A stretch of DNA of 64,000 bases from contig JAFLBR010000001.1 of assembly GCA_017303795.1 (NCBI GenBank), positions 248,001 through 312,000 on the forward strand, in the 5' to 3' direction. Under the pieces are notes generated by a model that saw only the letters and a list, made by a program, of their open reading frames with translations, ran no database searches and was not told the origin of the DNA. The DNA is from Cytophagales bacterium (GTDB lineage Bacteria > Bacteroidota > Bacteroidia > Cytophagales > Cyclobacteriaceae). This document shows, in pieces, positions 1 through 64,000 of this stretch (within the stretch, counting starts at the first letter, position 1; every line of letters starts with the position of its first letter). The translations under genes and the position numbers were made by a program.

Positions 1-1
1 T

Positions 2-616
2 TCCGGAATTAATGCCATACTGTATTATGCTCCTCGCATTTTTGAAATGACGGGTATTCAAACCGATGGCGCTTTACTATCATCCGCAGGACTAGGCTTT
101 GTCAACTTCGTGTTTACACTTCTTGCAATGTTGTTCATCGACCGCTATGGCAGAAGAACATTAATGCTTGTAGGATCGGTGGGACTCATCATTACACTCG
201 GTCTGGTGGCAAATGCATTCTACACTCAGAGCTTTGATGGATACCTGGTACCCATTTATCTCTTTATCTACATTGCGTTTTTCGCTTTCTCGCAAGGTGC
301 TGTTATCTGGGTATTCATCTCAGAGATATTCCCCAACGAAGTTCGGGCAAAAGGTCAGGCCCTCGGCAGTTTTACACACTGGTTGATGGCATCTGTAATA
401 GCTTTCACCTTTCCCTGGTTTAATGATAAACTCGGTGGTGGCAACACCTTTCTCATCTTCACTGTGATGATGGTTTTTCAACTTCTATTCGTATGGAAAT
501 ACATGCCTGAAACAAAAGGTAAATCGCTTGAAGAAGTGACAGATGCAACTCCAGTCAATACCGCTCAACCGTACTCATCTACCACATACACTAATACATC
601 TAAGACCACACACTAA
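2..616 (+). CDS. Sugar-porter MFS permease, C-terminal part (5' end outside window)
   Basis: This is the C-terminal 204 residues of an inner-membrane sugar transporter of the MFS sugar-porter family; the frame is open from base 2, so the N-terminal half lies outside the window. Visible family marks are the GINAILYYAP segment at the start of the sixth-seventh helix region, the DRYGRR loop motif, the EIFP...R loop before the last helices, and the PETKG motif followed by a short Ser/Thr-rich cytoplasmic tail. About five to six hydrophobic helices remain. The stop is only 19 bases before the SusC start, so the gene is probably the first-known member of the fructan operon, importing fructose released in the periplasm. 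Fructose specificity is inferred from the neighbouring GH32 enzymes and fructokinase, not from the sequence itself. Confidence 0.9.
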   Translation, partial: SGINAILYYAPRIFEMTGIQTDGALLSSAGLGFVNFVFTLLAMLFIDRYGRRTLMLVGSVGLIITLGLVANAFYTQSFDGYLVPIYLFIYIAFFAFSQGAVIWVFISEIFPNEVRAKGQALGSFTHWLMASVIAFTFPWFNDKLGGGNTFLIFTVMMVFQLLFVWKYMPETKGKSLEEVTDATPVNTAQPYSSTTYTNTSKTTH

Positions 617-635
617 TTAAAACAAACTATTACCT

Positions 636-3600
636 ATGAAAAAAATGCTACCCTTTATTCGGCACTTCCTCAGTGGAATACTGATGATCTGCTTGCTGGC
701 CGGGACCCACATGGCGTTTGGCCAGGCCCGAAAAATTTCAGGAACTGTTAAAGACGATCAAGGCCAGTCATTACCAGGCGTTAACGTGGTGCTAAAAGGT
801 ACCTCGATTGGTACCACCACCGATGTGAACGGAGGTTTTGAGCTACAGGTATCTTCTTCAACCGATGTGCTGGTATTTTCCTTTGTCGGGATGACCTCGC
901 AGGAAGTTACTGTGGGAAGTCAAACCACATTCACTATCACCTTGCTTGCAGAATCTCAACAATTGTCTGAGATCATTGTAACTGGATATTCCGGAGAGCG
1001 AAAATCGGATTTGACCGGAAGCGTTTCAGTAGTAAACATGTCTGATACAAAAGACATTCCTTCGGGTAGTACCCTTCAAAATGTACAAGGTCGTGTACCA
1101 GGCCTTTACATCCAGACAGATGGTTCGCCCAGTGGTGCTGCCCGTGCAGTAAACATCAGGGGTGTAAATACATTAGGAAATACCAATCCACTCTATGTGA
1201 TTGATGGTGTACCCACTACCGATCCAAACATCTTTCAGTTTATGGATCCAAATTCTATTGAAAGTATGCAGATATTAAAGGATGCATCGGCTGCTTCTAT
1301 CTACGGATCAAGGGCTTCGAATGGTGTTATTATTGTCACTACAAAAACCGGAGGAAAAGAAAAGGTAAATATTACCGTAAACTCCAGCATGACATTCGCG
1401 CAAAACACCCGCAGAATTCCCATGATGAATACGGATCAGATGGGTCGTGTACTTTGGCAAGCTTCTGTTAATGATGGTACGCCAACTTCAGCACATGCAG
1501 CCCGCTATACATTTGAAGAGCATACAGATGCAAATGGTGTGCGAATTCTGGATCGCGTTATCCCCACACAGTTTATTAATAATGACCCCAACATTCCTTC
1601 AGGGGATACCGATTGGCAGGATGAAGTATACAAGACCGCAGCAATTTCTCAGAATAACATTACCATTACTGCCGGAGGCCCTCGAAGCACTTCATTAATA
1701 AGCCTTGGATATTTTTCAAACTCAGGCCTTGTTGTTCGCAATACCTATGAACGGTATACTGCGCGTATCAACAACAGTGTAAACTTTTTTGATGGCAAAC
1801 TTAAGGTTGGCCAGAATCTGCAATTGCTAAAGGCAAAAGAAAGCCCCATGGGCAATGATCAGGGTGCAGTTGCAGGATGGAACGCAGATGGTACTGCCCG
1901 GGCAGGAGCAGTTGGTACAGCCACACCTTTGGTATTGGCAACTACCATTCAACCGTTGTTGCCGGTACGTAAAGCAGATGGCACTTATGCTGGTCCACTT
2001 GGTGCAGGTTTTTCAGATCGTATGAATCCCATCTTTTTGTCAGAGCTTGACAAGGATGATGTGAACAATGACTTCCAGACTTTCGGTAACATTTTTGCGG
2101 ATCTGGTACTTCATGAAAATCTAACCTTCCGCACCAGCTTTGGTGTAGACTATACCAGCAATTATGATGTAAACTACGAACGCAAATTTGCACATGGGTT
2201 TCTGAATCGTACCATCAACAGTATGTCTGTGGCACAGCGCCATCGCCTCAACTGGACATGGTCAAACACCATGAACTATACCAAAGAGTTTAACAATTCC
2301 AGGTTAACTGTTTTGGCCGGTGTGGAAGCCATCAAAAACTTTACACAGGTTGTGCAGGCAATTAAACAAGGGTTTGCTTTAGAAGATCCTGCCTACTTTC
2401 AATTAGGTGCCGGTACAGGAATAGCAGTGAATAATGGGTTTGCCACAGGCAATCAGTTGCTTTCATATTTTGGAAAAGCCAACTATGCGTTGATGGATAA
2501 ATACCTTATCTCAGCAACTTTGCGCTACGATGGTTCATCTCGCTTTGGTGAAAATAATCGCTTTGGTGTTTTCCCGGCTGTATCATTGGGTTGGACCATC
2601 AGCAACGAAGATTTTTTCAAAAATGCAGTTCCTCAGGTATCAAATCTGAAACTGCGTGCGGGTAGTGGTCGTGTAGGAAATCAGGAGATCGGTGATTATT
2701 CTTCTACGCAACAATTTGCTACCAACTATGGCACCATTCAAGGAACATCCACACGGGCTACCGGCTCTGCCTATGATATTTCTGGCGCCAACACCGGCAC
2801 ACTCCGCTCTGGTTACGTAGCCACACGGCTTGCCAATCCTAATTTAAGATGGGAGACTACAGATGAGATTAATGCCGGTTTTGATTTTGGAATCTTCAAA
2901 CAAAAGATCACGGGCTCATTTGATTACTTCACTCGTAAAACAAAAGACATCCTCATCACACCACCTACACCGGGCGCAATGGGCGATGGTGCAACCCAAA
3001 CGGTAAATGGTGCAACTATGGAAAACCGTGGTTTTGAGATTACACTTGGTTATCAGGATACCAAAGGCGCATTTACATACAGTGTAGATGCAAATATTTC
3101 ACGCTTCAAAGATGAAATTACATTCTTACCAGCTTCGGTTGTTCGCTCTTATCCGGGTAACATCGAAAAAACAATTCTTGGACAATCCAGAACAGCTGTG
3201 TTTGGATATGTTGCAGATGGCATTTTCCAAACTCCTGAAGAAGTAACTGCGCATGCCACACAACCTGGAAAAGGTGTGGGCCGCATTCGCTATCGTGACT
3301 TGAATGGTGATGGTCTTATTGATGCGCTTGATCAGGATTGGCTCGGAACTGAATTGCCAGGCTTTATATATGGTATTAATACACAAGTGGGGTACAAGCG
3401 GTTTACCTTCTCAATCTTCATGCGTGGTGTAGCCAATATTACCGTAAATGATGCCAACAAATCTTTCACCGATTTTCTGGGAACAAACGTAGGCGTGGGC
3501 AAAGGAACCCGCATGCTGGATGCCTGGACTCCACAAAATCGTGATGCCACTATTCCGGCAGCATCATTGGTGAACGCCAATCAGGAAACACGGGCTTCTA

Positions 3601-3845
3601 CTTACTTGCGTGTACGCGGTGATTATTTCAAAATCCAAACTATACAATTGGGATATACCGTGCCTGAAACCATGCTCACTAAACTTGGTATCAGTTCACT
3701 TCGGTTATATACCGTTGCTGATAATGCCATCTTGATTTTTAATAAGAGTGGGGCTGATGCCTTCACCGGACCAGATCCGGAAACTCCAGGATCAATTTAC
3801 CCAAGACCTATTCGCGTTACTTTCGGATTGGACGTAAGATTCTGA
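636..3845 (+). CDS. SusC/RagA-type TonB-linked outer-membrane transporter (fructan locus)
   Basis: This 1069-residue protein is a SusC-type TonB-dependent channel that imports oligosaccharides across the outer membrane together with its SusD lid. A Sec signal peptide covers about residues 1-30. A carboxypeptidase-regulatory-like beta-sandwich follows at about 33-113 (ISGTVKDDQGQSLPGVNV), then the plug domain at about 125-235, with the typical LYVIDGVP and SIYGSRASNGV segments, then a long beta-barrel ending in the aromatic C-terminus DVRF. Length is normal for the family. The gene is 19 bases after the permease and 37 bases before SusD. The GH32 and fructokinase genes downstream make levan, inulin or fructo-oligosaccharides the likely cargo; this is inference from context. 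Confidence 0.95.
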   Translation: MKKMLPFIRHFLSGILMICLLAGTHMAFGQARKISGTVKDDQGQSLPGVNVVLKGTSIGTTTDVNGGFELQVSSSTDVLVFSFVGMTSQEVTVGSQTTFTITLLAESQQLSEIIVTGYSGERKSDLTGSVSVVNMSDTKDIPSGSTLQNVQGRVPGLYIQTDGSPSGAARAVNIRGVNTLGNTNPLYVIDGVPTTDPNIFQFMDPNSIESMQILKDASAASIYGSRASNGVIIVTTKTGGKEKVNITVNSSMTFAQNTRRIPMMNTDQMGRVLWQASVNDGTPTSAHAARYTFEEHTDANGVRILDRVIPTQFINNDPNIPSGDTDWQDEVYKTAAISQNNITITAGGPRSTSLISLGYFSNSGLVVRNTYERYTARINNSVNFFDGKLKVGQNLQLLKAKESPMGNDQGAVAGWNADGTARAGAVGTATPLVLATTIQPLLPVRKADGTYAGPLGAGFSDRMNPIFLSELDKDDVNNDFQTFGNIFADLVLHENLTFRTSFGVDYTSNYDVNYERKFAHGFLNRTINSMSVAQRHRLNWTWSNTMNYTKEFNNSRLTVLAGVEAIKNFTQVVQAIKQGFALEDPAYFQLGAGTGIAVNNGFATGNQLLSYFGKANYALMDKYLISATLRYDGSSRFGENNRFGVFPAVSLGWTISNEDFFKNAVPQVSNLKLRAGSGRVGNQEIGDYSSTQQFATNYGTIQGTSTRATGSAYDISGANTGTLRSGYVATRLANPNLRWETTDEINAGFDFGIFKQKITGSFDYFTRKTKDILITPPTPGAMGDGATQTVNGATMENRGFEITLGYQDTKGAFTYSVDANISRFKDEITFLPASVVRSYPGNIEKTILGQSRTAVFGYVADGIFQTPEEVTAHATQPGKGVGRIRYRDLNGDGLIDALDQDWLGTELPGFIYGINTQVGYKRFTFSIFMRGVANITVNDANKSFTDFLGTNVGVGKGTRMLDAWTPQNRDATIPAASLVNANQETRASTYLRVRGDYFKIQTIQLGYTVPETMLTKLGISSLRLYTVADNAILIFNKSGADAFTGPDPETPGSIYPRPIRVTFGLDVRF

Positions 3846-3882
3846 TAACTCAAATGATCTAAAAATTTCAAACTTCTGAAAT

Positions 3883-5673
3883 ATGAAAACAAATCAATAT
3901 AGAAAAACAGCAAGAACCCTGGCTTCAATGCTGGCCTTTGCTCTCCTGCTTTCGTGCAGCGACTTTCTGGATGTGAAGCCTTACGGAGTGGTAACGGCCA
4001 ATGACCTTAACTCAGTTGCTAAAACAGAAGAACTTATTCTGGCTGCTTATGCGGGGTTAGGCAATTCAACATGGAACAGTTCGTACACCAGCGATTGGGT
4101 ATGGGGTAGTGTTCGTTCAGATGATGCTTACAAAGGAGGAAGTGGTGTTGCCGATCAAGGTCCACTAAACCAATTGGAGCAATATAATCTGGTTACTCCT
4201 GTCAATTCCGGTTATCCGGCTGCAACTTGGATTGCAGTTTACTCAGCAGTCTCACGCGTAAATCTTGCCCTTCAACATTTAGATAAGTTTACAGATGCAG
4301 AATATACGGTGCAAGGTGTTACAAATGCACGCACCGTTCGTACTGCCGAGATGAAATTTCTGCGCGGCCACTTTATGTTTATCCTGAAGCGCCTGTTTAA
4401 ATATCCGGTATGGGTTGAACACACCTTAACAAAAGAAGAAATCAAAATGGTTTCTAATCGTGAATTTACGAGTGATCAGCTTTGGGATAAGATTGCCGCA
4501 GAATTTCAGTTTGGTGTTGATAACCTGCCAGAAACATTTACCGAGAAAGGCCGTGCCAACCGCTATGCAGCTGCCGCTTACCTGGCTAAAACAAGATTAT
4601 ACCAGGCCTACATCCAGAATGATAACCACCAGGTTACGTCAATCGATGCAACAAAACTTCAACAAGTAGTTACCATGGCTGACCTGGTTATCAACTCTGG
4701 CCGTTATGCACTGGTGGATAACTTTGGAAAGAAGTTTACCTATGGTCATGAAAACAACACAGAATCTATTTTTGCTGTTCAGTATTCCTATGATGATGGT
4801 ACAACCTGGGGCCGTGTAAATTTTGAACATGGTTTGAACTATAACATGGCTACTGCTTATGGCTGTTGCTCGTTCCATCCTGCCAGTCAAAACCTTGTAA
4901 ATGCATTCAAGACAAGTCAAACTACAGGCTTGCCGTTGTTTGATACATTCAATAATACAGAGATGAAAAATCCGGCAGACTTTCAGGCACCCAATAATAG
5001 CGTTGATCCCAGACTGGATCACACGGTGGGTATTGCGTCTCACCCTTTCAAATATGATGTGAATTTTGTTGCGCAGGCTTCCTGGTCACGCACTCCGGCT
5101 GTTTATGGAAACTTTCTACCCATGAAAGAAATTCAACTACCAAGTTGTAATTGTATTCGCAAAGGGGGAGCCTTCTTTGGTACGGCTCAAAATTGGGACA
5201 TCCTGCAATACAATGATTTATTATTAATGAAGGCTGAAGCATTGATTGAGTTAGGTCAACACATGGACGCTCGTCCAATCATTAACGAAATTCGTGAACG
5301 TGCTGCCAACTCTGTTTCCTGGACAACCTATCCGGCCGGGCATGCAAATGCAGGACAAGGATTCTCTAACTATAACATTTCTGAATACAACGATGGCAAT
5401 CTTGCCTGGACACAAGCCAATGCCCGCACTGCATTACAGTGGGAACGGAGACTTGAGTTTGCTATGGAGAGTCCTCGTTTTCATGATCTGGTGAGATGGG
5501 GTATAGCAGCCGATGTATTGAATAATTACATCACTACCGAAAAGGCTCGTGGTCGCAATCACCTGAATGCAGCCGTGTTTACCCTGGGGCGTGATGAATA
5601 CCTGCCTATACCACAGGATGAAATCAATCTGGTTAACGGGCTATACACACAAAATCCAGGATACCAGCAATAA
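3883..5673 (+). CDS. SusD/RagB-type surface glycan-binding lipoprotein (fructan locus)
   Basis: This 596-residue protein is the surface lipoprotein that forms the hinged lid over the preceding SusC barrel. The N-terminus has a lipoprotein signal with the lipobox ending at Cys25 (LLLSC), followed by SDFLDVKPYG, a very common SusD start. Helical TPR-like segments and the RagB/SusD C-terminal region (RRLEFAMESPRFHDLVRWG, then PIPQDEINLV near the end) are present. The length is typical of the larger SusD proteins. It lies 37 bases after SusC and 39 bases before the first GH32 start codon, so it is almost surely in the same transcript. The ligand is inferred to be a fructan. Confidence 0.95.
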   Translation: MKTNQYRKTARTLASMLAFALLLSCSDFLDVKPYGVVTANDLNSVAKTEELILAAYAGLGNSTWNSSYTSDWVWGSVRSDDAYKGGSGVADQGPLNQLEQYNLVTPVNSGYPAATWIAVYSAVSRVNLALQHLDKFTDAEYTVQGVTNARTVRTAEMKFLRGHFMFILKRLFKYPVWVEHTLTKEEIKMVSNREFTSDQLWDKIAAEFQFGVDNLPETFTEKGRANRYAAAAYLAKTRLYQAYIQNDNHQVTSIDATKLQQVVTMADLVINSGRYALVDNFGKKFTYGHENNTESIFAVQYSYDDGTTWGRVNFEHGLNYNMATAYGCCSFHPASQNLVNAFKTSQTTGLPLFDTFNNTEMKNPADFQAPNNSVDPRLDHTVGIASHPFKYDVNFVAQASWSRTPAVYGNFLPMKEIQLPSCNCIRKGGAFFGTAQNWDILQYNDLLLMKAEALIELGQHMDARPIINEIRERAANSVSWTTYPAGHANAGQGFSNYNISEYNDGNLAWTQANARTALQWERRLEFAMESPRFHDLVRWGIAADVLNNYITTEKARGRNHLNAAVFTLGRDEYLPIPQDEINLVNGLYTQNPGYQQ

Positions 5674-5712
5674 CAAAAATCAAAGTTTGATTGTGAACCT
5701 AAATTGATAACC

Positions 5713-7542
5713 ATGCGAGTAAAAAGAGTTTTAATCATGTGCGTACTGCTTACTGCAGCAATAACAGTATCTGCACAAGTAGAAAAGCGGGAGATAAAAG
5801 TAGAGAAAGGTCACACGTACCTGAATCTGCCTGTGAAGAATGATAACGCACTTGTGCGCTCGCGTGTGAAACTCAAAGATCAGGTTATTGATGAGTTCAC
5901 AATCAAACTTGCTGAACAGGATCCTGACTTCTGGGTGTTTGTAGATGTTTCGGCCTATCAGGGAAAAACAATAACGCTGGAGATTGAAAAATTTGCAGGC
6001 CGGCCGGGTGTTCCGGTGCAACCAGATACCAAACCGCTTCCGGTAAAAGCATTGCAACTGGCCAATACCGCTACCACCTTTACAGGGCAACAAGAACTTT
6101 ATAAAGAAGCATTAAGACCACAAGCTCATTTCTCAGCACGCAGAGGATGGATTAATGATCCCAATGGGTTGATCTATTATAATGGTGAGTATCACCTGTT
6201 CTTTCAGCACAATCCTTTTGGATGGGATTGGGGTAACATGCATTGGGGACATGCAGTTAGTAAAGACCTTTTGCATTGGACGGAATTGAAAGAGGCGATC
6301 TTTCCGGTTAACAACAAAGACGCTGCCTTTTCCGGTTCTGCAGTAATTGATCCACAAAATACATCTGGCTTTCGTAAAGATGGCATAGATCCGTTGATCG
6401 CATTCTATACCAGCACCGGTAGAGGTGAATCGATACAGTTAAGTTATGATAATGGACGTACCTTTCAGGATTATGCTGGTAATCCGCTTATTAAACATAC
6501 CGGGCGCGATCCAAAAGTGTTTTGGTATGATAAAGGAAAACACTGGGTAATGGTGGTGTGGAATAGTGGCGAAAAGAAAAAACTCAGCCTTGGAGAAGAA
6601 GCGATTATCAACCAACACCATATCTATACATCCAACGATTTAAAAACCTGGACACTTACTTCAGGCGTAGCCGGATTCTTTGAATGCCCGGAACTCTTTG
6701 AACTTCCGGTTGAAAACCAACCGGGCCAGTCACGCTGGATTATGTATGACGCAACTGGGCGATACATTGTGGGTGATTTTGATGGCAAAAAATTTACCAC
6801 ACAGCAACCACTAACCCAATACGATTATGCCGGTGGATATTTTTATGCATCACAGACGTTTAACAATACTCCAGACAACCGGAGGATTCAGATTGGCTGG
6901 GGTCGCAACATCAAACATCCGGGCATGCCCTTTAACCAGGCTATGTTATTTCCGGTAGAATTGAAATTGAAACACACCGCAACGGGCTATCGCTTATGCC
7001 CTACACCAATCAGAGAAATTAATTCGCTGCACACCAACTCAAAGGAAGTTGTAAATCAAGTTTTGAAAACGGAAACACCCGTTCAAACAAAAGTGACGGG
7101 TGATGCGCTGCATGTGAAAGCCGTGTTTGAAAAAGGTGACGCCACATTCGGCTTGAATGTGCTGGGCTATGAAATTGTTTACAACGATTTATTGGGAGAA
7201 TTTACAACAGCACTAAATCCAAAGCACAACACTACCCCAGCAGGGCCACAAGCTATTTTTAGCGGTCCGGCTATTCCGCCTATAACCACTACCATTTATT
7301 ATTCCGATCCGGAGAAATTCACATTAGAAGTTATAGTGGATAAAAACATTATTGAAATTTTTGTGAATGATGGTGAGTTATACTTTGCAGCACCGTATGA
7401 TGGTGCCAAAACAAATATTGTTGAAGCTTTTGTAAAAGGTCGTGGCAACCGCAAATCCATTTTGCAAAAGCTAGATGTACACGAACTCAAATCAATCTGG
7501 CCAGCATCTCCACAAACTGTCGGTTCAAACGGAAAAAAATGA
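5713..7542 (+). CDS. GH32 fructanase (levanase/inulinase-type beta-fructosidase), canonical catalytic motifs
   Basis: This 609-residue secreted enzyme hydrolyses beta-fructosidic bonds. I place the start at the ATG at 5713 rather than the in-frame TTG at 5704, since the ATG leads directly into a Sec signal peptide ending near SAQ. An N-terminal beta-rich domain of about 90 residues (resembling the DUF4980 domain of Bacteroidota fructanases) precedes the five-bladed propeller. All three GH32 signatures are intact: WINDPNG with nucleophile Asp149, RDP with Asp266, and ECP with acid/base Glu324. A C-terminal beta-sandwich ends the protein. It overlaps the next GH32 gene by 4 bases (ATGA). Whether it acts exo or endo, and on levan or inulin, cannot be read from the sequence. 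Confidence 0.93.
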   Translation: MRVKRVLIMCVLLTAAITVSAQVEKREIKVEKGHTYLNLPVKNDNALVRSRVKLKDQVIDEFTIKLAEQDPDFWVFVDVSAYQGKTITLEIEKFAGRPGVPVQPDTKPLPVKALQLANTATTFTGQQELYKEALRPQAHFSARRGWINDPNGLIYYNGEYHLFFQHNPFGWDWGNMHWGHAVSKDLLHWTELKEAIFPVNNKDAAFSGSAVIDPQNTSGFRKDGIDPLIAFYTSTGRGESIQLSYDNGRTFQDYAGNPLIKHTGRDPKVFWYDKGKHWVMVVWNSGEKKKLSLGEEAIINQHHIYTSNDLKTWTLTSGVAGFFECPELFELPVENQPGQSRWIMYDATGRYIVGDFDGKKFTTQQPLTQYDYAGGYFYASQTFNNTPDNRRIQIGWGRNIKHPGMPFNQAMLFPVELKLKHTATGYRLCPTPIREINSLHTNSKEVVNQVLKTETPVQTKVTGDALHVKAVFEKGDATFGLNVLGYEIVYNDLLGEFTTALNPKHNTTPAGPQAIFSGPAIPPITTTIYYSDPEKFTLEVIVDKNIIEIFVNDGELYFAAPYDGAKTNIVEAFVKGRGNRKSILQKLDVHELKSIWPASPQTVGSNGKK

Positions 7543-9245
7543 AGCATCTAAAAATTATTAACTCTTTGTTTGTTGTTTGGGTTATGATAGGAGGGGCGTC
7601 TTCCCTGTTTGCACAGGCAGACAAACCTCCCTATCTGTCTCCTGTTCCAAGAATGAGTTACCCCAACACACTTGCTGAACAAGAAGCACAATTAAAAAAA
7701 GATCCGCTGATGATTCGCTTTGCGGAATCTCGTACCAAACAAGCTGCTGATCGTTACCGGCCGCTCTATCATTTTGTAAGCCCGGAAAGCCGACTCAACG
7801 ATCCCAATGGACTGAGTTATTGGAATGGCAACTGGCATCTGTTTTATCAGGCTTATCCGCCCGAAGATACCCGACAACATTGGGGCCATGCGGTAAGCAA
7901 AGATCTGGTACAGTGGCGCGACTTGCCATATGCTATTTATCCAAGTCCTGAACGTGCAGTTTATTCCGGAGCGGCCTGGGTAGAAAAAGATCGTGTGGTA
8001 GCCATGTATCATGGCACAGGTGTGGGCAATATGATTGCCACCTCCAGCGATCCGTTGCTTTTAAATTGGGACAAGCAAACTCAACCTGCTATTCCGAGCA
8101 AGAGCACAACGGGTTTTGCTCAATCTTACAGTGTGTTTGATCCTACCATCTGGAAAGAGAATGGAATCTATTATTCTTTATCAGCAGGAAAAACCGAAGC
8201 CAAAACTTCAGGAAAATATTTTGGAACAGCATCGCTCTTTAGTTCCAAAGACTTGCAGCATTGGGAATATATGCATGAGTTTGTACAAGGCGATCGCTTT
8301 ACGCGAATAGGAGATGATTTCGCTTGTCCTTATTTTCTGCCACTGGGCGACAAATACATTATGCCTTTCTATAGCCACATGAGTGGCGGCCAATACCTGA
8401 TCGGAAAATATGATTCAACCAAACATGTATTCATTCCGTCTAATCATGGTAGGTTTAACTTTGGTGCTTCGGGCCCTGGTGGTGTACACGCGCCATCTGC
8501 CACTACCGATGGAAAAGGAAATGTGGTAATCATGTTCAACATGAATCCGGGTAAACCAACGGGCGAGTGGAATCAAATTATGAGCTTGCCACGCCTGCTC
8601 ACCTTATCAGGTCAGGACGAAGTATTGCAACAACCTATGGGCGATTTGGAGTCGCTTCGTTATAATCATCGCGTGGTTAAACCGATGAAGCTTCAGGCTA
8701 ACAAGGAAACAGTATTACCTGGAATAAGTGGTAATGCGATGGAGATTATTGCAAAGATTGATCCGGGCAAAGCTAACGTGATTGAACTTAATGTACTACG
8801 CTCGCCAGGAAAAGAAGAATATACACGCATTACACTTTACCCAGGCCGTGGATTATCCAACGGGTTGTTATACAAAGCCGAAGAAGGAACAGCATTCATG
8901 CCATTTGATTTGCTACCGCTTGTAACCGGTGGAGCCAGACAACCCCGGCCACCCTTTACACGCGCAAGTATCATTTCGCTTGATAACGCTAATTCTTCAA
9001 GCCTGCCCGATGCCCAATCGCGTCCACCGGAAGTTGCTCCTTTTCTGCTAGCCCAGGATGAACCCATCACACTAAGAATCTTTATTGATCGCAGTGTGGT
9101 AGAGGTATTTGTAAATGATAAACAATGTGTCGCACTTCGGGTATATCCGGGCCGTAACGATAGTCAGGGTGTTTCCATCAAAGCAGTAGGTCAGGATGCT
9201 TCCTTACTTTCGCTTGACGCGTGGCAAATGAAAAGTATCTATTAA
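7539..9245 (+). CDS. Divergent GH32-family protein with altered catalytic motifs (paralog 1)
   Basis: This 568-residue protein has a Sec signal (ending near LFAQ), a GH32 five-bladed propeller and a C-terminal beta-sandwich with the family motif IDRSVVEVFVN. The nucleophile motif LNDPNG is kept (Asp88). The RDP motif reads FDP (Phe200-Asp201), and the ECP motif reads ACP (Ala262 where the acid/base Glu is expected), preceded by two Asp residues (259-260). It could therefore use another acid/base, have a changed reaction, or only bind fructan. It is translationally coupled to the canonical GH32 and is followed after 10 bases by a close paralog. Membership in GH32 is clear; hydrolytic activity is uncertain. 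Confidence 0.85.
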   Translation: MKHLKIINSLFVVWVMIGGASSLFAQADKPPYLSPVPRMSYPNTLAEQEAQLKKDPLMIRFAESRTKQAADRYRPLYHFVSPESRLNDPNGLSYWNGNWHLFYQAYPPEDTRQHWGHAVSKDLVQWRDLPYAIYPSPERAVYSGAAWVEKDRVVAMYHGTGVGNMIATSSDPLLLNWDKQTQPAIPSKSTTGFAQSYSVFDPTIWKENGIYYSLSAGKTEAKTSGKYFGTASLFSSKDLQHWEYMHEFVQGDRFTRIGDDFACPYFLPLGDKYIMPFYSHMSGGQYLIGKYDSTKHVFIPSNHGRFNFGASGPGGVHAPSATTDGKGNVVIMFNMNPGKPTGEWNQIMSLPRLLTLSGQDEVLQQPMGDLESLRYNHRVVKPMKLQANKETVLPGISGNAMEIIAKIDPGKANVIELNVLRSPGKEEYTRITLYPGRGLSNGLLYKAEEGTAFMPFDLLPLVTGGARQPRPPFTRASIISLDNANSSSLPDAQSRPPEVAPFLLAQDEPITLRIFIDRSVVEVFVNDKQCVALRVYPGRNDSQGVSIKAVGQDASLLSLDAWQMKSIY

Positions 9246-9255
9246 CCCATTCCAT

Positions 9256-10944
9256 ATGTTCAAGAAATTATTGTTGATACTTGGTGCGCAAACTATAGCA
9301 GCGATGCTGCTCGCACAACCGAATGAACCACCATTCCTATCACCGGTACCAAAGTACACCTTCTCAACGACCCTGTCGCAACAAGAAGCTGAACTAGCCA
9401 CCAACCCACTACTGGCCCGCTTCCGCGACTCACGCAAGAAGCAAGCATCAGATCGTTACCGGCCATTTTATCATTTTGTAAGTCCGGAAAGTACACTCAA
9501 CGATCCTAACGGGCTGGCATACTGGCAAGGCAACTGGCATATGTTTTATCAAGCCTATCCACCAGAAGATAAACGGCAACATTGGGGCCATGCTATCAGC
9601 AAAGACCTTATTCATTGGAAAGATCTGCCCTATGCTATTTATCCAAGTCCGGAACGCGCTGTGTTCTCGGGCACGTCACTGGTAGAAGAGAATCGGGTAA
9701 TTGCTATGTATCATGGAACTCAGGTTGGTAACATGGTAGCCGTATCCGAAGATCCACTCTTGCTCAATTGGGAGAAAGTTACTGGTAAGGCGGTTATTCC
9801 TTTATTAAAGGAGACAGGTTTTGCTACACCTTACAGTGTATTTGATCCATCAATATGGAAAAAGGATGGCGTGTACTATGCCTTGTCTGCCGGGCGCGCA
9901 CCCAAAGGTGCTGACAGTAAAAAATTCGGAACGGCTTATTTGTTCCGATCAAAAGATCTTGCCAACTGGGAATACATGCATGAGTTTGTGGAAGGTGATC
10001 GGTTCACTCAAATTGGAGATGATTATGCGTGTCCATATTTCTGGCCTATTGGCGATAGATACATCTTGCCTTTCTTTAGTCACATGAGTGGCGGGCAATA
10101 CCTTTTGGGTGATTATGATAAAGTGAACGATAAGTTTGTGGCTACCAATCATGGTAAGTTTAATTTCGGTGCGGCAACACCTTCTGGTGTTCATGCTCCA
10201 TCAGCAACGCCTGATGGTAAAGGTGGTGTTATTGTCATCTTCAACATGAATCCTGGTAAACCAACCGGTGAATGGAATCAGATTATGACGCTACCCCGCA
10301 GGTTAACACTCAGTGGCCGTGATGAAATTCTTCAGGAACCTGCCGGTGATATTGAATCTCTTCGCTACAAATCACAAACTGTTGCCGCCACAAAACTTCC
10401 GGCCAACAAGGAAATTGTGTTCAAACAAATTCAGGGCAATGCCATGGAACTTTCTATGGAGATAGATGTGAAAGATGCACCCGCGTTGGAATTAAATGTA
10501 TTGCGTTCGCGCAACAGCGAAGAATATACTCGGATTGTTTTTTATAAAGGTCGCGGTAATGCTGCGGGAAGAGAATATCGATTAGGTGAAATTCCGGTGT
10601 TGATGCAAAAAGGTCAAACACCACCCGCGCCTGGTAATACTACACCGCCTGCCCGGCTAAGTTTAATAAGTATAGAATCAGCACATGCATCGCTGCATCC
10701 AGATGTAAAGCCGCGCGCACCTGAAACGGCACCTGTTATGCTGGCCAATGATGAAAAACTAAATCTGCGCGTTTTTATTGATCGCAGTGTGGTTGAAGTT
10801 TTTGTGAATGGTAAACAAGCACTGGCTGTGCGGGTATATCCAAGTCGCGATGATAGCACGGGTATCTCCATTCGCTCACAAGGTTCCGATAGTGAATTGA
10901 TTTCGCTATCGGCATGGCAGATGAAAAATATATACGAAGACTAA
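9256..10944 (+). CDS. Divergent GH32-family protein with altered catalytic motifs (paralog 2)
   Basis: This 562-residue secreted protein is a tandem paralog of the preceding gene, with the same layout: Sec signal (ending near LLAQ), SPVPKY N-terminal segment, GH32 propeller and C-terminal sandwich (IDRSVVEVFVN). It shows the same motif changes: NDPNG is kept (Asp83), RDP is replaced by FDP (Asp197), and ECP by ACP (Ala258, after Asp256-Tyr257). That two diverged copies keep the same substitutions suggests a selected property rather than decay. The start at 9256 is 10 bases after the previous stop. Its stop is 5 bases before the fructokinase ATG. Substrate and activity are unknown. Confidence 0.85.
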   Translation: MFKKLLLILGAQTIAAMLLAQPNEPPFLSPVPKYTFSTTLSQQEAELATNPLLARFRDSRKKQASDRYRPFYHFVSPESTLNDPNGLAYWQGNWHMFYQAYPPEDKRQHWGHAISKDLIHWKDLPYAIYPSPERAVFSGTSLVEENRVIAMYHGTQVGNMVAVSEDPLLLNWEKVTGKAVIPLLKETGFATPYSVFDPSIWKKDGVYYALSAGRAPKGADSKKFGTAYLFRSKDLANWEYMHEFVEGDRFTQIGDDYACPYFWPIGDRYILPFFSHMSGGQYLLGDYDKVNDKFVATNHGKFNFGAATPSGVHAPSATPDGKGGVIVIFNMNPGKPTGEWNQIMTLPRRLTLSGRDEILQEPAGDIESLRYKSQTVAATKLPANKEIVFKQIQGNAMELSMEIDVKDAPALELNVLRSRNSEEYTRIVFYKGRGNAAGREYRLGEIPVLMQKGQTPPAPGNTTPPARLSLISIESAHASLHPDVKPRAPETAPVMLANDEKLNLRVFIDRSVVEVFVNGKQALAVRVYPSRDDSTGISIRSQGSDSELISLSAWQMKNIYED

Positions 10945-10949
10945 TTGAT

Positions 10950-11831
10950 ATGACGGCACTGGTATTTGGTGAGATTCTTTGGGATATCATTAATGGCAAA
11001 GAATACCTGGGTGGTGCACCGCTTAACTTTGCTGCACATTTTACAAAGTGTGGGGGTAAAGCCTCTATTGTGTCGGCTGTGGGCGATGATAACCGCGGAT
11101 GGCGTGCCATTGAGCAGATCACAAAACTCGGTATCACACATCGGGCTGTAAATATTTATGCAGGCATCCCCACGGGTATTGTAGATGTTATGCTCAATGC
11201 CGGTGAGCCCACCTATCATATTGAAGAAAATGTGGCGTATGATTTTATTAACCTGGATGAATCGCTACCCAAGTTATTGAAGGAGCAACCATTCGAAGTA
11301 TTTTATTTTGGTACTCTCGCACAACGTGCCAGTAAATCACGCGATACGTTGAATCAGTTATTGAAGGCAATGCCATTCAGGCATATCTTCTACGATGTGA
11401 ATCTCAGAAAGGATTCGTACACAGCAGAAATAATCCGCAATGGGTTAAAGCGGTGCACCATATTCAAACTAAACATTGAAGAGGTTACCGTTATTTCAAA
11501 TCTGCTTTTCAAAACATCACTCGCTCCTGAAACCTTCTGCCGTTACATCGTTGATGAGTTTGAAATTTCCATCGTGATTATTACCGCGGCCGATCAGGGG
11601 TGTCATGTTTATACCGATCACACATTGGCATCGCTGTCAGGAATACCTGTTAAAGTTGTAGATGCGGTTGGTGCTGGCGATGCATTCAGTGCTGCATTTA
11701 TGTTTCATTATTGTCATTCGAAAAATGCTATTGATGCCGCCCGATTGGCCAATAAAGTTGGTTCTTATGTGGCAGGAGTGGCCGGGCCTATTCCAGAATA
11801 TTCAGAAGATTTAAAAAGATCACTGGCTTAA
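10950..11831 (+). CDS. PfkB-family carbohydrate kinase, probable fructokinase
   Basis: This 293-residue cytoplasmic kinase most likely phosphorylates fructose released by the GH32 enzymes and imported by the MFS permease. It has the N-terminal FGEILWDI start, the substrate-side GGAPLNFAAH segment with the GG motif, and the C-terminal PfkB signature DAVGAGDAFSAAF with the catalytic Asp of GAGD. I chose the ATG at 10950, 5 bases after the GH32 stop; an in-frame ATG at 10914 would overlap the GH32 end and add twelve residues before the conserved beta strand. The position at the end of the fructan genes supports fructokinase, but ribokinase-type specificity cannot be excluded. Confidence 0.88.
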   Translation: MTALVFGEILWDIINGKEYLGGAPLNFAAHFTKCGGKASIVSAVGDDNRGWRAIEQITKLGITHRAVNIYAGIPTGIVDVMLNAGEPTYHIEENVAYDFINLDESLPKLLKEQPFEVFYFGTLAQRASKSRDTLNQLLKAMPFRHIFYDVNLRKDSYTAEIIRNGLKRCTIFKLNIEEVTVISNLLFKTSLAPETFCRYIVDEFEISIVIITAADQGCHVYTDHTLASLSGIPVKVVDAVGAGDAFSAAFMFHYCHSKNAIDAARLANKVGSYVAGVAGPIPEYSEDLKRSLA

Positions 11832-11871
11832 AGTCATGCATTGCAAATCAATCTATTAAACCAATAATGAA

Positions 11872-13551
11872 ATGAAAACTAACAGACGTAAATTTTTTCA
11901 AAAACTTGGTGTAGGTGCTGCCGGGCTGGGTATAGTATCCCCAATGGGCCTGTCTTCATGTGCAACGGATTCAAAAGAAAAGTCAGATGATGATGACGGA
12001 CAAGTATTGTTTATTGGCGATAACATTGCACTTGCTGAAACAAGCAATGGAAAAGTAAGAGGGTTTATACACAAAGGGATTTATAATTTTTTAGGGATTC
12101 CCTATGCCGCAGATACAACCGGTAAAAATAGATTTATGCCTCCGCAGAAACCTACACCCTGGACGGACATCTACCCAGCTGTGTATTGGCCAAATTCGGC
12201 ACCGCAGATACTCGACAATTTTTTTTCCGGCAATCGCTATCTTTCTTTTACTGACTACTGGCATTATGATGATGTGAGCGAAAATTGTTTGGGGATTAAC
12301 GTGTGGACTCCCGGATATACAGACAACACCAAGCGCCCAGTTATGTTATGGATACACGGTGGTGGGTTTACCAGTGGTAATTCTATTGAACATCCGGAAT
12401 ATCATGGTGAGAATTCTGCACGCAGAAATGATATCGTATTCTGTTCACTTAACCACCGGCTTGGTCCCCTTGGCTTTGCCAACTTTGCAGCTATCGGTGG
12501 CGAAAAATATGCCTCGTCAGGCAATGTAGGTATGCTTGATATTGTGGCGGCACTGGAATGGATCCGCGATAACATATCAAATTTTGGAGGCGATCCGTCA
12601 AATGTAACTATCATGGGGCAATCGGGCGGTGGTGCTAAAGTGTGTACACTTGCTGCCATGCCCGCAGCGAAAGGATTGTTTCATAAAGCAGTGGCATTGA
12701 GTGGTACCTCGTTAAAAGGTGGAGATAAAGAGTATTCTGAAAAATTGGGTTCATACATAGTTAAGGAAGCAGGACTCTCAACATCGCAAATAGATAAACT
12801 ACAGGAGTTACCTTGGCGTGAATATTATGCAATTGCAAATAAAGCAGCAGCAAAATTAAGATCGGAAGCACAAATGCCCGGACTGCGCGGTGGCTTTTCT
12901 CCTGTTGCTGATGGAATTGTCATTCCGCAAGAACCTTACTTCTCGGGTTCACTATCGGCAGATGTACCTATGATTATTTGTAGTACGTTCTATGAACGAT
13001 CGCCAAGTTCTTTCGACTCATCACTTGAAAATATTTCGCTGGATCAGGCCAAAGAACTTACCAAAACGGTGCGTGGCTTCGGAGTTTCACTTACTGAAAA
13101 TGGTTCAACCATTCTGGATGCATACGCCAGAAATTTTCCAGATAAAAAACCAATTGAGATACTCTCACTCGCCATTAGTAACCGAAAAAATACAATTGAC
13201 GCGATCAATGCAAAATCCAAACAAGCAGCACCAACCTACCTGGCCTGGTTTGGATGGAACACACCACTTTTTGATGGTCGCTTGCGTGCATTTCACACCA
13301 TGGACATTGGCTTCTGGTATTTCAATACTGATGTTCAGATTTCGCACACTGGTGGTGGTGCACGGCCCCGTAAACTTGCTTCTAAAATGGCCGATTCATT
13401 GGCGCAGTTTATGAGAACTGGTAATCCGAATGGTGGAGGTTTGCCTGATTGGCCAGCTTATACAGCCAGTGTTGGTGAGACTATGATTCTGGATGATGTT
13501 TGCGAAGTAAAACCAGACCCGGACCGCGATGCGCGTAAATCACTTGGTTGA
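11872..13551 (+). CDS. Type-B carboxylesterase with Tat lipoprotein signal
   Basis: This 559-residue alpha/beta-hydrolase belongs to the type-B carboxylesterase family. The N-terminus carries a twin-arginine motif (NRRKFFQKLG), a hydrophobic stretch and a lipobox-like LSSC, followed by an acidic DDDD patch, so it is probably a Tat-exported lipoprotein. The oxyanion-hole motif IHGGGF and the nucleophile elbow GQSGG with Ser251 are present, and the catalytic His is likely that of FHTMDIGFWY. It lies 40 bases after the fructokinase and before a strong terminator, so it may be the last gene of the fructan transcript. The ester it cleaves is unknown; there is no family-level reason to tie it to fructan. 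Confidence 0.85.
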   Translation: MKTNRRKFFQKLGVGAAGLGIVSPMGLSSCATDSKEKSDDDDGQVLFIGDNIALAETSNGKVRGFIHKGIYNFLGIPYAADTTGKNRFMPPQKPTPWTDIYPAVYWPNSAPQILDNFFSGNRYLSFTDYWHYDDVSENCLGINVWTPGYTDNTKRPVMLWIHGGGFTSGNSIEHPEYHGENSARRNDIVFCSLNHRLGPLGFANFAAIGGEKYASSGNVGMLDIVAALEWIRDNISNFGGDPSNVTIMGQSGGGAKVCTLAAMPAAKGLFHKAVALSGTSLKGGDKEYSEKLGSYIVKEAGLSTSQIDKLQELPWREYYAIANKAAAKLRSEAQMPGLRGGFSPVADGIVIPQEPYFSGSLSADVPMIICSTFYERSPSSFDSSLENISLDQAKELTKTVRGFGVSLTENGSTILDAYARNFPDKKPIEILSLAISNRKNTIDAINAKSKQAAPTYLAWFGWNTPLFDGRLRAFHTMDIGFWYFNTDVQISHTGGGARPRKLASKMADSLAQFMRTGNPNGGGLPDWPAYTASVGETMILDDVCEVKPDPDRDARKSLG

Positions 13552-13585
13552 TTGAAACGCTAAGCAATAAAATGAGATGAATAAA

Positions 13586-13624
13586 AGGAAGAGCTAACAC
13601 GAAGTCGGCTCTTCCTCTTTTTTT
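13586..13624. terminator. Bidirectional intrinsic terminator between convergent operons
   Basis: A perfect 9-bp stem AGGAAGAGC/GCTCTTCCT with a 13-base loop is followed on the + strand by a run of eight T after one C. On the - strand the same stem is followed by TTTTATT, so it can also serve the convergent operon whose last gene stops at 13628. Confidence 0.85.
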
Positions 13625-13627
13625 AAC

Positions 13628-14908
13628 CTACTCAAAAAAAGGCATTCCTGCAACAGCATACTTTTTCATTCCCTCTTCATTTATATCCACTCCAATACCA
13701 GGTTTATCGGATACAGTTATAAAACCGTCTTTGGTAAACTCACCATCAAACTTCACAATCTCTTTAAACATCGGATCTTTATGGAAATAGATTTGCCATT
13801 CCATAATCATAAAGTTAGGAACGGATGCACACACATGGGCACATGCCATAGCACCGAGGTAAGAGGCAACCATGTGCGGAGCAAAGGGTACATAGTATAA
13901 GTTAGCTAAGTTGGCAATGCGTTGCCCTTCACCCAGGCCTCCAGCTTTTTGTAAATCGGGCATAATTATATCCACTGCGCCTTTTTCTAATAACGGCCTG
14001 AAGCCATAGGCCAAGTAATGATTTTCGCCTGCGCAAATTGGTGTGCTTGTAGATTTTGTAATCTCGGCATAAGCATCTGCATTTTCAGCTGGTATGGGTT
14101 CTTCCAACCACATCAGGTTTAACGGTTCAAGAACTTTTGCTACGCGATGTGCAGTGGGTGAATCATATCGCCCATGCATGTCGGCACAAATATCAATCTT
14201 ATTACCAACCGCTTGCCGTGCAGCTGCCATCTGATCGTACATGCGTTGAATTTCCATTGGACTCGCAGTCCAGTTCCATCGGTCGTAGCGGTTCGGATCG
14301 TTTGCCTGATCTAAATCAAACTTAACGGCATTGAATCCCATCGATACGGCTTCTTTCGCAGCCTTTGCAAAATCTTCGGGCTTTGGTAGTTGATTTTGAT
14401 ACAACGCGGTATCCATATACACCCGAACGCGATCGCGAAACTTACCACCCAGTAATTGATACACGGGTACGTTCAATGCTTTACCGGCCAAATCCCACAG
14501 CGCAGTTTCAACCGCACTTAATACGGCCACATAAACACCGGATTGTGCGCCACCAAAAAACGCAGCCTTTCGCAATTGTTCAAAAAGACGATTAACATTA
14601 AGTGGATTCTGATCTTTCAGAAATCGCCCCATGCGTTGAACGAGCGGATAACTTCCGGCAACGGCATCTACACCTTCGCCACAACCGTAAATACCCTGGT
14701 TGGTATGAATCTTAACAAACAATCCATTGCCACCACGGATGAAGGCACACTTCACATCGGTGATTTTTAAATCGGATGGCGCAGAAAGTTTGGAAGTTTT
14801 ATCTATTGCATCTTCATATCCTTTACCAAAGGTTGTAAAGGGAGTTGCTGCAGCGGTGGCAGCAACAAGCGCTGCTTTATTAAGGAATGATCTTCTGGAG
14901 GATGACAT
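13628..14908 (-). CDS. Mandelate racemase/muconate lactonizing (enolase) superfamily dehydratase, Tat-exported
   Basis: This 426-residue protein is a sugar-acid dehydratase-like member of the enolase superfamily. The N-terminus is a clear Tat signal (SRRSFLNK, then an Ala-rich stretch to about residue 27), so it is predicted to fold in the cytoplasm and act in the periplasm. The capping domain is followed by the barrel with KFD (Lys196-x-Asp198), metal ligands Asp243 (in ADMHGRYD), Glu269 (LEEP) and Glu295 (GEN), and a likely base His345 (APHM). The DxHGRYD segment resembles galactonate/mannonate-type dehydratases. It is the last gene of the operon, 26 bases after the RraA-like gene. The exact sugar acid is unknown; epimerase activity is an alternative. 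Confidence 0.88.
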   Translation of the reverse strand: MSSSRRSFLNKAALVAATAAATPFTTFGKGYEDAIDKTSKLSAPSDLKITDVKCAFIRGGNGLFVKIHTNQGIYGCGEGVDAVAGSYPLVQRMGRFLKDQNPLNVNRLFEQLRKAAFFGGAQSGVYVAVLSAVETALWDLAGKALNVPVYQLLGGKFRDRVRVYMDTALYQNQLPKPEDFAKAAKEAVSMGFNAVKFDLDQANDPNRYDRWNWTASPMEIQRMYDQMAAARQAVGNKIDICADMHGRYDSPTAHRVAKVLEPLNLMWLEEPIPAENADAYAEITKSTSTPICAGENHYLAYGFRPLLEKGAVDIIMPDLQKAGGLGEGQRIANLANLYYVPFAPHMVASYLGAMACAHVCASVPNFMIMEWQIYFHKDPMFKEIVKFDGEFTKDGFITVSDKPGIGVDINEEGMKKYAVAGMPFFE

Positions 14909-14934
14909 ATTTTAAAAATTTAGATTCGAATAAA

Positions 14935-15867
14935 TTACCACGTACGTTCTTTTAAAAATTCCTGTATCTGCTCTTTGCCAACAGGCAATTCGTTGATATG
15001 ATCGTTCAACCATTTTGAAAAATCTTTTTCAATGTCATCCGACCATCGGGCATCAATTTGTCCGGCTGTATATTTTCCTTCGCGGATGCGTTGATGACCA
15101 AACAAATCTCTAAGGCGTACAATTTCAGATGTCTTTACTACGCGCTCGGCCAGATGGGGTGGAATAAAAACAACCAAACCCAGTTTGCCCAACACTACAT
15201 CCCCAGGCATAACCGTTACATTTCGAATAAGTGTTGGTTTATTAATTCCTATAATCATGGTGTTGATGTCTTTGCCAGGGTTATGATAGGAGGGATCATA
15301 ACTGGTATAGAAAGATGTGAAACGTCCGATCTCTTTTAATCCTTCCAGATCACGGATGGCGCCATCGTACACAATACCATTACCACTTTTAGCATAGATG
15401 GCATTGCCCACATTATCGCCAATAGTTGGGCCGTTGAGTTTAGCACCGAACTGATTGGCTACATACACATCGCCTTTCACTAAAAGATCAACAGGCCAGG
15501 TGTTTTGGCCGCGCTTGCCTTGCTTTTTCCCAAGTGAGTCAATTGCTTTGTGCATATCAGGGCGGCCCGGCATAAAGATGGCCGTTACTGCACGACCCAC
15601 CAGCACGCTATCCGGATTAATGGTTTGCCAGCCTTCAGCAATCTGATATGAAAAGCCTGCATTTTTCATAGTAGCCCAGGCTTCTTCAATACTTACAGCT
15701 TTCATTCTGCGCAAAATATTGTCAGGAACTTTTGGTCGCCCATCCGGAAAACGTTCGCCTTTCCATTGCGGAGTAAGAAACAATAATTCTTCTTTTGAAA
15801 TTTGTTGCGCATGGCTCTGAACAAATAGTCCGCACCAGACGAGAATGAGAAATGATATTTTTTTCAT
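14935..15867 (-). CDS. RraA-like protein (putative class II aldolase/decarboxylase) with Sec signal peptide
   Basis: This 310-residue protein has a Sec signal peptide (cleavage likely after HA at residue 20) followed by an RraA-like fold. The conserved active-site segment is visible: PTIGDNVGNA near 147-156 and DGAIRD with Arg172 and Asp173, residues that bind metal and substrate in the HMG/CHA aldolases of this family, then MPGDVVLGKLGLVVF. It is longer than typical RraA (about 160-240 residues) because of N-terminal and C-terminal extensions. It sits between a transporter gene and an exported dehydratase. A role in cleaving a keto-acid to pyruvate or in decarboxylation is an inference from family chemistry; the RNase-inhibitor role of E. 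coli RraA is unlikely for an exported protein. Confidence 0.82.
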   Translation of the reverse strand: MKKISFLILVWCGLFVQSHAQQISKEELLFLTPQWKGERFPDGRPKVPDNILRRMKAVSIEEAWATMKNAGFSYQIAEGWQTINPDSVLVGRAVTAIFMPGRPDMHKAIDSLGKKQGKRGQNTWPVDLLVKGDVYVANQFGAKLNGPTIGDNVGNAIYAKSGNGIVYDGAIRDLEGLKEIGRFTSFYTSYDPSYHNPGKDINTMIIGINKPTLIRNVTVMPGDVVLGKLGLVVFIPPHLAERVVKTSEIVRLRDLFGHQRIREGKYTAGQIDARWSDDIEKDFSKWLNDHINELPVGKEQIQEFLKERTW

Positions 15868-15882
15868 AGTTATAATTTTGGA

Positions 15883-17010
15883 TTAAGATTTTATTTCATC
15901 TTCATTTTCCGGAGGCTTACGGTGCCAATAAGAAGCGAGTATGGAACCGGAAATATTCATTAAGGGTGCAAATACAGCCGAGGCCAGACCTACGGTTGCA
16001 ATCTTACCCATCTCTTTTGCAATGCCCGATGCCAGACCAGCGTTCTGCATACCTACTTCAATAGCCACTGTACGACAGTCGCGTTCATTCATGCGCAGTA
16101 ATCGGGCGCTCCAATAGCCCAGCATATAACCGCATAGGTTATGGATCAAAACCAATACAAAGAGAATTAAACCAAGATCAAGCAAACTGTTGCGGCCTGC
16201 AGCTGTAACAAACGTAATTACACCGGCAATACCCAACATCGAGATATAAGGCATTGCTTTATCTAACCATTTAAATTTTCCATGAAGAAGTTTATTGAAT
16301 AACAACCCCGCTCCTATAGGAATCATAATCATTTTGAAGATATCCCACATCATTTTAGTCAGGTCGATTTCTATAAATGTTCCCGCTAATAATTTCATAA
16401 GGAGGGGAGTAACAAAAGGGGCAAGCAATGTGGTGATGGAGGTAATGGTAATAGATAGTGCAAGATTTGCTTTCGCGAGATAGTTCATTACGTTTGAGGC
16501 AAGTCCGCTGGGTGAGCATCCGATCAGAATTATTCCTGCTGCAATTTCGGGTGGAAAGCCGCTGAGTTTCGCCAATGAAAATCCCAGCAAAGGCATAATG
16601 CTAAATTGTGTAACTACTCCAATAACAACTGCTCTGGGTTGCTTCACCACTGAAACAAAATCCTGAGCACTCATGGAAGTACCCATGCCAAACATGATAA
16701 TCTGAATCAGTGGAGTGATGAGTGACATCAACTTGAAACCGCCCACTTCTGTTAGCGGTGCCGGATAATACAGGGCCATCGTTACTACGCCAAAGATCAT
16801 GGTAGAGTAACTAAAGCCTTTCAGTTTTTCTGAGCTTTGAAATGAAATACCCAGCGCAATAAAAAATAAAATAAAAGCCGGCCCGGCATGTTCTATTCCA
16901 GTCCACATAGAAATGGCAAGCCCTGCCAAAAACGAAACGATGGCTACACTAATTGCGATTTTATAGAGTAATGGTTTCAAGTTATTAGCTTTTTTGTTGA
17001 AGGTTGGCAA
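15883..17010 (-). CDS. BASS-family (bile acid:sodium symporter-like) organic-acid transporter
   Basis: This inner-membrane protein of about 375 residues has roughly ten hydrophobic helices and the two BASS signatures: GCSPSGLASNVMNYLAKAN near the middle and VAIEVGMQNAGLASGIAK near the C-terminus. Family members carry sodium-coupled organic anions, including bile acids, pantoate-like acids and pyruvate. No ATG exists before the first helix: the frame opens with a stop directly followed by TTG at 17010, and another TTG lies at 16980, so a non-ATG start is required. The 17010 start overlaps the upstream kinase by 26 bases, which suggests translational coupling. The cargo in this operon may be a product of the exported dehydratase and RraA-like protein. 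Confidence 0.87.
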   Translation of the reverse strand: MPTFNKKANNLKPLLYKIAISVAIVSFLAGLAISMWTGIEHAGPAFILFFIALGISFQSSEKLKGFSYSTMIFGVVTMALYYPAPLTEVGGFKLMSLITPLIQIIMFGMGTSMSAQDFVSVVKQPRAVVIGVVTQFSIMPLLGFSLAKLSGFPPEIAAGIILIGCSPSGLASNVMNYLAKANLALSITITSITTLLAPFVTPLLMKLLAGTFIEIDLTKMMWDIFKMIMIPIGAGLLFNKLLHGKFKWLDKAMPYISMLGIAGVITFVTAAGRNSLLDLGLILFVLVLIHNLCGYMLGYWSARLLRMNERDCRTVAIEVGMQNAGLASGIAKEMGKIATVGLASAVFAPLMNISGSILASYWHRKPPENEDEIKS

Positions 17011-18505
17011 TCATTTCAAACTCGTCTTCGAGTTTCAAACTCAGGCGTTCAAATAATTGATAGTACTGGGCATACACTTTATGATCGTGATGGCGCGGAT
17101 GAAACGTTTCATGAAAGGTTACACTTTTGGCAGCTTCATCCAGGTTGCGATAAATTCCCATGTCGGTTGCCGTAAGTAGAAAAGCACCAAGACCGGCACT
17201 GTTTGCTTTGTTAATCGTGCTAACTGGCTTATTAAAAATATCGGCAATCAATTGCGAACAAAACGGGATAGCAGCAAAACTTCCATTTACAGATAGACTG
17301 GTGATGGAACGATGTTCCTCTACCATTTTTCCAATACTGTAAATCTCGTATAGGATACCTTCAATAGTAGCCCGGATAAAATGTTTCCGTTCATGTTTGA
17401 TGTTAATTCCAAAGTAAGAACCACGGGCATTTGGATTCCACAACGGTGCACGTTCGCCTAAGAGATACGGTAAAAACAACAAGCCTTCTGAACCTGTTAC
17501 TACATTAGATGCTTCATGAATTAAACTCTCGATTGTATATTCTAAATCAAATGGCCCTTTAAACTCACCAAACTGATTGGCGAACCACTCAAAGATTACT
17601 CCGCCACTATTGGTTGGGCCACCCGAGATGTAATGATTCTCTGTTAGCAGATAATTAAAGAAACGTTTCTTTTCATCGCGTAATACTTGTTTGCCTACTA
17701 CGCGCACCGCACCACTATCCTCGATAGTAATGGTGGCTTTATCTTCACCCCACACACCGGCACCTAACGTAGCCATACAGCCATCGCTTGAACCAATCAT
17801 AATGCGCGTGCTGGCTGAAAGCCCTAATGAGGTCTGATATTCTTTACGAAGTTTACCCGGTGTAGTAAATACCGAGCATAGTTCCGGCAATCGATCAACC
17901 GTAATTCCGGCATAATCCAATGCTTGTCCTTCCCACTTCATGGTGTGAATGTTCAGCAAACCAGTAGCTGAAGCCAGGCTGTAATCAATTACATACTCGC
18001 CTGTAAGTTGTTGTAGAATGTAACTCTTAAGGGTGAGAAACTTATGTGTTTGCGCAAATCGCTCTGGATCATTTTTTTTAAGCCATAAAATTTTTAGCAG
18101 GGGCGACATAGGGTGAATGGGCGTACCCGTAGCTTCATAGAGTTTTTTACCTAACTGCGAGTTTTTTAAATCTAATGCTTCTTTCTTCCCGCGGTTATCA
18201 GCCCACGTAATTACGTTGCCCAGCGGTGCACCGTGTGCATCTACCGCAAGCAAACTATGCATGGAAGCGATAAAGCAGATAGACTGTACTTTATACTTTT
18301 TAGGATGGATGCTCTCAATCAGGAAATTTTTGAGCACATATAACATCGTAATAAAAATTTGTTCCGGATCCTGTTCGCTATAGTCAGGTTCGCTGTGGAA
18401 GGTAGGGTACGAGGCCTTGGTGGAACTGATTACGTTGCCCTTCAGGTCAAATGCAAAAAGTCGCACGCCATTGGTTCCAAGTTCAATTGTGATGATGCAT
18501 TCCAT
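16985..18505 (-). CDS. FGGY-family carbohydrate kinase (gluconokinase/xylulokinase-like)
   Basis: This 506-residue cytoplasmic kinase begins with the FGGY ATP-binding start IELGTNGVRLFAFD and has ITWADNR in the substrate-side domain, with a probable catalytic Asp, and the C-terminal segments LLGERAPLWNPNARGSYFG and SVNGSFAAIPFCSQLIAD. Length is typical. It most resembles the gluconokinase branch by the overall pattern, though D-xylulose, glycerol or glyceraldehyde-type substrates are possible. It starts 3 bases after the AraC-type gene and overlaps the transporter gene by 26 bases, so all five genes of this strand are probably one transcript. Confidence 0.88.
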   Translation of the reverse strand: MECIITIELGTNGVRLFAFDLKGNVISSTKASYPTFHSEPDYSEQDPEQIFITMLYVLKNFLIESIHPKKYKVQSICFIASMHSLLAVDAHGAPLGNVITWADNRGKKEALDLKNSQLGKKLYEATGTPIHPMSPLLKILWLKKNDPERFAQTHKFLTLKSYILQQLTGEYVIDYSLASATGLLNIHTMKWEGQALDYAGITVDRLPELCSVFTTPGKLRKEYQTSLGLSASTRIMIGSSDGCMATLGAGVWGEDKATITIEDSGAVRVVGKQVLRDEKKRFFNYLLTENHYISGGPTNSGGVIFEWFANQFGEFKGPFDLEYTIESLIHEASNVVTGSEGLLFLPYLLGERAPLWNPNARGSYFGINIKHERKHFIRATIEGILYEIYSIGKMVEEHRSITSLSVNGSFAAIPFCSQLIADIFNKPVSTINKANSAGLGAFLLTATDMGIYRNLDEAAKSVTFHETFHPRHHDHKVYAQYYQLFERLSLKLEDEFEMIANLQQKS

Positions 18506-18508
18506 ACA

Positions 18509-19399
18509 TTAATTTTTTAAAGAGTCTCGCTTTCTGAATTCACCAGGTGTATAACCTGTTAATTTTTTAAATGTGGTCGAAAAATGTTGCGAAGAGTAAA
18601 AGCCGGTATCTAATGCAATGGCTGTTACTTTCACATTATCTCTGCGTAATAGTTTTATAGCTTCCGATATTCTGATGTTGATTAAATAGTTAAGGGGCGA
18701 AAAGCCGGTGTAACTCTTCACGCGCTCGGTAAAGGCAGTAGTACCCAAACCCACCAGCGCGGCCATTTCTTCTACCGTCCATTGATGGGCCAGGTTTTTT
18801 CGTAGAGCCTGCTCCAGTTTAATAAAAGCCTGCGGGAAGTCGCGTTGTAAATTATTTTGCAGCGTAGACTGGCGGGCAATTAAAATCAGCAGTTCGTCTA
18901 TCAGTTGGTTAACCCGCGTGGTGTACCCGATCTGCTGTTGAAAGAGTTCGGTTTGAATAAGTTGTAAAATCGAAAGTATCGGTTTCATTTTTACCAACAC
19001 GGGTGTTTGGCTCAGGTGTAAGATCCTGCCGATGGTTAAGCTTTCCCGTTCTGATAATCCACTCCACTTACCCAGCACCATTTGCATGTTGCTTTCAACA
19101 CGATCTACTTTAATATGAATCCAGAAAAGACTACCAATGTCCAGAAAATCATTTTCGCCCTGAAACGTTTGGCCGGGAAGTATTACGGCTACATCGCCAG
19201 GGTATAAAATGGTGTGGCGATTCTGTATAATCCACTCAAACTTTCCTTCCATTATATAATAGATCCTAATACAATCAGAAGTAGTCAGGCTCAGGGAGTT
19301 CAATTGAATGGTGTTGTTCTTTCTGATCGCAAATTCAAGAATGTGCGGAAACCCCGACAGTTCTTTGGATTGAGAATGGTGTAGAAAAAACTGATTCAT
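18509..19399 (-). CDS. AraC-family transcriptional regulator
   Basis: This 296-residue regulator has an N-terminal cupin-like sensing domain (about residues 15-150, including YPGDVAVILPGQ) and a C-terminal double helix-turn-helix domain (about 190-296) ending with the AraC signature (ALDTGFYSSQHFSTTFKKLTGYTPGEFRK). It heads the kinase/BASS/RraA/dehydratase operon on the - strand and is divergent from the SusC/SusD pair starting at 19652, so it probably controls both. The ligand is presumably a sugar or sugar acid of that pathway. Confidence 0.92.
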   Translation of the reverse strand: MNQFFLHHSQSKELSGFPHILEFAIRKNNTIQLNSLSLTTSDCIRIYYIMEGKFEWIIQNRHTILYPGDVAVILPGQTFQGENDFLDIGSLFWIHIKVDRVESNMQMVLGKWSGLSERESLTIGRILHLSQTPVLVKMKPILSILQLIQTELFQQQIGYTTRVNQLIDELLILIARQSTLQNNLQRDFPQAFIKLEQALRKNLAHQWTVEEMAALVGLGTTAFTERVKSYTGFSPLNYLINIRISEAIKLLRRDNVKVTAIALDTGFYSSQHFSTTFKKLTGYTPGEFRKRDSLKN

Positions 19400-19651
19400 T
19401 TAGAACTAACCGCGATTGTTAAAAAGCCAATACATTATTCAACCAGAGCAAAACTGGAGAAAACAATTGTAACCGCAAGATGTGAAATCGCTGTTTCTAT
19501 CGAAACCGCAATCGTGTGCAAAATTCACCGCTGGGCATATTTGGAAGTTGTTCGCTATTAAACTTGAAACCTTGCTATCGCTTAAGAGGTGTTCTGGCCA
19601 AATGGCTTTACCCTTTTTGCAGAAACAGACCCAATTAAACCCTTTATAAAA
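19400..19651. promoter_or_regulatory. Divergent regulatory region with three AACCGC direct repeats
   Basis: The 252-base region between the AraC gene and the SusC gene holds both promoters. Three copies of AACCGCrA occur in the same orientation at 19408, 19471 and 19504, with spacings of 63 and 33 bases, close to whole helical turns, as expected for an AraC-type activator binding one face. A short GTTTC-TATC-GAAAC inverted repeat lies at about 19493-19506. A CATATTTG near 19539-19546 is one base off the TAnnTTTG box and could be the SusC -7 element. These are sequence patterns only; no binding is shown. Confidence 0.45.
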
Positions 19652-22600
19652 ATGAGAAAATGCTACTTGCTTTTTTTGACATGCATACTGTTAATGGTAT
19701 GCAGCCATACGCAAGTCTCCGCGCGAGATAACCGTATGTTTGGTTACGAAGCGTTGCTAGATCAGCAACAAATTCGTGGTAAAGTTACCGATGAGAATGG
19801 TTCCGATTTTCCGGGCGTTAACGTAGTGATAAAAGGAACCACGAACGGAACCGTGACCAGTACCGATGGTACCTATATTCTGGATGTGGCCTCCGGTGCA
19901 ACTACACTTGTGTTTTCATTTGTTGGCTACGCTACACAAGAAGTGGCAATCAACGGTCAAACCAGCATCAACATTTCATTGGCACCCGATGTACGCTCAC
20001 TCGATGAAATTGTGGTAACCGCACTTGGAGTTCAAAAAGAATCCAAGAAACTGGGCTACTCGGCTACATTGGTAAAAACAGATGAACTTGTAACACAACG
20101 CACTACTAACGTAATGGAATCATTGGTTGGTAAAGTTGCGGGTTTAAACATTACACCACCGGCAGCCGGTGCAGGCGGAAGTATTCAAGTTCGTTTGCGC
20201 GGGCAAGCAGCTTTTGCGGGTTCCACTAACTCCCCCTTATTTGTCATCAATGGTTTACCCATTAATCAGGATACACGGGGTGCTAATGGTGCTGGTCAGG
20301 TAGCTCAACGCGACCGTGGTGATAACTTGCAGAATTTGAATCCAGATGATATTGAAAGCATGACTGTTTTGAAGGGTGCCACTGCCGCTGCACTATATGG
20401 TTCAAGGGCAGCTAACGGTGCTATTATTATAACTACTAAATCAGGTAGCAAGAATCAGGGCATTGGTGTGGACTACACATCCAGCTATACTGCTTCTCAA
20501 GCGTTAAATTTTATGGGCGAAATCATTCAAACAGAATATGGTGCCGGAAGATTTGGCGTTAGGCCAGCCACACAAGCCAATGCACAAGATAATAGTCATT
20601 TTGCCTGGGGCGAAAGATTGGATGGTGTCCCTTCGGTAAACTTTGATGGTGTACTCAGGCCTTATTCAGCCAACCCTAACCGGCTTTTTGACTTTCTAAG
20701 AACCGGAACAAATTTTACCAATACGGTAGGTTTATCCGGTGGTGGTGCGAATGGAAGTTTCCGGGCATCATTCTCTAGTTCGGATGCAAAAGGTATTGTA
20801 CCCAACAACGAGTACAAGAAAAAGATTTTAAATGTGGGGATTAACCATAACATCACCCAGAAATTAAAGTTGATGATGAATATCAACTATGCGGTGGAGG
20901 CGAATATTAATCCTCCAGCTATAGGCACACAAGGCGATGGCCCGGTTAATTTCTTTACGCGGGTGGCAATTTCTACTCCACTCGAAGCCTTTAGAGAAAG
21001 TGCCATCAACCCAGCAACAGGAGCAGAGTATAGAACCAGCGGATTTTTAGGAACGGTTAACAATCCGTATTACCCGATTCAAAAAAATCAATTCTTTAAT
21101 GATGACAGAAAACGTTTACTCGGAACAGCCACCTTACGCTACGACCTTACCGATTGGCTTTATGTGCAAGGAAGATATAACTATGACTACGGAACAAACT
21201 TCATGGAGTGGAATGAGCTAAATGGAAAAGGGGCTACTACACTGTTTGAAGGAACTACTGGCTTTTACCGTGGCCGGTATGATATCGAGCAAAGTGAATC
21301 TACCGAAATCAATGCCGATTTCTTAATTGGTGGTAACAAAGAGTTTGGAAAGTTCTCAGTCGATGCAGCTTTTGGTGGAAACACGTGGAGAACAGAGTGG
21401 CATAGAAATGCGCAGTTCTCCAGATTATTTGTTGTACCAGATCTATACTCAATTAAAAACGGAACCAATTGGGGAACCAACGATGCAAACTTTCAACCTT
21501 ATTTGTATAGTAGAAGTCGTACTAATTCGCTTTACGGTTGGGCAGAACTTGGATACAACGGAATCTTTTACTTAAATGTAACCGCCAGACAAGACTGGTT
21601 CTCGGTATTAAACCCAGAGGATAACGATGAGTTCTATCCTTCTCTGTCGGGAAGCTTCATTTTTTCTGAGTTGCTCCCAAATCAGGAATGGTTATCATAT
21701 GGGAAATTGAGAGCTTCAATAGCAAAGGTAGGCAGTTCAAATGGTGTTGGTCCATATGACTATCAGCTTTCCTATGCCATCAACCCACAGTTTAATGGTC
21801 AAACTACTTCAGGTATTAACGGAAATTTAGCCCCCAATCCTTTTTTAAGGCCATTTAGTGTACTTGAAAAGGAGATTGGCCTTGAGATGAGATTGTTCAA
21901 CAACAAAGTACTACTTGATATAGCAGCATTTGACAAAGTAACGACCGAACAGATCATGGATGTGAGTATTTCCAACACATCAGGGTACACTTCATCGAAG
22001 CAAAATATTGGGTCAATAAAAAACAGTGGCTTAGAAACTTTGATTGAAGTTACACCTTTAAAGAAAGGTAATTTCACATGGACAACTTCATGGAACAATG
22101 CGTTTCTCGCTACTAAAGTGCTGGATGTAGGTAATGAAAGTGGTACGTTTCTGGTGTTACGTTTTAACGATACCGGTAACGAATTTCTGGGCGAGTTGAG
22201 ATATACTGAAGGGATGGCCATGAATCAGCTTTATGTACGCAGCTATCGCAGAAATGCCAACGGTGAAATTGTTGTAAATGATGCCGGCCGCCTGTTAGCA
22301 ACAAACGGTACTACTCCGGGTGCTGAGAAGACAAATGGCTTCCTTCCTATAGGTAGTTCCATACCAAAGCACACAGGTGGTTGGAACAACACCTTCACAT
22401 ACAAGAATCTTTCACTGGGTGTATTTATAGACTATAAGTTTGGAGGTATGGTGATGTCATCCACACTTTTGAATATGACAAGGCAAGGTCATTCTAAGTT
22501 GTCGTTGGAAGGCAGAAGGGAAGGCGAAACAGGTTTAGTGTTCCCGGCTGTTTACGAAAGCTCAGGGCAACCTAATACTACCGTGGTTACTGATCTGCAA

Positions 22601-22909
22601 AGCTTCTATACCGATTATCGCGGACTTCAGATCGGAGATCCATTCGTATTCAAATCTGACTTTGTTAAGCTAAGAAATATTTCAGTATCCTATAATTTCA
22701 CCAGCCTATTGCAGAGCGTTCCTGCTATGAAATTTGTGAAAGGATTAACACTGACTGCTGCTTGTCGTAACGTGGCCATCCTGCATAAGGATCTGCCCGG
22801 TCTTGATCCGGAAGCTGTTCAATCTTCTGGAGACTACAGGGCAGGATATGAAAATGCATCGTTGCCAACTACCCGCAATTACAATTTCAGTTTAAATGTT
22901 AGATTCTAA
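19652..22909 (+). CDS. SusC/RagA-type TonB-linked outer-membrane transporter (second pair)
   Basis: This protein of about 1085 residues is a SusC-type transporter. The start is put at the ATG at 19652, which gives MRKCYLLFL and a clear signal peptide; the in-frame GTG at 19589 would add 21 hydrophilic residues. A carboxypeptidase-regulatory-like domain (QIRGKVTDENGSDFPGVNV) starts near residue 45, followed by the plug (LFVINGLPIN, LYGSRAANGAI) and barrel, ending with NFSLNVRF. It lies divergent to the AraC/kinase/BASS operon and 4 bases before its SusD partner. No glycosidase is in its own transcript, which ends at a terminator after SusD; the cargo may be a uronide- or aldonate-containing oligosaccharide, by context only. 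Confidence 0.94.
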   Translation: MRKCYLLFLTCILLMVCSHTQVSARDNRMFGYEALLDQQQIRGKVTDENGSDFPGVNVVIKGTTNGTVTSTDGTYILDVASGATTLVFSFVGYATQEVAINGQTSINISLAPDVRSLDEIVVTALGVQKESKKLGYSATLVKTDELVTQRTTNVMESLVGKVAGLNITPPAAGAGGSIQVRLRGQAAFAGSTNSPLFVINGLPINQDTRGANGAGQVAQRDRGDNLQNLNPDDIESMTVLKGATAAALYGSRAANGAIIITTKSGSKNQGIGVDYTSSYTASQALNFMGEIIQTEYGAGRFGVRPATQANAQDNSHFAWGERLDGVPSVNFDGVLRPYSANPNRLFDFLRTGTNFTNTVGLSGGGANGSFRASFSSSDAKGIVPNNEYKKKILNVGINHNITQKLKLMMNINYAVEANINPPAIGTQGDGPVNFFTRVAISTPLEAFRESAINPATGAEYRTSGFLGTVNNPYYPIQKNQFFNDDRKRLLGTATLRYDLTDWLYVQGRYNYDYGTNFMEWNELNGKGATTLFEGTTGFYRGRYDIEQSESTEINADFLIGGNKEFGKFSVDAAFGGNTWRTEWHRNAQFSRLFVVPDLYSIKNGTNWGTNDANFQPYLYSRSRTNSLYGWAELGYNGIFYLNVTARQDWFSVLNPEDNDEFYPSLSGSFIFSELLPNQEWLSYGKLRASIAKVGSSNGVGPYDYQLSYAINPQFNGQTTSGINGNLAPNPFLRPFSVLEKEIGLEMRLFNNKVLLDIAAFDKVTTEQIMDVSISNTSGYTSSKQNIGSIKNSGLETLIEVTPLKKGNFTWTTSWNNAFLATKVLDVGNESGTFLVLRFNDTGNEFLGELRYTEGMAMNQLYVRSYRRNANGEIVVNDAGRLLATNGTTPGAEKTNGFLPIGSSIPKHTGGWNNTFTYKNLSLGVFIDYKFGGMVMSSTLLNMTRQGHSKLSLEGRREGETGLVFPAVYESSGQPNTTVVTDLQSFYTDYRGLQIGDPFVFKSDFVKLRNISVSYNFTSLLQSVPAMKFVKGLTLTAACRNVAILHKDLPGLDPEAVQSSGDYRAGYENASLPTTRNYNFSLNVRF

Positions 22910-22913
22910 GATT

Positions 22914-24482
22914 ATGAAACAAATGAAACCTTACATACTTGCATTAGCAGTAACGCTTTTAGCAACAGCATGCGATAAGGATTTTGTAGAAGTCAATACA
23001 AATCCGTATGCGGTAACAAGTTCAGATCCGGCACTGCTTTTTGCCGGAGCGCAACGCACGCACCTGGGTAACTGGGGCTCAGAACATACTATCGTTCAGC
23101 AATTTGTTAGCCCGTTTAATGATGGTGCTACTATTGGTGTGAATTTTAATGCAGATATAGATCTGAATAATAATCCGAAGTGGGATCAGTCCTATCCTGG
23201 AGCAGTCCGAAATCTGGTGCAGGCTTTAACTATTTTGGGTAACACAACCGACCGTGTCAACCTGAAAAGCATGGTTCGAATCTGGAAAGTTCAGACATTT
23301 ATGGGTTTGGTAGATACGTATGGCGATGTGCCTTACTTCGATGCCGGAAAAGCGGTTAGCAATGGTGTATTTTTCCCAGCCTATGATGATGACGCACTGA
23401 TCTATGATGATTTGTATAACGAATTGAAAGAAGCAATTGCTGCTTTGAATCCGGGTGGCGATTATGTTGGTTCCGATCTTTTCTATGGTGCCAATTCAAA
23501 TGCATCTACCAAAACAACCACAGCCACAGAGCAAGTTGCGAAATGGAAAAAATTAGGTAATTCCTTGTTGCTGCGATTAGGCATGCGGTATTCAAAATTA
23601 AATCCTGCTAAAGCCCAGACCATTGTTGCCGAAGCATTTGCTGGAGGCGTGATGACTTCTAACGCAGACAATGCATATGTAAAGTATGATGGTTCAACGT
23701 ACGTACATGCGGAAAACAATGGCTTGCGTAACTTTTCGCAATTTAATTATGCAGCAGAACCGTTCGTGAATCAACTGAAGGCTACTAACGATCCGCGCGC
23801 CAGGTATATGATTGCCACGTACTTTAATGCTGGTCAGGTAGCCAATGACCTTAATCCAAATACAACGTTAGGAGATCAATATGGTGTTCCGATTGGTGTA
23901 ACGAGTGGACAGATTACAAGTGATCTTATTAACTATAGGGGTTCAAATCCAAATGGTGGACTTGCTTATTCACAGATAAACATTTATGCGGTGGGATCGC
24001 CAGCAGCTCCTGATTTCTATGTAACCTATGCACAGACTTCATTACTCTTAGCTGAAGCAGCCAAAAGAGGTTGGATTCCAGGTGGTGATGCAACAGCACA
24101 AACACATTACGAAAATGCAATCGAGGCTGACATATTGGTGTACTCACTTTACCCAACTACAACCCCAATCTCCGCTACGGCTATTGATAATTACATTGCT
24201 GAACCAGAAGTGGCCTATAATCCAACTGATGCGCTTGAGTTAATCAATACCCAATACTGGATTGTTAATTTCCGGAATGGTACTGAAGCATTTGCAAACT
24301 TTAAGCGTACCGGACTTCCAGCGTTAAGCCCAAACCTTTTTAACAATAATCTAGGTGGTGGCTTTGTAAGAAGGTTAACATATCCTGATCGTGAGGGTTC
24401 TGCCAACAACGCCAACTTTGAGGCAGCATCGGCAGCTATTGGTGGAGATAATCTTACCAGCAGAGTATTTTGGGATAATTAA
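22914..24482 (+). CDS. SusD-like outer-membrane lipoprotein (second pair)
   Basis: This 522-residue lipoprotein partners the preceding SusC. I prefer the ATG at 22914, 4 bases after the SusC stop, giving a short lipoprotein signal with lipobox ending at Cys20 (LLATAC) followed by DKDFVEVNTNP. This N-terminus and the later YAQTSLLLAEAAKRGW and FANFKRTGLP segments fit the SusD/RagB-like family with the SusD-like_2 style rather than the classic RagB type. An in-frame ATG at 22896 would overlap the SusC end. The gene is followed by a strong terminator. Confidence 0.92.
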   Translation: MKQMKPYILALAVTLLATACDKDFVEVNTNPYAVTSSDPALLFAGAQRTHLGNWGSEHTIVQQFVSPFNDGATIGVNFNADIDLNNNPKWDQSYPGAVRNLVQALTILGNTTDRVNLKSMVRIWKVQTFMGLVDTYGDVPYFDAGKAVSNGVFFPAYDDDALIYDDLYNELKEAIAALNPGGDYVGSDLFYGANSNASTKTTTATEQVAKWKKLGNSLLLRLGMRYSKLNPAKAQTIVAEAFAGGVMTSNADNAYVKYDGSTYVHAENNGLRNFSQFNYAAEPFVNQLKATNDPRARYMIATYFNAGQVANDLNPNTTLGDQYGVPIGVTSGQITSDLINYRGSNPNGGLAYSQINIYAVGSPAAPDFYVTYAQTSLLLAEAAKRGWIPGGDATAQTHYENAIEADILVYSLYPTTTPISATAIDNYIAEPEVAYNPTDALELINTQYWIVNFRNGTEAFANFKRTGLPALSPNLFNNNLGGGFVRRLTYPDREGSANNANFEAASAAIGGDNLTSRVFWDN

Positions 24483-24508
24483 AATGTATCGTATTTAAAT
24501 GAAAAAAT

Positions 24509-24545
24509 AGTTTGGTTCTCAGCACGGGAACCAAACTTCTTTTTC
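24509..24545 (+). terminator. Intrinsic terminator after the second SusC/SusD pair
   Basis: A perfect 10-bp stem AGTTTGGTTC/GAACCAAACT with a 9-base loop is followed by CTTCTTTTT. It lies 27 bases after the SusD stop and separates this pair from the GH3 operon. Confidence 0.85.
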
Positions 24546-24575
24546 GCAAGCATGATACTGAAACATGCTGCGTCT

Positions 24576-24610
24576 ATCAGGTGAGCCATCGGTAGAATTG
24601 GCTCCCTGAT
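24576..24610 (+). promoter_or_regulatory. Leader hairpin upstream of the GH3 operon
   Basis: ATCAGGTGAGCCA pairs with TGGCTCCCTGAT through 12 base pairs with one bulged T and a 10-base loop. It is not followed by a T-run, so it is not an ordinary terminator. It lies about 70 bases before the GH3 start codon, where it could be part of a 5' leader or an operator. No known riboswitch class was recognised. Confidence 0.4.
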
Positions 24611-24679
24611 TAGTAGCAGGTTTAATGAAGAGGTTTAAATTGCATACAATCGGAATTATCGATTGATATTTTTTTTGAC

Positions 24680-27313
24680 ATGGCTAAACCAAAATGGTAT
24701 AAGGGAAGGCGCAATCTTTTGTCAGGGATTTCTGCTTGTATTTGTTCTGCTCTCCTGCTGCATTTAGGGTTGCTCATGGGAGGTTGTTTAAATAAACCTG
24801 AAGTGGCCTTCCCTTTTTTAGATACTACGTTACCCATCGAACAACGCGTGGATGATCTGGTATCGCGCATGACGCTCGAAGAAAAAGTCGGGCAGATGGT
24901 AAATGATGCTCCCGCCATTGAAAGACTAAACGTGCCGCGTTACAATTGGTGGTCGGAAGGTTTACATGGTGTGGCGCGTGCCGGACTCGCAACGGTATTT
25001 CCACAGGCCATTGGTTTAGGTGCCACATGGGATGAAGGATTAGTCTATGATGTATCCACTGCTATTGCCGATGAAGCACGTGCCAAACACCAAAACTTTG
25101 TTAGTAAAGACAAACGGTTTATTTATCAAGGCCTAACATTGTGGTCGCCTAATATTAATCTCTTTCGCGATCCGCGTTGGGGGCGTGGTCAGGAAACGTA
25201 TGGCGAAGATCCGTTTCTTACCGGTGCATTGGGTGTACAATTTGTAAAAGGTTTGCAAGGCAATGATTCGGTTTATTATAAAACCATTGCTACTGTAAAA
25301 CATTTTGCTGTACACAGCGGCCCTGAACCCGAACGCCATGAGTTCAACGCAGTAACAGATGAACACGATCTGCGCGAAACCTACTTACCGCATTTTGAAA
25401 AAGTAATTCGCGAAGCACATCCGTATTCCGTAATGTGCGCCTACAACCGGTACAACGGTGAAGCCTGTTGCGGTAGTCCCGGTTTGCTGGGCAATGTGTT
25501 GCGAAAGGAGTGGGGCTTTAATGGCTATGTCGTATCCGACTGCGAAGCGATTACCGATATATATCTGTATCATAAGCTGGTTGCCACACCCGAAGAAGCA
25601 GCGGCACTTGCTGTAAAAGCCGGTACCGATCTGGAATGCGGAAAAGTTTATCTCAATCTGAAAGCCGCTGTTGATAAAAATCTGATAACCGAAGCACAGA
25701 TTGATGTGCCTGTTAAGCGATTGTTTATGGCGCGCTTTAAGTTAGGCATGTTCGATCCGGTTGAGAAAGTAAAGTTTGCCCAAACACCGTATTCAGTTGT
25801 AGATAGTAAAGAACACAAAACATTAGCGTTGGAAGCCGCACGCAAGTCGGTTGTTCTTCTAAAGAACGAAAAGAATACGCTTCCATTAAAAAAAGATTTA
25901 AAAACTGTAGCGGTGATTGGCCCCAATGCCGATCAATGGTTGATGTTATTGGGTAATTACAATGGAGTTCCGTCTGATGCCGTTACTCCATTGCGCGGTA
26001 TTCAGGCAAAAGTTTCAGCCAATACAAAAGTATTGTTTGCACAAGGTTCTGAGTTAGCTGAAGGTATGCCGATGTTTTACACCGTTCCGGCTGAAGTTTT
26101 ATTTACTTCAGATAATTCGCCCGGTATTAAAGCAGAATTTTTTAATAACATCGACTTAAGTGGTGAGCCGCTGTTCGCATCTCAGAGTGAAACGCTGGAT
26201 GCAAACTGGTACGACAAAGCTCCGCGCGAAGATATGGACGATGATAATTTCAGCGTGCGCTGGAGTGGTGAGTTAAGGCCAACGGTTTCCGGAACCTATC
26301 AATTAGGATTCATCTCTACCTGCAATACAAAACTGTATTTCAACGATAGTCTGGTTGTCAAATCCGTTTATCACTTTCGTGATGAGTTGGGCGACCCACG
26401 TTTAAAGAAGACGGCAGCACTTAAACTGGAAGCGGGTAAAAGTTACAAGATTAGGGTAGAAGCCATTGAAACATTTGCAGATGCACAGGTGCAATTGGTT
26501 TGGGCTGCACCTAAACCTGATTTAAAAAAACAGGCGTTGGAAGTTGCGCGGCAGTCCGATGTGGTAATTATGTGCATGGGCATTACACCACGCATGGAAG
26601 GTGAAGAGATGGATGTGATGATTGATGGTTTCCGTGGCGGAGATCGCACCCGCATTGATTTGCCCGATGTACAACAACAACTCATTAAAGAAATTTATGC
26701 ACTGGGCAAGCCGGTTGTACTAGTGTTACTGAATGGAAGTGCGCTTGCTGTAAATTGGGAGAATGAAAAAATTCCAGCCATCGTAGAAGCATGGTATCCC
26801 GGACAGGCAGCTGGGCAGGCTATTGCCGATGTCTTATTTGGTGATTACAATCCCGCAGGTCGTTTGCCGGTTACGTTTTATAAATCCGTTGCAGACTTAC
26901 CACCTTTCGATGAATATAAAATCTCGAATCAAACGTATCGTTATTATACCGGCACGGCACTGTATCCTTTTGGCTACGGATTAAGTTACACCACGTTTCA
27001 ATATGTCGATCTTGCCATCGATAAAACCAATTCAACAACGGTTACCGTTTCGGCCAACGTAAAAAATATTGGAACTCTTGCCGGAGATGAAGTGGTACAA
27101 GTGTATCTTTCATCTCAATCAGATTCAAGAAAACCACTACGAGCTTTGGCAGCATTCAAACGTATTCATCTAAAGCCAGGCGAGGCACAGCAAGTAACAT
27201 TTACCCTTGACAGCAAACAGATTGGCGAAGGTCAGGTCGAGATCAGCATCGGGGGTGGACAACCGGATGTAAAGAATAAAACAACATCGAATGTATTGAA
27301 GCGAACTTTATAA
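24680..27313 (+). CDS. GH3 beta-glycosidase (xylosidase/glucosidase type) with PA14 domain
   Basis: This 877-residue exported enzyme has a GH3 N-terminal barrel, a GH3 C-terminal domain interrupted by a PA14 carbohydrate-binding insertion (about residues 484-612), and a C-terminal fibronectin III-like domain (about 770-865). The nucleophile is Asp287 in [22 protein letters not shown] near the N-terminus is typical of the GH3 branch rich in beta-xylosidases. The N-terminus has a long signal with LMGGC, a weak lipobox. It heads the operon with a pentose-acid pathway and CE1 esterases, with the next start only 8 bases after its stop, so beta-xylosidase or alpha-L-arabinofuranosidase activity is more likely than beta-glucosidase, though sequence alone does not decide. 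Confidence 0.88.
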
Positions 27314-27320
27314 AATCGAA

Positions 27321-28157
27321 ATGAAAATTTACCGAACTAAGAAGGGAATTGTAATCGAGCATGAAGGTAACTATTACCCGTCATTTAAATCCGATTGGGA
27401 TGCGTGTGTGAACCGCGCGAATCTCTTTAACACAGTATTAAACGAAATAATAAATTCAAAAGCGGATGCTTCGCTAAAGCAAACTATAGAAACGGAATTA
27501 CGCGCACCCATTGGTAACCAGGAAGTGTGGGCTTCGGGTGTAACGTACCTGCGTAGCCGCGAAGCGCGTATGGAAGAATCGAAAGATGCCGGTGGTGGTG
27601 ATTTTTATGCCCGCGTATATGAAGCCGATCGACCAGAATTATTTTTTAAAGCACCTGCGTATCGCGTAGTAGGTTCAGGCGATAAAGTCCGCATCCGTAA
27701 GGATTCAAAATGGAATGTGCCGGAACCGGAGCTTACGTTGTTTATCTGTTCCACCGGGACTATTGAAGGTTATACCGTAGGCAACGATATGTCTTCGCGC
27801 GACATTGAAGGTGAGAATCCGCTCTATCTGCCGCAAGCTAAATCGTATGATGGCTCAACAGCCATTGGCCCGTGTTTGTTTGTAGCCGAAAAGCCCATCG
27901 CACCCGATGCCATGATCGACATTGTTATCCAACGAAAAGGTGAATCTGTTTTTACCAATGAGATTTCAATAAACCGGATGAAACGCAAACATGTTGAGTT
28001 AGTGGAGTATCTGTTTCGTGAAGTAACCTTTCCATACGGAACGTATTTGATGACGGGTACGGGAATTGTTCCTCCTGATAGTTTTACACTGCAATCGGGC
28101 GATGTGATTAAAATATCTATTGAGAATATCGGTACACTGGAAAATACAGTAGCATAA
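27321..28157 (+). CDS. FAH-family 2-dehydro-3-deoxy-pentonate dehydratase (KdaD-like)
   Basis: This 278-residue cytoplasmic enzyme belongs to the fumarylacetoacetate-hydrolase fold. Segments [50 protein letters not shown] and ISIENIGTL closely follow the archaeal 2-keto-3-deoxy-arabinonate dehydratase pattern as I remember it, which converts 2-dehydro-3-deoxy-pentonate to 2-oxoglutarate semialdehyde. Metal ligands are expected at the Glu pair of EPEL and a following Asp. The start is 7 bases after the GH3 stop, and only one base separates its stop from the next gene, a semialdehyde dehydrogenase that would take its product. D-xylonate, L-arabinonate or both could be the original sugar acid. 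Confidence 0.88.
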
Positions 28158-28158
28158 T

Positions 28159-29748
28159 ATGATCATTGAAGGAAAACAAATTATAGGTTTTGATCGGATG
28201 GCGGAAGGCACCGAAACATTTCAGTCTGCTAACCCGGCATTAGGCACTAAGCTGGAATATAAATTTGTGAAGGCAACGGTACAGGAGGCTAACATGGCTT
28301 GTGAAAAAGCCGCTGCTGCTTTTCAAGTGTATCGGAAAAAATCAGGTATTGAAAAGGCTGTGTTTCTGGAAACCATTGCCGAAGAAATAAAAGCATTGGG
28401 CGATCAGCTCATTGAAGTATGTTGTGCTGAAACTGCATTACCCAAACCGAGAATAGAAGGCGAACGCGGTCGCACCGTCAACCAATTGTTGTTGTTTGCC
28501 ACTATGCTTCGTGAAGGTTCATGGTTAGATGCGCGTATTGAAACGGCAGAACCATCGCGCACACCATTACCCAAACCTGACATCCGCTATATGCATGTGG
28601 GCTTAGGTCCGGTGGTTGTTTTTGGAGCCAGTAATTTTCCGCTCGCATTTTCAGTAGCCGGTGGCGATACCGCTTCGGCTTTGGCTGCGGGTTGCCCGGT
28701 AATTGTAAAAGTACATTCTGCACATCCGGCCACGGGTGAGTTAGTGGGAAGAGCAATTCAACAAGCAGCGAAGAAAACCGGTATGCCCGATGGTGTATTC
28801 TCTATGTTGCATGGGGATGGCAGTGTGGTGGGTATGCAGTTGGTAAAACATAAACTGATTAAAGCAGTTGGGCTAACCGGATCGTTCAAAGCCGGTAAGG
28901 CATTATTTGATGCAGCCGTGAAGCGCGATGAACCTATACCGGTATATGCCGAGATGGGCAGCACGAACCCCGTGTTTATTCTTCCGGAGGCCATGCGCGC
29001 TAACAAAGAAAAAATTGCGCAAGGCTATGCAGCATCGGTTACACAAGGTGTTGGACAGTTTTGTACCAATCCGGGGTTGCTACTCTATCAAAAAGGTGAT
29101 GGAGCAAAAGAATTTACTTCGCAGGTAAAAGAAGAGTTTGAAAAAACTTCCGGTGGCGCCATGCTTACGGAAACAATTTTTAAATCTTATAGTGAAGGTG
29201 TGTCAAAGCACGCTTCCAAACAAGAGATAGAGGTGTTGGCAAATGGTGTACAAGTGGATGGTGTTAACCGCGCGCATCCGGTGTTGTTTAAAACAACCGG
29301 CAATGTGCTGGCTACGCATCATGAATTAACGGAAGAAATTTTCGGGCCTACCAGTGTGGTGGTTGAGATAAATGCAAAAGATGAAGTATTGTCGATTGCA
29401 CGGAATCTCTCCGGACATCTTACCGCTACAGTTCATGGCACGGATGCAGATTTAATGGAGTACAAAGAATTGCTGGACATACTCGAACAGAAAGTTGGTC
29501 GCATCGTAATCAATGGATTTCCTACCGGAGTAGAAGTTTGCCATGCGATGGTGCATGGTGGTCCGTATCCTTCTACTACCGATGGAAGAAGTACATCGGT
29601 TGGAACAGCAGCTGTTTTCAGGTTTACCCGAGCAGTTTGTTATCAAGGTCTTCCACAAGCATTGCTACCTGCAGAACTGAAAAATGAAAACCCTCTTAAC
29701 ATTTCGCGATTGGTGAATGGGGTAAGAACTAACAATCGCATCGGGTAG
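28159..29748 (+). CDS. Alpha-ketoglutaric semialdehyde dehydrogenase
   Basis: This 529-residue NAD(P)-dependent aldehyde dehydrogenase has the catalytic Cys302 in GVGQFCTNPG, a general-base region with PVYAEMGSTNPVFILPEAM, and coenzyme-side segments VFGASNFPLAFSVAGGDTASALAAG. These match the branch that oxidises 2,5-dioxopentanoate to 2-oxoglutarate in sugar-acid and hydroxyproline pathways. It follows the KdaD-like gene with one base between, and precedes the IlvD/Edd dehydratase, so the three genes together make the lower Weimberg route. The protein is cytoplasmic. Confidence 0.9.
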   Translation: MIIEGKQIIGFDRMAEGTETFQSANPALGTKLEYKFVKATVQEANMACEKAAAAFQVYRKKSGIEKAVFLETIAEEIKALGDQLIEVCCAETALPKPRIEGERGRTVNQLLLFATMLREGSWLDARIETAEPSRTPLPKPDIRYMHVGLGPVVVFGASNFPLAFSVAGGDTASALAAGCPVIVKVHSAHPATGELVGRAIQQAAKKTGMPDGVFSMLHGDGSVVGMQLVKHKLIKAVGLTGSFKAGKALFDAAVKRDEPIPVYAEMGSTNPVFILPEAMRANKEKIAQGYAASVTQGVGQFCTNPGLLLYQKGDGAKEFTSQVKEEFEKTSGGAMLTETIFKSYSEGVSKHASKQEIEVLANGVQVDGVNRAHPVLFKTTGNVLATHHELTEEIFGPTSVVVEINAKDEVLSIARNLSGHLTATVHGTDADLMEYKELLDILEQKVGRIVINGFPTGVEVCHAMVHGGPYPSTTDGRSTSVGTAAVFRFTRAVCYQGLPQALLPAELKNENPLNISRLVNGVRTNNRIG

Positions 29749-29753
29749 TTGTC

Positions 29754-29787
29754 AGTCGTCAAGACCACTTGAAGTGGTCAGACGACT
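29754..29787. repeat. Intergenic 34-base imperfect palindrome
   Basis: AGTCGTC and GACCACTT on the left mirror AAGTGGTC and GACGACT on the right, with two and one unpaired bases between the blocks and a tight centre. It lies between the semialdehyde dehydrogenase stop and the dehydratase start, inside an otherwise tightly packed operon. No T-run follows. It may be a REP-like element or an RNA-processing or stabilising hairpin; I found no second copy in the window. Confidence 0.5.
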
Positions 29788-29827
29788 AATTAGAGTTAGA
29801 ATAAAAAAATATAATACAGATAGTTTT

Positions 29828-31540
29828 ATGGCGTACAGAAGTTCAGAGTGGTTCGGCAAGAAAGATAAAATGGGTTTTATCTACAGAAGTTGGATGAAGA
29901 ACCAGGGTTTTCCTGAAGACCTTTTTGATGGCCGACCGGTAATTGGTATTTGTAATACGTGGTCTGAACTTACACCGTGCAACGCGCACTTGCGTGAAAT
30001 TGCTGAATGGGTGAAGCGTGGTGTATATGAAGCCGGTGGATTTCCATTAGAGTTTCCCATCATGTCGCTTGGCGAAACGTTACTGAAACCAACTGCCATG
30101 TTGTTCAGAAACCTGGCCAGTATGGATGCGGAAGAATCCATTCGCGGCAACCCGATAGATGGCGTTGTATTGTTAACCGGTTGCGATAAGACAACACCTT
30201 CCACATTAATGGGTGCGGCAAGTGTTGATTTGCCAACGTTGGTTGTTCCGGGTGGCCCGATGCTGAATGGAAAGTATCAGGGAAAAGATATTGGCTCTGG
30301 TACTTCCGTGTGGAAGTTTACCGATGATCTGAAGACCGGAAAGATTACCTATGATGAATATTCACATGCTGAAAGTTGTATGTCGCGCAGCCCCGGCCAT
30401 TGCATGACGATGGGCACGGCTTCTACCATGGCGTGCATGGTGGAATCGTTGGGTATGACCTTGCCCGGAGCGGCTGCTATACCGGCAGTGGATTCGCGCA
30501 AGAAAGTATTGGCGCAACTTTCCGGAAGAAGAATTGTGGAGATGGTGAAAGAAGATTTGAAAATCTCTAAGATTCTGACCCGTAAAGCTTTTGAAAATGC
30601 TATTAAAGTAAATGCTGCCGTTGGCGGATCTTCCAACTTTTTAATTCACCTCACGGCTATTGCCGGTAGAATTGGTGTTGACTTAAATCTGGATGATTTT
30701 GATAAGATCGGTAGTAAGATTCCTCTGTTGTTGAACCTGATGCCATCGGGTAAATTTCTGATGGAAGATTTTTATTATGCGGGTGGATTACCCGTTATCA
30801 TTAGTCAACTAAAAGAACAACTGCACATGGATGCATTAACCGTGAATGGTAAAACACACGGTGACAACATTGCAGGCCGCGATAACAACTATAACAAAGA
30901 AGTAATTGCTGATTATAAAAAGCCATTTATACCGGAAGCTGGTATTGTGGTACTGAAAGGTAATCTCGCGCTGAATGGTGCGGTGATCAAACCATCGGCT
31001 GCCACACCTGCATTAATGAAACACAAAGGTCGTGCGGTAGTGTTTGAAGATATTGAAGATTACCATAACCGTGTGGACGATCCCAACTTAGACATTGACG
31101 AAACCTGTGTAATGGTTTTAAAAATGGTTGGCCCCGTAGGTTATCCCGGTATGCCCGAAGTAGGGAATATGACACTGCCGAAGAAACTTTTAGATAAAGG
31201 TATTACAGACATGGTACGCATTTCTGATGGTCGCATGAGTGGTACTGCTTATGGTACCGTGGTGTTGCACGTATCGCCTGAGTCAGCTATTGGTGGTAAC
31301 CTGGCATTGGTGCAAAATGGTGATATAATTGAGTTGAATGTGGAATCAAAACTTATTCACCTGCATGTTTCGGATGAAGATCTGGAGAAACGCAGAAAAA
31401 ATTGGAAGCAAGCCGAACCGTTTGCCAATCGGGGTTATGTAAACCTATATGTAAAACATGTGCAGCAATCCGATAAGGGTGCTGACCTTGATTTTCTGGT
31501 TGGCAAGTCAGGATCGAAAGTAGCCCGCGATTCACATTAA
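29828..31540 (+). CDS. IlvD/Edd-family sugar-acid dehydratase (pentonate dehydratase)
   Basis: This 570-residue Fe-S dehydratase converts a pentonate such as xylonate or arabinonate to the 2-keto-3-deoxy acid. I start it at the ATG at 29828 (MAYRSSEWFGKKD); an upstream in-frame GTG at 29774 falls in the intergenic palindrome. The start matches sugar-acid dehydratases of this family (WFG..D..GFI.RSWMKNQG) rather than IlvD itself. Cluster-binding Cys residues are expected in ICNTWSELTPCN, TGCDKTTP and GHCMTMGTAS. The order in the operon, with KdaD-like and semialdehyde dehydrogenase genes just upstream, completes pentonate to 2-oxoglutarate. Confidence 0.92.
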   Translation: MAYRSSEWFGKKDKMGFIYRSWMKNQGFPEDLFDGRPVIGICNTWSELTPCNAHLREIAEWVKRGVYEAGGFPLEFPIMSLGETLLKPTAMLFRNLASMDAEESIRGNPIDGVVLLTGCDKTTPSTLMGAASVDLPTLVVPGGPMLNGKYQGKDIGSGTSVWKFTDDLKTGKITYDEYSHAESCMSRSPGHCMTMGTASTMACMVESLGMTLPGAAAIPAVDSRKKVLAQLSGRRIVEMVKEDLKISKILTRKAFENAIKVNAAVGGSSNFLIHLTAIAGRIGVDLNLDDFDKIGSKIPLLLNLMPSGKFLMEDFYYAGGLPVIISQLKEQLHMDALTVNGKTHGDNIAGRDNNYNKEVIADYKKPFIPEAGIVVLKGNLALNGAVIKPSAATPALMKHKGRAVVFEDIEDYHNRVDDPNLDIDETCVMVLKMVGPVGYPGMPEVGNMTLPKKLLDKGITDMVRISDGRMSGTAYGTVVLHVSPESAIGGNLALVQNGDIIELNVESKLIHLHVSDEDLEKRRKNWKQAEPFANRGYVNLYVKHVQQSDKGADLDFLVGKSGSKVARDSH

Positions 31541-31561
31541 TAAATTTTGTTCTGCTATTAA

Positions 31562-32671
<1,110 letters not shown>

Positions 32672-32714
32672 TCAACTCTTGTGCAGTGATGTTTACTTCT
32701 ATCCATAGCACCGC

Positions 32715-34025
32715 ATGAGTTTTATTATCCTGATTGCCTGTATTGTTTGTCTGGTGTTGCTGATTACCTGGGCAAAACTAAATCCCTTTTTGGCGTTTTT
32801 GTTTGTGGCGATGCTTGCTGCAATACTTCTGGGCATTCCACTACAGGATATTTCGAAATCGGTTAACAAAGGTATTGGCGATACATTAGGCTCGCTTGTT
32901 ATTGTAATTGTGCTGGGTGCCATGCTTGGCAAATTGGTAGCCGAAAGCGGAGCTGCGCAACGCATTGCCAGTGTGATGCAAAAAATATTTGGCGAGCGAA
33001 ACCTGATCTGGGCCATGAGCCTAACCGGTTTTATCGTGGGCATCCCTCTCTATTATAATGTTGGATTTGTTCTACTCATCCCGATTATTTTTTCAGTGGC
33101 TTATCGCTACAAACTTCCATTGGTGTACATCGGGTTGCCCATGATGGCTTCGCTATCGGTGATGCACGGTTTTCTGCCACCACATCCATCGCCCATTGCG
33201 CTGGTGATGCAGTTTAAGGCCAGTATGGTAGTAACGTTTGGATATGGAATTATCATTGCCATTCCGGCTATCATCATAGCAGGACCAATATTCTCATCAA
33301 CATTAAAGAAGATACCATCTACAAACACGCTTAGTCTGGTAGTCGAAAAAAAGGAAGAAGAATTACCGGGTACAACAAACAGTTTGATTTCATCATTACT
33401 ACCCGTACTCATTATTGGAGTGGCAACGGTATTATCTGGATTTGGTGAAGCCAATAGTTTACTAAATCAAATACTGAATTTTCTGAGTGAACCGAATGTA
33501 GCTATGTCACTCACCATCCTGATTGCTACTTACACACTCGGCATCCGCACCGGAAAAAGTCTTTCACAGATTATGAATGTCTATGGAGAAGCGGTAAAAG
33601 ACATTGCCATGATTCTACTGATTATCGGAAGTGCCGGTATTCTGAAACAGATTTTTGTAGATAGCGGAGTAAGCGCTGAGATAGCAAGTGTGCTCAGTAG
33701 CTTAACATTGCCACCGTTGTTATTAGCCTGGCTTGTTACCGCTGTCTTACGATTAGCATTAGGCTCAGCTACTATTGCCGGATTAACCGCGGCCGGTATT
33801 GTATATCCGCTCACTTTGCAAAATGGTGTCGATCCAAATCTAATGGTCTTGTCAATAGGAGCGGGAAGTTTGTTCTGTTCGCATGTAAATGATACCGCCT
33901 TCTGGTTGTTTAAAGAATATTTTGGGTTGAGTATGAAGGATACATTCCGCTCATGGACGGTAATGGAAACACTCGTATCAATTATCGGATTGATCGGAGT
34001 ACTGATCCTGGATCAATTCATTTAA
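32715..34025 (+). CDS. GntP-family sugar-acid:proton symporter
   Basis: This 436-residue inner-membrane protein has about twelve hydrophobic segments and the GntP signature region: FIVGIPLYYNVGFVLLIPI followed by SVMHGFLPPHPSPIALV, and a C-terminal LRLALGSATIAGLTAAG segment. The family imports gluconate and related aldonates. In this operon, which encodes pentonate breakdown, the most economical cargo is xylonate or arabinonate, which implies that the aldose is oxidised outside the cytoplasm or that sugar acids come from the environment. It lies 43 bases after one CE1 gene and 34 before another. Confidence 0.92.
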   Translation: MSFIILIACIVCLVLLITWAKLNPFLAFLFVAMLAAILLGIPLQDISKSVNKGIGDTLGSLVIVIVLGAMLGKLVAESGAAQRIASVMQKIFGERNLIWAMSLTGFIVGIPLYYNVGFVLLIPIIFSVAYRYKLPLVYIGLPMMASLSVMHGFLPPHPSPIALVMQFKASMVVTFGYGIIIAIPAIIIAGPIFSSTLKKIPSTNTLSLVVEKKEEELPGTTNSLISSLLPVLIIGVATVLSGFGEANSLLNQILNFLSEPNVAMSLTILIATYTLGIRTGKSLSQIMNVYGEAVKDIAMILLIIGSAGILKQIFVDSGVSAEIASVLSSLTLPPLLLAWLVTAVLRLALGSATIAGLTAAGIVYPLTLQNGVDPNLMVLSIGAGSLFCSHVNDTAFWLFKEYFGLSMKDTFRSWTVMETLVSIIGLIGVLILDQFI

Positions 34026-34059
34026 GAATGGAGTAAGCGTACAGTTAGAATTTTGTGAT

Positions 34060-35232
34060 ATGAATACACCAAAGAAAATGCAATTCAATATTAAGCTAAC
34101 GGTATTGTGGCTTTTGTGTTGTGGTTTTCACTATGCAATAGCGCAGCCACCACGCGGCCCATTCGTGATGTCTCCACAAGTGCATGCCGATAAAACAGTT
34201 ACGTTTCGGTACCTCGCCCCGCGGGCTACACTAGTAAAGCTTAGCGGCCAGTTTCTGAAAGCTCCGGTAGAAATGACTAAAGATTCCGTTGGAATCTGGA
34301 GTATTACCACAGGGCCAATTGCTCCCGATATTTATCCGTATAGTTTTAATGTAGATGGCGTTACGGTGATGGATCCTGCCAACGTTGCCTTCTTCCCCAA
34401 CGAAAGATTTAAAGCTAGTCTTGTAGATGTGCCCGGAGACACACCGCTAATTCATGCGTTGCGCAATGTTCCACACGGCACCATTACGTACGAATATTAT
34501 CCATCCATAGAAGGAAGCACGGGTTCGGTTGTTGTTTATACCCCACCGGGTTATGATAAAAATTCATCAGTGCGCTATCCGGTATTTTATCTGATCAGCG
34601 GCACCACCGATACAGAAGAAACATTTTTCAAGGTAGGCCGGGTAAATTTTATTCTGGATAACCTGATTGCCGAAGGAAAAGCAAAGCCCATGATTGTGGT
34701 GATGCCGTATGGAAATCCGATGGCAAGAATTGCAGATCAGAATGGAAAACCAAAGCCCGCTGATTTGATTTCCCGCGAAGGAGATGATGCAATCAGACGG
34801 GCCAAACTTTTTGAGGGTGATTTAATCAATCAACTTATTCCTTACATCGATAAAAATTACAGAACGATAGCCGATAGAAATAATCGTGCTATTGGTGGCT
34901 TCTCCCGCGGTGGCGGACAAACCTTGCGCGCAGGTTTTGGTAACCTGAATACGTTTGCGTGGATTTGTTCTTACAGTGCCGGGCTTTCACCTGCCGAGAT
35001 GGAATCGAACTACAAACACATTGGTGCTGATGCGAAGAAAACCAACGAACAATTGCGTTTGCTATGGGTGAGTGTAGGCACAGAAGATTTTCTTTATAAA
35101 GGAAATCTCGAGTTTATGGACTACCTGAAATCAAAAGATGTGAACTACAAAAGTTTGATTACGGGTGGTGGACACACGTGGATGAATGTGAAAACGTATG
35201 TGGCTGAGACAGCACCGTTGTTATTCAAATAA
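34060..35232 (+). CDS. CE1-type esterase with CBM48/E-set domain; Arg in nucleophile elbow
   Basis: This 390-residue protein has a Sec signal ending near AIAQ, an E-set/CBM48-like domain (about residues 40-125) and a CE1 esterase domain. The elbow reads GFSRGG with Ser282, so the residue after the nucleophile is Arg instead of the usual Met or Val. A likely catalytic Asp is in GTEDFLYKG and His in GGGHTWMN. It carries an insertion with Lys/Asp-rich residues before the nucleophile region. A close homolog follows 12 bases downstream, so these are tandem duplicates that have diverged. Role: probable deacylation of hemicellulose oligomers in the periplasm or at the surface. Confidence 0.86.
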   Translation: MNTPKKMQFNIKLTVLWLLCCGFHYAIAQPPRGPFVMSPQVHADKTVTFRYLAPRATLVKLSGQFLKAPVEMTKDSVGIWSITTGPIAPDIYPYSFNVDGVTVMDPANVAFFPNERFKASLVDVPGDTPLIHALRNVPHGTITYEYYPSIEGSTGSVVVYTPPGYDKNSSVRYPVFYLISGTTDTEETFFKVGRVNFILDNLIAEGKAKPMIVVMPYGNPMARIADQNGKPKPADLISREGDDAIRRAKLFEGDLINQLIPYIDKNYRTIADRNNRAIGGFSRGGGQTLRAGFGNLNTFAWICSYSAGLSPAEMESNYKHIGADAKKTNEQLRLLWVSVGTEDFLYKGNLEFMDYLKSKDVNYKSLITGGGHTWMNVKTYVAETAPLLFK

Positions 35233-36321
<1,089 letters not shown>

Positions 36322-36365
36322 ATGTTTATTTGGATAAAGATGTAAAGTTTCTAACCCAATATTCT

Positions 36366-36995
36366 ATGGAATGGACATTTGAAAAAGTAATCAAGAGTGA
36401 ACAGGAGCTTCGTGAGTTGATGGGCTATCCAAGTGAGATCGTTACACGAAAAACAATCAACTACATTGATGAACACTGCGGAAGCTTCATCGAGAATTCT
36501 CCTTTCATAACCATTGCCACATCCGATCTGAAAGGAAATTTGGATGTGTCTCCCAAAGGCGATCCGGCAGGCTTTGTAAAAATATTAAGCGCTACCCAGT
36601 TGGCTATTCCAGAAAGACCCGGAAATAAGAAGGCCGATACATTAACCAACATTATTCAAAATCCACATGTCGGATTGATTTTTCTAATTCCGGGGGTAAA
36701 TGAAACGTTGCGCGTTAATGGCGAGGCAAAAATAGTGACCGATCAAAAAGTATTAGAACTCTTATCCTGCAATGGTAAACCACCAGCAATTGCCATTATT
36801 GTAAATGTAAAAGAAGCCTTTCTGCACTGCGCGAAATGTATGATCCGTTCAAACTTATGGAGAAAAACAGAAGTTACGCAGGAACGCACTGTACCTTCCT
36901 TAGCCAAAGCCTTGGTTGATCACGGAAAACTTGAGATCACAGTCAAGCAATTGGATGATATGATAAAAGACGATGAGAAAACCAATTTGTATTAA
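36366..36995 (+). CDS. PPOX-class flavin-binding oxidoreductase-like protein
   Basis: This 209-residue protein belongs to the pyridoxamine-phosphate-oxidase-like split-barrel group seen in the MSMEG_1061/DR_2398 type. The pattern ELRELMGYP, IDEHCGSFIENSPFITIATSD and DVSPKGDPAGFV is typical, and the protein likely binds FMN or F420-like cofactors. I use the ATG at 36366; the in-frame TTG at 36330 adds unconserved residues. It has no signal peptide. It may be cotranscribed with the esterases, but no role in glycan use is evident; detoxification or general redox work is possible. A 12-bp palindrome (TTAACCGGTTAA, 36992-37003) covers its stop. Confidence 0.82.
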   Translation: MEWTFEKVIKSEQELRELMGYPSEIVTRKTINYIDEHCGSFIENSPFITIATSDLKGNLDVSPKGDPAGFVKILSATQLAIPERPGNKKADTLTNIIQNPHVGLIFLIPGVNETLRVNGEAKIVTDQKVLELLSCNGKPPAIAIIVNVKEAFLHCAKCMIRSNLWRKTEVTQERTVPSLAKALVDHGKLEITVKQLDDMIKDDEKTNLY

Positions 36996-37003
36996 CCGGT
37001 TAA

Positions 37004-37876
37004 CTAATTAAACGGACTATATTTTTTCCGGTACTCCAGCGGACTGTAATGGGTAACCGCCTTAAACTGTCGGTTAAAATTTGATAGCGTACTAAATCCG
37101 CTATCGTAACAAACCTGCGATACGTTGATGGTTTGATTGGTTAACAATTTACAACTGTGTCCCACGCGAATCTCGGTTAAGAAATCGGAAAACGTTTTGT
37201 TGGCGTGTACTTTAAAGTATCGACTAAAGGCACTGGGGCTCATGTTGGCTATAGCCGCCACATCATCCAGCATTATCTTATCACGAAAGTTTTTCATTAC
37301 GTAAGCATACACGCGGTTCATCCGGTCGGTTTCGGTTTCCTTCATGGAGTTAGAGTAGCCCTCAGTTGCCAGTAATTTAAACTCTGATGAGTTTGAAATT
37401 ATATTTAACACGTTCAGTAATGTGAGTATCTGATCGAAATCAGAAACATGCAACACCTTATGCATTAAATCAGTAACACGTTGATGCGTCTCACCATAAA
37501 TCTCTATACCTCGGTGGGCGAGTTGTAAAAGCTGCTTCACTTTATACATTTCATTTTTTTGAAGAAGCTCTTTTCCCAAAAAGTTTTCTGGAAAATAAAT
37601 CACAATGCCTTCTGTCTTAAGTCCGGTGTCATCTATAAAATATTCATGGTCGCTTTGCCAGAGGTGCGGTAGGTTAGGACCCGTAAACACAAGATCACCT
37701 TTTTTAAAAGGAGTAACATGATCGCCAATAAACCGCGTGCCCGTGCCTTGTAACACCAGGAAAATCTGATACTCCGGATGAAAGTGCCAGTTAGGATCAA
37801 AATGAGGTGCCAGCAGGTGCTTCGCTTCAAATGCATGATCTTCTGAGATAGGCGATTTTTGAAGTGCGGCTTTCAT
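37004..37876 (-). CDS. AraC-family regulator with cupin sensor domain
   Basis: This 290-residue regulator has an N-terminal cupin (FDPNWHFHPEYQIFLVLQG, with metal-ligand-like His and Glu residues) and a C-terminal AraC helix-turn-helix pair (about residues 190-290) ending in the signature CYDSGFSTLSNFNRQFKAVTHYSPLEYRKK. It is convergent with the esterase operon and divergent from the large ThuA/dehydrogenase gene at 38030. The shared upstream region carries a perfect 12-bp inverted repeat that may be its binding site. It probably responds to a sugar of the locus. Confidence 0.92.
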   Translation of the reverse strand: MKAALQKSPISEDHAFEAKHLLAPHFDPNWHFHPEYQIFLVLQGTGTRFIGDHVTPFKKGDLVFTGPNLPHLWQSDHEYFIDDTGLKTEGIVIYFPENFLGKELLQKNEMYKVKQLLQLAHRGIEIYGETHQRVTDLMHKVLHVSDFDQILTLLNVLNIISNSSEFKLLATEGYSNSMKETETDRMNRVYAYVMKNFRDKIMLDDVAAIANMSPSAFSRYFKVHANKTFSDFLTEIRVGHSCKLLTNQTINVSQVCYDSGFSTLSNFNRQFKAVTHYSPLEYRKKYSPFN

Positions 37877-37913
37877 GGTCTGAAAATCTTTTTGATAACT
37901 GGTACTTAATTGT

Positions 37914-37954
37914 CTTTATTTTGACTCTTTTCAGTATTTGATGTCAAAATAAAG
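37914..37954. promoter_or_regulatory. Perfect 12-bp inverted repeat in the divergent AraC promoter region
   Basis: CTTTATTTTGAC (37914-37925) is mirrored by GTCAAAATAAAG (37943-37954) with a 17-base spacer. The centre-to-centre distance of 29 bases is near three helical turns, fitting a dimer binding on one face. It lies 38 bases upstream of the AraC start and 75 upstream of the 38030 start, so it could control both genes. No clear TAnnTTTG box was identified beside it. Confidence 0.55.
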
Positions 37955-38029
37955 TCAATTTTTGATAAAAAACAGCAAACGATTGCGGAATACTTAAAGG
38001 AATTTTATCCTTCTAAAACCCTAAGTGCC

Positions 38030-41000
38030 ATGCGATTTATAATTTTCATTTTCACTCTTTGTCTTATTGGCCTGGTTAGTTCGTGTAACCAACCAGCTAA
38101 AAGTTTGCGCAACGATTCCGGTAAACTGGAAATCCTGTTTCTGGGTCATAACAGCGAGCACCATAATTCAGCACAACTTTTACCGTTGCTGGCTTCGCAG
38201 CTTTCGCTGGATGGTATAAGCTTTACCTACACCAGCAACCCCGATGATCTGAATCCGGAAAATCTGGATAAGTACGATGCGCTAATGATTTATGCCAATC
38301 ACGATAGCATTACTACATCGCAGGAAACTGCGTTACTTTCATTTGTAGAAAAGGGAAAAGGATTTATTCCTGTGCATTGTGCGAGCTGGTGCTTTCGCAA
38401 TTCACCAAAGTATATCGATCTGGTGGGCGGACAGTTTTCAACACATAAAACCGATAGCTTCACAACAGAAATTATAAAGAAAGATCATGCCATCACTCAA
38501 GAGTTGCAACCTTTTGCCACGTGGGATGAAACCTATGTGCATGCAAAAATAGCCAGCGACATTACCGTATTAATGGAGCGTGTAGAAGGCGATCATCGCG
38601 AACCCTGGACGTGGACAAAAGAATTTGGAAAAGGAAGAGTATTCTATACGGCTTATGGTCACGATGAACGCACATGGGATAACCCCGGCTTCCATGAATT
38701 AATGAAGGCTGGAATTTTGTGGGCCGTGGGTGATGAAGCAAAACAAAAGTGGGAAACCTTCAGCAAGCAATTGCCAACGTTGCTCTATCGCGATGCGGAA
38801 GGAATTCCGAATTATGAAAAACGTAGTCCGGGCCCGCGTTATCAGGATCCGCTTACCGCTGAAGAATCTGCTAAACTTATTCAGGTGCCGGTTGGGTTTG
38901 ATCTGGAGTTATTTGCTTCAGAGCCAAACATTATAAATCCCATTGCCATGGAATGGGATGAGAAAGGAAGACTTTGGGTAATTGAAACGGTGGATTATCC
39001 GAATACGGTATTAGAAGAAAAGGGCGAAGGTGATGATCGCATTAAAATTTGTGAAGATACCGATGGCGATGGTAAAGCAGACAAGTTCACCGTGTTTGCT
39101 GATAAACTCAACATTCCAACCAGCATGGTATTTAGTAATGGAGGCGTAATTGTTTCGCAGGCACCACATTTCTTATTCTTAAAAGATACCGATGGCGATG
39201 ATAAGGCCGATGTAAGAAAAATTATTATCGATGGTTGGGGCGTGTTCGATACGCATGCCGGACCATCTAATTTAAAATATGGATTGGATAATCAGATCTG
39301 GGGTGTGGTAGGCTATTCAGGTTTTGAAGGAACTATCGCTGGTGAGAATCGTCAGTTCCGTCAGGGTATTTATCGCTTTAAGCCCGATGTATCTACGTTC
39401 GAATTTATGACCGGCACCAGCAACAACACGTGGGGTTTTGGTTTAACCGAAAACAACGATGTATTTGCTTCAACCGCTAACAATACACATAGTGTTTTCA
39501 TGGGCATTCCCAATAAAGCGTTACGCGATGTGGAAGGTGTCCAATTAAATGGAAACGCGAAAATAGACGGTCACTATGCCATGCATGCCATCACCGACAA
39601 GGTTAGGCAGGTAGATGTGTTTGGTGGATTTACAGCTGCTGCTGGTCATCACTTTTACACAGCCCGTAATTACCCCGAACAATTCTGGAATAAAGTAGCA
39701 TTTGTATGCGAACCAACCGGCCACCTGGTGCACATGGCACAAATTGAAAAGAAAGGTGCTGGCTTTATTGAAAAAGATGGTTGGAATTTATTTGCCGGTG
39801 CCGATGAGTGGGTAGCTCCGGTTGATGCAAAAGTTGGCCCCGATGGAGCGGTATGGGTATTGGATTGGTATAACTTCATCATTCAACACAACCCAACACC
39901 AACACCCGAGCGTGGTGGTTTTGAAGGTGTGAATGGAAAAGGAAACGCCTATGAAAATCCGTTGCGCGATAAATCGCATGGCCGTGTGTGGCGGGTAGTT
40001 AGCCGACAAGCAAAAGCAGTTAAGCCACTTGCACTAAGTAAAGACGATCCGGATAAATTAATTAAAGCATTGAGTAACGATAACCAGTTATGGCGATTAA
40101 CCGCACAACGGTTGTTGGTAGAACGCGGTAATCTGGATATCTTATCGAAGTTGTTTGATCTGGCAAGCAATCAAACCGTAAATGAGTTTGGCGATAACTA
40201 TGCCGCTATTCATGCACTCTGGACAATTGATGGACTCGGAGCAATCAGTAAAGATGATCAGGCGCAGGCCGTGGTTGAAAAAGCATTAACACATCCTGCT
40301 GCAGGAGTACGAAAAGCTGCCATTCAGATTTTATCTAAGTCTGGTTGGTCTGAAGAACTGGTTACCAAATACAAATTGCTTAACGATGAAGATGCCAACA
40401 CCCGGTTGGCTGCGATTGTTTCGTTAATAGAGATCGCTCCATCCGAATCGCTTGGTGCAACACTTTATCAAATCAGTACCGAAGAAAACGTGAAGAACGA
40501 TGAATGGTTATCGAAAGCAGTGTATGCCGTAGCGCATCAGCATCGCAAAGGTTTTTTGGCGGCCTTCAAAGCCTCTAATACAAATTACAGCGGTCCCAAA
40601 GTAGAAGTGAATACAACTCCTGATGCCGCTGACTTTAACGATGCAGCCTGGAAGGCACACGATGTGCCCAAGTACCTCGATCCAAATGCGGATGGTGTTT
40701 TCTGGTTTAGAAGAGCCATTGAAGTACCGGCTGCCATGGTTGGTAAAAAAGCAGTGCTTTCGCTGGGGCCCATTAACGATTCTGACATAACCTATTTGAA
40801 TGGCGTTAGAGTAGGAGGTACCGATCGCAAGGTAAACGAGAAACGCATTTACAATGTAAAAGAGAATATTTTGAAGGCAGGCAAAAATGTAATAGCTATT
40901 CGTGTGGAAGACATTGGCGGGCCGGGCGGCATTTATGGAAAGCCTGAAGAAATTTTTTTACAGGTAGGTACACAAAAAATTGCATTGGCTGGTAGCTGGA

Positions 41001-41521
41001 AATTTGAAAGAGACCAAAGTCGGAGACCACCCAATCAGAATCTTTTCTCAGGCACAACCATCGGGCAATTGTTTGCCGATAACAACCTCAGCAAAGTTGA
41101 TCTGAGTGAAACAACAACTTCGGTAAGTGGAGCAACGATTATTAAACTGAAAGTAATCAAAAATGAAATGAAGTACGACCTCAAAGAGTTTACCGTAGAA
41201 GCGGGTAAACCGGTTGAGATTATTTTTGAAAACCCGGACTTCATGCAACACAATCTGGTGATTGCACAAATCGGTTCATTGGAAACAGTTGGCCAGGCTG
41301 CCGATAAAATGGCAAGCGATCCGAATGGTGCCGAGAAGCATTACGTTCCGGCACTTCCGCAAGTACTCTTTGCTACTAAACTGGTAAATCCACAGCAAAC
41401 TGAAACGTTGCGGTTTGTAGCACCTGCCAAAGTAGGGGATTATCCGTATGTGTGTACATTCCCTGGCCATTGGTCTATTATGAATGGAACTATGAAAGTT
41501 GTTTCAGGTAAGCCACTTTAA
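38030..41521 (+). CDS. Multidomain lipoprotein: ThuA, dehydrogenase-type propeller, HEAT, jelly roll, azurin-like cupredoxin
   Basis: This 1163-residue lipoprotein (lipobox LVSSC, Cys19) has a ThuA-like domain (about 30-235), a membrane-bound-dehydrogenase type beta-propeller (about 275-660) with two calcium-loop-like stretches (DTDGDGKAD and DTDGDDKAD), HEAT-like helical repeats (about 690-840), a galactose-binding-like jelly roll (about 855-1000) and a C-terminal cupredoxin (about 1040-1160). Copper ligands match azurin spacing: His1074, then Cys1142-x4-His1147-x3-Met1151. No CxxCH haem motif is present, though many relatives end in cytochrome c. It likely oxidises a sugar or sugar alcohol outside the cytoplasm and passes electrons to copper; this is inferred from domains. 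Epimerase and oxidoreductase genes follow within 13 bases. Confidence 0.85.
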   Translation: MRFIIFIFTLCLIGLVSSCNQPAKSLRNDSGKLEILFLGHNSEHHNSAQLLPLLASQLSLDGISFTYTSNPDDLNPENLDKYDALMIYANHDSITTSQETALLSFVEKGKGFIPVHCASWCFRNSPKYIDLVGGQFSTHKTDSFTTEIIKKDHAITQELQPFATWDETYVHAKIASDITVLMERVEGDHREPWTWTKEFGKGRVFYTAYGHDERTWDNPGFHELMKAGILWAVGDEAKQKWETFSKQLPTLLYRDAEGIPNYEKRSPGPRYQDPLTAEESAKLIQVPVGFDLELFASEPNIINPIAMEWDEKGRLWVIETVDYPNTVLEEKGEGDDRIKICEDTDGDGKADKFTVFADKLNIPTSMVFSNGGVIVSQAPHFLFLKDTDGDDKADVRKIIIDGWGVFDTHAGPSNLKYGLDNQIWGVVGYSGFEGTIAGENRQFRQGIYRFKPDVSTFEFMTGTSNNTWGFGLTENNDVFASTANNTHSVFMGIPNKALRDVEGVQLNGNAKIDGHYAMHAITDKVRQVDVFGGFTAAAGHHFYTARNYPEQFWNKVAFVCEPTGHLVHMAQIEKKGAGFIEKDGWNLFAGADEWVAPVDAKVGPDGAVWVLDWYNFIIQHNPTPTPERGGFEGVNGKGNAYENPLRDKSHGRVWRVVSRQAKAVKPLALSKDDPDKLIKALSNDNQLWRLTAQRLLVERGNLDILSKLFDLASNQTVNEFGDNYAAIHALWTIDGLGAISKDDQAQAVVEKALTHPAAGVRKAAIQILSKSGWSEELVTKYKLLNDEDANTRLAAIVSLIEIAPSESLGATLYQISTEENVKNDEWLSKAVYAVAHQHRKGFLAAFKASNTNYSGPKVEVNTTPDAADFNDAAWKAHDVPKYLDPNADGVFWFRRAIEVPAAMVGKKAVLSLGPINDSDITYLNGVRVGGTDRKVNEKRIYNVKENILKAGKNVIAIRVEDIGGPGGIYGKPEEIFLQVGTQKIALAGSWKFERDQSRRPPNQNLFSGTTIGQLFADNNLSKVDLSETTTSVSGATIIKLKVIKNEMKYDLKEFTVEAGKPVEIIFENPDFMQHNLVIAQIGSLETVGQAADKMASDPNGAEKHYVPALPQVLFATKLVNPQQTETLRFVAPAKVGDYPYVCTFPGHWSIMNGTMKVVSGKPL

Positions 41522-41533
41522 CAGATTCAAAAC

Positions 41534-42394
41534 ATGAGTTTGAATGTAAAGTTTGGTGTAAGTACCTGGTTGTGGACTTCACCCTTCACTACTGAAACCA
41601 TCGAGTTGTTTCCAAAGATCAAAGCGATGGGTTTTGATGCAGTAGAAATTCCGGTAGAGTATCCGGAAAAGATTGATGCCAAAAAAGTAAAGGCAGCTTT
41701 GGATCAACACGGACTGGAAGCGATTGTATGTGGAGCGTTTGGCCCCACGCGCGATTTAACAAACGATGATCCTGCTGTGCATGAAACCTGTTTTCAATAC
41801 ATTGTGCAATGCCTTGATTTCTGCAATGCATGGGATGCAAAGTTTTTTGCCGGCCCCATGTATTCTGCTGTGGGTAAAGCACGAATGGTATCGCCTGAGC
41901 AACGAAAAAAAGAATGGGATCGGGCCGTTGCCAACATTCACAAAGTAAGTAAGCTGGCGCAGGAGCGCGATTTGGAAATTGCCTTGGAGCCGCTGAATCG
42001 CTTCGAATCAGATATGATTAATACAGCCGAAGATGTGTTGCGTTTAGTAAATGATGTAAACCATCCCGCTGCTAAAATTATGCTGGATGGATTTCACATG
42101 GCGATTGAAGAGCGCAACATCGAACTGGCCATTACCTCGGTAGGCGGAAGACTTATCCATCTGCAGGTTGCTGAAAATTACCGCGGCACGCCTGGCACGG
42201 GGCAAACTCCCTGGAATTCTTTCAAACAAGGATTACAAAACATAAATTATAAAGGTGTGGTTTCCATTGAAAGCTTTACACCCGAAGTAAAAGAACTGGC
42301 CGGTGCGGTGTGCATCTGGAAAAATCTGGCATTATCGCAAGATGGATTTGCACAGGATGGCCTTCATTTTCTGAAAAAATTATTAAACGATTAA
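41534..42394 (+). CDS. Sugar isomerase/epimerase-like TIM-barrel protein (DTE-type)
   Basis: This 286-residue cytoplasmic protein belongs to the xylose-isomerase-like TIM-barrel group near D-tagatose/D-psicose 3-epimerases. The metal-site pattern is visible: Glu in IALEPLNRFE, Asp in IMLDGFHM, His in the LIHLQVAEN region, and Glu in SIESF. It starts 12 bases after the large dehydrogenase-like gene and ends 3 bases before a Gfo/Idh/MocA gene, so the three are probably one operon. A role in handling a keto-sugar made by oxidation is plausible but unproven. Confidence 0.88.
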   Translation: MSLNVKFGVSTWLWTSPFTTETIELFPKIKAMGFDAVEIPVEYPEKIDAKKVKAALDQHGLEAIVCGAFGPTRDLTNDDPAVHETCFQYIVQCLDFCNAWDAKFFAGPMYSAVGKARMVSPEQRKKEWDRAVANIHKVSKLAQERDLEIALEPLNRFESDMINTAEDVLRLVNDVNHPAAKIMLDGFHMAIEERNIELAITSVGGRLIHLQVAENYRGTPGTGQTPWNSFKQGLQNINYKGVVSIESFTPEVKELAGAVCIWKNLALSQDGFAQDGLHFLKKLLND

Positions 42395-42397
42395 CCC

Positions 42398-43531
42398 ATG
42401 AGCACTAAAACAATCAACATCGCTATTATCGGTCTCGGTTTCGGGGCTGAGTTTATTCCGATCTACCAGAAATATCCGGGCGTTAAGTTAGCGGCAATCT
42501 GCCAACGCAATAAATCCAAGCTCGATGAAATTGGCAACGCCTTTGGTATTGAAAAGCGCTACACTGATTATGATGAGTTACTGAAAGATCCCGACATTCA
42601 TGCGGTACACATCAACACACCTATTCCCGATCATGGTATTCAATCCATCAAAGCATTAAAAGCCGGTAAGCATGTAGCCTGTACCGTGCCCATGGCCACT
42701 ACTGTGGAAGAGTGCGAAGAGATTGTGCGCCTCACTAAAGAAAAAAATCTTACTTATATGATGATGGAAACCGTGGTGTATGCCCGCGAGTTTTTATATA
42801 TGAAAGAATTGTATGAGAAAGGTGAGTTAGGAAAAGTTCAGTTTATCAAAGCCAGTCACCAGCAGGATATGGATGGTTGGCCTAACTACTGGCCAGGACT
42901 TCCACCCATGTATTACGCCACGCATTGTGTAGGCCCGGTGCTGGGTTTGCTTAGAAAAGAAGCTGAGTATGTTTCTTGTTTTGGATCAGGAACCATCCGC
43001 GAAGAGTTGATCAAACATTACAACTCACCGTATGCGGTTGAAACGACACACGTAAAACTGAAAGACTCTGATGTAAGTGCACACGTCTATCGTTCGTTGT
43101 TTGATGTAGCCCGCCAGTATCGCGAAAGCTTTGAAGTATATGGATCCAAGAAATCGGTGGAGTGGCCATTGATTGAAGGTAAACCGTTGGTAGTTCATAC
43201 AGCCAAAAAACCAGAACCTGAAATTCCACAAGAAGTAGAGTGCCCTGATTTTGCCAAGCTATTACCCGAACCGATTCAACGCTTTACCACCAAAGGTGTT
43301 TATGATGCGGATGATCATCAACACTTATCGTTTACACAAGGCGCGGGCCACGGTGGTTCACATCCCCACCTGGTGCATGAATTTTTAAGTGCATTGGTGC
43401 AAGGCAAACAACCTTATCCTAATGCCACGCAATCGGCCAACATTACCTGTGTAGGTATATTGGCACACGAATCGGCCAAACAAGGCGGAAAAATTATTCC
43501 GTTGCCTGAGTTTACGTTTTCGAAACAATAA
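42398..43531 (+). CDS. Gfo/Idh/MocA-family sugar oxidoreductase
   Basis: This 377-residue protein has an N-terminal Rossmann fold (IAIIGLGFGAEFIP) and the family Lys-Pro-like region altered to KHVACTVPMATTVEECEEIV; the usual E-K-P is replaced by T-V-P. The C-terminal alpha/beta domain follows, with a His-rich stretch (DDHQHLSFTQGAGHGGSHPH) near residues 305-325 that could bind metal. No signal peptide is seen. It is the third gene of the unit with the large lipoprotein and the epimerase. Substrate is unknown; it may oxidise or reduce a sugar ring carbon using NAD(P). Confidence 0.87.
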   Translation: MSTKTINIAIIGLGFGAEFIPIYQKYPGVKLAAICQRNKSKLDEIGNAFGIEKRYTDYDELLKDPDIHAVHINTPIPDHGIQSIKALKAGKHVACTVPMATTVEECEEIVRLTKEKNLTYMMMETVVYAREFLYMKELYEKGELGKVQFIKASHQQDMDGWPNYWPGLPPMYYATHCVGPVLGLLRKEAEYVSCFGSGTIREELIKHYNSPYAVETTHVKLKDSDVSAHVYRSLFDVARQYRESFEVYGSKKSVEWPLIEGKPLVVHTAKKPEPEIPQEVECPDFAKLLPEPIQRFTTKGVYDADDHQHLSFTQGAGHGGSHPHLVHEFLSALVQGKQPYPNATQSANITCVGILAHESAKQGGKIIPLPEFTFSKQ

Positions 43532-43608
43532 AACTAAAGAACCTAATAGTTCAAGATTTTGAAAACGTCTATCCAAAGCGTTATTTTTAATGTAAACTGC
43601 TCTATCGG

Positions 43609-44448
43609 ATGGTCAAACTTTTAATTTGGATTCGGACTCATTGGGCAATAGTCATTGCAATTGTGGGTGTTCTAATAGCCATTGATATCTCAATAACCAT
43701 TTGGGTGTTTAAGGATTTTGATTTGGTAATTAGCCATAAAGCTGCGGAATACTTCAGTAATTTGATGACGCCAATTGCAGCGATTATTTCGGTAATACTC
43801 TTCTTGTTTGCAATTAAACAAACAAGCAGTCAAGCAAAATTTATTGAACGACAGCATGAGAGAGAAGAAAGTGATCATGCTAAAGAAGGCTTAAATCAAG
43901 AGTATCAAATGATAGAAGAGGAATTGAAAGAGGATTTTGCCAAATATATTCTTAATGGCGTGGGATTGGCAAACAACCTAAAAATGGAAGAGAAGTATGA
44001 AAATCTCAAAATCAATTCTTTAGATTATATTCCTTTTTTGAGAAGTGAAATCAGTGATCTTGTAAAAAGCCAAGATTATAGTTTAGATGAAATTGACGAT
44101 GTTAATCGAGTAGAACATCAGCGTGCACACTACGTAAGTCGTGACTATGCTAGGACGCTTAAAGCAATTAATCAAATTTGTTTGTTCGTTGATCATAAGT
44201 ATAAGCGAATTGGTTATTTGCTTGACCGAGTCGAGGTATCTAAGTTGACACCGGACGAACGGATACTTTTTCGAAGAAAGATTGAAGTAAATTGGATTAG
44301 AGATTATTTGAATTTTATGAAGTTTAATGCCTCTACAAGGATTCCGGATTTGAGAAAAGCGACTTCCCATGAAGCAATAGATTGGATTCAAATAAATGAG
44401 ACTTCACTTGGTGATTTTTTGAGAAAGTACGGAAGTTATTTTGATTAG
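43609..44448 (+). CDS. Orphan membrane protein with two N-terminal helices (AT-rich gene)
   Basis: I do not recognise this 279-residue protein. Two hydrophobic helices (about residues 12-33 and 46-66) are followed by a charged, mostly helical cytoplasmic region that begins with a coiled-coil-like stretch (IERQHEREESDHAKEG). There is no signal peptide or known catalytic motif. The gene is clearly richer in A and T than its neighbours: two sampled 60-base lines have 18 and 22 G+C, against 31 in a line of the next gene. It sits between two glycan operons with 77 and 90 bases on either side, so it may be a transferred gene. A link to phage defence is only a guess from similar architectures. Confidence 0.65.
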   Translation: MVKLLIWIRTHWAIVIAIVGVLIAIDISITIWVFKDFDLVISHKAAEYFSNLMTPIAAIISVILFLFAIKQTSSQAKFIERQHEREESDHAKEGLNQEYQMIEEELKEDFAKYILNGVGLANNLKMEEKYENLKINSLDYIPFLRSEISDLVKSQDYSLDEIDDVNRVEHQRAHYVSRDYARTLKAINQICLFVDHKYKRIGYLLDRVEVSKLTPDERILFRRKIEVNWIRDYLNFMKFNASTRIPDLRKATSHEAIDWIQINETSLGDFLRKYGSYFD

Positions 44449-44529
44449 AACCGACTTTAAATATTTCAAAATGAGTGATGTTTAATAATCACTGCTGGCT
44501 TTCATAACAAACTTTAGTATTTAAAATAA

Positions 44530-46464
<1,935 letters not shown>

Positions 46465-46479
46465 GATAGAAGAATAGTG

Positions 46480-48411
46480 ATGATGTTCAGATTCTGGTTA
46501 ATCGTTTTTGTTTTAGGGAGCCCGTGTTTATACGCACAATTGGTAACTATAAACAGCCCCGACAAAAGGATTTTGGTTTCTTGTCGGATGGATCAACTTA
46601 CGTATGCGATTTCGTATCAGGGTAAGCCAGTACTTCGCGATTCGAAACTTGGTGTGATCAGAGAAGATGAAGATTTTTCTGCCAACCTGAAGGTGGTAAA
46701 AGTTTCACGACCCAAAATAATTACGGATCGTTACCAAATACTGACCGCAAAAAAATATGATATAACCTATACCGCTACGCAACGGGTAATTGAAACCATT
46801 ACTACTTCCGGCAAAAAGATGAATATTGTGTTTCAGGTATCGAACGATGGTGTAGCTTTTCGATATGAGTTTCCCGAGCAATCGGCTGAAGTGAAAAAGA
46901 TCAAATCGGAAGCAACCAGCTTTCACTTTTTTGAAGGTACACGGGCGTGGTTACAACCTAAAACCGAAGCGCAATCAGGATGGGAACATACCAATCCATC
47001 GTATGAAGCACATTATAAGATGGACATTGCTACAGGTACGGCATCGCCAACAAGAAACGGATGGGTGTATCCTGCACTCTTTAATTATAATGATGTTTGG
47101 ATATTGCTGACGGAAGCAAATCTGGGCCGAACGTATTGTGGCACGGCACTTCAACAGGAATCGCCCGATCACGAGTACAAGATAGACTTTCCACAAACAC
47201 CAGAAGTTTTTACCAATGGCATCTTAAATCCTGAATCTACATTGCCCTGGCAAACTCCGTGGCGCATTATTGCGATTGGAGATTTAAAGACGATTGCAGA
47301 ATCAACATTAGGTACTGATCTGGCTGAGCCTGCAAAGAAAATGGATGCAACTTTTATAAAGCCCGGTAAAGCTGCGTGGAGTTGGATTTTGAAGAAAGAT
47401 GATTCAACGGTTTTCGATGTTCAGAAACGATACATTGACTTTGCATCTGAAATGAAATGGCAATACTGCCTGCTGGATGCCACGTGGGATAAGCTAATCG
47501 GTTATGATTCTGTTAAAATACTGGCCGACTATGCGAAGACAAAAAATGTTGGATTGTTATTATGGTATAATTCGGCTGGCGACTGGAACACTGTTAAGTA
47601 CACACCAAAAGATAAACTGCTAACTCATGAAAGTCGGGTACGGGAGTTTGAACGGTTGCATCAAATGGGTATAAAAGGCATGAAGATAGATTTCTTCTCA
47701 GGCGATGGTCAATCCATGATTAATTATTATCAGGATATTCTGGAGGATGCAGCTAAATACCAACTGCTGATAAACTTTCACGGTGCTACATTACCACGTG
47801 GGTTGCATCGTACCTATCCTAACCACATGACCAGCGAAGCCGTGTTTGGATATGAGATGATTACGTTTGGTCAGAACTCTGCCAATGCAGCACCTGCACA
47901 CTCGGTAATGTCTGCACTTGTTCGCAATGCATTCGATCCCATGGATTTTACTCCTATGAACTTGTATAAAATCCCAAACATAAAACGAGTAACTACAGGT
48001 GCGTTTGAATTGGCTACTTCAGTTATATTCCTATCAGGCATTCAACATTATGCGGAAAGTCCGGAAGGCATGAACCACGTGCCGGAAAACATAAAAGATT
48101 TTTTAAGATTACTACCCGATAGTTGGGACGATGTTAAATTTATTGACGGCTGTCCCGGAAAATTGTTCGTAGTAGCCCGGAAGAAGGATAATACATGGTA
48201 CGTAAGTGGAATTAACGGTGAAAATGTGGAGAAGCAACTCACACTCGATTTATCTTTTCTAAAAAATCGTAAAGGTGAACTTATTGAATCAGCAACTAGT
48301 AAAACCGATGATCTGGTTTTTCAAACAACTTCGATAACCGTACCTGCATCGGGCAATATTAATGTTATCCTAAAAGGAAATGATGGGTTCGTAATAGTTT
48401 TTAAAAATTAA
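46480..48411 (+). CDS. GH97 glycosidase, probably retaining alpha-galactosidase type
   Basis: This 643-residue exported enzyme has a Sec signal (ending near LYAQ), the N-terminal beta-sandwich, a (beta/alpha)8 barrel and a C-terminal beta domain of GH97. I use the ATG at 46480 after an in-frame GTG. The barrel carries GMKIDFFSGDGQ with Asp404, placed like the nucleophile of retaining GH97 members, and Glu453 in MTSEAVFGYE, a likely acid/base; inverting alpha-glucosidases of the family use Glu residues instead. This favours alpha-galactosidase activity over SusB-type alpha-glucosidase. It lies between the double CE1 and the alcohol dehydrogenase remnant, so it probably trims side chains of a branched hemicellulose. 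Confidence 0.85.
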   Translation: MMFRFWLIVFVLGSPCLYAQLVTINSPDKRILVSCRMDQLTYAISYQGKPVLRDSKLGVIREDEDFSANLKVVKVSRPKIITDRYQILTAKKYDITYTATQRVIETITTSGKKMNIVFQVSNDGVAFRYEFPEQSAEVKKIKSEATSFHFFEGTRAWLQPKTEAQSGWEHTNPSYEAHYKMDIATGTASPTRNGWVYPALFNYNDVWILLTEANLGRTYCGTALQQESPDHEYKIDFPQTPEVFTNGILNPESTLPWQTPWRIIAIGDLKTIAESTLGTDLAEPAKKMDATFIKPGKAAWSWILKKDDSTVFDVQKRYIDFASEMKWQYCLLDATWDKLIGYDSVKILADYAKTKNVGLLLWYNSAGDWNTVKYTPKDKLLTHESRVREFERLHQMGIKGMKIDFFSGDGQSMINYYQDILEDAAKYQLLINFHGATLPRGLHRTYPNHMTSEAVFGYEMITFGQNSANAAPAHSVMSALVRNAFDPMDFTPMNLYKIPNIKRVTTGAFELATSVIFLSGIQHYAESPEGMNHVPENIKDFLRLLPDSWDDVKFIDGCPGKLFVVARKKDNTWYVSGINGENVEKQLTLDLSFLKNRKGELIESATSKTDDLVFQTTSITVPASGNINVILKGNDGFVIVFKN

Positions 48412-48416
48412 GTATT

Positions 48417-49434
48417 ATGAAAACGCTTGTCTGTAACAAACCGGGAGAACTTCAGTATTGCATGGCAAGCAATCCTTCGTTAGAAAAACATCATGCTATC
48501 ATAAGAATAAAACGCATCGGCATTTGTGGTACTGATTTACATGCCTTTGAAGGAACGCAACCTTACTTTACCTACCCGCGGATTCTGGGCCATGAATTAG
48601 CGGGTGAGTTGGTTGACATGGACAATGCCCCCGGTTTTTCAAAAGGTGATCTTGTTACCATCATCCCTTACTTCAATTGTGGAACGTGCATAGCATGCCG
48701 AAGAGGCAAGCCAAATTGTTGTGTAAGCATGAAAGTGTGTGGAGTTCACATAGATGGTGGCATGGTAGAATACCTATCTGTGCCTTCAACATCGTTGGTT
48801 CATAGTAATGGGTTAAGTTTAGATGAATTAGCTTTAGTAGAACCGCTGGCTATTGGCGCACATGGGATAAGGCGGGCGATGGTGGAAGAGGGAGAATTTG
48901 TTTTAGTGATAGGCGCGGGCCCGATTGGGTTGGGTACGATGGAGTTTGCCCGGATTGCAGGTGGCAAAGTGATTGCACTTGATATCAACGAGCAACGTTT
49001 GAACTACTGCCGGGAAAAATTGAAAATTGAACATACGGTTAATGCATCTTCAATAGATGTATTGAGTGCATTGCGCGATATTACCAATGGCGAGATGCCT
49101 ACCATGGTGATAGATGCAACCGGAAGTCTGAAAGCCATTAATAATGCTTTTCAATACCTGGCGCACGGTGGTCGCTATGTGTTGATTTGGTTTACAGAAA
49201 GGAGATATTGCATTCAGTCATCCTGAATTTCATAAGCGGGAAGCTACTTTAATGAGCAGTCGTAACGCCACACGACAAGACTTTGAGCTTGTAATCAACT
49301 CCATAAAAAATGGTTTAATAAAACCAGATTCCTACATTACCCATCGGGTTGGTTTTGATGAAGTAAGCAGCGTATTTAGTGGGTGGTTAAATCCAGCCAA
49401 CCGTGTCATCAAGGCAATGGTAGAATTCAATTAA
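48417..49434 (+). pseudogene. Zinc-dependent alcohol dehydrogenase (MDR), frameshifted
   Basis: The gene encodes a zinc alcohol/polyol dehydrogenase of about 338 residues, but the frame breaks near residue 257. It starts with GICGTDLHAFEG (catalytic Cys), GHE, the structural-zinc Cys set CGTCIACRRGKPNC and the Rossmann motif GAGPIGLG. After YVLI the frame reads WFTERRYCIQSS and stops at 49226; skipping one T in the TTT at 49186-49188 restores GLQKGDIAFSHPEF and continues to the normal stop at 49434. Full length then fits the family. It may be a true pseudogene or a one-base sequencing error. It lies 5 bases after GH97 and 4 before GH95; the substrate, perhaps L-galactose, fucose or a polyol, is unknown. 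Confidence 0.85.
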
Positions 49435-49438
49435 TATC

Positions 49439-51898
49439 ATGAAGATGGGTGTACGCTATTTAATTGTTTTAGTTTTTGCAGCCGGAGTAACGTTTGCACA
49501 ATCTGATGACGGTTTGAAGTTATGGTACAACAAACCATCGGGAAACCAATGGGAAAATGCATTGCCTATTGGCAACGGTCGGTTGGGCGCAATGATTTAT
49601 GGCAATGTTGAAGAAGAGATTATTCAACTAAATGAACATACCGTATGGAGCGGCAGTCCAAATCGGAATGATAACCCCGAAGCATTGGCAGCCCTGCCCG
49701 AGTTAAGGCGACTCATCTTTGAAGGCAAACAAAAAGAAGCCGAGCAACTGGCTAACAAAGTTATTATTTCGAAGAAGTCGCACGGTCAAATGTTTCAACC
49801 CGTGGGTAATGTGCTGCTGCGATTTGACGAACATAAAAATTATACTAACTACTATCGGGAACTTGATATTGAGAAAGCAATTTCGAAAACAACTTATACC
49901 GTGGGGTCAGTTACCTACACCCGCGAAACACTGGCATCTTTTTCCGATCAGGTTATTGTAGTACGCCTTACTGCTTCCAAGCCTGGCAACATCTCTTTTG
50001 TTGCGAAAGGATCAACACCACAAACCCGTGCTCAGATAAAAACTTTGAACAACAACGAGATAATACTATCCGGTACTACCAGCGATCATGAAGGAGTAGA
50101 AGGTAAAATCAGATTTAAAGGAATTATCAGAATAAAACTCGAAGGCGGAAAGTTAACGTCAACAGATTCAACGCTTGTGGTAAGTAAAGCAAATGCAGCC
50201 ACGCTTTATATTTCTATTGCCACCAACTTTGTTAATTATAACGACATCAGTGGAAACGAGAATGAAAGAGTAGCCACACCTTTAAATAAAGCTTTTGCTA
50301 AATCCTTCAGTCAGATTCAAAAAGCACATGTAGTGGCTTATCAAAAATATTTTAATCGTGTAAAACTTGAATTGGGTACAACGGCTGCAGCCAAACTTCC
50401 AACTGATGAGCGATTAAAAAACTTTCGATCTGCAAATGATCCGCATTTTGCAGCACTTTATTTTCAATATGGCAGGTACTTACTCATTTCATCATCGCAG
50501 CCAGGCGGTCAGCCTGCTAATCTGCAAGGCATCTGGAATCGCAGCATGAAACCGGCTTGGGATAGCAAGTACACCATTAACATTAATGCCGAAATGAATT
50601 ATTGGCCGGCAGAGAAAACCAACTTGGCAGAATTACATGAGCCGTTTTTACAGATGGTGAAAGAGCTTGCTCAAACCGGAAGGGAAACAGCACGGGTGAT
50701 GTATGGCGCACGTGGTTGGACGGCCCATCACAATACAGATATCTGGCGCATAACAGGTGCAGTGGATGCTGCCTTTTGGGGAGCGTGGCCGATGGGTGGT
50801 GGCTGGACGAGCCAGCATTTGTGGGAACACTATTTATATAATGGTGATAAAGCTTATCTGGAATCGGTTTATCCGATTTTAAAAGATGCCGCACTTTTCT
50901 ATACCGATTTTCTGATTGAACATCCAATCCATAAATGGTTAGTGATTAATCCGGATATGTCGCCTGAAAATGCACCGGCAGCGCACCAGGGTTCTTCATT
51001 GGATGTTGGCACCACCATGAGCAATCAAATTGTGTTTGATGCATTTACAATAGTAATATCCGCAGCACAAATACTAAACCGCGATCAATCATTTGCAGAT
51101 TCGTTAAAGCAAATGCGCGATCGGTTGCCACCCATGCACATTGGTAAACATAATCAGTTGCAGGAATGGTTAGAAGATATTGACGATCCCAACGATAAGC
51201 ACCGGCATGTTTCACATTTGTATGGATTGTTTCCATCCAATCAGATTTCACCGTATCGCACACCTGAGTTGTACACCGCAGCCCGCACCACCTTACAACA
51301 TCGGGGCGATGTTTCAACGGGTTGGAGTATGGGTTGGAAAGTTAATTGGTGGGCGCGGTTGTTAGATGGTAATCATGCCTTTAAACTTATACAAGATCAA
51401 CTTACACCGGTAGGTACCAACGAAGGCGGTGGCGGCACTTATAATAATCTATTCGATGCACACCCACCTTTTCAGATTGATGGCAACTTTGGTTGTACGG
51501 CTGGTATTGCCGAAATGCTGATGCAAAGTTCCGATGGATTGATTCATCTGTTACCGGCATTACCCGATGCCTGGCCATCAGGATCCGTATCGGGATTACG
51601 GGCGCGGGGTGGTTTTGAAATAGTAGAAATGCAATGGCAAGATAGGAGAGTTGTAAAACTGGTGATTAAATCTACCTTAGGTGGCAACCTACGCATACGC
51701 CTGCCCAACTCCGTTTCAACCGCCAATGGAGAATTGACAGCGGCTTCAGGCTCAAATCCAAATCCATTCTATTATGTAGAGAAAACGCTACCACCTGTTG
51801 TTAATGCTACCGCACCACTTGCTTTCACTATGCCAACGTTGTTGATGTTTGATCTATCTACGGAAGCAGGTAAGCGTTATGTTTTCACTCAGAAATAG
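49439..51898 (+). CDS. GH95 glycosidase (alpha-L-fucosidase/alpha-L-galactosidase type)
   Basis: This 819-residue exported inverting glycosidase has a Sec signal (ending near TFAQ), an N-terminal beta-sandwich (LKLWYNKPSGNQWENALPIGNGRLGAM), an (alpha/alpha)6 barrel and a C-terminal beta domain. GH95 catalytic regions are visible: NINAEMNYWPA with the two Asn residues, MSPENAP with the general acid Glu, and FQIDGNFG with Asp. Family members remove alpha-1,2-L-fucose or alpha-L-galactose; the latter occurs on complex cereal xylans and in some xyloglucans. With GH97 and CE1 upstream, an alpha-L-galactosidase or fucosidase acting on side chains is likely. The choice of sugar depends on a few active-site residues I cannot assign. 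Confidence 0.9.
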   Translation: MKMGVRYLIVLVFAAGVTFAQSDDGLKLWYNKPSGNQWENALPIGNGRLGAMIYGNVEEEIIQLNEHTVWSGSPNRNDNPEALAALPELRRLIFEGKQKEAEQLANKVIISKKSHGQMFQPVGNVLLRFDEHKNYTNYYRELDIEKAISKTTYTVGSVTYTRETLASFSDQVIVVRLTASKPGNISFVAKGSTPQTRAQIKTLNNNEIILSGTTSDHEGVEGKIRFKGIIRIKLEGGKLTSTDSTLVVSKANAATLYISIATNFVNYNDISGNENERVATPLNKAFAKSFSQIQKAHVVAYQKYFNRVKLELGTTAAAKLPTDERLKNFRSANDPHFAALYFQYGRYLLISSSQPGGQPANLQGIWNRSMKPAWDSKYTININAEMNYWPAEKTNLAELHEPFLQMVKELAQTGRETARVMYGARGWTAHHNTDIWRITGAVDAAFWGAWPMGGGWTSQHLWEHYLYNGDKAYLESVYPILKDAALFYTDFLIEHPIHKWLVINPDMSPENAPAAHQGSSLDVGTTMSNQIVFDAFTIVISAAQILNRDQSFADSLKQMRDRLPPMHIGKHNQLQEWLEDIDDPNDKHRHVSHLYGLFPSNQISPYRTPELYTAARTTLQHRGDVSTGWSMGWKVNWWARLLDGNHAFKLIQDQLTPVGTNEGGGGTYNNLFDAHPPFQIDGNFGCTAGIAEMLMQSSDGLIHLLPALPDAWPSGSVSGLRARGGFEIVEMQWQDRRVVKLVIKSTLGGNLRIRLPNSVSTANGELTAASGSNPNPFYYVEKTLPPVVNATAPLAFTMPTLLMFDLSTEAGKRYVFTQK

Positions 51899-51969
51899 TT
51901 CTGAATAAATTATCACTTCTTTACAATAGAATACCCGGTTAACCTTAATTGCAATCGTTTGTCTTTTGA

Positions 51970-52164
51970 TCACAACCAGCGCATGTGTTTGCGCTTTCGT
52001 TTTTTGGTGAGTTCGTATGCGGCTACTCCTACAATGGGCAAGATAACCAACGCTACACTCCAGCCTGACTTGTTTGGCCTCCGGCTCCGGTTAAACAAAT
52101 CAAACAATGCATACACTACCAATGTTGTATGCACCAGTACACCTGCAATAATCACACTCCGCAT
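51970..52164 (-). CDS. Small PLDc_N-like membrane protein
   Basis: This 64-residue protein has two hydrophobic helices separated by a short basic loop (LFDLFNRSRRPNKSGW) and a lysine/arginine-rich C-terminal tail. The ALFDLFxxxxxxxSGWxxALVILPIVG pattern is like the small PLDc_N membrane domain found alone in many bacteria. It lies alone on the - strand between GH95 and the SDR gene. The overlapping + strand frame is basic and has no helices. Function is unknown; it is probably an inner-membrane protein. Confidence 0.68.
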   Translation of the reverse strand: MRSVIIAGVLVHTTLVVYALFDLFNRSRRPNKSGWSVALVILPIVGVAAYELTKKRKRKHMRWL

Positions 52165-52260
52165 TCCTCGTTCGCCTCGTTAATCAATCTCTTAAAACTG
52201 GGCGGCAAGTAATAAAAACTCTTTATGATTTTAAGGCCACTCGTGTAAACTAAAAAAATC

Positions 52261-52307
52261 TGTTAGAATCATTGACGTTGGAACATGTGCTAACAATTTC
52301 GTGTTAG
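52261..52307. promoter_or_regulatory. TGTTAG half-sites upstream of the SDR gene
   Basis: TGTTAG occurs at 52261-52266 and 52302-52307, and its reverse complement CTAACA at 52290-52295, so the last two form a 6-bp inverted repeat with a 6-base gap. The group ends 22 bases before the SDR start codon and could be an operator. Evidence is the pattern only. Confidence 0.3.
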
Positions 52308-52329
52308 ATCTATAATCCCAATAATTCAC

Positions 52330-53064
52330 ATGGCAAAAATTTTTATAACCGGATCGACAGATGGCCTTGGAATGCTTGCAGCAAAATCTTTGGTTTCGCT
52401 GGGGCATGAAGTTCTCTTACACGCACGCAATCCAGAACGTGGTAATCAGGCACTTACTAAAACAGGTGCCACTCAGTTCGTTACCGCAGACCTAACCAGT
52501 ATGTCGGATACAATTACACTTGCAAAAAAGGTAAACGACTGTGGGGCTTTTGATGTCATCATCCACAACGCAGGTGTCTATGAAGCAGGTTCACAACAAA
52601 TTGCGGCTGTCAATACATTTGCTCCATATATATTAACATGTCTGATCAACAAGCCCAAACGGCTTATCTACCTTAGTTCTGGCTTACATCTTTCCGGAAA
52701 GCCAAACCTTGAGCATCTTCAGGTTACGGATTCTAAAATTTCATATGCTGACTCCAAGTTGCACGTGTTGATGCTTGCTTTTGCAGTCGCCCGCATGTGG
52801 CCGGATATTTTTTCCAATGCCGTTAACCCTGGTTGGGTACCCACTAAAATGGGCGGAGCCGGAGCACCTGATGATCTGGAGAAAGGATTTAAAACACAAG
52901 TATGGCTTGCCGATAGTGACGATGCTCAGGCAAAGGTTTCTGGCCGTTACTTCTTTCATCAGCAAGAGAGAGCCACTAATCCTTTCGCACAGCAAGAAAA
53001 ATTGCAGGAACAATTTATTGCACGTTGTGCAGCAATCACCAATATAAGAATGCCAGTAACTTAG
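52330..53064 (+). CDS. Short-chain dehydrogenase/reductase
   Basis: This 244-residue cytoplasmic SDR has the coenzyme motif TGSTDGLG near the N-terminus, an Arg at the end of the second strand (HARNPER) that suggests NADP(H), the NAG motif in IIHNAGVYE, and the catalytic Ser (YLSSG) and YADSK (Tyr-x-x-x-Lys). It lacks a recognisable partner gene, stands alone between the GH95 locus and tRNA-Glu, and its substrate is unknown. The later NPGWVPTKMGG segment is typical of the SDR branch with protochlorophyllide-reductase-like members. Confidence 0.9.
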   Translation: MAKIFITGSTDGLGMLAAKSLVSLGHEVLLHARNPERGNQALTKTGATQFVTADLTSMSDTITLAKKVNDCGAFDVIIHNAGVYEAGSQQIAAVNTFAPYILTCLINKPKRLIYLSSGLHLSGKPNLEHLQVTDSKISYADSKLHVLMLAFAVARMWPDIFSNAVNPGWVPTKMGGAGAPDDLEKGFKTQVWLADSDDAQAKVSGRYFFHQQERATNPFAQQEKLQEQFIARCAAITNIRMPVT

Positions 53065-53258
53065 TAATTAAGAAATGCTTAAATGATCTGTTTCAGCAAG
53101 CCTTTACATGCCGGGTAACTTCAATTCAAGATTTTAAAGCCTTTAACAGGTTTGACTCTCAGTAATTAATGAATGCTAGCGCGGCTTTTTTTGTTCACTC
53201 TTGAATCACCTAATAAACTCACCACGTAATATGATTGATGTTTGAGTTGGCTGACCTT

Positions 53259-53300
53259 AAAAACAAAAAAACCACAATTCTTTCGAATTAAGCGGTTTTT
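53259..53300 (-). terminator. Intrinsic terminator of tRNA-Glu
   Basis: On the - strand directly after the tRNA, AAAACCGC and AATTC pair with GAATT and GTGGTTTT around a GAAA tetraloop, with a two-base bulge and one G-U pair, followed by TTTTGTTTTTAA. This fits a rho-independent terminator for the tRNA transcript. Confidence 0.7.
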
Positions 53301-53301
53301 G

Positions 53302-53373
53302 TAGTCCCAACGGGAATCGAACCCGTGTTACCAGAATGAAAATCTGATGTCCTAACCCCTAGACGATGGGACC
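53302..53373 (-). tRNA. tRNA-Glu (anticodon UUC)
   Basis: On the - strand, the acceptor stem GGTCCCA/TGGGACT (one G-U pair) encloses a D arm with TCTAGGGGTTAGGA, the anticodon stem-loop CAGA-TTTTCAT-TCTG with anticodon TTC, and a T arm ACGGGTTCGATTCCCGT. The discriminator base is A and the CCA end is not encoded. Length is 72 bases with the discriminator. A consensus promoter lies just upstream and a terminator just downstream, so it is a single-gene transcript. Confidence 0.97.
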
Positions 53374-53392
53374 GTTCTAAAAATTGGAGGTG

Positions 53393-53423
53393 CAAAGATA
53401 GATCGCTGTTTTGCAATTGCAAA
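53393..53423 (-). promoter_or_regulatory. Promoter of tRNA-Glu (Bacteroidota -33/-7 type)
   Basis: On the - strand TTTG is followed, after 19 bases, by TATCTTTG, an exact TAnnTTTG box, 19 bases before the mature tRNA 5' end. This matches the primary-sigma consensus of Bacteroidota. Confidence 0.8.
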
Positions 53424-53450
53424 CGTAACCGTTAAAAAAGTTGTTGGTAG

Positions 53451-54518
<1,068 letters not shown>

Positions 54519-54536
54519 TCGTACATTTCATAAAGT

Positions 54537-54570
54537 AAAAAGGGTTGATCGCAAGATCAACCCTTTTTTT
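54537..54570 (+). terminator. Strong intrinsic terminator after GAPDH
   Basis: AAAAAGGGTTGATC pairs perfectly with GATCAACCCTTTTT around a GCAA tetraloop and continues into a run of seven T. It lies 18 bases after the GAPDH stop. Confidence 0.92.
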
Positions 54571-54696
54571 ATTTCCAATACCAGCCTGTTGATTCTAAAA
54601 AAATCTTAGCCGAAAGGCGGCTGTTACATTATCTTTTTTAATTCCGATTCGAAAGCCATCAACCGGGGGCTTATTTTTTTGCTTCTATCCAACCAA

Positions 54697-54751
54697 GAAT
54701 ACCGCAAAATGGGGTATTCGTCAGAGTGTTGAAGTTTCAACATTTGACGAA
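54697..54751 (+). promoter_or_regulatory. Overlapping inverted repeats in the leader of the third SusC gene
   Basis: GAATACC (54697-54703) pairs with GGTATTC (54713-54719). Overlapping its right arm by three bases, TTCGTCA (54717-54723) and TGTTGAA (54727-54733) pair with TTCAACA (54736-54742) and TGACGAA (54745-54751). The second repeat ends 22 bases before the SusC start. The two hairpins compete for shared bases, so they could be alternative RNA structures, or operator sites for a regulator such as the response regulator encoded downstream. No T-run follows. Confidence 0.5.
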
Positions 54752-54773
54752 TTATTAATCTAACATTTAATCT

Positions 54774-57700
54774 ATGAGTAAACTACTACGATTTTTGTGT
54801 ACAACAGCGTGTGTCATGTGGTCGGTATTTGCTTTCGCACAAAGCAAAGTATCGGGTCGTGTTACATCTGCTGATGATGGTTCGGCATTGCCAGGCGTTA
54901 ATGTTTTGGTAAAGGGAACAACCAGCGGTGCAGTTACCGACACCGATGGCCGATATGAACTGCAGGTTGATAAGCCTGATGCCGTTCTTCTGTTTTCGTT
55001 TATTGGTTTTGTTTCTGAAGAAATAGCTGTAGCCGGACGCACAACCCTTGACGTTTCGCTGAAGCAAGACATCACCCAACTCTCTGAAATTGTGGTTACG
55101 GGTGTGGCAGAAGGAACATCAACCAAAAAAATAGGCTTTGCAATTGGTAAAATTGGTGAGAAACTTTTGGCAGAAGTACCCGCAGTGGATGCAGGTAACG
55201 CTTTGCGTGGAAAAGTTTCAGGCGTTCAGATTATTCAGCAATCGGGAACGCAAGGCACTGCGGCTTCAATTCGTTTGCGTGGTGCTACTACTATTTCAAA
55301 TGAAGTTAATCAAGAGCCGCTGATTATTATCGATGGTATAATCACTCCACCAGGCAGTAGTTCATTGGCCGATATTAACATGAATGATGTAGAATCTATT
55401 GAAGTTGTGAAAGGTGCGGCCGGTGCAGCTTTGTATGGTTCGCTGGCGGGTAATGGAGTGGTGCAGATTATAACCAAACGTGGAAGCAAGCTTACTAACG
55501 CTACAACGTTTACGTTCAGATCGGAAGCGGGTATTTCACAAATGCAACGCTTCATGAAAATCAATCAAAGCCACAATTATCAATTAGATGGTAATGGGCA
55601 AATTGCATTGGATGGTTCTGGTAATCCATTGAACGACCCCAACACCATTATTGATAATCCTTGGCCACTTCGGTATAATCACCAGAAAGAGTTATTTGAA
55701 AACCGCGGTTTTTATTCGAACTACTTTTCGATGGCTTCAAACTCTGGTAACACCAGTTATTTTACTTCCGTAGATCAACTTTCGCAAGGTGGTGTTATTG
55801 AAGGGCTTCGTGCATTTGAGCGGAGCAACATTCGTCTGAATGTAGATCATCGTGTAAATGAAAAATTTAATGTTTCCATTAGTTCGCTTTATACTTCATC
55901 CCATGGCCCTGCTGTAGCTTCTGAAGGTGAACAAACTGGTATTGTGTATGAAGTACTTCGATTAAGTCCCACCGCAAACATCCGGGATGTAAATTTTGAT
56001 GGCCAACCCCACATCACAACCAACATTGGAAAAGTATTTAACATTGGTCGCAACTCAAACAATCCTTTGTACAGAGCCTACAACGATAAGAATACTGTTG
56101 ATCGCGATCGCATACTTGGAAATTTTGCCGCCCGCTACGACATCGCTTCCTGGTGGAAAGTAGATGGCCAGATTTCATACGATCGTTCAACCCGAAAACG
56201 AAATAGATTCCTTGATAAGAAATACCTGAACATTAATTCAAGCGAGGCAACTCCCTATAGCAACAGTTCTATTTTTAAGGAGAATGTTCTTAACACAGCC
56301 AAAGTTTATTCCTTTACAAATACGTTCTCAAAAGCATTTGGAAAATTAAGCACAGCATTGTCACTGCGCTATCAGGCAGAAGATTATTTGTATGAAGAAC
56401 TGGAAGTATCTTCTGTTTCTAATCTTGTAGTTGACGGAATCGATCAAACGGAGAATATTCCAACAGATGCCATTCGTTCTACCTCGCTCACCGAGATTTT
56501 CAGAGCTCAGAATTATTTTGCTAACCTTCGGTTGGATTATGATTCAAAGTACATTGTGGAGGGGTTGATAAGAAGAGATGAGTCTTCCCTGTTTGGTGCA
56601 AACAATCGTACCCGTACATTCTACCGGGTATCAGGTGCATATCGTTTATCACAAGATATTACGATTCCGGGTGTGCAGGAGTTTAAACTCAGGGCTTCGT
56701 ATGGAACCTCGGGTCAACGGCCGCCATTCAATGCGCAATATGAGCGTGTGCCATTGGTAAATGGTAGTTACCTTTTAGGAACTGGCACCAAAGGTAATCC
56801 GGATTTAAAACCTTCAACTATTAGCGAGTTTGAAACGGGTATTAATGTTGACTTCCTGAAGCGCTTCTCTTTTGAATTTACCTATGCGCAAGCTACTGCC
56901 GATGATCAGATTCTTTTGGTGCCCTTATCGGCAACAACAGGTTATGCTAACCAATGGCAAAACGCAGGCTCAGTTGAATCCAAAACATTTGAGTGGTCGC
57001 TCAACACTAAAATTGCTGACAAACAAAAATTAAAGTGGGATGTAGGTATCGTGGGAAGCACCACAAGAAGTATGGTAACAAAGCTCAATCGTTCTGAGTT
57101 TGGTTATGAAGGTGGTGGTGTTGGCAGTGCATCATTTTTCAGAATTAAAGAAGGCGAAAGAATAGGGGCAATCTATGGTGGGGTAATAGCCAGTAGTTTG
57201 TCTGAACTTACAGTAGGTGAGAATGGATTTGTAAATAATTTGGAAAGTGTTACCAACAGGCCGTTGTCAGACTTTACAATCAACCGCGATGGATTTGTAA
57301 TTCTTAATGGAACTGAATTTACACCCGCGGAACGTACTTATAACATTGTTGATGCCACAAGCCGCGCACGGGTTGAACAGAAAATAGGAGATAGTACCCC
57401 CGATTTTATTTTCGGTATTAACAATACGATCAGTTATAACAGACTATCACTTTATGTCTTAGTCGATGCGCAGATTGGTGGTGATATAGCCAACGTGAAT
57501 AAACAAAATATGATGTTTAATGAAATTGCCACTGAGGTTGATCAGGCTGGTTATCCGGAAGGGCAACGCAAACACGGTGAATACTTTAGTATCCTTTCCA
57601 ATTCAGGTGCTGCTCCGAATCAGTTCTTTATTGAAGATGGTACGTTTACTACTTTACGTGAAGTCTCTTTGAGCTACACCTTCTCGAAAGACATACTTTC

Positions 57701-57917
57701 TAAACTTGGAAAAGTGGGTAGTGCATTTAAGGATGCACGGTTATCCTTAACAGGGCGCAACCTATTAACATTTACGAATTATTCTGGTTGGACTCCCGAA
57801 GTGGCCGCAACAGGTGGAACAGATGGTGTAAACTTTAATCCGTTCAATTTCCGGGCCGACTACGGTGCAGTTCCAATTTTCAGAACCTATGCGGTATCAC
57901 TTCAATTAAGATTTTAA
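54774..57917 (+). CDS. SusC/RagA-type TonB-linked outer-membrane transporter (third pair)
   Basis: This 1047-residue SusC-type transporter has a Sec signal (ending near AFAQ), a carboxypeptidase-regulatory-like domain (KVSGRVTSADDGSALPGVNV) from residue 23, a plug domain (LRGKVSGVQII, LYGSLAGNGVVQI) and a barrel ending in VSLQLRF. Length is usual. It starts about 200 bases after the GAPDH terminator, so it has its own promoter, and it is followed by SusD after 12 bases. No carbohydrate enzyme lies in the visible part of its locus, so the cargo is open: glycan, peptide or other large molecule. Confidence 0.94.
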   Translation: MSKLLRFLCTTACVMWSVFAFAQSKVSGRVTSADDGSALPGVNVLVKGTTSGAVTDTDGRYELQVDKPDAVLLFSFIGFVSEEIAVAGRTTLDVSLKQDITQLSEIVVTGVAEGTSTKKIGFAIGKIGEKLLAEVPAVDAGNALRGKVSGVQIIQQSGTQGTAASIRLRGATTISNEVNQEPLIIIDGIITPPGSSSLADINMNDVESIEVVKGAAGAALYGSLAGNGVVQIITKRGSKLTNATTFTFRSEAGISQMQRFMKINQSHNYQLDGNGQIALDGSGNPLNDPNTIIDNPWPLRYNHQKELFENRGFYSNYFSMASNSGNTSYFTSVDQLSQGGVIEGLRAFERSNIRLNVDHRVNEKFNVSISSLYTSSHGPAVASEGEQTGIVYEVLRLSPTANIRDVNFDGQPHITTNIGKVFNIGRNSNNPLYRAYNDKNTVDRDRILGNFAARYDIASWWKVDGQISYDRSTRKRNRFLDKKYLNINSSEATPYSNSSIFKENVLNTAKVYSFTNTFSKAFGKLSTALSLRYQAEDYLYEELEVSSVSNLVVDGIDQTENIPTDAIRSTSLTEIFRAQNYFANLRLDYDSKYIVEGLIRRDESSLFGANNRTRTFYRVSGAYRLSQDITIPGVQEFKLRASYGTSGQRPPFNAQYERVPLVNGSYLLGTGTKGNPDLKPSTISEFETGINVDFLKRFSFEFTYAQATADDQILLVPLSATTGYANQWQNAGSVESKTFEWSLNTKIADKQKLKWDVGIVGSTTRSMVTKLNRSEFGYEGGGVGSASFFRIKEGERIGAIYGGVIASSLSELTVGENGFVNNLESVTNRPLSDFTINRDGFVILNGTEFTPAERTYNIVDATSRARVEQKIGDSTPDFIFGINNTISYNRLSLYVLVDAQIGGDIANVNKQNMMFNEIATEVDQAGYPEGQRKHGEYFSILSNSGAAPNQFFIEDGTFTTLREVSLSYTFSKDILSKLGKVGSAFKDARLSLTGRNLLTFTNYSGWTPEVAATGGTDGVNFNPFNFRADYGAVPIFRTYAVSLQLRF

Positions 57918-57929
57918 AAGACGATTATT

Positions 57930-59450
57930 ATGAGATTCAAATCAATAAGTCTGATTGTTACAATCACACTACTTTTTTCAAGTTGTCTTGATCTGGACAT
58001 TCCTAATCCGAATGATCCAACTACAGAAACTGTATTGTCCGATCCGGGTAATCTCACTTCAATAACAAGTGGAATTTTGAACGGAGTGTTCGGCCCTTAT
58101 TCACCTTCATCCTTTTATGGTGTTAACTCCAGCCTGGAGTGGACGGCCGATCACACTACCATGACTAACAATGTGCTTTCATGGTGGGCAATATTTAAAA
58201 CGGAGCCGCGGCAACAATTAACCAATACCATTTCGTGGCCAAACAAAGCTTCTATGCTTGAACCCTGGAATCAATGGAATGGCACTGTAGTAAATGCCAA
58301 CACGGTAATCAGAACGTTGGAAGAAAATGAAGACCTGACTGATGAACTAACAGGATTGCTGGCTGCTAATTATTTTGCAAGAGGTATGGCATTGGGTTAT
58401 ATCGGTAATGTGTTCGATAAAGGTTATATCGTACCATTAAGTGGCGATCCGGCTTATGTGCCGGTATTGGTTCCCTATGCCGATGTAGTGGAAGAAGCAT
58501 TGTCGAATCTTGAACGGGCTATTGAGTTATTTGAAGAAGTTCCGGATTTTGTTTTGCCCTCGCAACTTTTGAGTAGCCTGGGTTATACAGGTGAAGAAAT
58601 GGCTGCACTTTGTCATACTTACTATGCGCATATTCTGGTGTCCTCGTCACGTAATGCAACACAGAACACAGCAACAGATTGGGCCAAAGTAAAACAACAT
58701 GCACAGGCTGGTATTGCGCGCGATTTTACCATTAACGCAGATGGCTCTAACATCACGCATGCGTTTCAATATGGTTCAGGAATTTTCTGGTACTTCCGGG
58801 TAGACCATCGCGTAATGCGCCACTTTAATCCAAACTTACCGAAACGTTTTCCTGACAATGCAACAGCACCTACAAGTCCCTATACCGAGGCTTTCCTGAA
58901 AGGAGCTGGTTATACTGGCGATAAGCGATTGGATGCATACTTTTTATTTGAACCGGATCTTTCATTCTACAACCCTGCACGCGATGCCGGAAGGTTACGC
59001 AGTCATTACCGCATTAAGCGCTATGATGCTTTGTACAATTCACAGGGTATAGGAGCATCGGTATTCATGTACAAATATGCCAACCAACTTCTTTTAGCAG
59101 AGGCTGAAGCCATGACGAATAATCTTACTGCGGCAATTGCTATTTTAAATGATCCGGCTAATCCAAGAAAAGCAGTGGGCGATATGCCATCGCTGGCCAC
59201 TACGCTTACCAAACAAGAAGTTTTAGATTTGATATTCGCTGAACGCGATATTGAATTAGGTCGTACTGATTTTGGATTGCCATTCTTCGATATGCGTAGA
59301 AAGAATGCTTTGCAACGAGGCACTTTACTTCATTTGCCGGTACCGGCCGATGAATTGGTAACACAAGGTTTTCCGGTTTATACATTTGGCGGAGTAGATT
59401 CAGCTGACGGAATAAACACAGCCGATGGAAGTAATTCCTGGTTGAACTAA
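57930..59450 (+). CDS. SusD/RagB-type lipoprotein (third pair)
   Basis: This 506-residue surface lipoprotein has the lipobox ending at Cys19 (LLFSSC) followed by LDLDIPNPNDPT, a start seen in SusD-like proteins of the RagB branch. TPR-like helices and a C-terminal RagB/SusD region (LIFAERDIELGRTDFGLPFFDMRRKNAL, then LHLPVPADEL) are present. It is cotranscribed with SusC. A strong terminator-like hairpin follows 25 bases after its stop. Confidence 0.93.
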   Translation: MRFKSISLIVTITLLFSSCLDLDIPNPNDPTTETVLSDPGNLTSITSGILNGVFGPYSPSSFYGVNSSLEWTADHTTMTNNVLSWWAIFKTEPRQQLTNTISWPNKASMLEPWNQWNGTVVNANTVIRTLEENEDLTDELTGLLAANYFARGMALGYIGNVFDKGYIVPLSGDPAYVPVLVPYADVVEEALSNLERAIELFEEVPDFVLPSQLLSSLGYTGEEMAALCHTYYAHILVSSSRNATQNTATDWAKVKQHAQAGIARDFTINADGSNITHAFQYGSGIFWYFRVDHRVMRHFNPNLPKRFPDNATAPTSPYTEAFLKGAGYTGDKRLDAYFLFEPDLSFYNPARDAGRLRSHYRIKRYDALYNSQGIGASVFMYKYANQLLLAEAEAMTNNLTAAIAILNDPANPRKAVGDMPSLATTLTKQEVLDLIFAERDIELGRTDFGLPFFDMRRKNALQRGTLLHLPVPADELVTQGFPVYTFGGVDSADGINTADGSNSWLN

Positions 59451-59475
59451 ACTTAATTTCTAAAACTTACATCCA

Positions 59476-59516
59476 AGAGAAGGGGAGAATTTTTCTCCTC
59501 TTCTCTGTTTTGTTTT
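59476..59516 (+). terminator. Terminator-like hairpin between SusD and the YVTN protein gene
   Basis: A 14-bp stem AGAGAAGGGGAGAA/TTCTCCTCTTCTCT with one G-U pair and a TTT loop is followed by GTTTTGTTTT. It ends only 6 bases before the next start codon, so there is no room for a promoter between; it probably lowers expression of the downstream sensor genes by partial termination. Confidence 0.75.
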
Positions 59517-59522
59517 AATGCT

Positions 59523-60491
59523 ATGATAAAAAATTTAATGTTTTTGATTTTGGTGAGTGTGTTTGCAAATGTGCAGGCGCAGCCTCTTCTATTGGTTTTG
59601 AATAAAGGTGAAAATACGTTGCAGGTAATTGATCCTGAAACCATGAAGGAAATAAAAAGGGTTGCCACGGGTGATGGCCCTCATGAAATAGGTGTGGATA
59701 CAGAAAGGCAAGAAGCCTATGTTGCCAACTATGGTCATCAACAACCCGGCAACTCACTTTCAATTTTTTCGCTTGCCACATTTAAAGAAACGCGTCTTGA
59801 TCTTGGAGCTTTGAAACGCCCGCACGGACTAGTGTACAAGTCGGGTAAGGTTTTTGGCACGGCCGAATTTAGCCGGACTGTATTTCGGTATGATGTAGTT
59901 TCTGGTAAGGTTGATTGGATTCAGGGTACGGGCAAAAGCATCTCGCACATGCTGGCAATTTCCACCAACGGCAAAAGAGTTTTTACAACGGATATACTTT
60001 CTAACTCCGTTACCGTAATAGATGTAGATATGCCGCCACTTCCTCAATATATAGTATCGGTTGCAGTAGATACCAAACCAGAGGCCATCGCTTTATCTCA
60101 TGATGATAACGAGTTGTGGGTAGGCCACAATGACTCCGGGATTATTGCTGTGATCGATACAAAAACACTTACTATTCAACGTAAGTTAGAGGGCTTTAAA
60201 GTTCCTATCCGCATTCATTTTACACCAGATGGTTCTGGGGTTCTGGTTTCTGATCCGGGCGCATCTGAGCTTGTTTTATTAGATGCAAAGACAAAATCCG
60301 TAAAGCATAAATTAGCTATGCCCGGTGTGCCAGTAGGTATAACTATAGAAGAAGCTGGTAAGTATGCGTACATCGCGCTTACGCAGGCTAATAAAATTGT
60401 AAAGGTTAATCTGGAAACGATGAAGGAAGAAGGTCAATGTTCAACAGGCCAAAACCCCGATGGTATTGTTTGGGTGTTAAGTAAAACATAG
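59523..60491 (+). CDS. YVTN-family beta-propeller protein
   Basis: This 322-residue exported protein has a Sec signal (ending near VQAQ) and about seven YncE-like 40-residue repeats (NTLQVIDPETMKEIKRVATG, NSVTVIDVD, GIIAVIDTKTLTIQRKL and others). Such propellers sit in the periplasm and often bind ligands or partner proteins; some relatives bind DNA or metal-linked ligands. It lies 31 bases past the end of the terminator stem's start region and 11 bases before the sensor kinase ATG. A role as a periplasmic accessory of the SusC/SusD pair or the sensor is an inference. Confidence 0.85.
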   Translation: MIKNLMFLILVSVFANVQAQPLLLVLNKGENTLQVIDPETMKEIKRVATGDGPHEIGVDTERQEAYVANYGHQQPGNSLSIFSLATFKETRLDLGALKRPHGLVYKSGKVFGTAEFSRTVFRYDVVSGKVDWIQGTGKSISHMLAISTNGKRVFTTDILSNSVTVIDVDMPPLPQYIVSVAVDTKPEAIALSHDDNELWVGHNDSGIIAVIDTKTLTIQRKLEGFKVPIRIHFTPDGSGVLVSDPGASELVLLDAKTKSVKHKLAMPGVPVGITIEEAGKYAYIALTQANKIVKVNLETMKEEGQCSTGQNPDGIVWVLSKT

Positions 60492-60502
60492 TTGCTTTGG
60501 GA

Positions 60503-63373
60503 ATGCGGAGTACGTTGTTGATAATGCTGATGCTTGTTGGGTTAAAATACTCTTCAGCACAAATATTTTCATCTATTAATTATGGAATGGAACATGGACT
60601 TCCCCAATCGCAGGTTACAGCTATTACGCAAGACGATTACGGTTATCTCTGGCTCGGCACTTTTTCGGGTGGACTTTCACGTTTTGATGGTAAGGAGTTT
60701 GTGAATTTTACTACCGGCCATGGATTGGTTTCGCCCGCTGTTTTAAGTCTTGCATGGACACCTGAAACCTTATGGATTGGAACAGCACAGGGTTTGAACA
60801 TAATGACAAAAGGTAAGATCACGCAACACTCCATGCTTCAGCATTTAGAGGTAAACAGTTTGCTAGCCAACGATACCACTATATGGGCAACTACCAGTAA
60901 AGGTGGAATTTATCATATCAGTGGTGATACTGGAAAAATCTACTCTTCTGAAAATGGATTTACCGATAAGCTGGTTTTAGATATTGAGTATGATAGTGCA
61001 GGCACCTTATGGGCCTTAACAACTGGCGGTGATATTTATGTTTTTGAAAATGAAAAATTTGAATTTATCCACACGCTGGAAAATTCCCGAGCTCAATCAT
61101 TACTCCCGATAGGGACTGAATTATTGATCGGTACACCAAGAGGTCTGATTACCTATCGGGTTGAGAATAGGAAATTACTGAAGGTAAAGGAGGAATTGCC
61201 CCGAGCGGACGTAAAAGATATTCAGATTATTGATAATGAACTTTGGCTGGTTATTCAAAATGGTTTATTGTGGAAGACTCAGGATTCATTCACGTGGATG
61301 TCGTCAAGTAATGGACTAACCAACGTTCCCATATTTAAAATTTTTCATGATAAGGAAGGAATTATTTGGGCTGGTGCTAATGTTTATGGATTGTATAAAT
61401 TTTTGAGAGGCCCCTTCCAGCGCATCGCTTTTCCACCTGAGTCTTTTGTAGATGTAATTACAGACATTAAACAATTTGAACGAGGTAAAACAATGATTAC
61501 CACATTAGGAAAGGGAGCTTTTGAAGTACATCCTGATAACTCTGTTCATCGGGTAAACTTGCCGCCTCGTGCTAACAACATCAGTAATGCGGTGGCATGG
61601 AACGATAAGATAGCATTGGCCTCATTTGAAGAGGGAATACTTGTTTCATCAGGTGATTCTTTTAAACCTATCCCAAATCAACCCGCCTACGCTACACCTC
61701 CGTTTTTTGCTGCCAGTATTGATAATGAAGTTTTTGTTTCAGATCGTAAATCGCTTTTTCTGATGAAAAACGATGGACTGGAAAAAGTGCTGGATGGGTT
61801 ACATGTTTTTCTGATTCATAAAAACGATACAACTTTTATTCTGGGTACCGACAAAGGTTTGTATGAATGGAAATCGGGCGAGGCTATAAAAATTAACACC
61901 GAACTTCCGCTTGATCGGCACATGATAACTTCTCTGGTGTACGATGATCAGCAGAATTTTTTAGTCGGTACATTGGGGCAAGGGCTTTGGATTTTTCCGC
62001 AAGGCAACTTGAAAGCAGCAACACCCATTCACTTGCTGCCCTTCGATCATATTACGTTTCTGCTTTTTGATGATGATAAGCTATACTGTGGCACACAGCG
62101 TGGAATCTGTGTTTACGAATTTTCGTCAGACCTTAAAATCAAATCACAAAAGTGGCTGAACAGAAACAATGGCCTTACTGGAATTGAGACTATCAACGAA
62201 ACAGGATTTAAGCATGCTTCCGGGCAACTTTGGTTTGGCACAGTTGACGGATTGTTTAGATACGATACCAAAGAAAAATATCCGATTGTTCCCAAGCCAA
62301 CATTATCCATTACTACTATTGAAGTTTCCGGATTATCAGACTCATTGCTGGTGCAAGGCTGGTTTGCAAAAGTTCCATCCATTTTGCCAACGCAATCATC
62401 CACCATAAACTTCGGATTTAAAGCGGTGAGTTTATTAATGCCCGAAATGGTTCAGTATCAATATCGGCTTACAGGGCTTTCTGATAAGTGGTCTGCACCC
62501 TCTGCTCAGAACAGCATTCGGTTTACAAACCTCGCTCCGGGAGATTATAATTTTGAAGTGCGGGCAGTAAATGAGGTGGGCGTTGAACTTGACCGCAAGT
62601 CGATGGCTTTTCATATTTTAATTCCCTTTTGGCAAACATGGTGGTTTCGGGTGCTTGTTGTGGTTTTAATTTTAGTTCTGGTGTGGATCATTATCCGCTT
62701 ACGAATCTCAAGTGCCATGAAACTGCAACTTCAGGTTGAAAAGCAGAACCGGCAAATGCGTAGGGAACTTGCAAAAGATTTTCATGATGAATTGGGCAAC
62801 CACCTGGCCTCCATTATTTCTTTGCTTCAGGTTCTGAAAGTAAAAGCCACCACTATACCCGAAAGTTTGAACACTCAGTTTGCATCGTTGGATCGTCACG
62901 CACAAGAACTTTTTTTTGGTACCAAAGACTTCATTGCATCAATTGATCCACAACACGAAACGCTGGAGTGGACGATACTTTACTTGCGTGATTTTGGCGA
63001 GCAACTTTATTCAGGAACATCAATCGCTTTTGGATTTGCATCCACCGAACCGTGGCAACAAACTTTACAGGTGCGCGCATACTTTTCGCGCCACTTAATT
63101 CTGATCTTTAAAGAGGCCATGACCAATGCACTGAAACATTCAGGTGCAACTGAGGTAGCGTTTTTTGTTTCAAAAGCCGGATCGGATCTTACTTTAAATA
63201 TTACTGACAATGGAAAGGGTTTTAATGAAGGCTCTGAAGCTGCTTCAGCAGTAGGTTTTAAAAGTATGCGGGAGAGGGCAAAGAAGATTGATGCCATGCT
63301 AATGATTCAATCCTCCGATAAGGGAACAACAATTACAATTAAAAAAGAAAACTATGCACATTGGGCAGGCTAA
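60503..63373 (+). CDS. Two-component-propeller sensor histidine kinase (HisKA_3 type)
   Basis: This 956-residue inner-membrane sensor has a Sec signal, a periplasmic double propeller of regulator-propeller repeats (YGYLWLGTFSGGLSRFDG, IIWAGANVYGLYKF, LWFGTVDGLFRYD), a Y_Y_Y domain (about 605-700), one transmembrane helix (about 710-733), a HisKA_3 dimerisation domain with His761 in FHDELGNHLASI, and an HATPase domain (EAMTNALKHSGA, DNGKGF, GTTITI). I start it at the ATG at 60503; an in-frame TTG at 60497 precedes it. Unlike hybrid HTCS regulators, it has no receiver or AraC domain, and its partner is the next gene. It overlaps that gene by 20 bases. Confidence 0.93.
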   Translation: MRSTLLIMLMLVGLKYSSAQIFSSINYGMEHGLPQSQVTAITQDDYGYLWLGTFSGGLSRFDGKEFVNFTTGHGLVSPAVLSLAWTPETLWIGTAQGLNIMTKGKITQHSMLQHLEVNSLLANDTTIWATTSKGGIYHISGDTGKIYSSENGFTDKLVLDIEYDSAGTLWALTTGGDIYVFENEKFEFIHTLENSRAQSLLPIGTELLIGTPRGLITYRVENRKLLKVKEELPRADVKDIQIIDNELWLVIQNGLLWKTQDSFTWMSSSNGLTNVPIFKIFHDKEGIIWAGANVYGLYKFLRGPFQRIAFPPESFVDVITDIKQFERGKTMITTLGKGAFEVHPDNSVHRVNLPPRANNISNAVAWNDKIALASFEEGILVSSGDSFKPIPNQPAYATPPFFAASIDNEVFVSDRKSLFLMKNDGLEKVLDGLHVFLIHKNDTTFILGTDKGLYEWKSGEAIKINTELPLDRHMITSLVYDDQQNFLVGTLGQGLWIFPQGNLKAATPIHLLPFDHITFLLFDDDKLYCGTQRGICVYEFSSDLKIKSQKWLNRNNGLTGIETINETGFKHASGQLWFGTVDGLFRYDTKEKYPIVPKPTLSITTIEVSGLSDSLLVQGWFAKVPSILPTQSSTINFGFKAVSLLMPEMVQYQYRLTGLSDKWSAPSAQNSIRFTNLAPGDYNFEVRAVNEVGVELDRKSMAFHILIPFWQTWWFRVLVVVLILVLVWIIIRLRISSAMKLQLQVEKQNRQMRRELAKDFHDELGNHLASIISLLQVLKVKATTIPESLNTQFASLDRHAQELFFGTKDFIASIDPQHETLEWTILYLRDFGEQLYSGTSIAFGFASTEPWQQTLQVRAYFSRHLILIFKEAMTNALKHSGATEVAFFVSKAGSDLTLNITDNGKGFNEGSEAASAVGFKSMRERAKKIDAMLMIQSSDKGTTITIKKENYAHWAG

Positions 63374-63989
63374 AGCGCGGGTGGTGATTGTAGAAGATAA
63401 TACAATTGTTCGGGAAGGTTTTGCTTTTCTGGTTTCATCCAATCCAAAATTTGTTGTGGTCAATACCTATGATCGGGCAGAAGATGCACTTCGAAATCTG
63501 GCTGATGATCAACCTGTGATTATGTTGATGGATATTGCCTTGCCGGGTATGAATGGAATTAAAGCTATTGCAGAGGTTAAAAAATTACGCCCGGCTGTGC
63601 ATATCCTGATTATCTCTGTGCACGAAGAAAGTGAAGTTGTATTTGAAGCATTATGTGCCGGTGCGATAGGTTATCTTACCAAGACTTCTAACTACGATCG
63701 GGTAACCACAGCGTTGGAGGAAATAATTAATGGCGGTTCGCCCATGAGTTCTCAGATTGCCCGCATGGTGGTTTCTTCTTTTGCCCGCAATCAACGTTCA
63801 CCTTTATCGCCACGCGAAACGGAGATTCTAACCGAACTGGCTACTGGGAAAAGTTATACCCGGATTGCCGATCAGTTGTTTTTGAGTAAGGATACCATTC
63901 GCACGCACATTAGAAATATTTATGCAAAACTTCAGGTTAGTTCTAAAGCCGATGCCATTGCCTTTGCAAAGTCAGAGCGCTTGATCTGA
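63354..63989 (+). CDS. NarL/LuxR-family response regulator
   Basis: This 211-residue cytoplasmic regulator has a receiver domain (about 8-125) with the phosphorylated Asp60 in MLMDIALPGMNG, acidic residues in VVIVEDN and Lys in YLTKTS, and a C-terminal LuxR-type helix-turn-helix (LSPRETEILTELATGKSYTRIADQLFLSKDTIRTHIRNIYAKL). It overlaps the sensor kinase gene by 20 bases, a mark of a cognate pair. A likely target is the upstream SusC promoter region. Only 11 bases of the window remain after it. Confidence 0.95.
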   Translation: MHIGQAKARVVIVEDNTIVREGFAFLVSSNPKFVVVNTYDRAEDALRNLADDQPVIMLMDIALPGMNGIKAIAEVKKLRPAVHILIISVHEESEVVFEALCAGAIGYLTKTSNYDRVTTALEEIINGGSPMSSQIARMVVSSFARNQRSPLSPRETEILTELATGKSYTRIADQLFLSKDTIRTHIRNIYAKLQVSSKADAIAFAKSERLI

Positions 63990-64000
63990 TTCGAAAATCT

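Follow-up and report, generated by a model that had tools for sequence, protein, structure and literature searches.

Catabolism of sugar acids is generally taken to be cytoplasmic. The non-phosphorylative Entner-Doudoroff and Dahms-type routes, in which an acid is dehydrated and the resulting 2-keto-3-deoxy acid is then cleaved, are cytoplasmic and use aldolase families other than RraA. The locus described in this study suggests the same order of chemistry; however, both of the proteins that would perform it carry export signals and the candidate aldolase is RraA-like. The individual proteins have described relatives, such as D-galactonate dehydratase among the MR/MLE enolases, the HMG/CHA aldolase 3noj and the transporters PanS and ASBT-NM. 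To our knowledge, no activity has been assigned to any member of the cassette itself, which counts against the pathway preferred below. Roles for Arg-123 and Asp-124 of the aldolase are given in the available part of PMC5065237, where E. coli RraA is described as a regulator of RNase E. Searches of open-licence papers, including the available passages of PMC5507952, PMC5788505 and PMC12584681, showed no description of the cassette.

The window, by which we mean the whole stretch of 64,000 nucleotides analysed from a Cytophagales bacterium, holds five open reading frames on the minus strand, each of whose products is placed in its own family above the Pfam cut-off. At the head lies an AraC-type regulator (18509..19399; PF12833/PF00165), followed by a gluconokinase-like FGGY sugar kinase without a signal (16985..18505; PF00370/PF02782), a BASS-family (SBF) transporter with a TTG start, which is a candidate importer of the product (15883..17010; PF01758), an RraA-like protein, a candidate class II pyruvate aldolase (14935..15867; PF03737), and an MR/MLE enolase-superfamily protein, the candidate sugar-acid dehydratase (13628..14908; PF13378/PF02746). 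With successive gaps of 3, -26, 15 and 26 nt, the single minus-strand operon proposed in the earlier note is borne out. A promoter scan gave 11 matches against 13.3 expected, and a terminator scan gave 11 terminator-like matches against 6.2 expected (sd 3.2). Divergent SusC-like (19589-22909) and SusD-like (22896-24482) genes on the plus strand, called as ORFs and named from sequence, are candidate suppliers of a periplasmic substrate. Also within the window is a set of FAH, KGSADH, EDD and GntP type (27321-34025), with its GntP-family carrier gene at 32715-34025. Elsewhere the host genome contains a UxaC-UxuA-SDR-GH67 locus, where the RraA-enolase pair is absent, and four GSDH-family places, which are in line with the preferred pathway; GSDH enzymes use PQQ. 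The RraA-like gene is the only PF03737 gene found in a search of this genome.

The enolase begins with MSSSRRSFLNKAALVAATAAATPFTTFG, a Tat-type signal peptide of about 29 residues in which SRRSFL is followed by a hydrophobic stretch (14822..14908, minus strand), and the RraA-like protein begins with MKKISFLILVWCGLFVQSHAQ, a Sec-type signal peptide of about 20 residues (15808..15867, minus strand), both assigned from sequence and conservation. The start of the FGGY kinase resembles neither. Using home-made rules for Tat and Sec starts, a twin-arginine motif followed by a hydrophobic stretch was found in all 43 close enolases as compared to 37 of 583 other proteins, the latter being those called in the window and in the loci outside a mostly Bacillota set; TatC is encoded in the host genome. 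The strict Sec rule selected 40 of 43 close RraAs and 284 of the 583 other proteins, and a Sec signal alone is weak evidence because exported proteins abound in this gene neighbourhood and the base rate is high. Amongst the three RraAs that escape the rule, two have starts that look over-extended (L055 and L066), and in the third (L118) the hydrophobic stretch contains an Arg. A lax hydrophobicity rule recognised 43/43 close RraAs, but it also flagged 6/12 FGGY, 1/7 KGSADH and 1/12 AraC proteins and the strict rule was therefore preferred. Either strict rule gave 0/36 positives in FGGY, KGSADH, EDD and FAH proteins, and 0/12 in the FGGY rows. More distant relatives outside the mostly Bacillota set showed Tat starts in 21/23 (first rule) or 23/23 (second rule) enolases and signals in 46/52 (lax) or 44/52 (strict) RraAs. 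The Tat signal, the Sec signal and the signal-less kinase described in the earlier note are all recovered here. Considering the conserved signals together with the pairing of the genes, export of a dehydratase-type enzyme and its RraA partner is well supported, and both proteins are very probably exported.

Six named orders of Bacteroidota contain the pair. In 42 of 43 rows the gene immediately upstream of the enolase, in the same orientation, is RraA (median gap 44 nt), an arrangement that favours a shared function. In the sole row without a called upstream RraA (L079), the search placed an RraA match there and the ORF caller had kept an opposite-strand ORF over it. As the loci were fetched by RraA similarity, the best 80 of 113 relatives being kept, neighbour counts in the loci are conditional on RraA. 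Co-occurrence across 96 related genomes is not conditioned on the RraA query; eight genomes hold both members, again favouring a shared function, and two hold a single member at a contig end. In one of these (G074) RraA lies close to the contig end and the enolase is cut, and in the other (G006) the enolase lies where a contig begins and the sole RraA found is a more distant one (51%) at the end of another contig. The two 43-row sets used for enolase and RraA counts differ, with the window and 40 loci (41 rows) common to both; L074 and L079 belong to the enolase set alone, L058 and L118 to the RraA set alone, and L048 and L116, the same contig by length and sequence, are counted twice. One RraA frame (G051) holds one TGA, which speaks against the preferred pathway. 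SusC-type and SusD-type clusters each occur in 18 of 42 cassette loci, and the SusD-type member of L119 was confirmed by Pfam. AraC orthologues and FGGY occur together, in an identical set of 11 of the 42 loci. Second copies of the enolase and RraA were also mapped. Far from being peculiar to the host genome, the pair is a cassette that recurs in Bacteroidota, frequently close to SusC/SusD genes. Conserved signals, pairing and co-occurrence strongly support the joint role suggested previously for the dehydratase and RraA, and the two very likely act in one pathway.

Family-level evidence for dehydration comes from the MR_MLE N- and C-terminal domains, which the enolase shares with D-galactonate dehydratase and other MR/MLE enolases (206.8 versus a cut-off of 29.4 bits and 45.6 versus 22 bits). 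The best NCBIfam model is galactonate dehydratase NF010624, however the score of 270.2 bits falls below the equivalog cut-off of 311. The nearest solved chain, 2qq6, is named only by family, and about 40 N-terminal residues carrying the Tat motif fall outside the alignment with it. Residues D243, H245, E269, E295 and H345 (counting the first Met) are invariant in 43/43 close enolases, among them D243, E269 and E295, presumably the three acidic metal ligands of the superfamily. Asp198 stands, again in 43/43, at the second residue of what we take to be the K-x-K base position. A His acting as the only base would suit acids with the 2R configuration but not D-glucuronate.

The RraA-like protein scores 49.1 versus 24.5 bits for PF03737 and has a profile match to the aldolase 3noj (E 2.3e-14), sharing with it the RraA fold and the Asp/Arg-Asp residues, since D151, R172 and D173 align with D102, R123 and D124 of the printed chain. 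The D151-X20-R172-D173 pattern, which we take to be the class II pyruvate aldolase motif, is kept in 43/43 close RraAs and favours cleavage. Unlike 3noj, the host protein has an export signal, a length of about 310 residues and an extra N-terminal region, and it lies below the cut-offs of the NCBIfam HMG/CHA aldolase models (35 vs 179 and 30.9 vs 304.5 bits). Cleavage by RraA is thus plausible on its motif.

The transporter contains the SBF domain (137.7 vs 24.3 bits), with scores below the cut-offs of the NCBIfam 'bass' subfamily model (235.8, below 326.3) and of PanS, its best NCBIfam model (236.5 vs 400 bits). Its nearest solved chains are 3zuy and 8oyf, deposited as Transporter, which probably correspond to the ASBT-NM protein described in PMC10645422. 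The sodium site of ASBT-NM includes, in the available part of PMC10645422, Ser114, Asn115, Glu260, Gln264 and Asn265. The equivalents of these residues are kept in the 29 BASS rows, namely S172 (28/29), N173 (29/29), E318 and Q322 (28/29 with one gap each) and N323 (28-29/29), whereas the equivalent of Thr112 is Leu170 (21 L, 7 M and 1 T of 29). BASS lies near the pair in 23/43 rows. In the other 20, some of which are incomplete stretches, there is no BASS within six genes on the same strand, and four of the BASS-less loci have an MFS carrier instead. The FGGY kinase reaches 432.6 bits with the gluconokinase model TIGR01314, below its cut-off of 648.55, and its nearest solved chain, 3gbt, is deposited as a gluconate kinase. 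The NCBIfam cut-offs missed for galactonate dehydratase, CHA aldolase, PanS and gluconokinase weigh against the preferred pathway. Of the functions proposed in the earlier note, dehydration is favoured by family and by invariant catalytic-type residues but gains no equivalog match, and import through BASS is favoured by proximity and the sodium-site residues but is at odds with the 20 BASS-less rows; overall, the proposal in that note is partly supported.

A pathway consistent with these features would begin with the SusCD pair or another route delivering a sugar or oligosaccharide. The Tat-exported enolase may dehydrate an aldonate-like acid, needing no organic cofactor, and so yield a 2-keto-3-deoxy acid. 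The Sec-exported RraA would act on this product through a divalent metal and its Asp/Arg-Asp site, the likeliest reaction being an aldol cleavage that gives pyruvate plus an aldehyde. A sodium-coupled BASS would then import the resulting acid, pyruvate or a keto acid, and the putative FGGY kinase would phosphorylate a further product or an aldonate in the cytoplasm. We put forward the whole chain, from periplasmic dehydration and RraA cleavage to BASS import and a cytoplasmic kinase step, tentatively, at somewhat under an even chance. No MOFRL glycerate kinase was found in the host genome, a point against this pathway. Conversion of glyceraldehyde via glycerate to 2-phosphoglycerate was rejected for the host on that ground, MOFRL being the glycerate kinase family that the search covered.

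Relatives in the mostly Bacillota set, which includes a Spirochaetia record (L078) and an uncultured bacterium (L098), bear on whether RraA cleaves at all. Signals occur in 0/22 of their RraAs and 0/9 of their enolases, and 7/22 RraA loci hold an enolase relative, so that pairing, in keeping with a shared function, occurs also without signals. In 22/22, G replaces D151 and Q stands three residues after R-D, which counts against cleavage; adjacency to an enolase therefore needs no aldolase motif. The enolase may make a 2-keto-3-deoxy acid in the periplasm on which RraA performs some other enolate reaction (isomerisation or decarboxylation), with BASS importing a keto acid of five or six carbons, to be finished in the cytoplasm by FAH/KGSADH or by a kinase and aldolase, a reading we regard as rather unlikely. 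Genes suited to it lie on one strand in the order RraA, enolase, BASS, FAH, KGSADH, EDD and GntP in L042, and likewise in L045 except for the KGSADH call; FAH is found in 7/42, KGSADH in 6/42, EDD in 5/42 and GntP in 4/42 loci, and the set at 27321-34025 is of this kind. In L110, an example of pairing without signals, the related enolase and RraA lie near a KDPG aldolase and a KDG-kinase-like gene, the order being enolase, GH10-like, SDR, RraA, lactonase, one small ORF, KDPG aldolase and KDG-kinase-like gene. Nevertheless, the exported RraAs retain the three motif residues in 43/43, which fits aldolase chemistry, and L036 carries, about 3 kb upstream of its BASS, RraA and enolase genes, a glycerate-2-kinase-like gene of MOFRL type, which would fit a glyceraldehyde product. 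A tree of 115 of the 117 RraA rows, the remaining two having been left out for their shortness, was built with FastTree alone and gave long-branch warnings. It requires 5 changes of the export label, and starred branches force at least 4 of these. Outside the mostly Bacillota set, a signal is missing from four RraA rows: L039 and L074 lie at the edge of a locus or contig, L128 is a fragment, and L037 falls just under the threshold.

The substrate could instead be one of the uronic acids in glucuronoxylan, for example 4-O-methylglucuronate. The enolase would then eliminate its substituent at C4 as methanol, adjacent to the acidic hydrogen on C5, to give a 4-deoxy-5-keto uronate. In loci of Spirosoma, Larkinella and G085 the pair has neighbouring clusters, with families taken from representatives, of GH67 type (7/42), UxuA (6), SDR (6), CE15 type (5) and MFS (4), an altronate/galactarate dehydratase-family gene follows the enolase in G006, and GH67 occurs in 6/10 genomes with either pair member versus 11/86 others (Fisher p 0.0018). 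Within the genus, however, the GH67 link is weak (3/6 vs 7/52, p 0.057), GH115 shows none (1/10 vs 9/86 genomes), the host keeps its UxaC-UxuA-SDR-GH67 locus apart from the pair, and Asp198 in the K-x-K position would leave a lone His base that misfits D-glucuronate, all of which renders the idea improbable. Because of that separate locus, glucuronate itself was rejected as a simple substrate. There is similarly little likelihood that an epimerase-like enolase and a non-catalytic RraA are exported while BASS imports intact aldonate for the kinase; the closeness of FGGY to FGGY gluconokinases and the regulation of RNase E by E. coli RraA (available part of PMC5065237) point that way, but the Asp/Arg-Asp motif and strong conservation of RraA, as well as the GntP-family carrier already encoded at 32715-34025, do not.

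Periplasmic dehydration and cleavage with subsequent import, the reading we prefer, is also consistent with a parallel set in which RraA accompanies RidA and a DgaE-like PLP lyase (below the cut-off of its model), with BASS in L070; this set appears to swap the enolase for another type of keto-acid-forming enzyme. It is conceivable, though doubtful at present, that Bacteroidota dehydrate and cleave SusCD-delivered sugar acids periplasmically and import the acid by BASS, RraA and BASS forming a module joined by other exported lyases such as the DgaE-like PLP lyase with RidA. If true, the cassette would change models of sugar-acid use by Bacteroidota, and one BASS subfamily and one RraA subfamily, the latter uncharacterised so far, would gain functions.

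The five genes encoding an AraC-type regulator (18509-19399), an FGGY kinase (16985-18505), a BASS carrier (15883-17010), an RraA-like protein (14935-15867) and an enolase-superfamily protein (13628-14908) form one set on the - strand of the window, in line with the single operon of the earlier note, with gaps in that order of 3, -26, 15 and 26 nt. Their products match AraC, FGGY_N/C, SBF, RraA-like and MR_MLE domains above the Pfam cut-offs, and a SusC-like/SusD-like pair (19589-22909 and 22896-24482, + strand) is divergent from the AraC gene. In an NCBIfam scan of the enolase, RraA, BASS and kinase, no listed model reached its cut-off, and therefore a tested function could be assigned by name to none of them; the solved chain nearest to the enolase, 2qq6, is annotated solely as mandelate racemase/muconate lactonizing enzyme-like. 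The cassette RraA is the sole PF03737 match in the 4.87 Mb host genome, which has one distant relative of the cassette enolase (26% identity). A carboxylesterase gene with the twin-arginine start MKTNRRKFF (11872-13551) is convergent with the enolase gene.

For comparison, the best 80 of 113 relatives, by RraA similarity, were taken as named loci together with regions of related genomes, and ORFs called in 97 loci and the window were labelled by comparison with the window proteins. Rows above 500 bits were regarded as close enolases (n = 43) and those above 400 bits as close RraAs (n = 43), with 41 rows common to both and one contig entered twice in the row counts (L048 and L116). The Tat signal claimed for the enolase was confirmed by SRRSFL and a hydrophobic stretch in the window protein, and a Tat-like start is found in 43/43 close enolases. 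The Sec signal claimed for RraA was likewise recovered, as a Sec-type start ending in SHAQ, and 40 of the 43 close RraAs have a Sec-like start by a strict rule; a lax rule finds a hydrophobic start in 43/43 and flags 6/12 FGGY as well. The Sec count is less striking than the Tat count, because the background by the strict rules is 284/583 Sec-like as against 37/583 Tat-like; control proteins (EDD, FAH, FGGY and KGSADH) gave 0/36. The window kinase carries neither signal type, in agreement with the earlier note, and the host genome encodes TatC. Amongst more distant relatives, signals are present in 44/52 RraAs and 23/23 enolases outside a mostly Bacillota set, and in 0/22 RraA and 0/9 enolase relatives within it.

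In 42/43 rows RraA is the gene immediately upstream of the enolase, in the same orientation (median gap 44 nt). Counting among 96 related genomes, a check free of conditioning on the RraA query, gave a close enolase in nine, a close RraA in nine and both in eight. In G074 (locus L118) RraA is near a contig end and the enolase is cut off; in G006 the enolase is at a contig start, and the sole RraA match, at the end of another contig, is more distant; the RraA frame of G051 contains one TGA. Named pair loci come from Cytophagales, Chitinophagales, Flavobacteriales, Sphingobacteriales, Marinilabiliales and Saprospirales. BASS is close to the pair in 22 of the 42 loci other than the window, and 23/43 rows, with the window included, have it no more than six genes away on that strand. 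The same 42 loci contain SusC and SusD clusters (18 each), FGGY and AraC (11 each), FAH (7), KGSADH (6), EDD (5) and GntP (4). Eight loci from Spirosoma, Larkinella and G085 have, after the pair, a complete or partial set made up of an MFS carrier, a CE15-type esterase, UxuA, GH67 and an SDR; L050, a locus of Larkinella, has none of these. A further enolase-domain protein with an RR-type start (L054:17656-19044; MR_MLE_C 47.6 bits) is near a GH67-type gene, and its cluster is found in four Larkinella loci.

Enolase residues K196, D198, D243, H245, E269, E295, D318, H345 and E370 are invariant in 43/43 rows. The 32 rows of a second enolase type lack His at position 245, and 30 of them have it at 244; three genes of this type stand in tandem adjoining the cassette at L063:13286-17650. 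RraA residues D151, R172 and D173 are invariant in 43/43 close rows. Of the 52 more distant RraAs not belonging to the mostly Bacillota set, 33 retain D151; in that set itself, 22/22 have G at the D151 position and Q three residues past R-D. A profile of 56 RraA sequences, from 68 picked rows, matches the HMG/CHA aldolase 3noj at 2.3e-14, and the three residues align with D102, R123 and D124 of the printed 3noj chain. PMC5065237 describes Arg-123 as essential and a proposed stabiliser of pyruvate enolate, with the metal bound by Asp-124 and Glu-199, and states that most homologues carry one of two motifs and are likely class II pyruvate aldolases. In BASS the equivalents of Ser114, Asn115, Glu260, Gln264 and Asn265 are retained, as mapped by alignment to the nearest solved chain and the sites described in PMC10645422, and the window protein has Leu at the Thr112 position. 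The same paper reports that ASBT-NM binds pantoate but not ketopantoate, and therefore caution is needed in assuming a keto-acid cargo for BASS.

Sequence conservation supports the reading that both enzymes are exported and act jointly. In line with the earlier note, the enolase-superfamily protein, a candidate dehydratase by its family, would dehydrate a sugar acid, the RraA-like protein, a candidate aldolase by its motif, may cleave the dehydration product, and the neighbouring BASS could import the product. A first guess at the substrate is a 2R aldonate (xylonate, arabinonate, gluconate or galactonate), based on mechanism and on the adjoining pentonate-type genes at 27321-34025. These encode a FAH-family protein, an aldehyde dehydrogenase (scoring highest with the 2,5-dioxovalerate dehydrogenase model, but under its cut-off), an IlvD/EDD dehydratase (856.8 against a cut-off of 882 for L-arabinonate dehydratase) and a GntP carrier, with an esterase between the last two, and look like a cytoplasmic Weimberg-type pentonate route; complete or partial sets of this kind are close to the cassette in L042, L044, L045 and L066. 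GH67 occurs in 6/10 genomes with either pair member as against 11/86 others (p 0.0018), a link that is weak within genus (p 0.057), and the host has a glucuronate locus separate from the cassette. Elsewhere in the window, a 1163-residue protein (38030-41521) combines ThuA, DUF7133, HEAT repeat and copper-binding cupredoxin domains and is followed by genes labelled from sequence as TIM-barrel-type and Gfo/Idh-type, and a zinc alcohol dehydrogenase frame (48417-49226) stops early and seems to resume in another frame to about 49430, seemingly a frameshift or assembly error.

Related gene sets are found in other contexts. L110, from an uncultured Clostridia, has the order enolase, GH10-like, SDR, RraA, lactonase, 173-residue ORF, KDPG aldolase (above cut-off) and KDG-kinase-like gene (below cut-offs). 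Upstream of BASS-RraA-enolase, L036 carries a GntP-type carrier and a glycerate-2-kinase-like gene of MOFRL type that scores below the equivalog cut-offs. L120 and L121 combine BASS and RraA with a seven-bladed lactonase and a GSDH-cytochrome c protein. RraA is accompanied by a Tat-like RidA and DgaE-like PLP lyases both in L070 (10001-12703; one lyase, with BASS) and in L123 (no BASS called), an arrangement that may represent the exported module adapted to amino acids. These contexts, drawn from relatives that differ in closeness, favour a scheme in which an acid is made by oxidation or deamination and then converted to a 2-keto acid. The literature searched yielded no description of an exported RraA-enolase cassette; the dehydration-cleavage chemistry is of a known kind, and its periplasmic location would be new.
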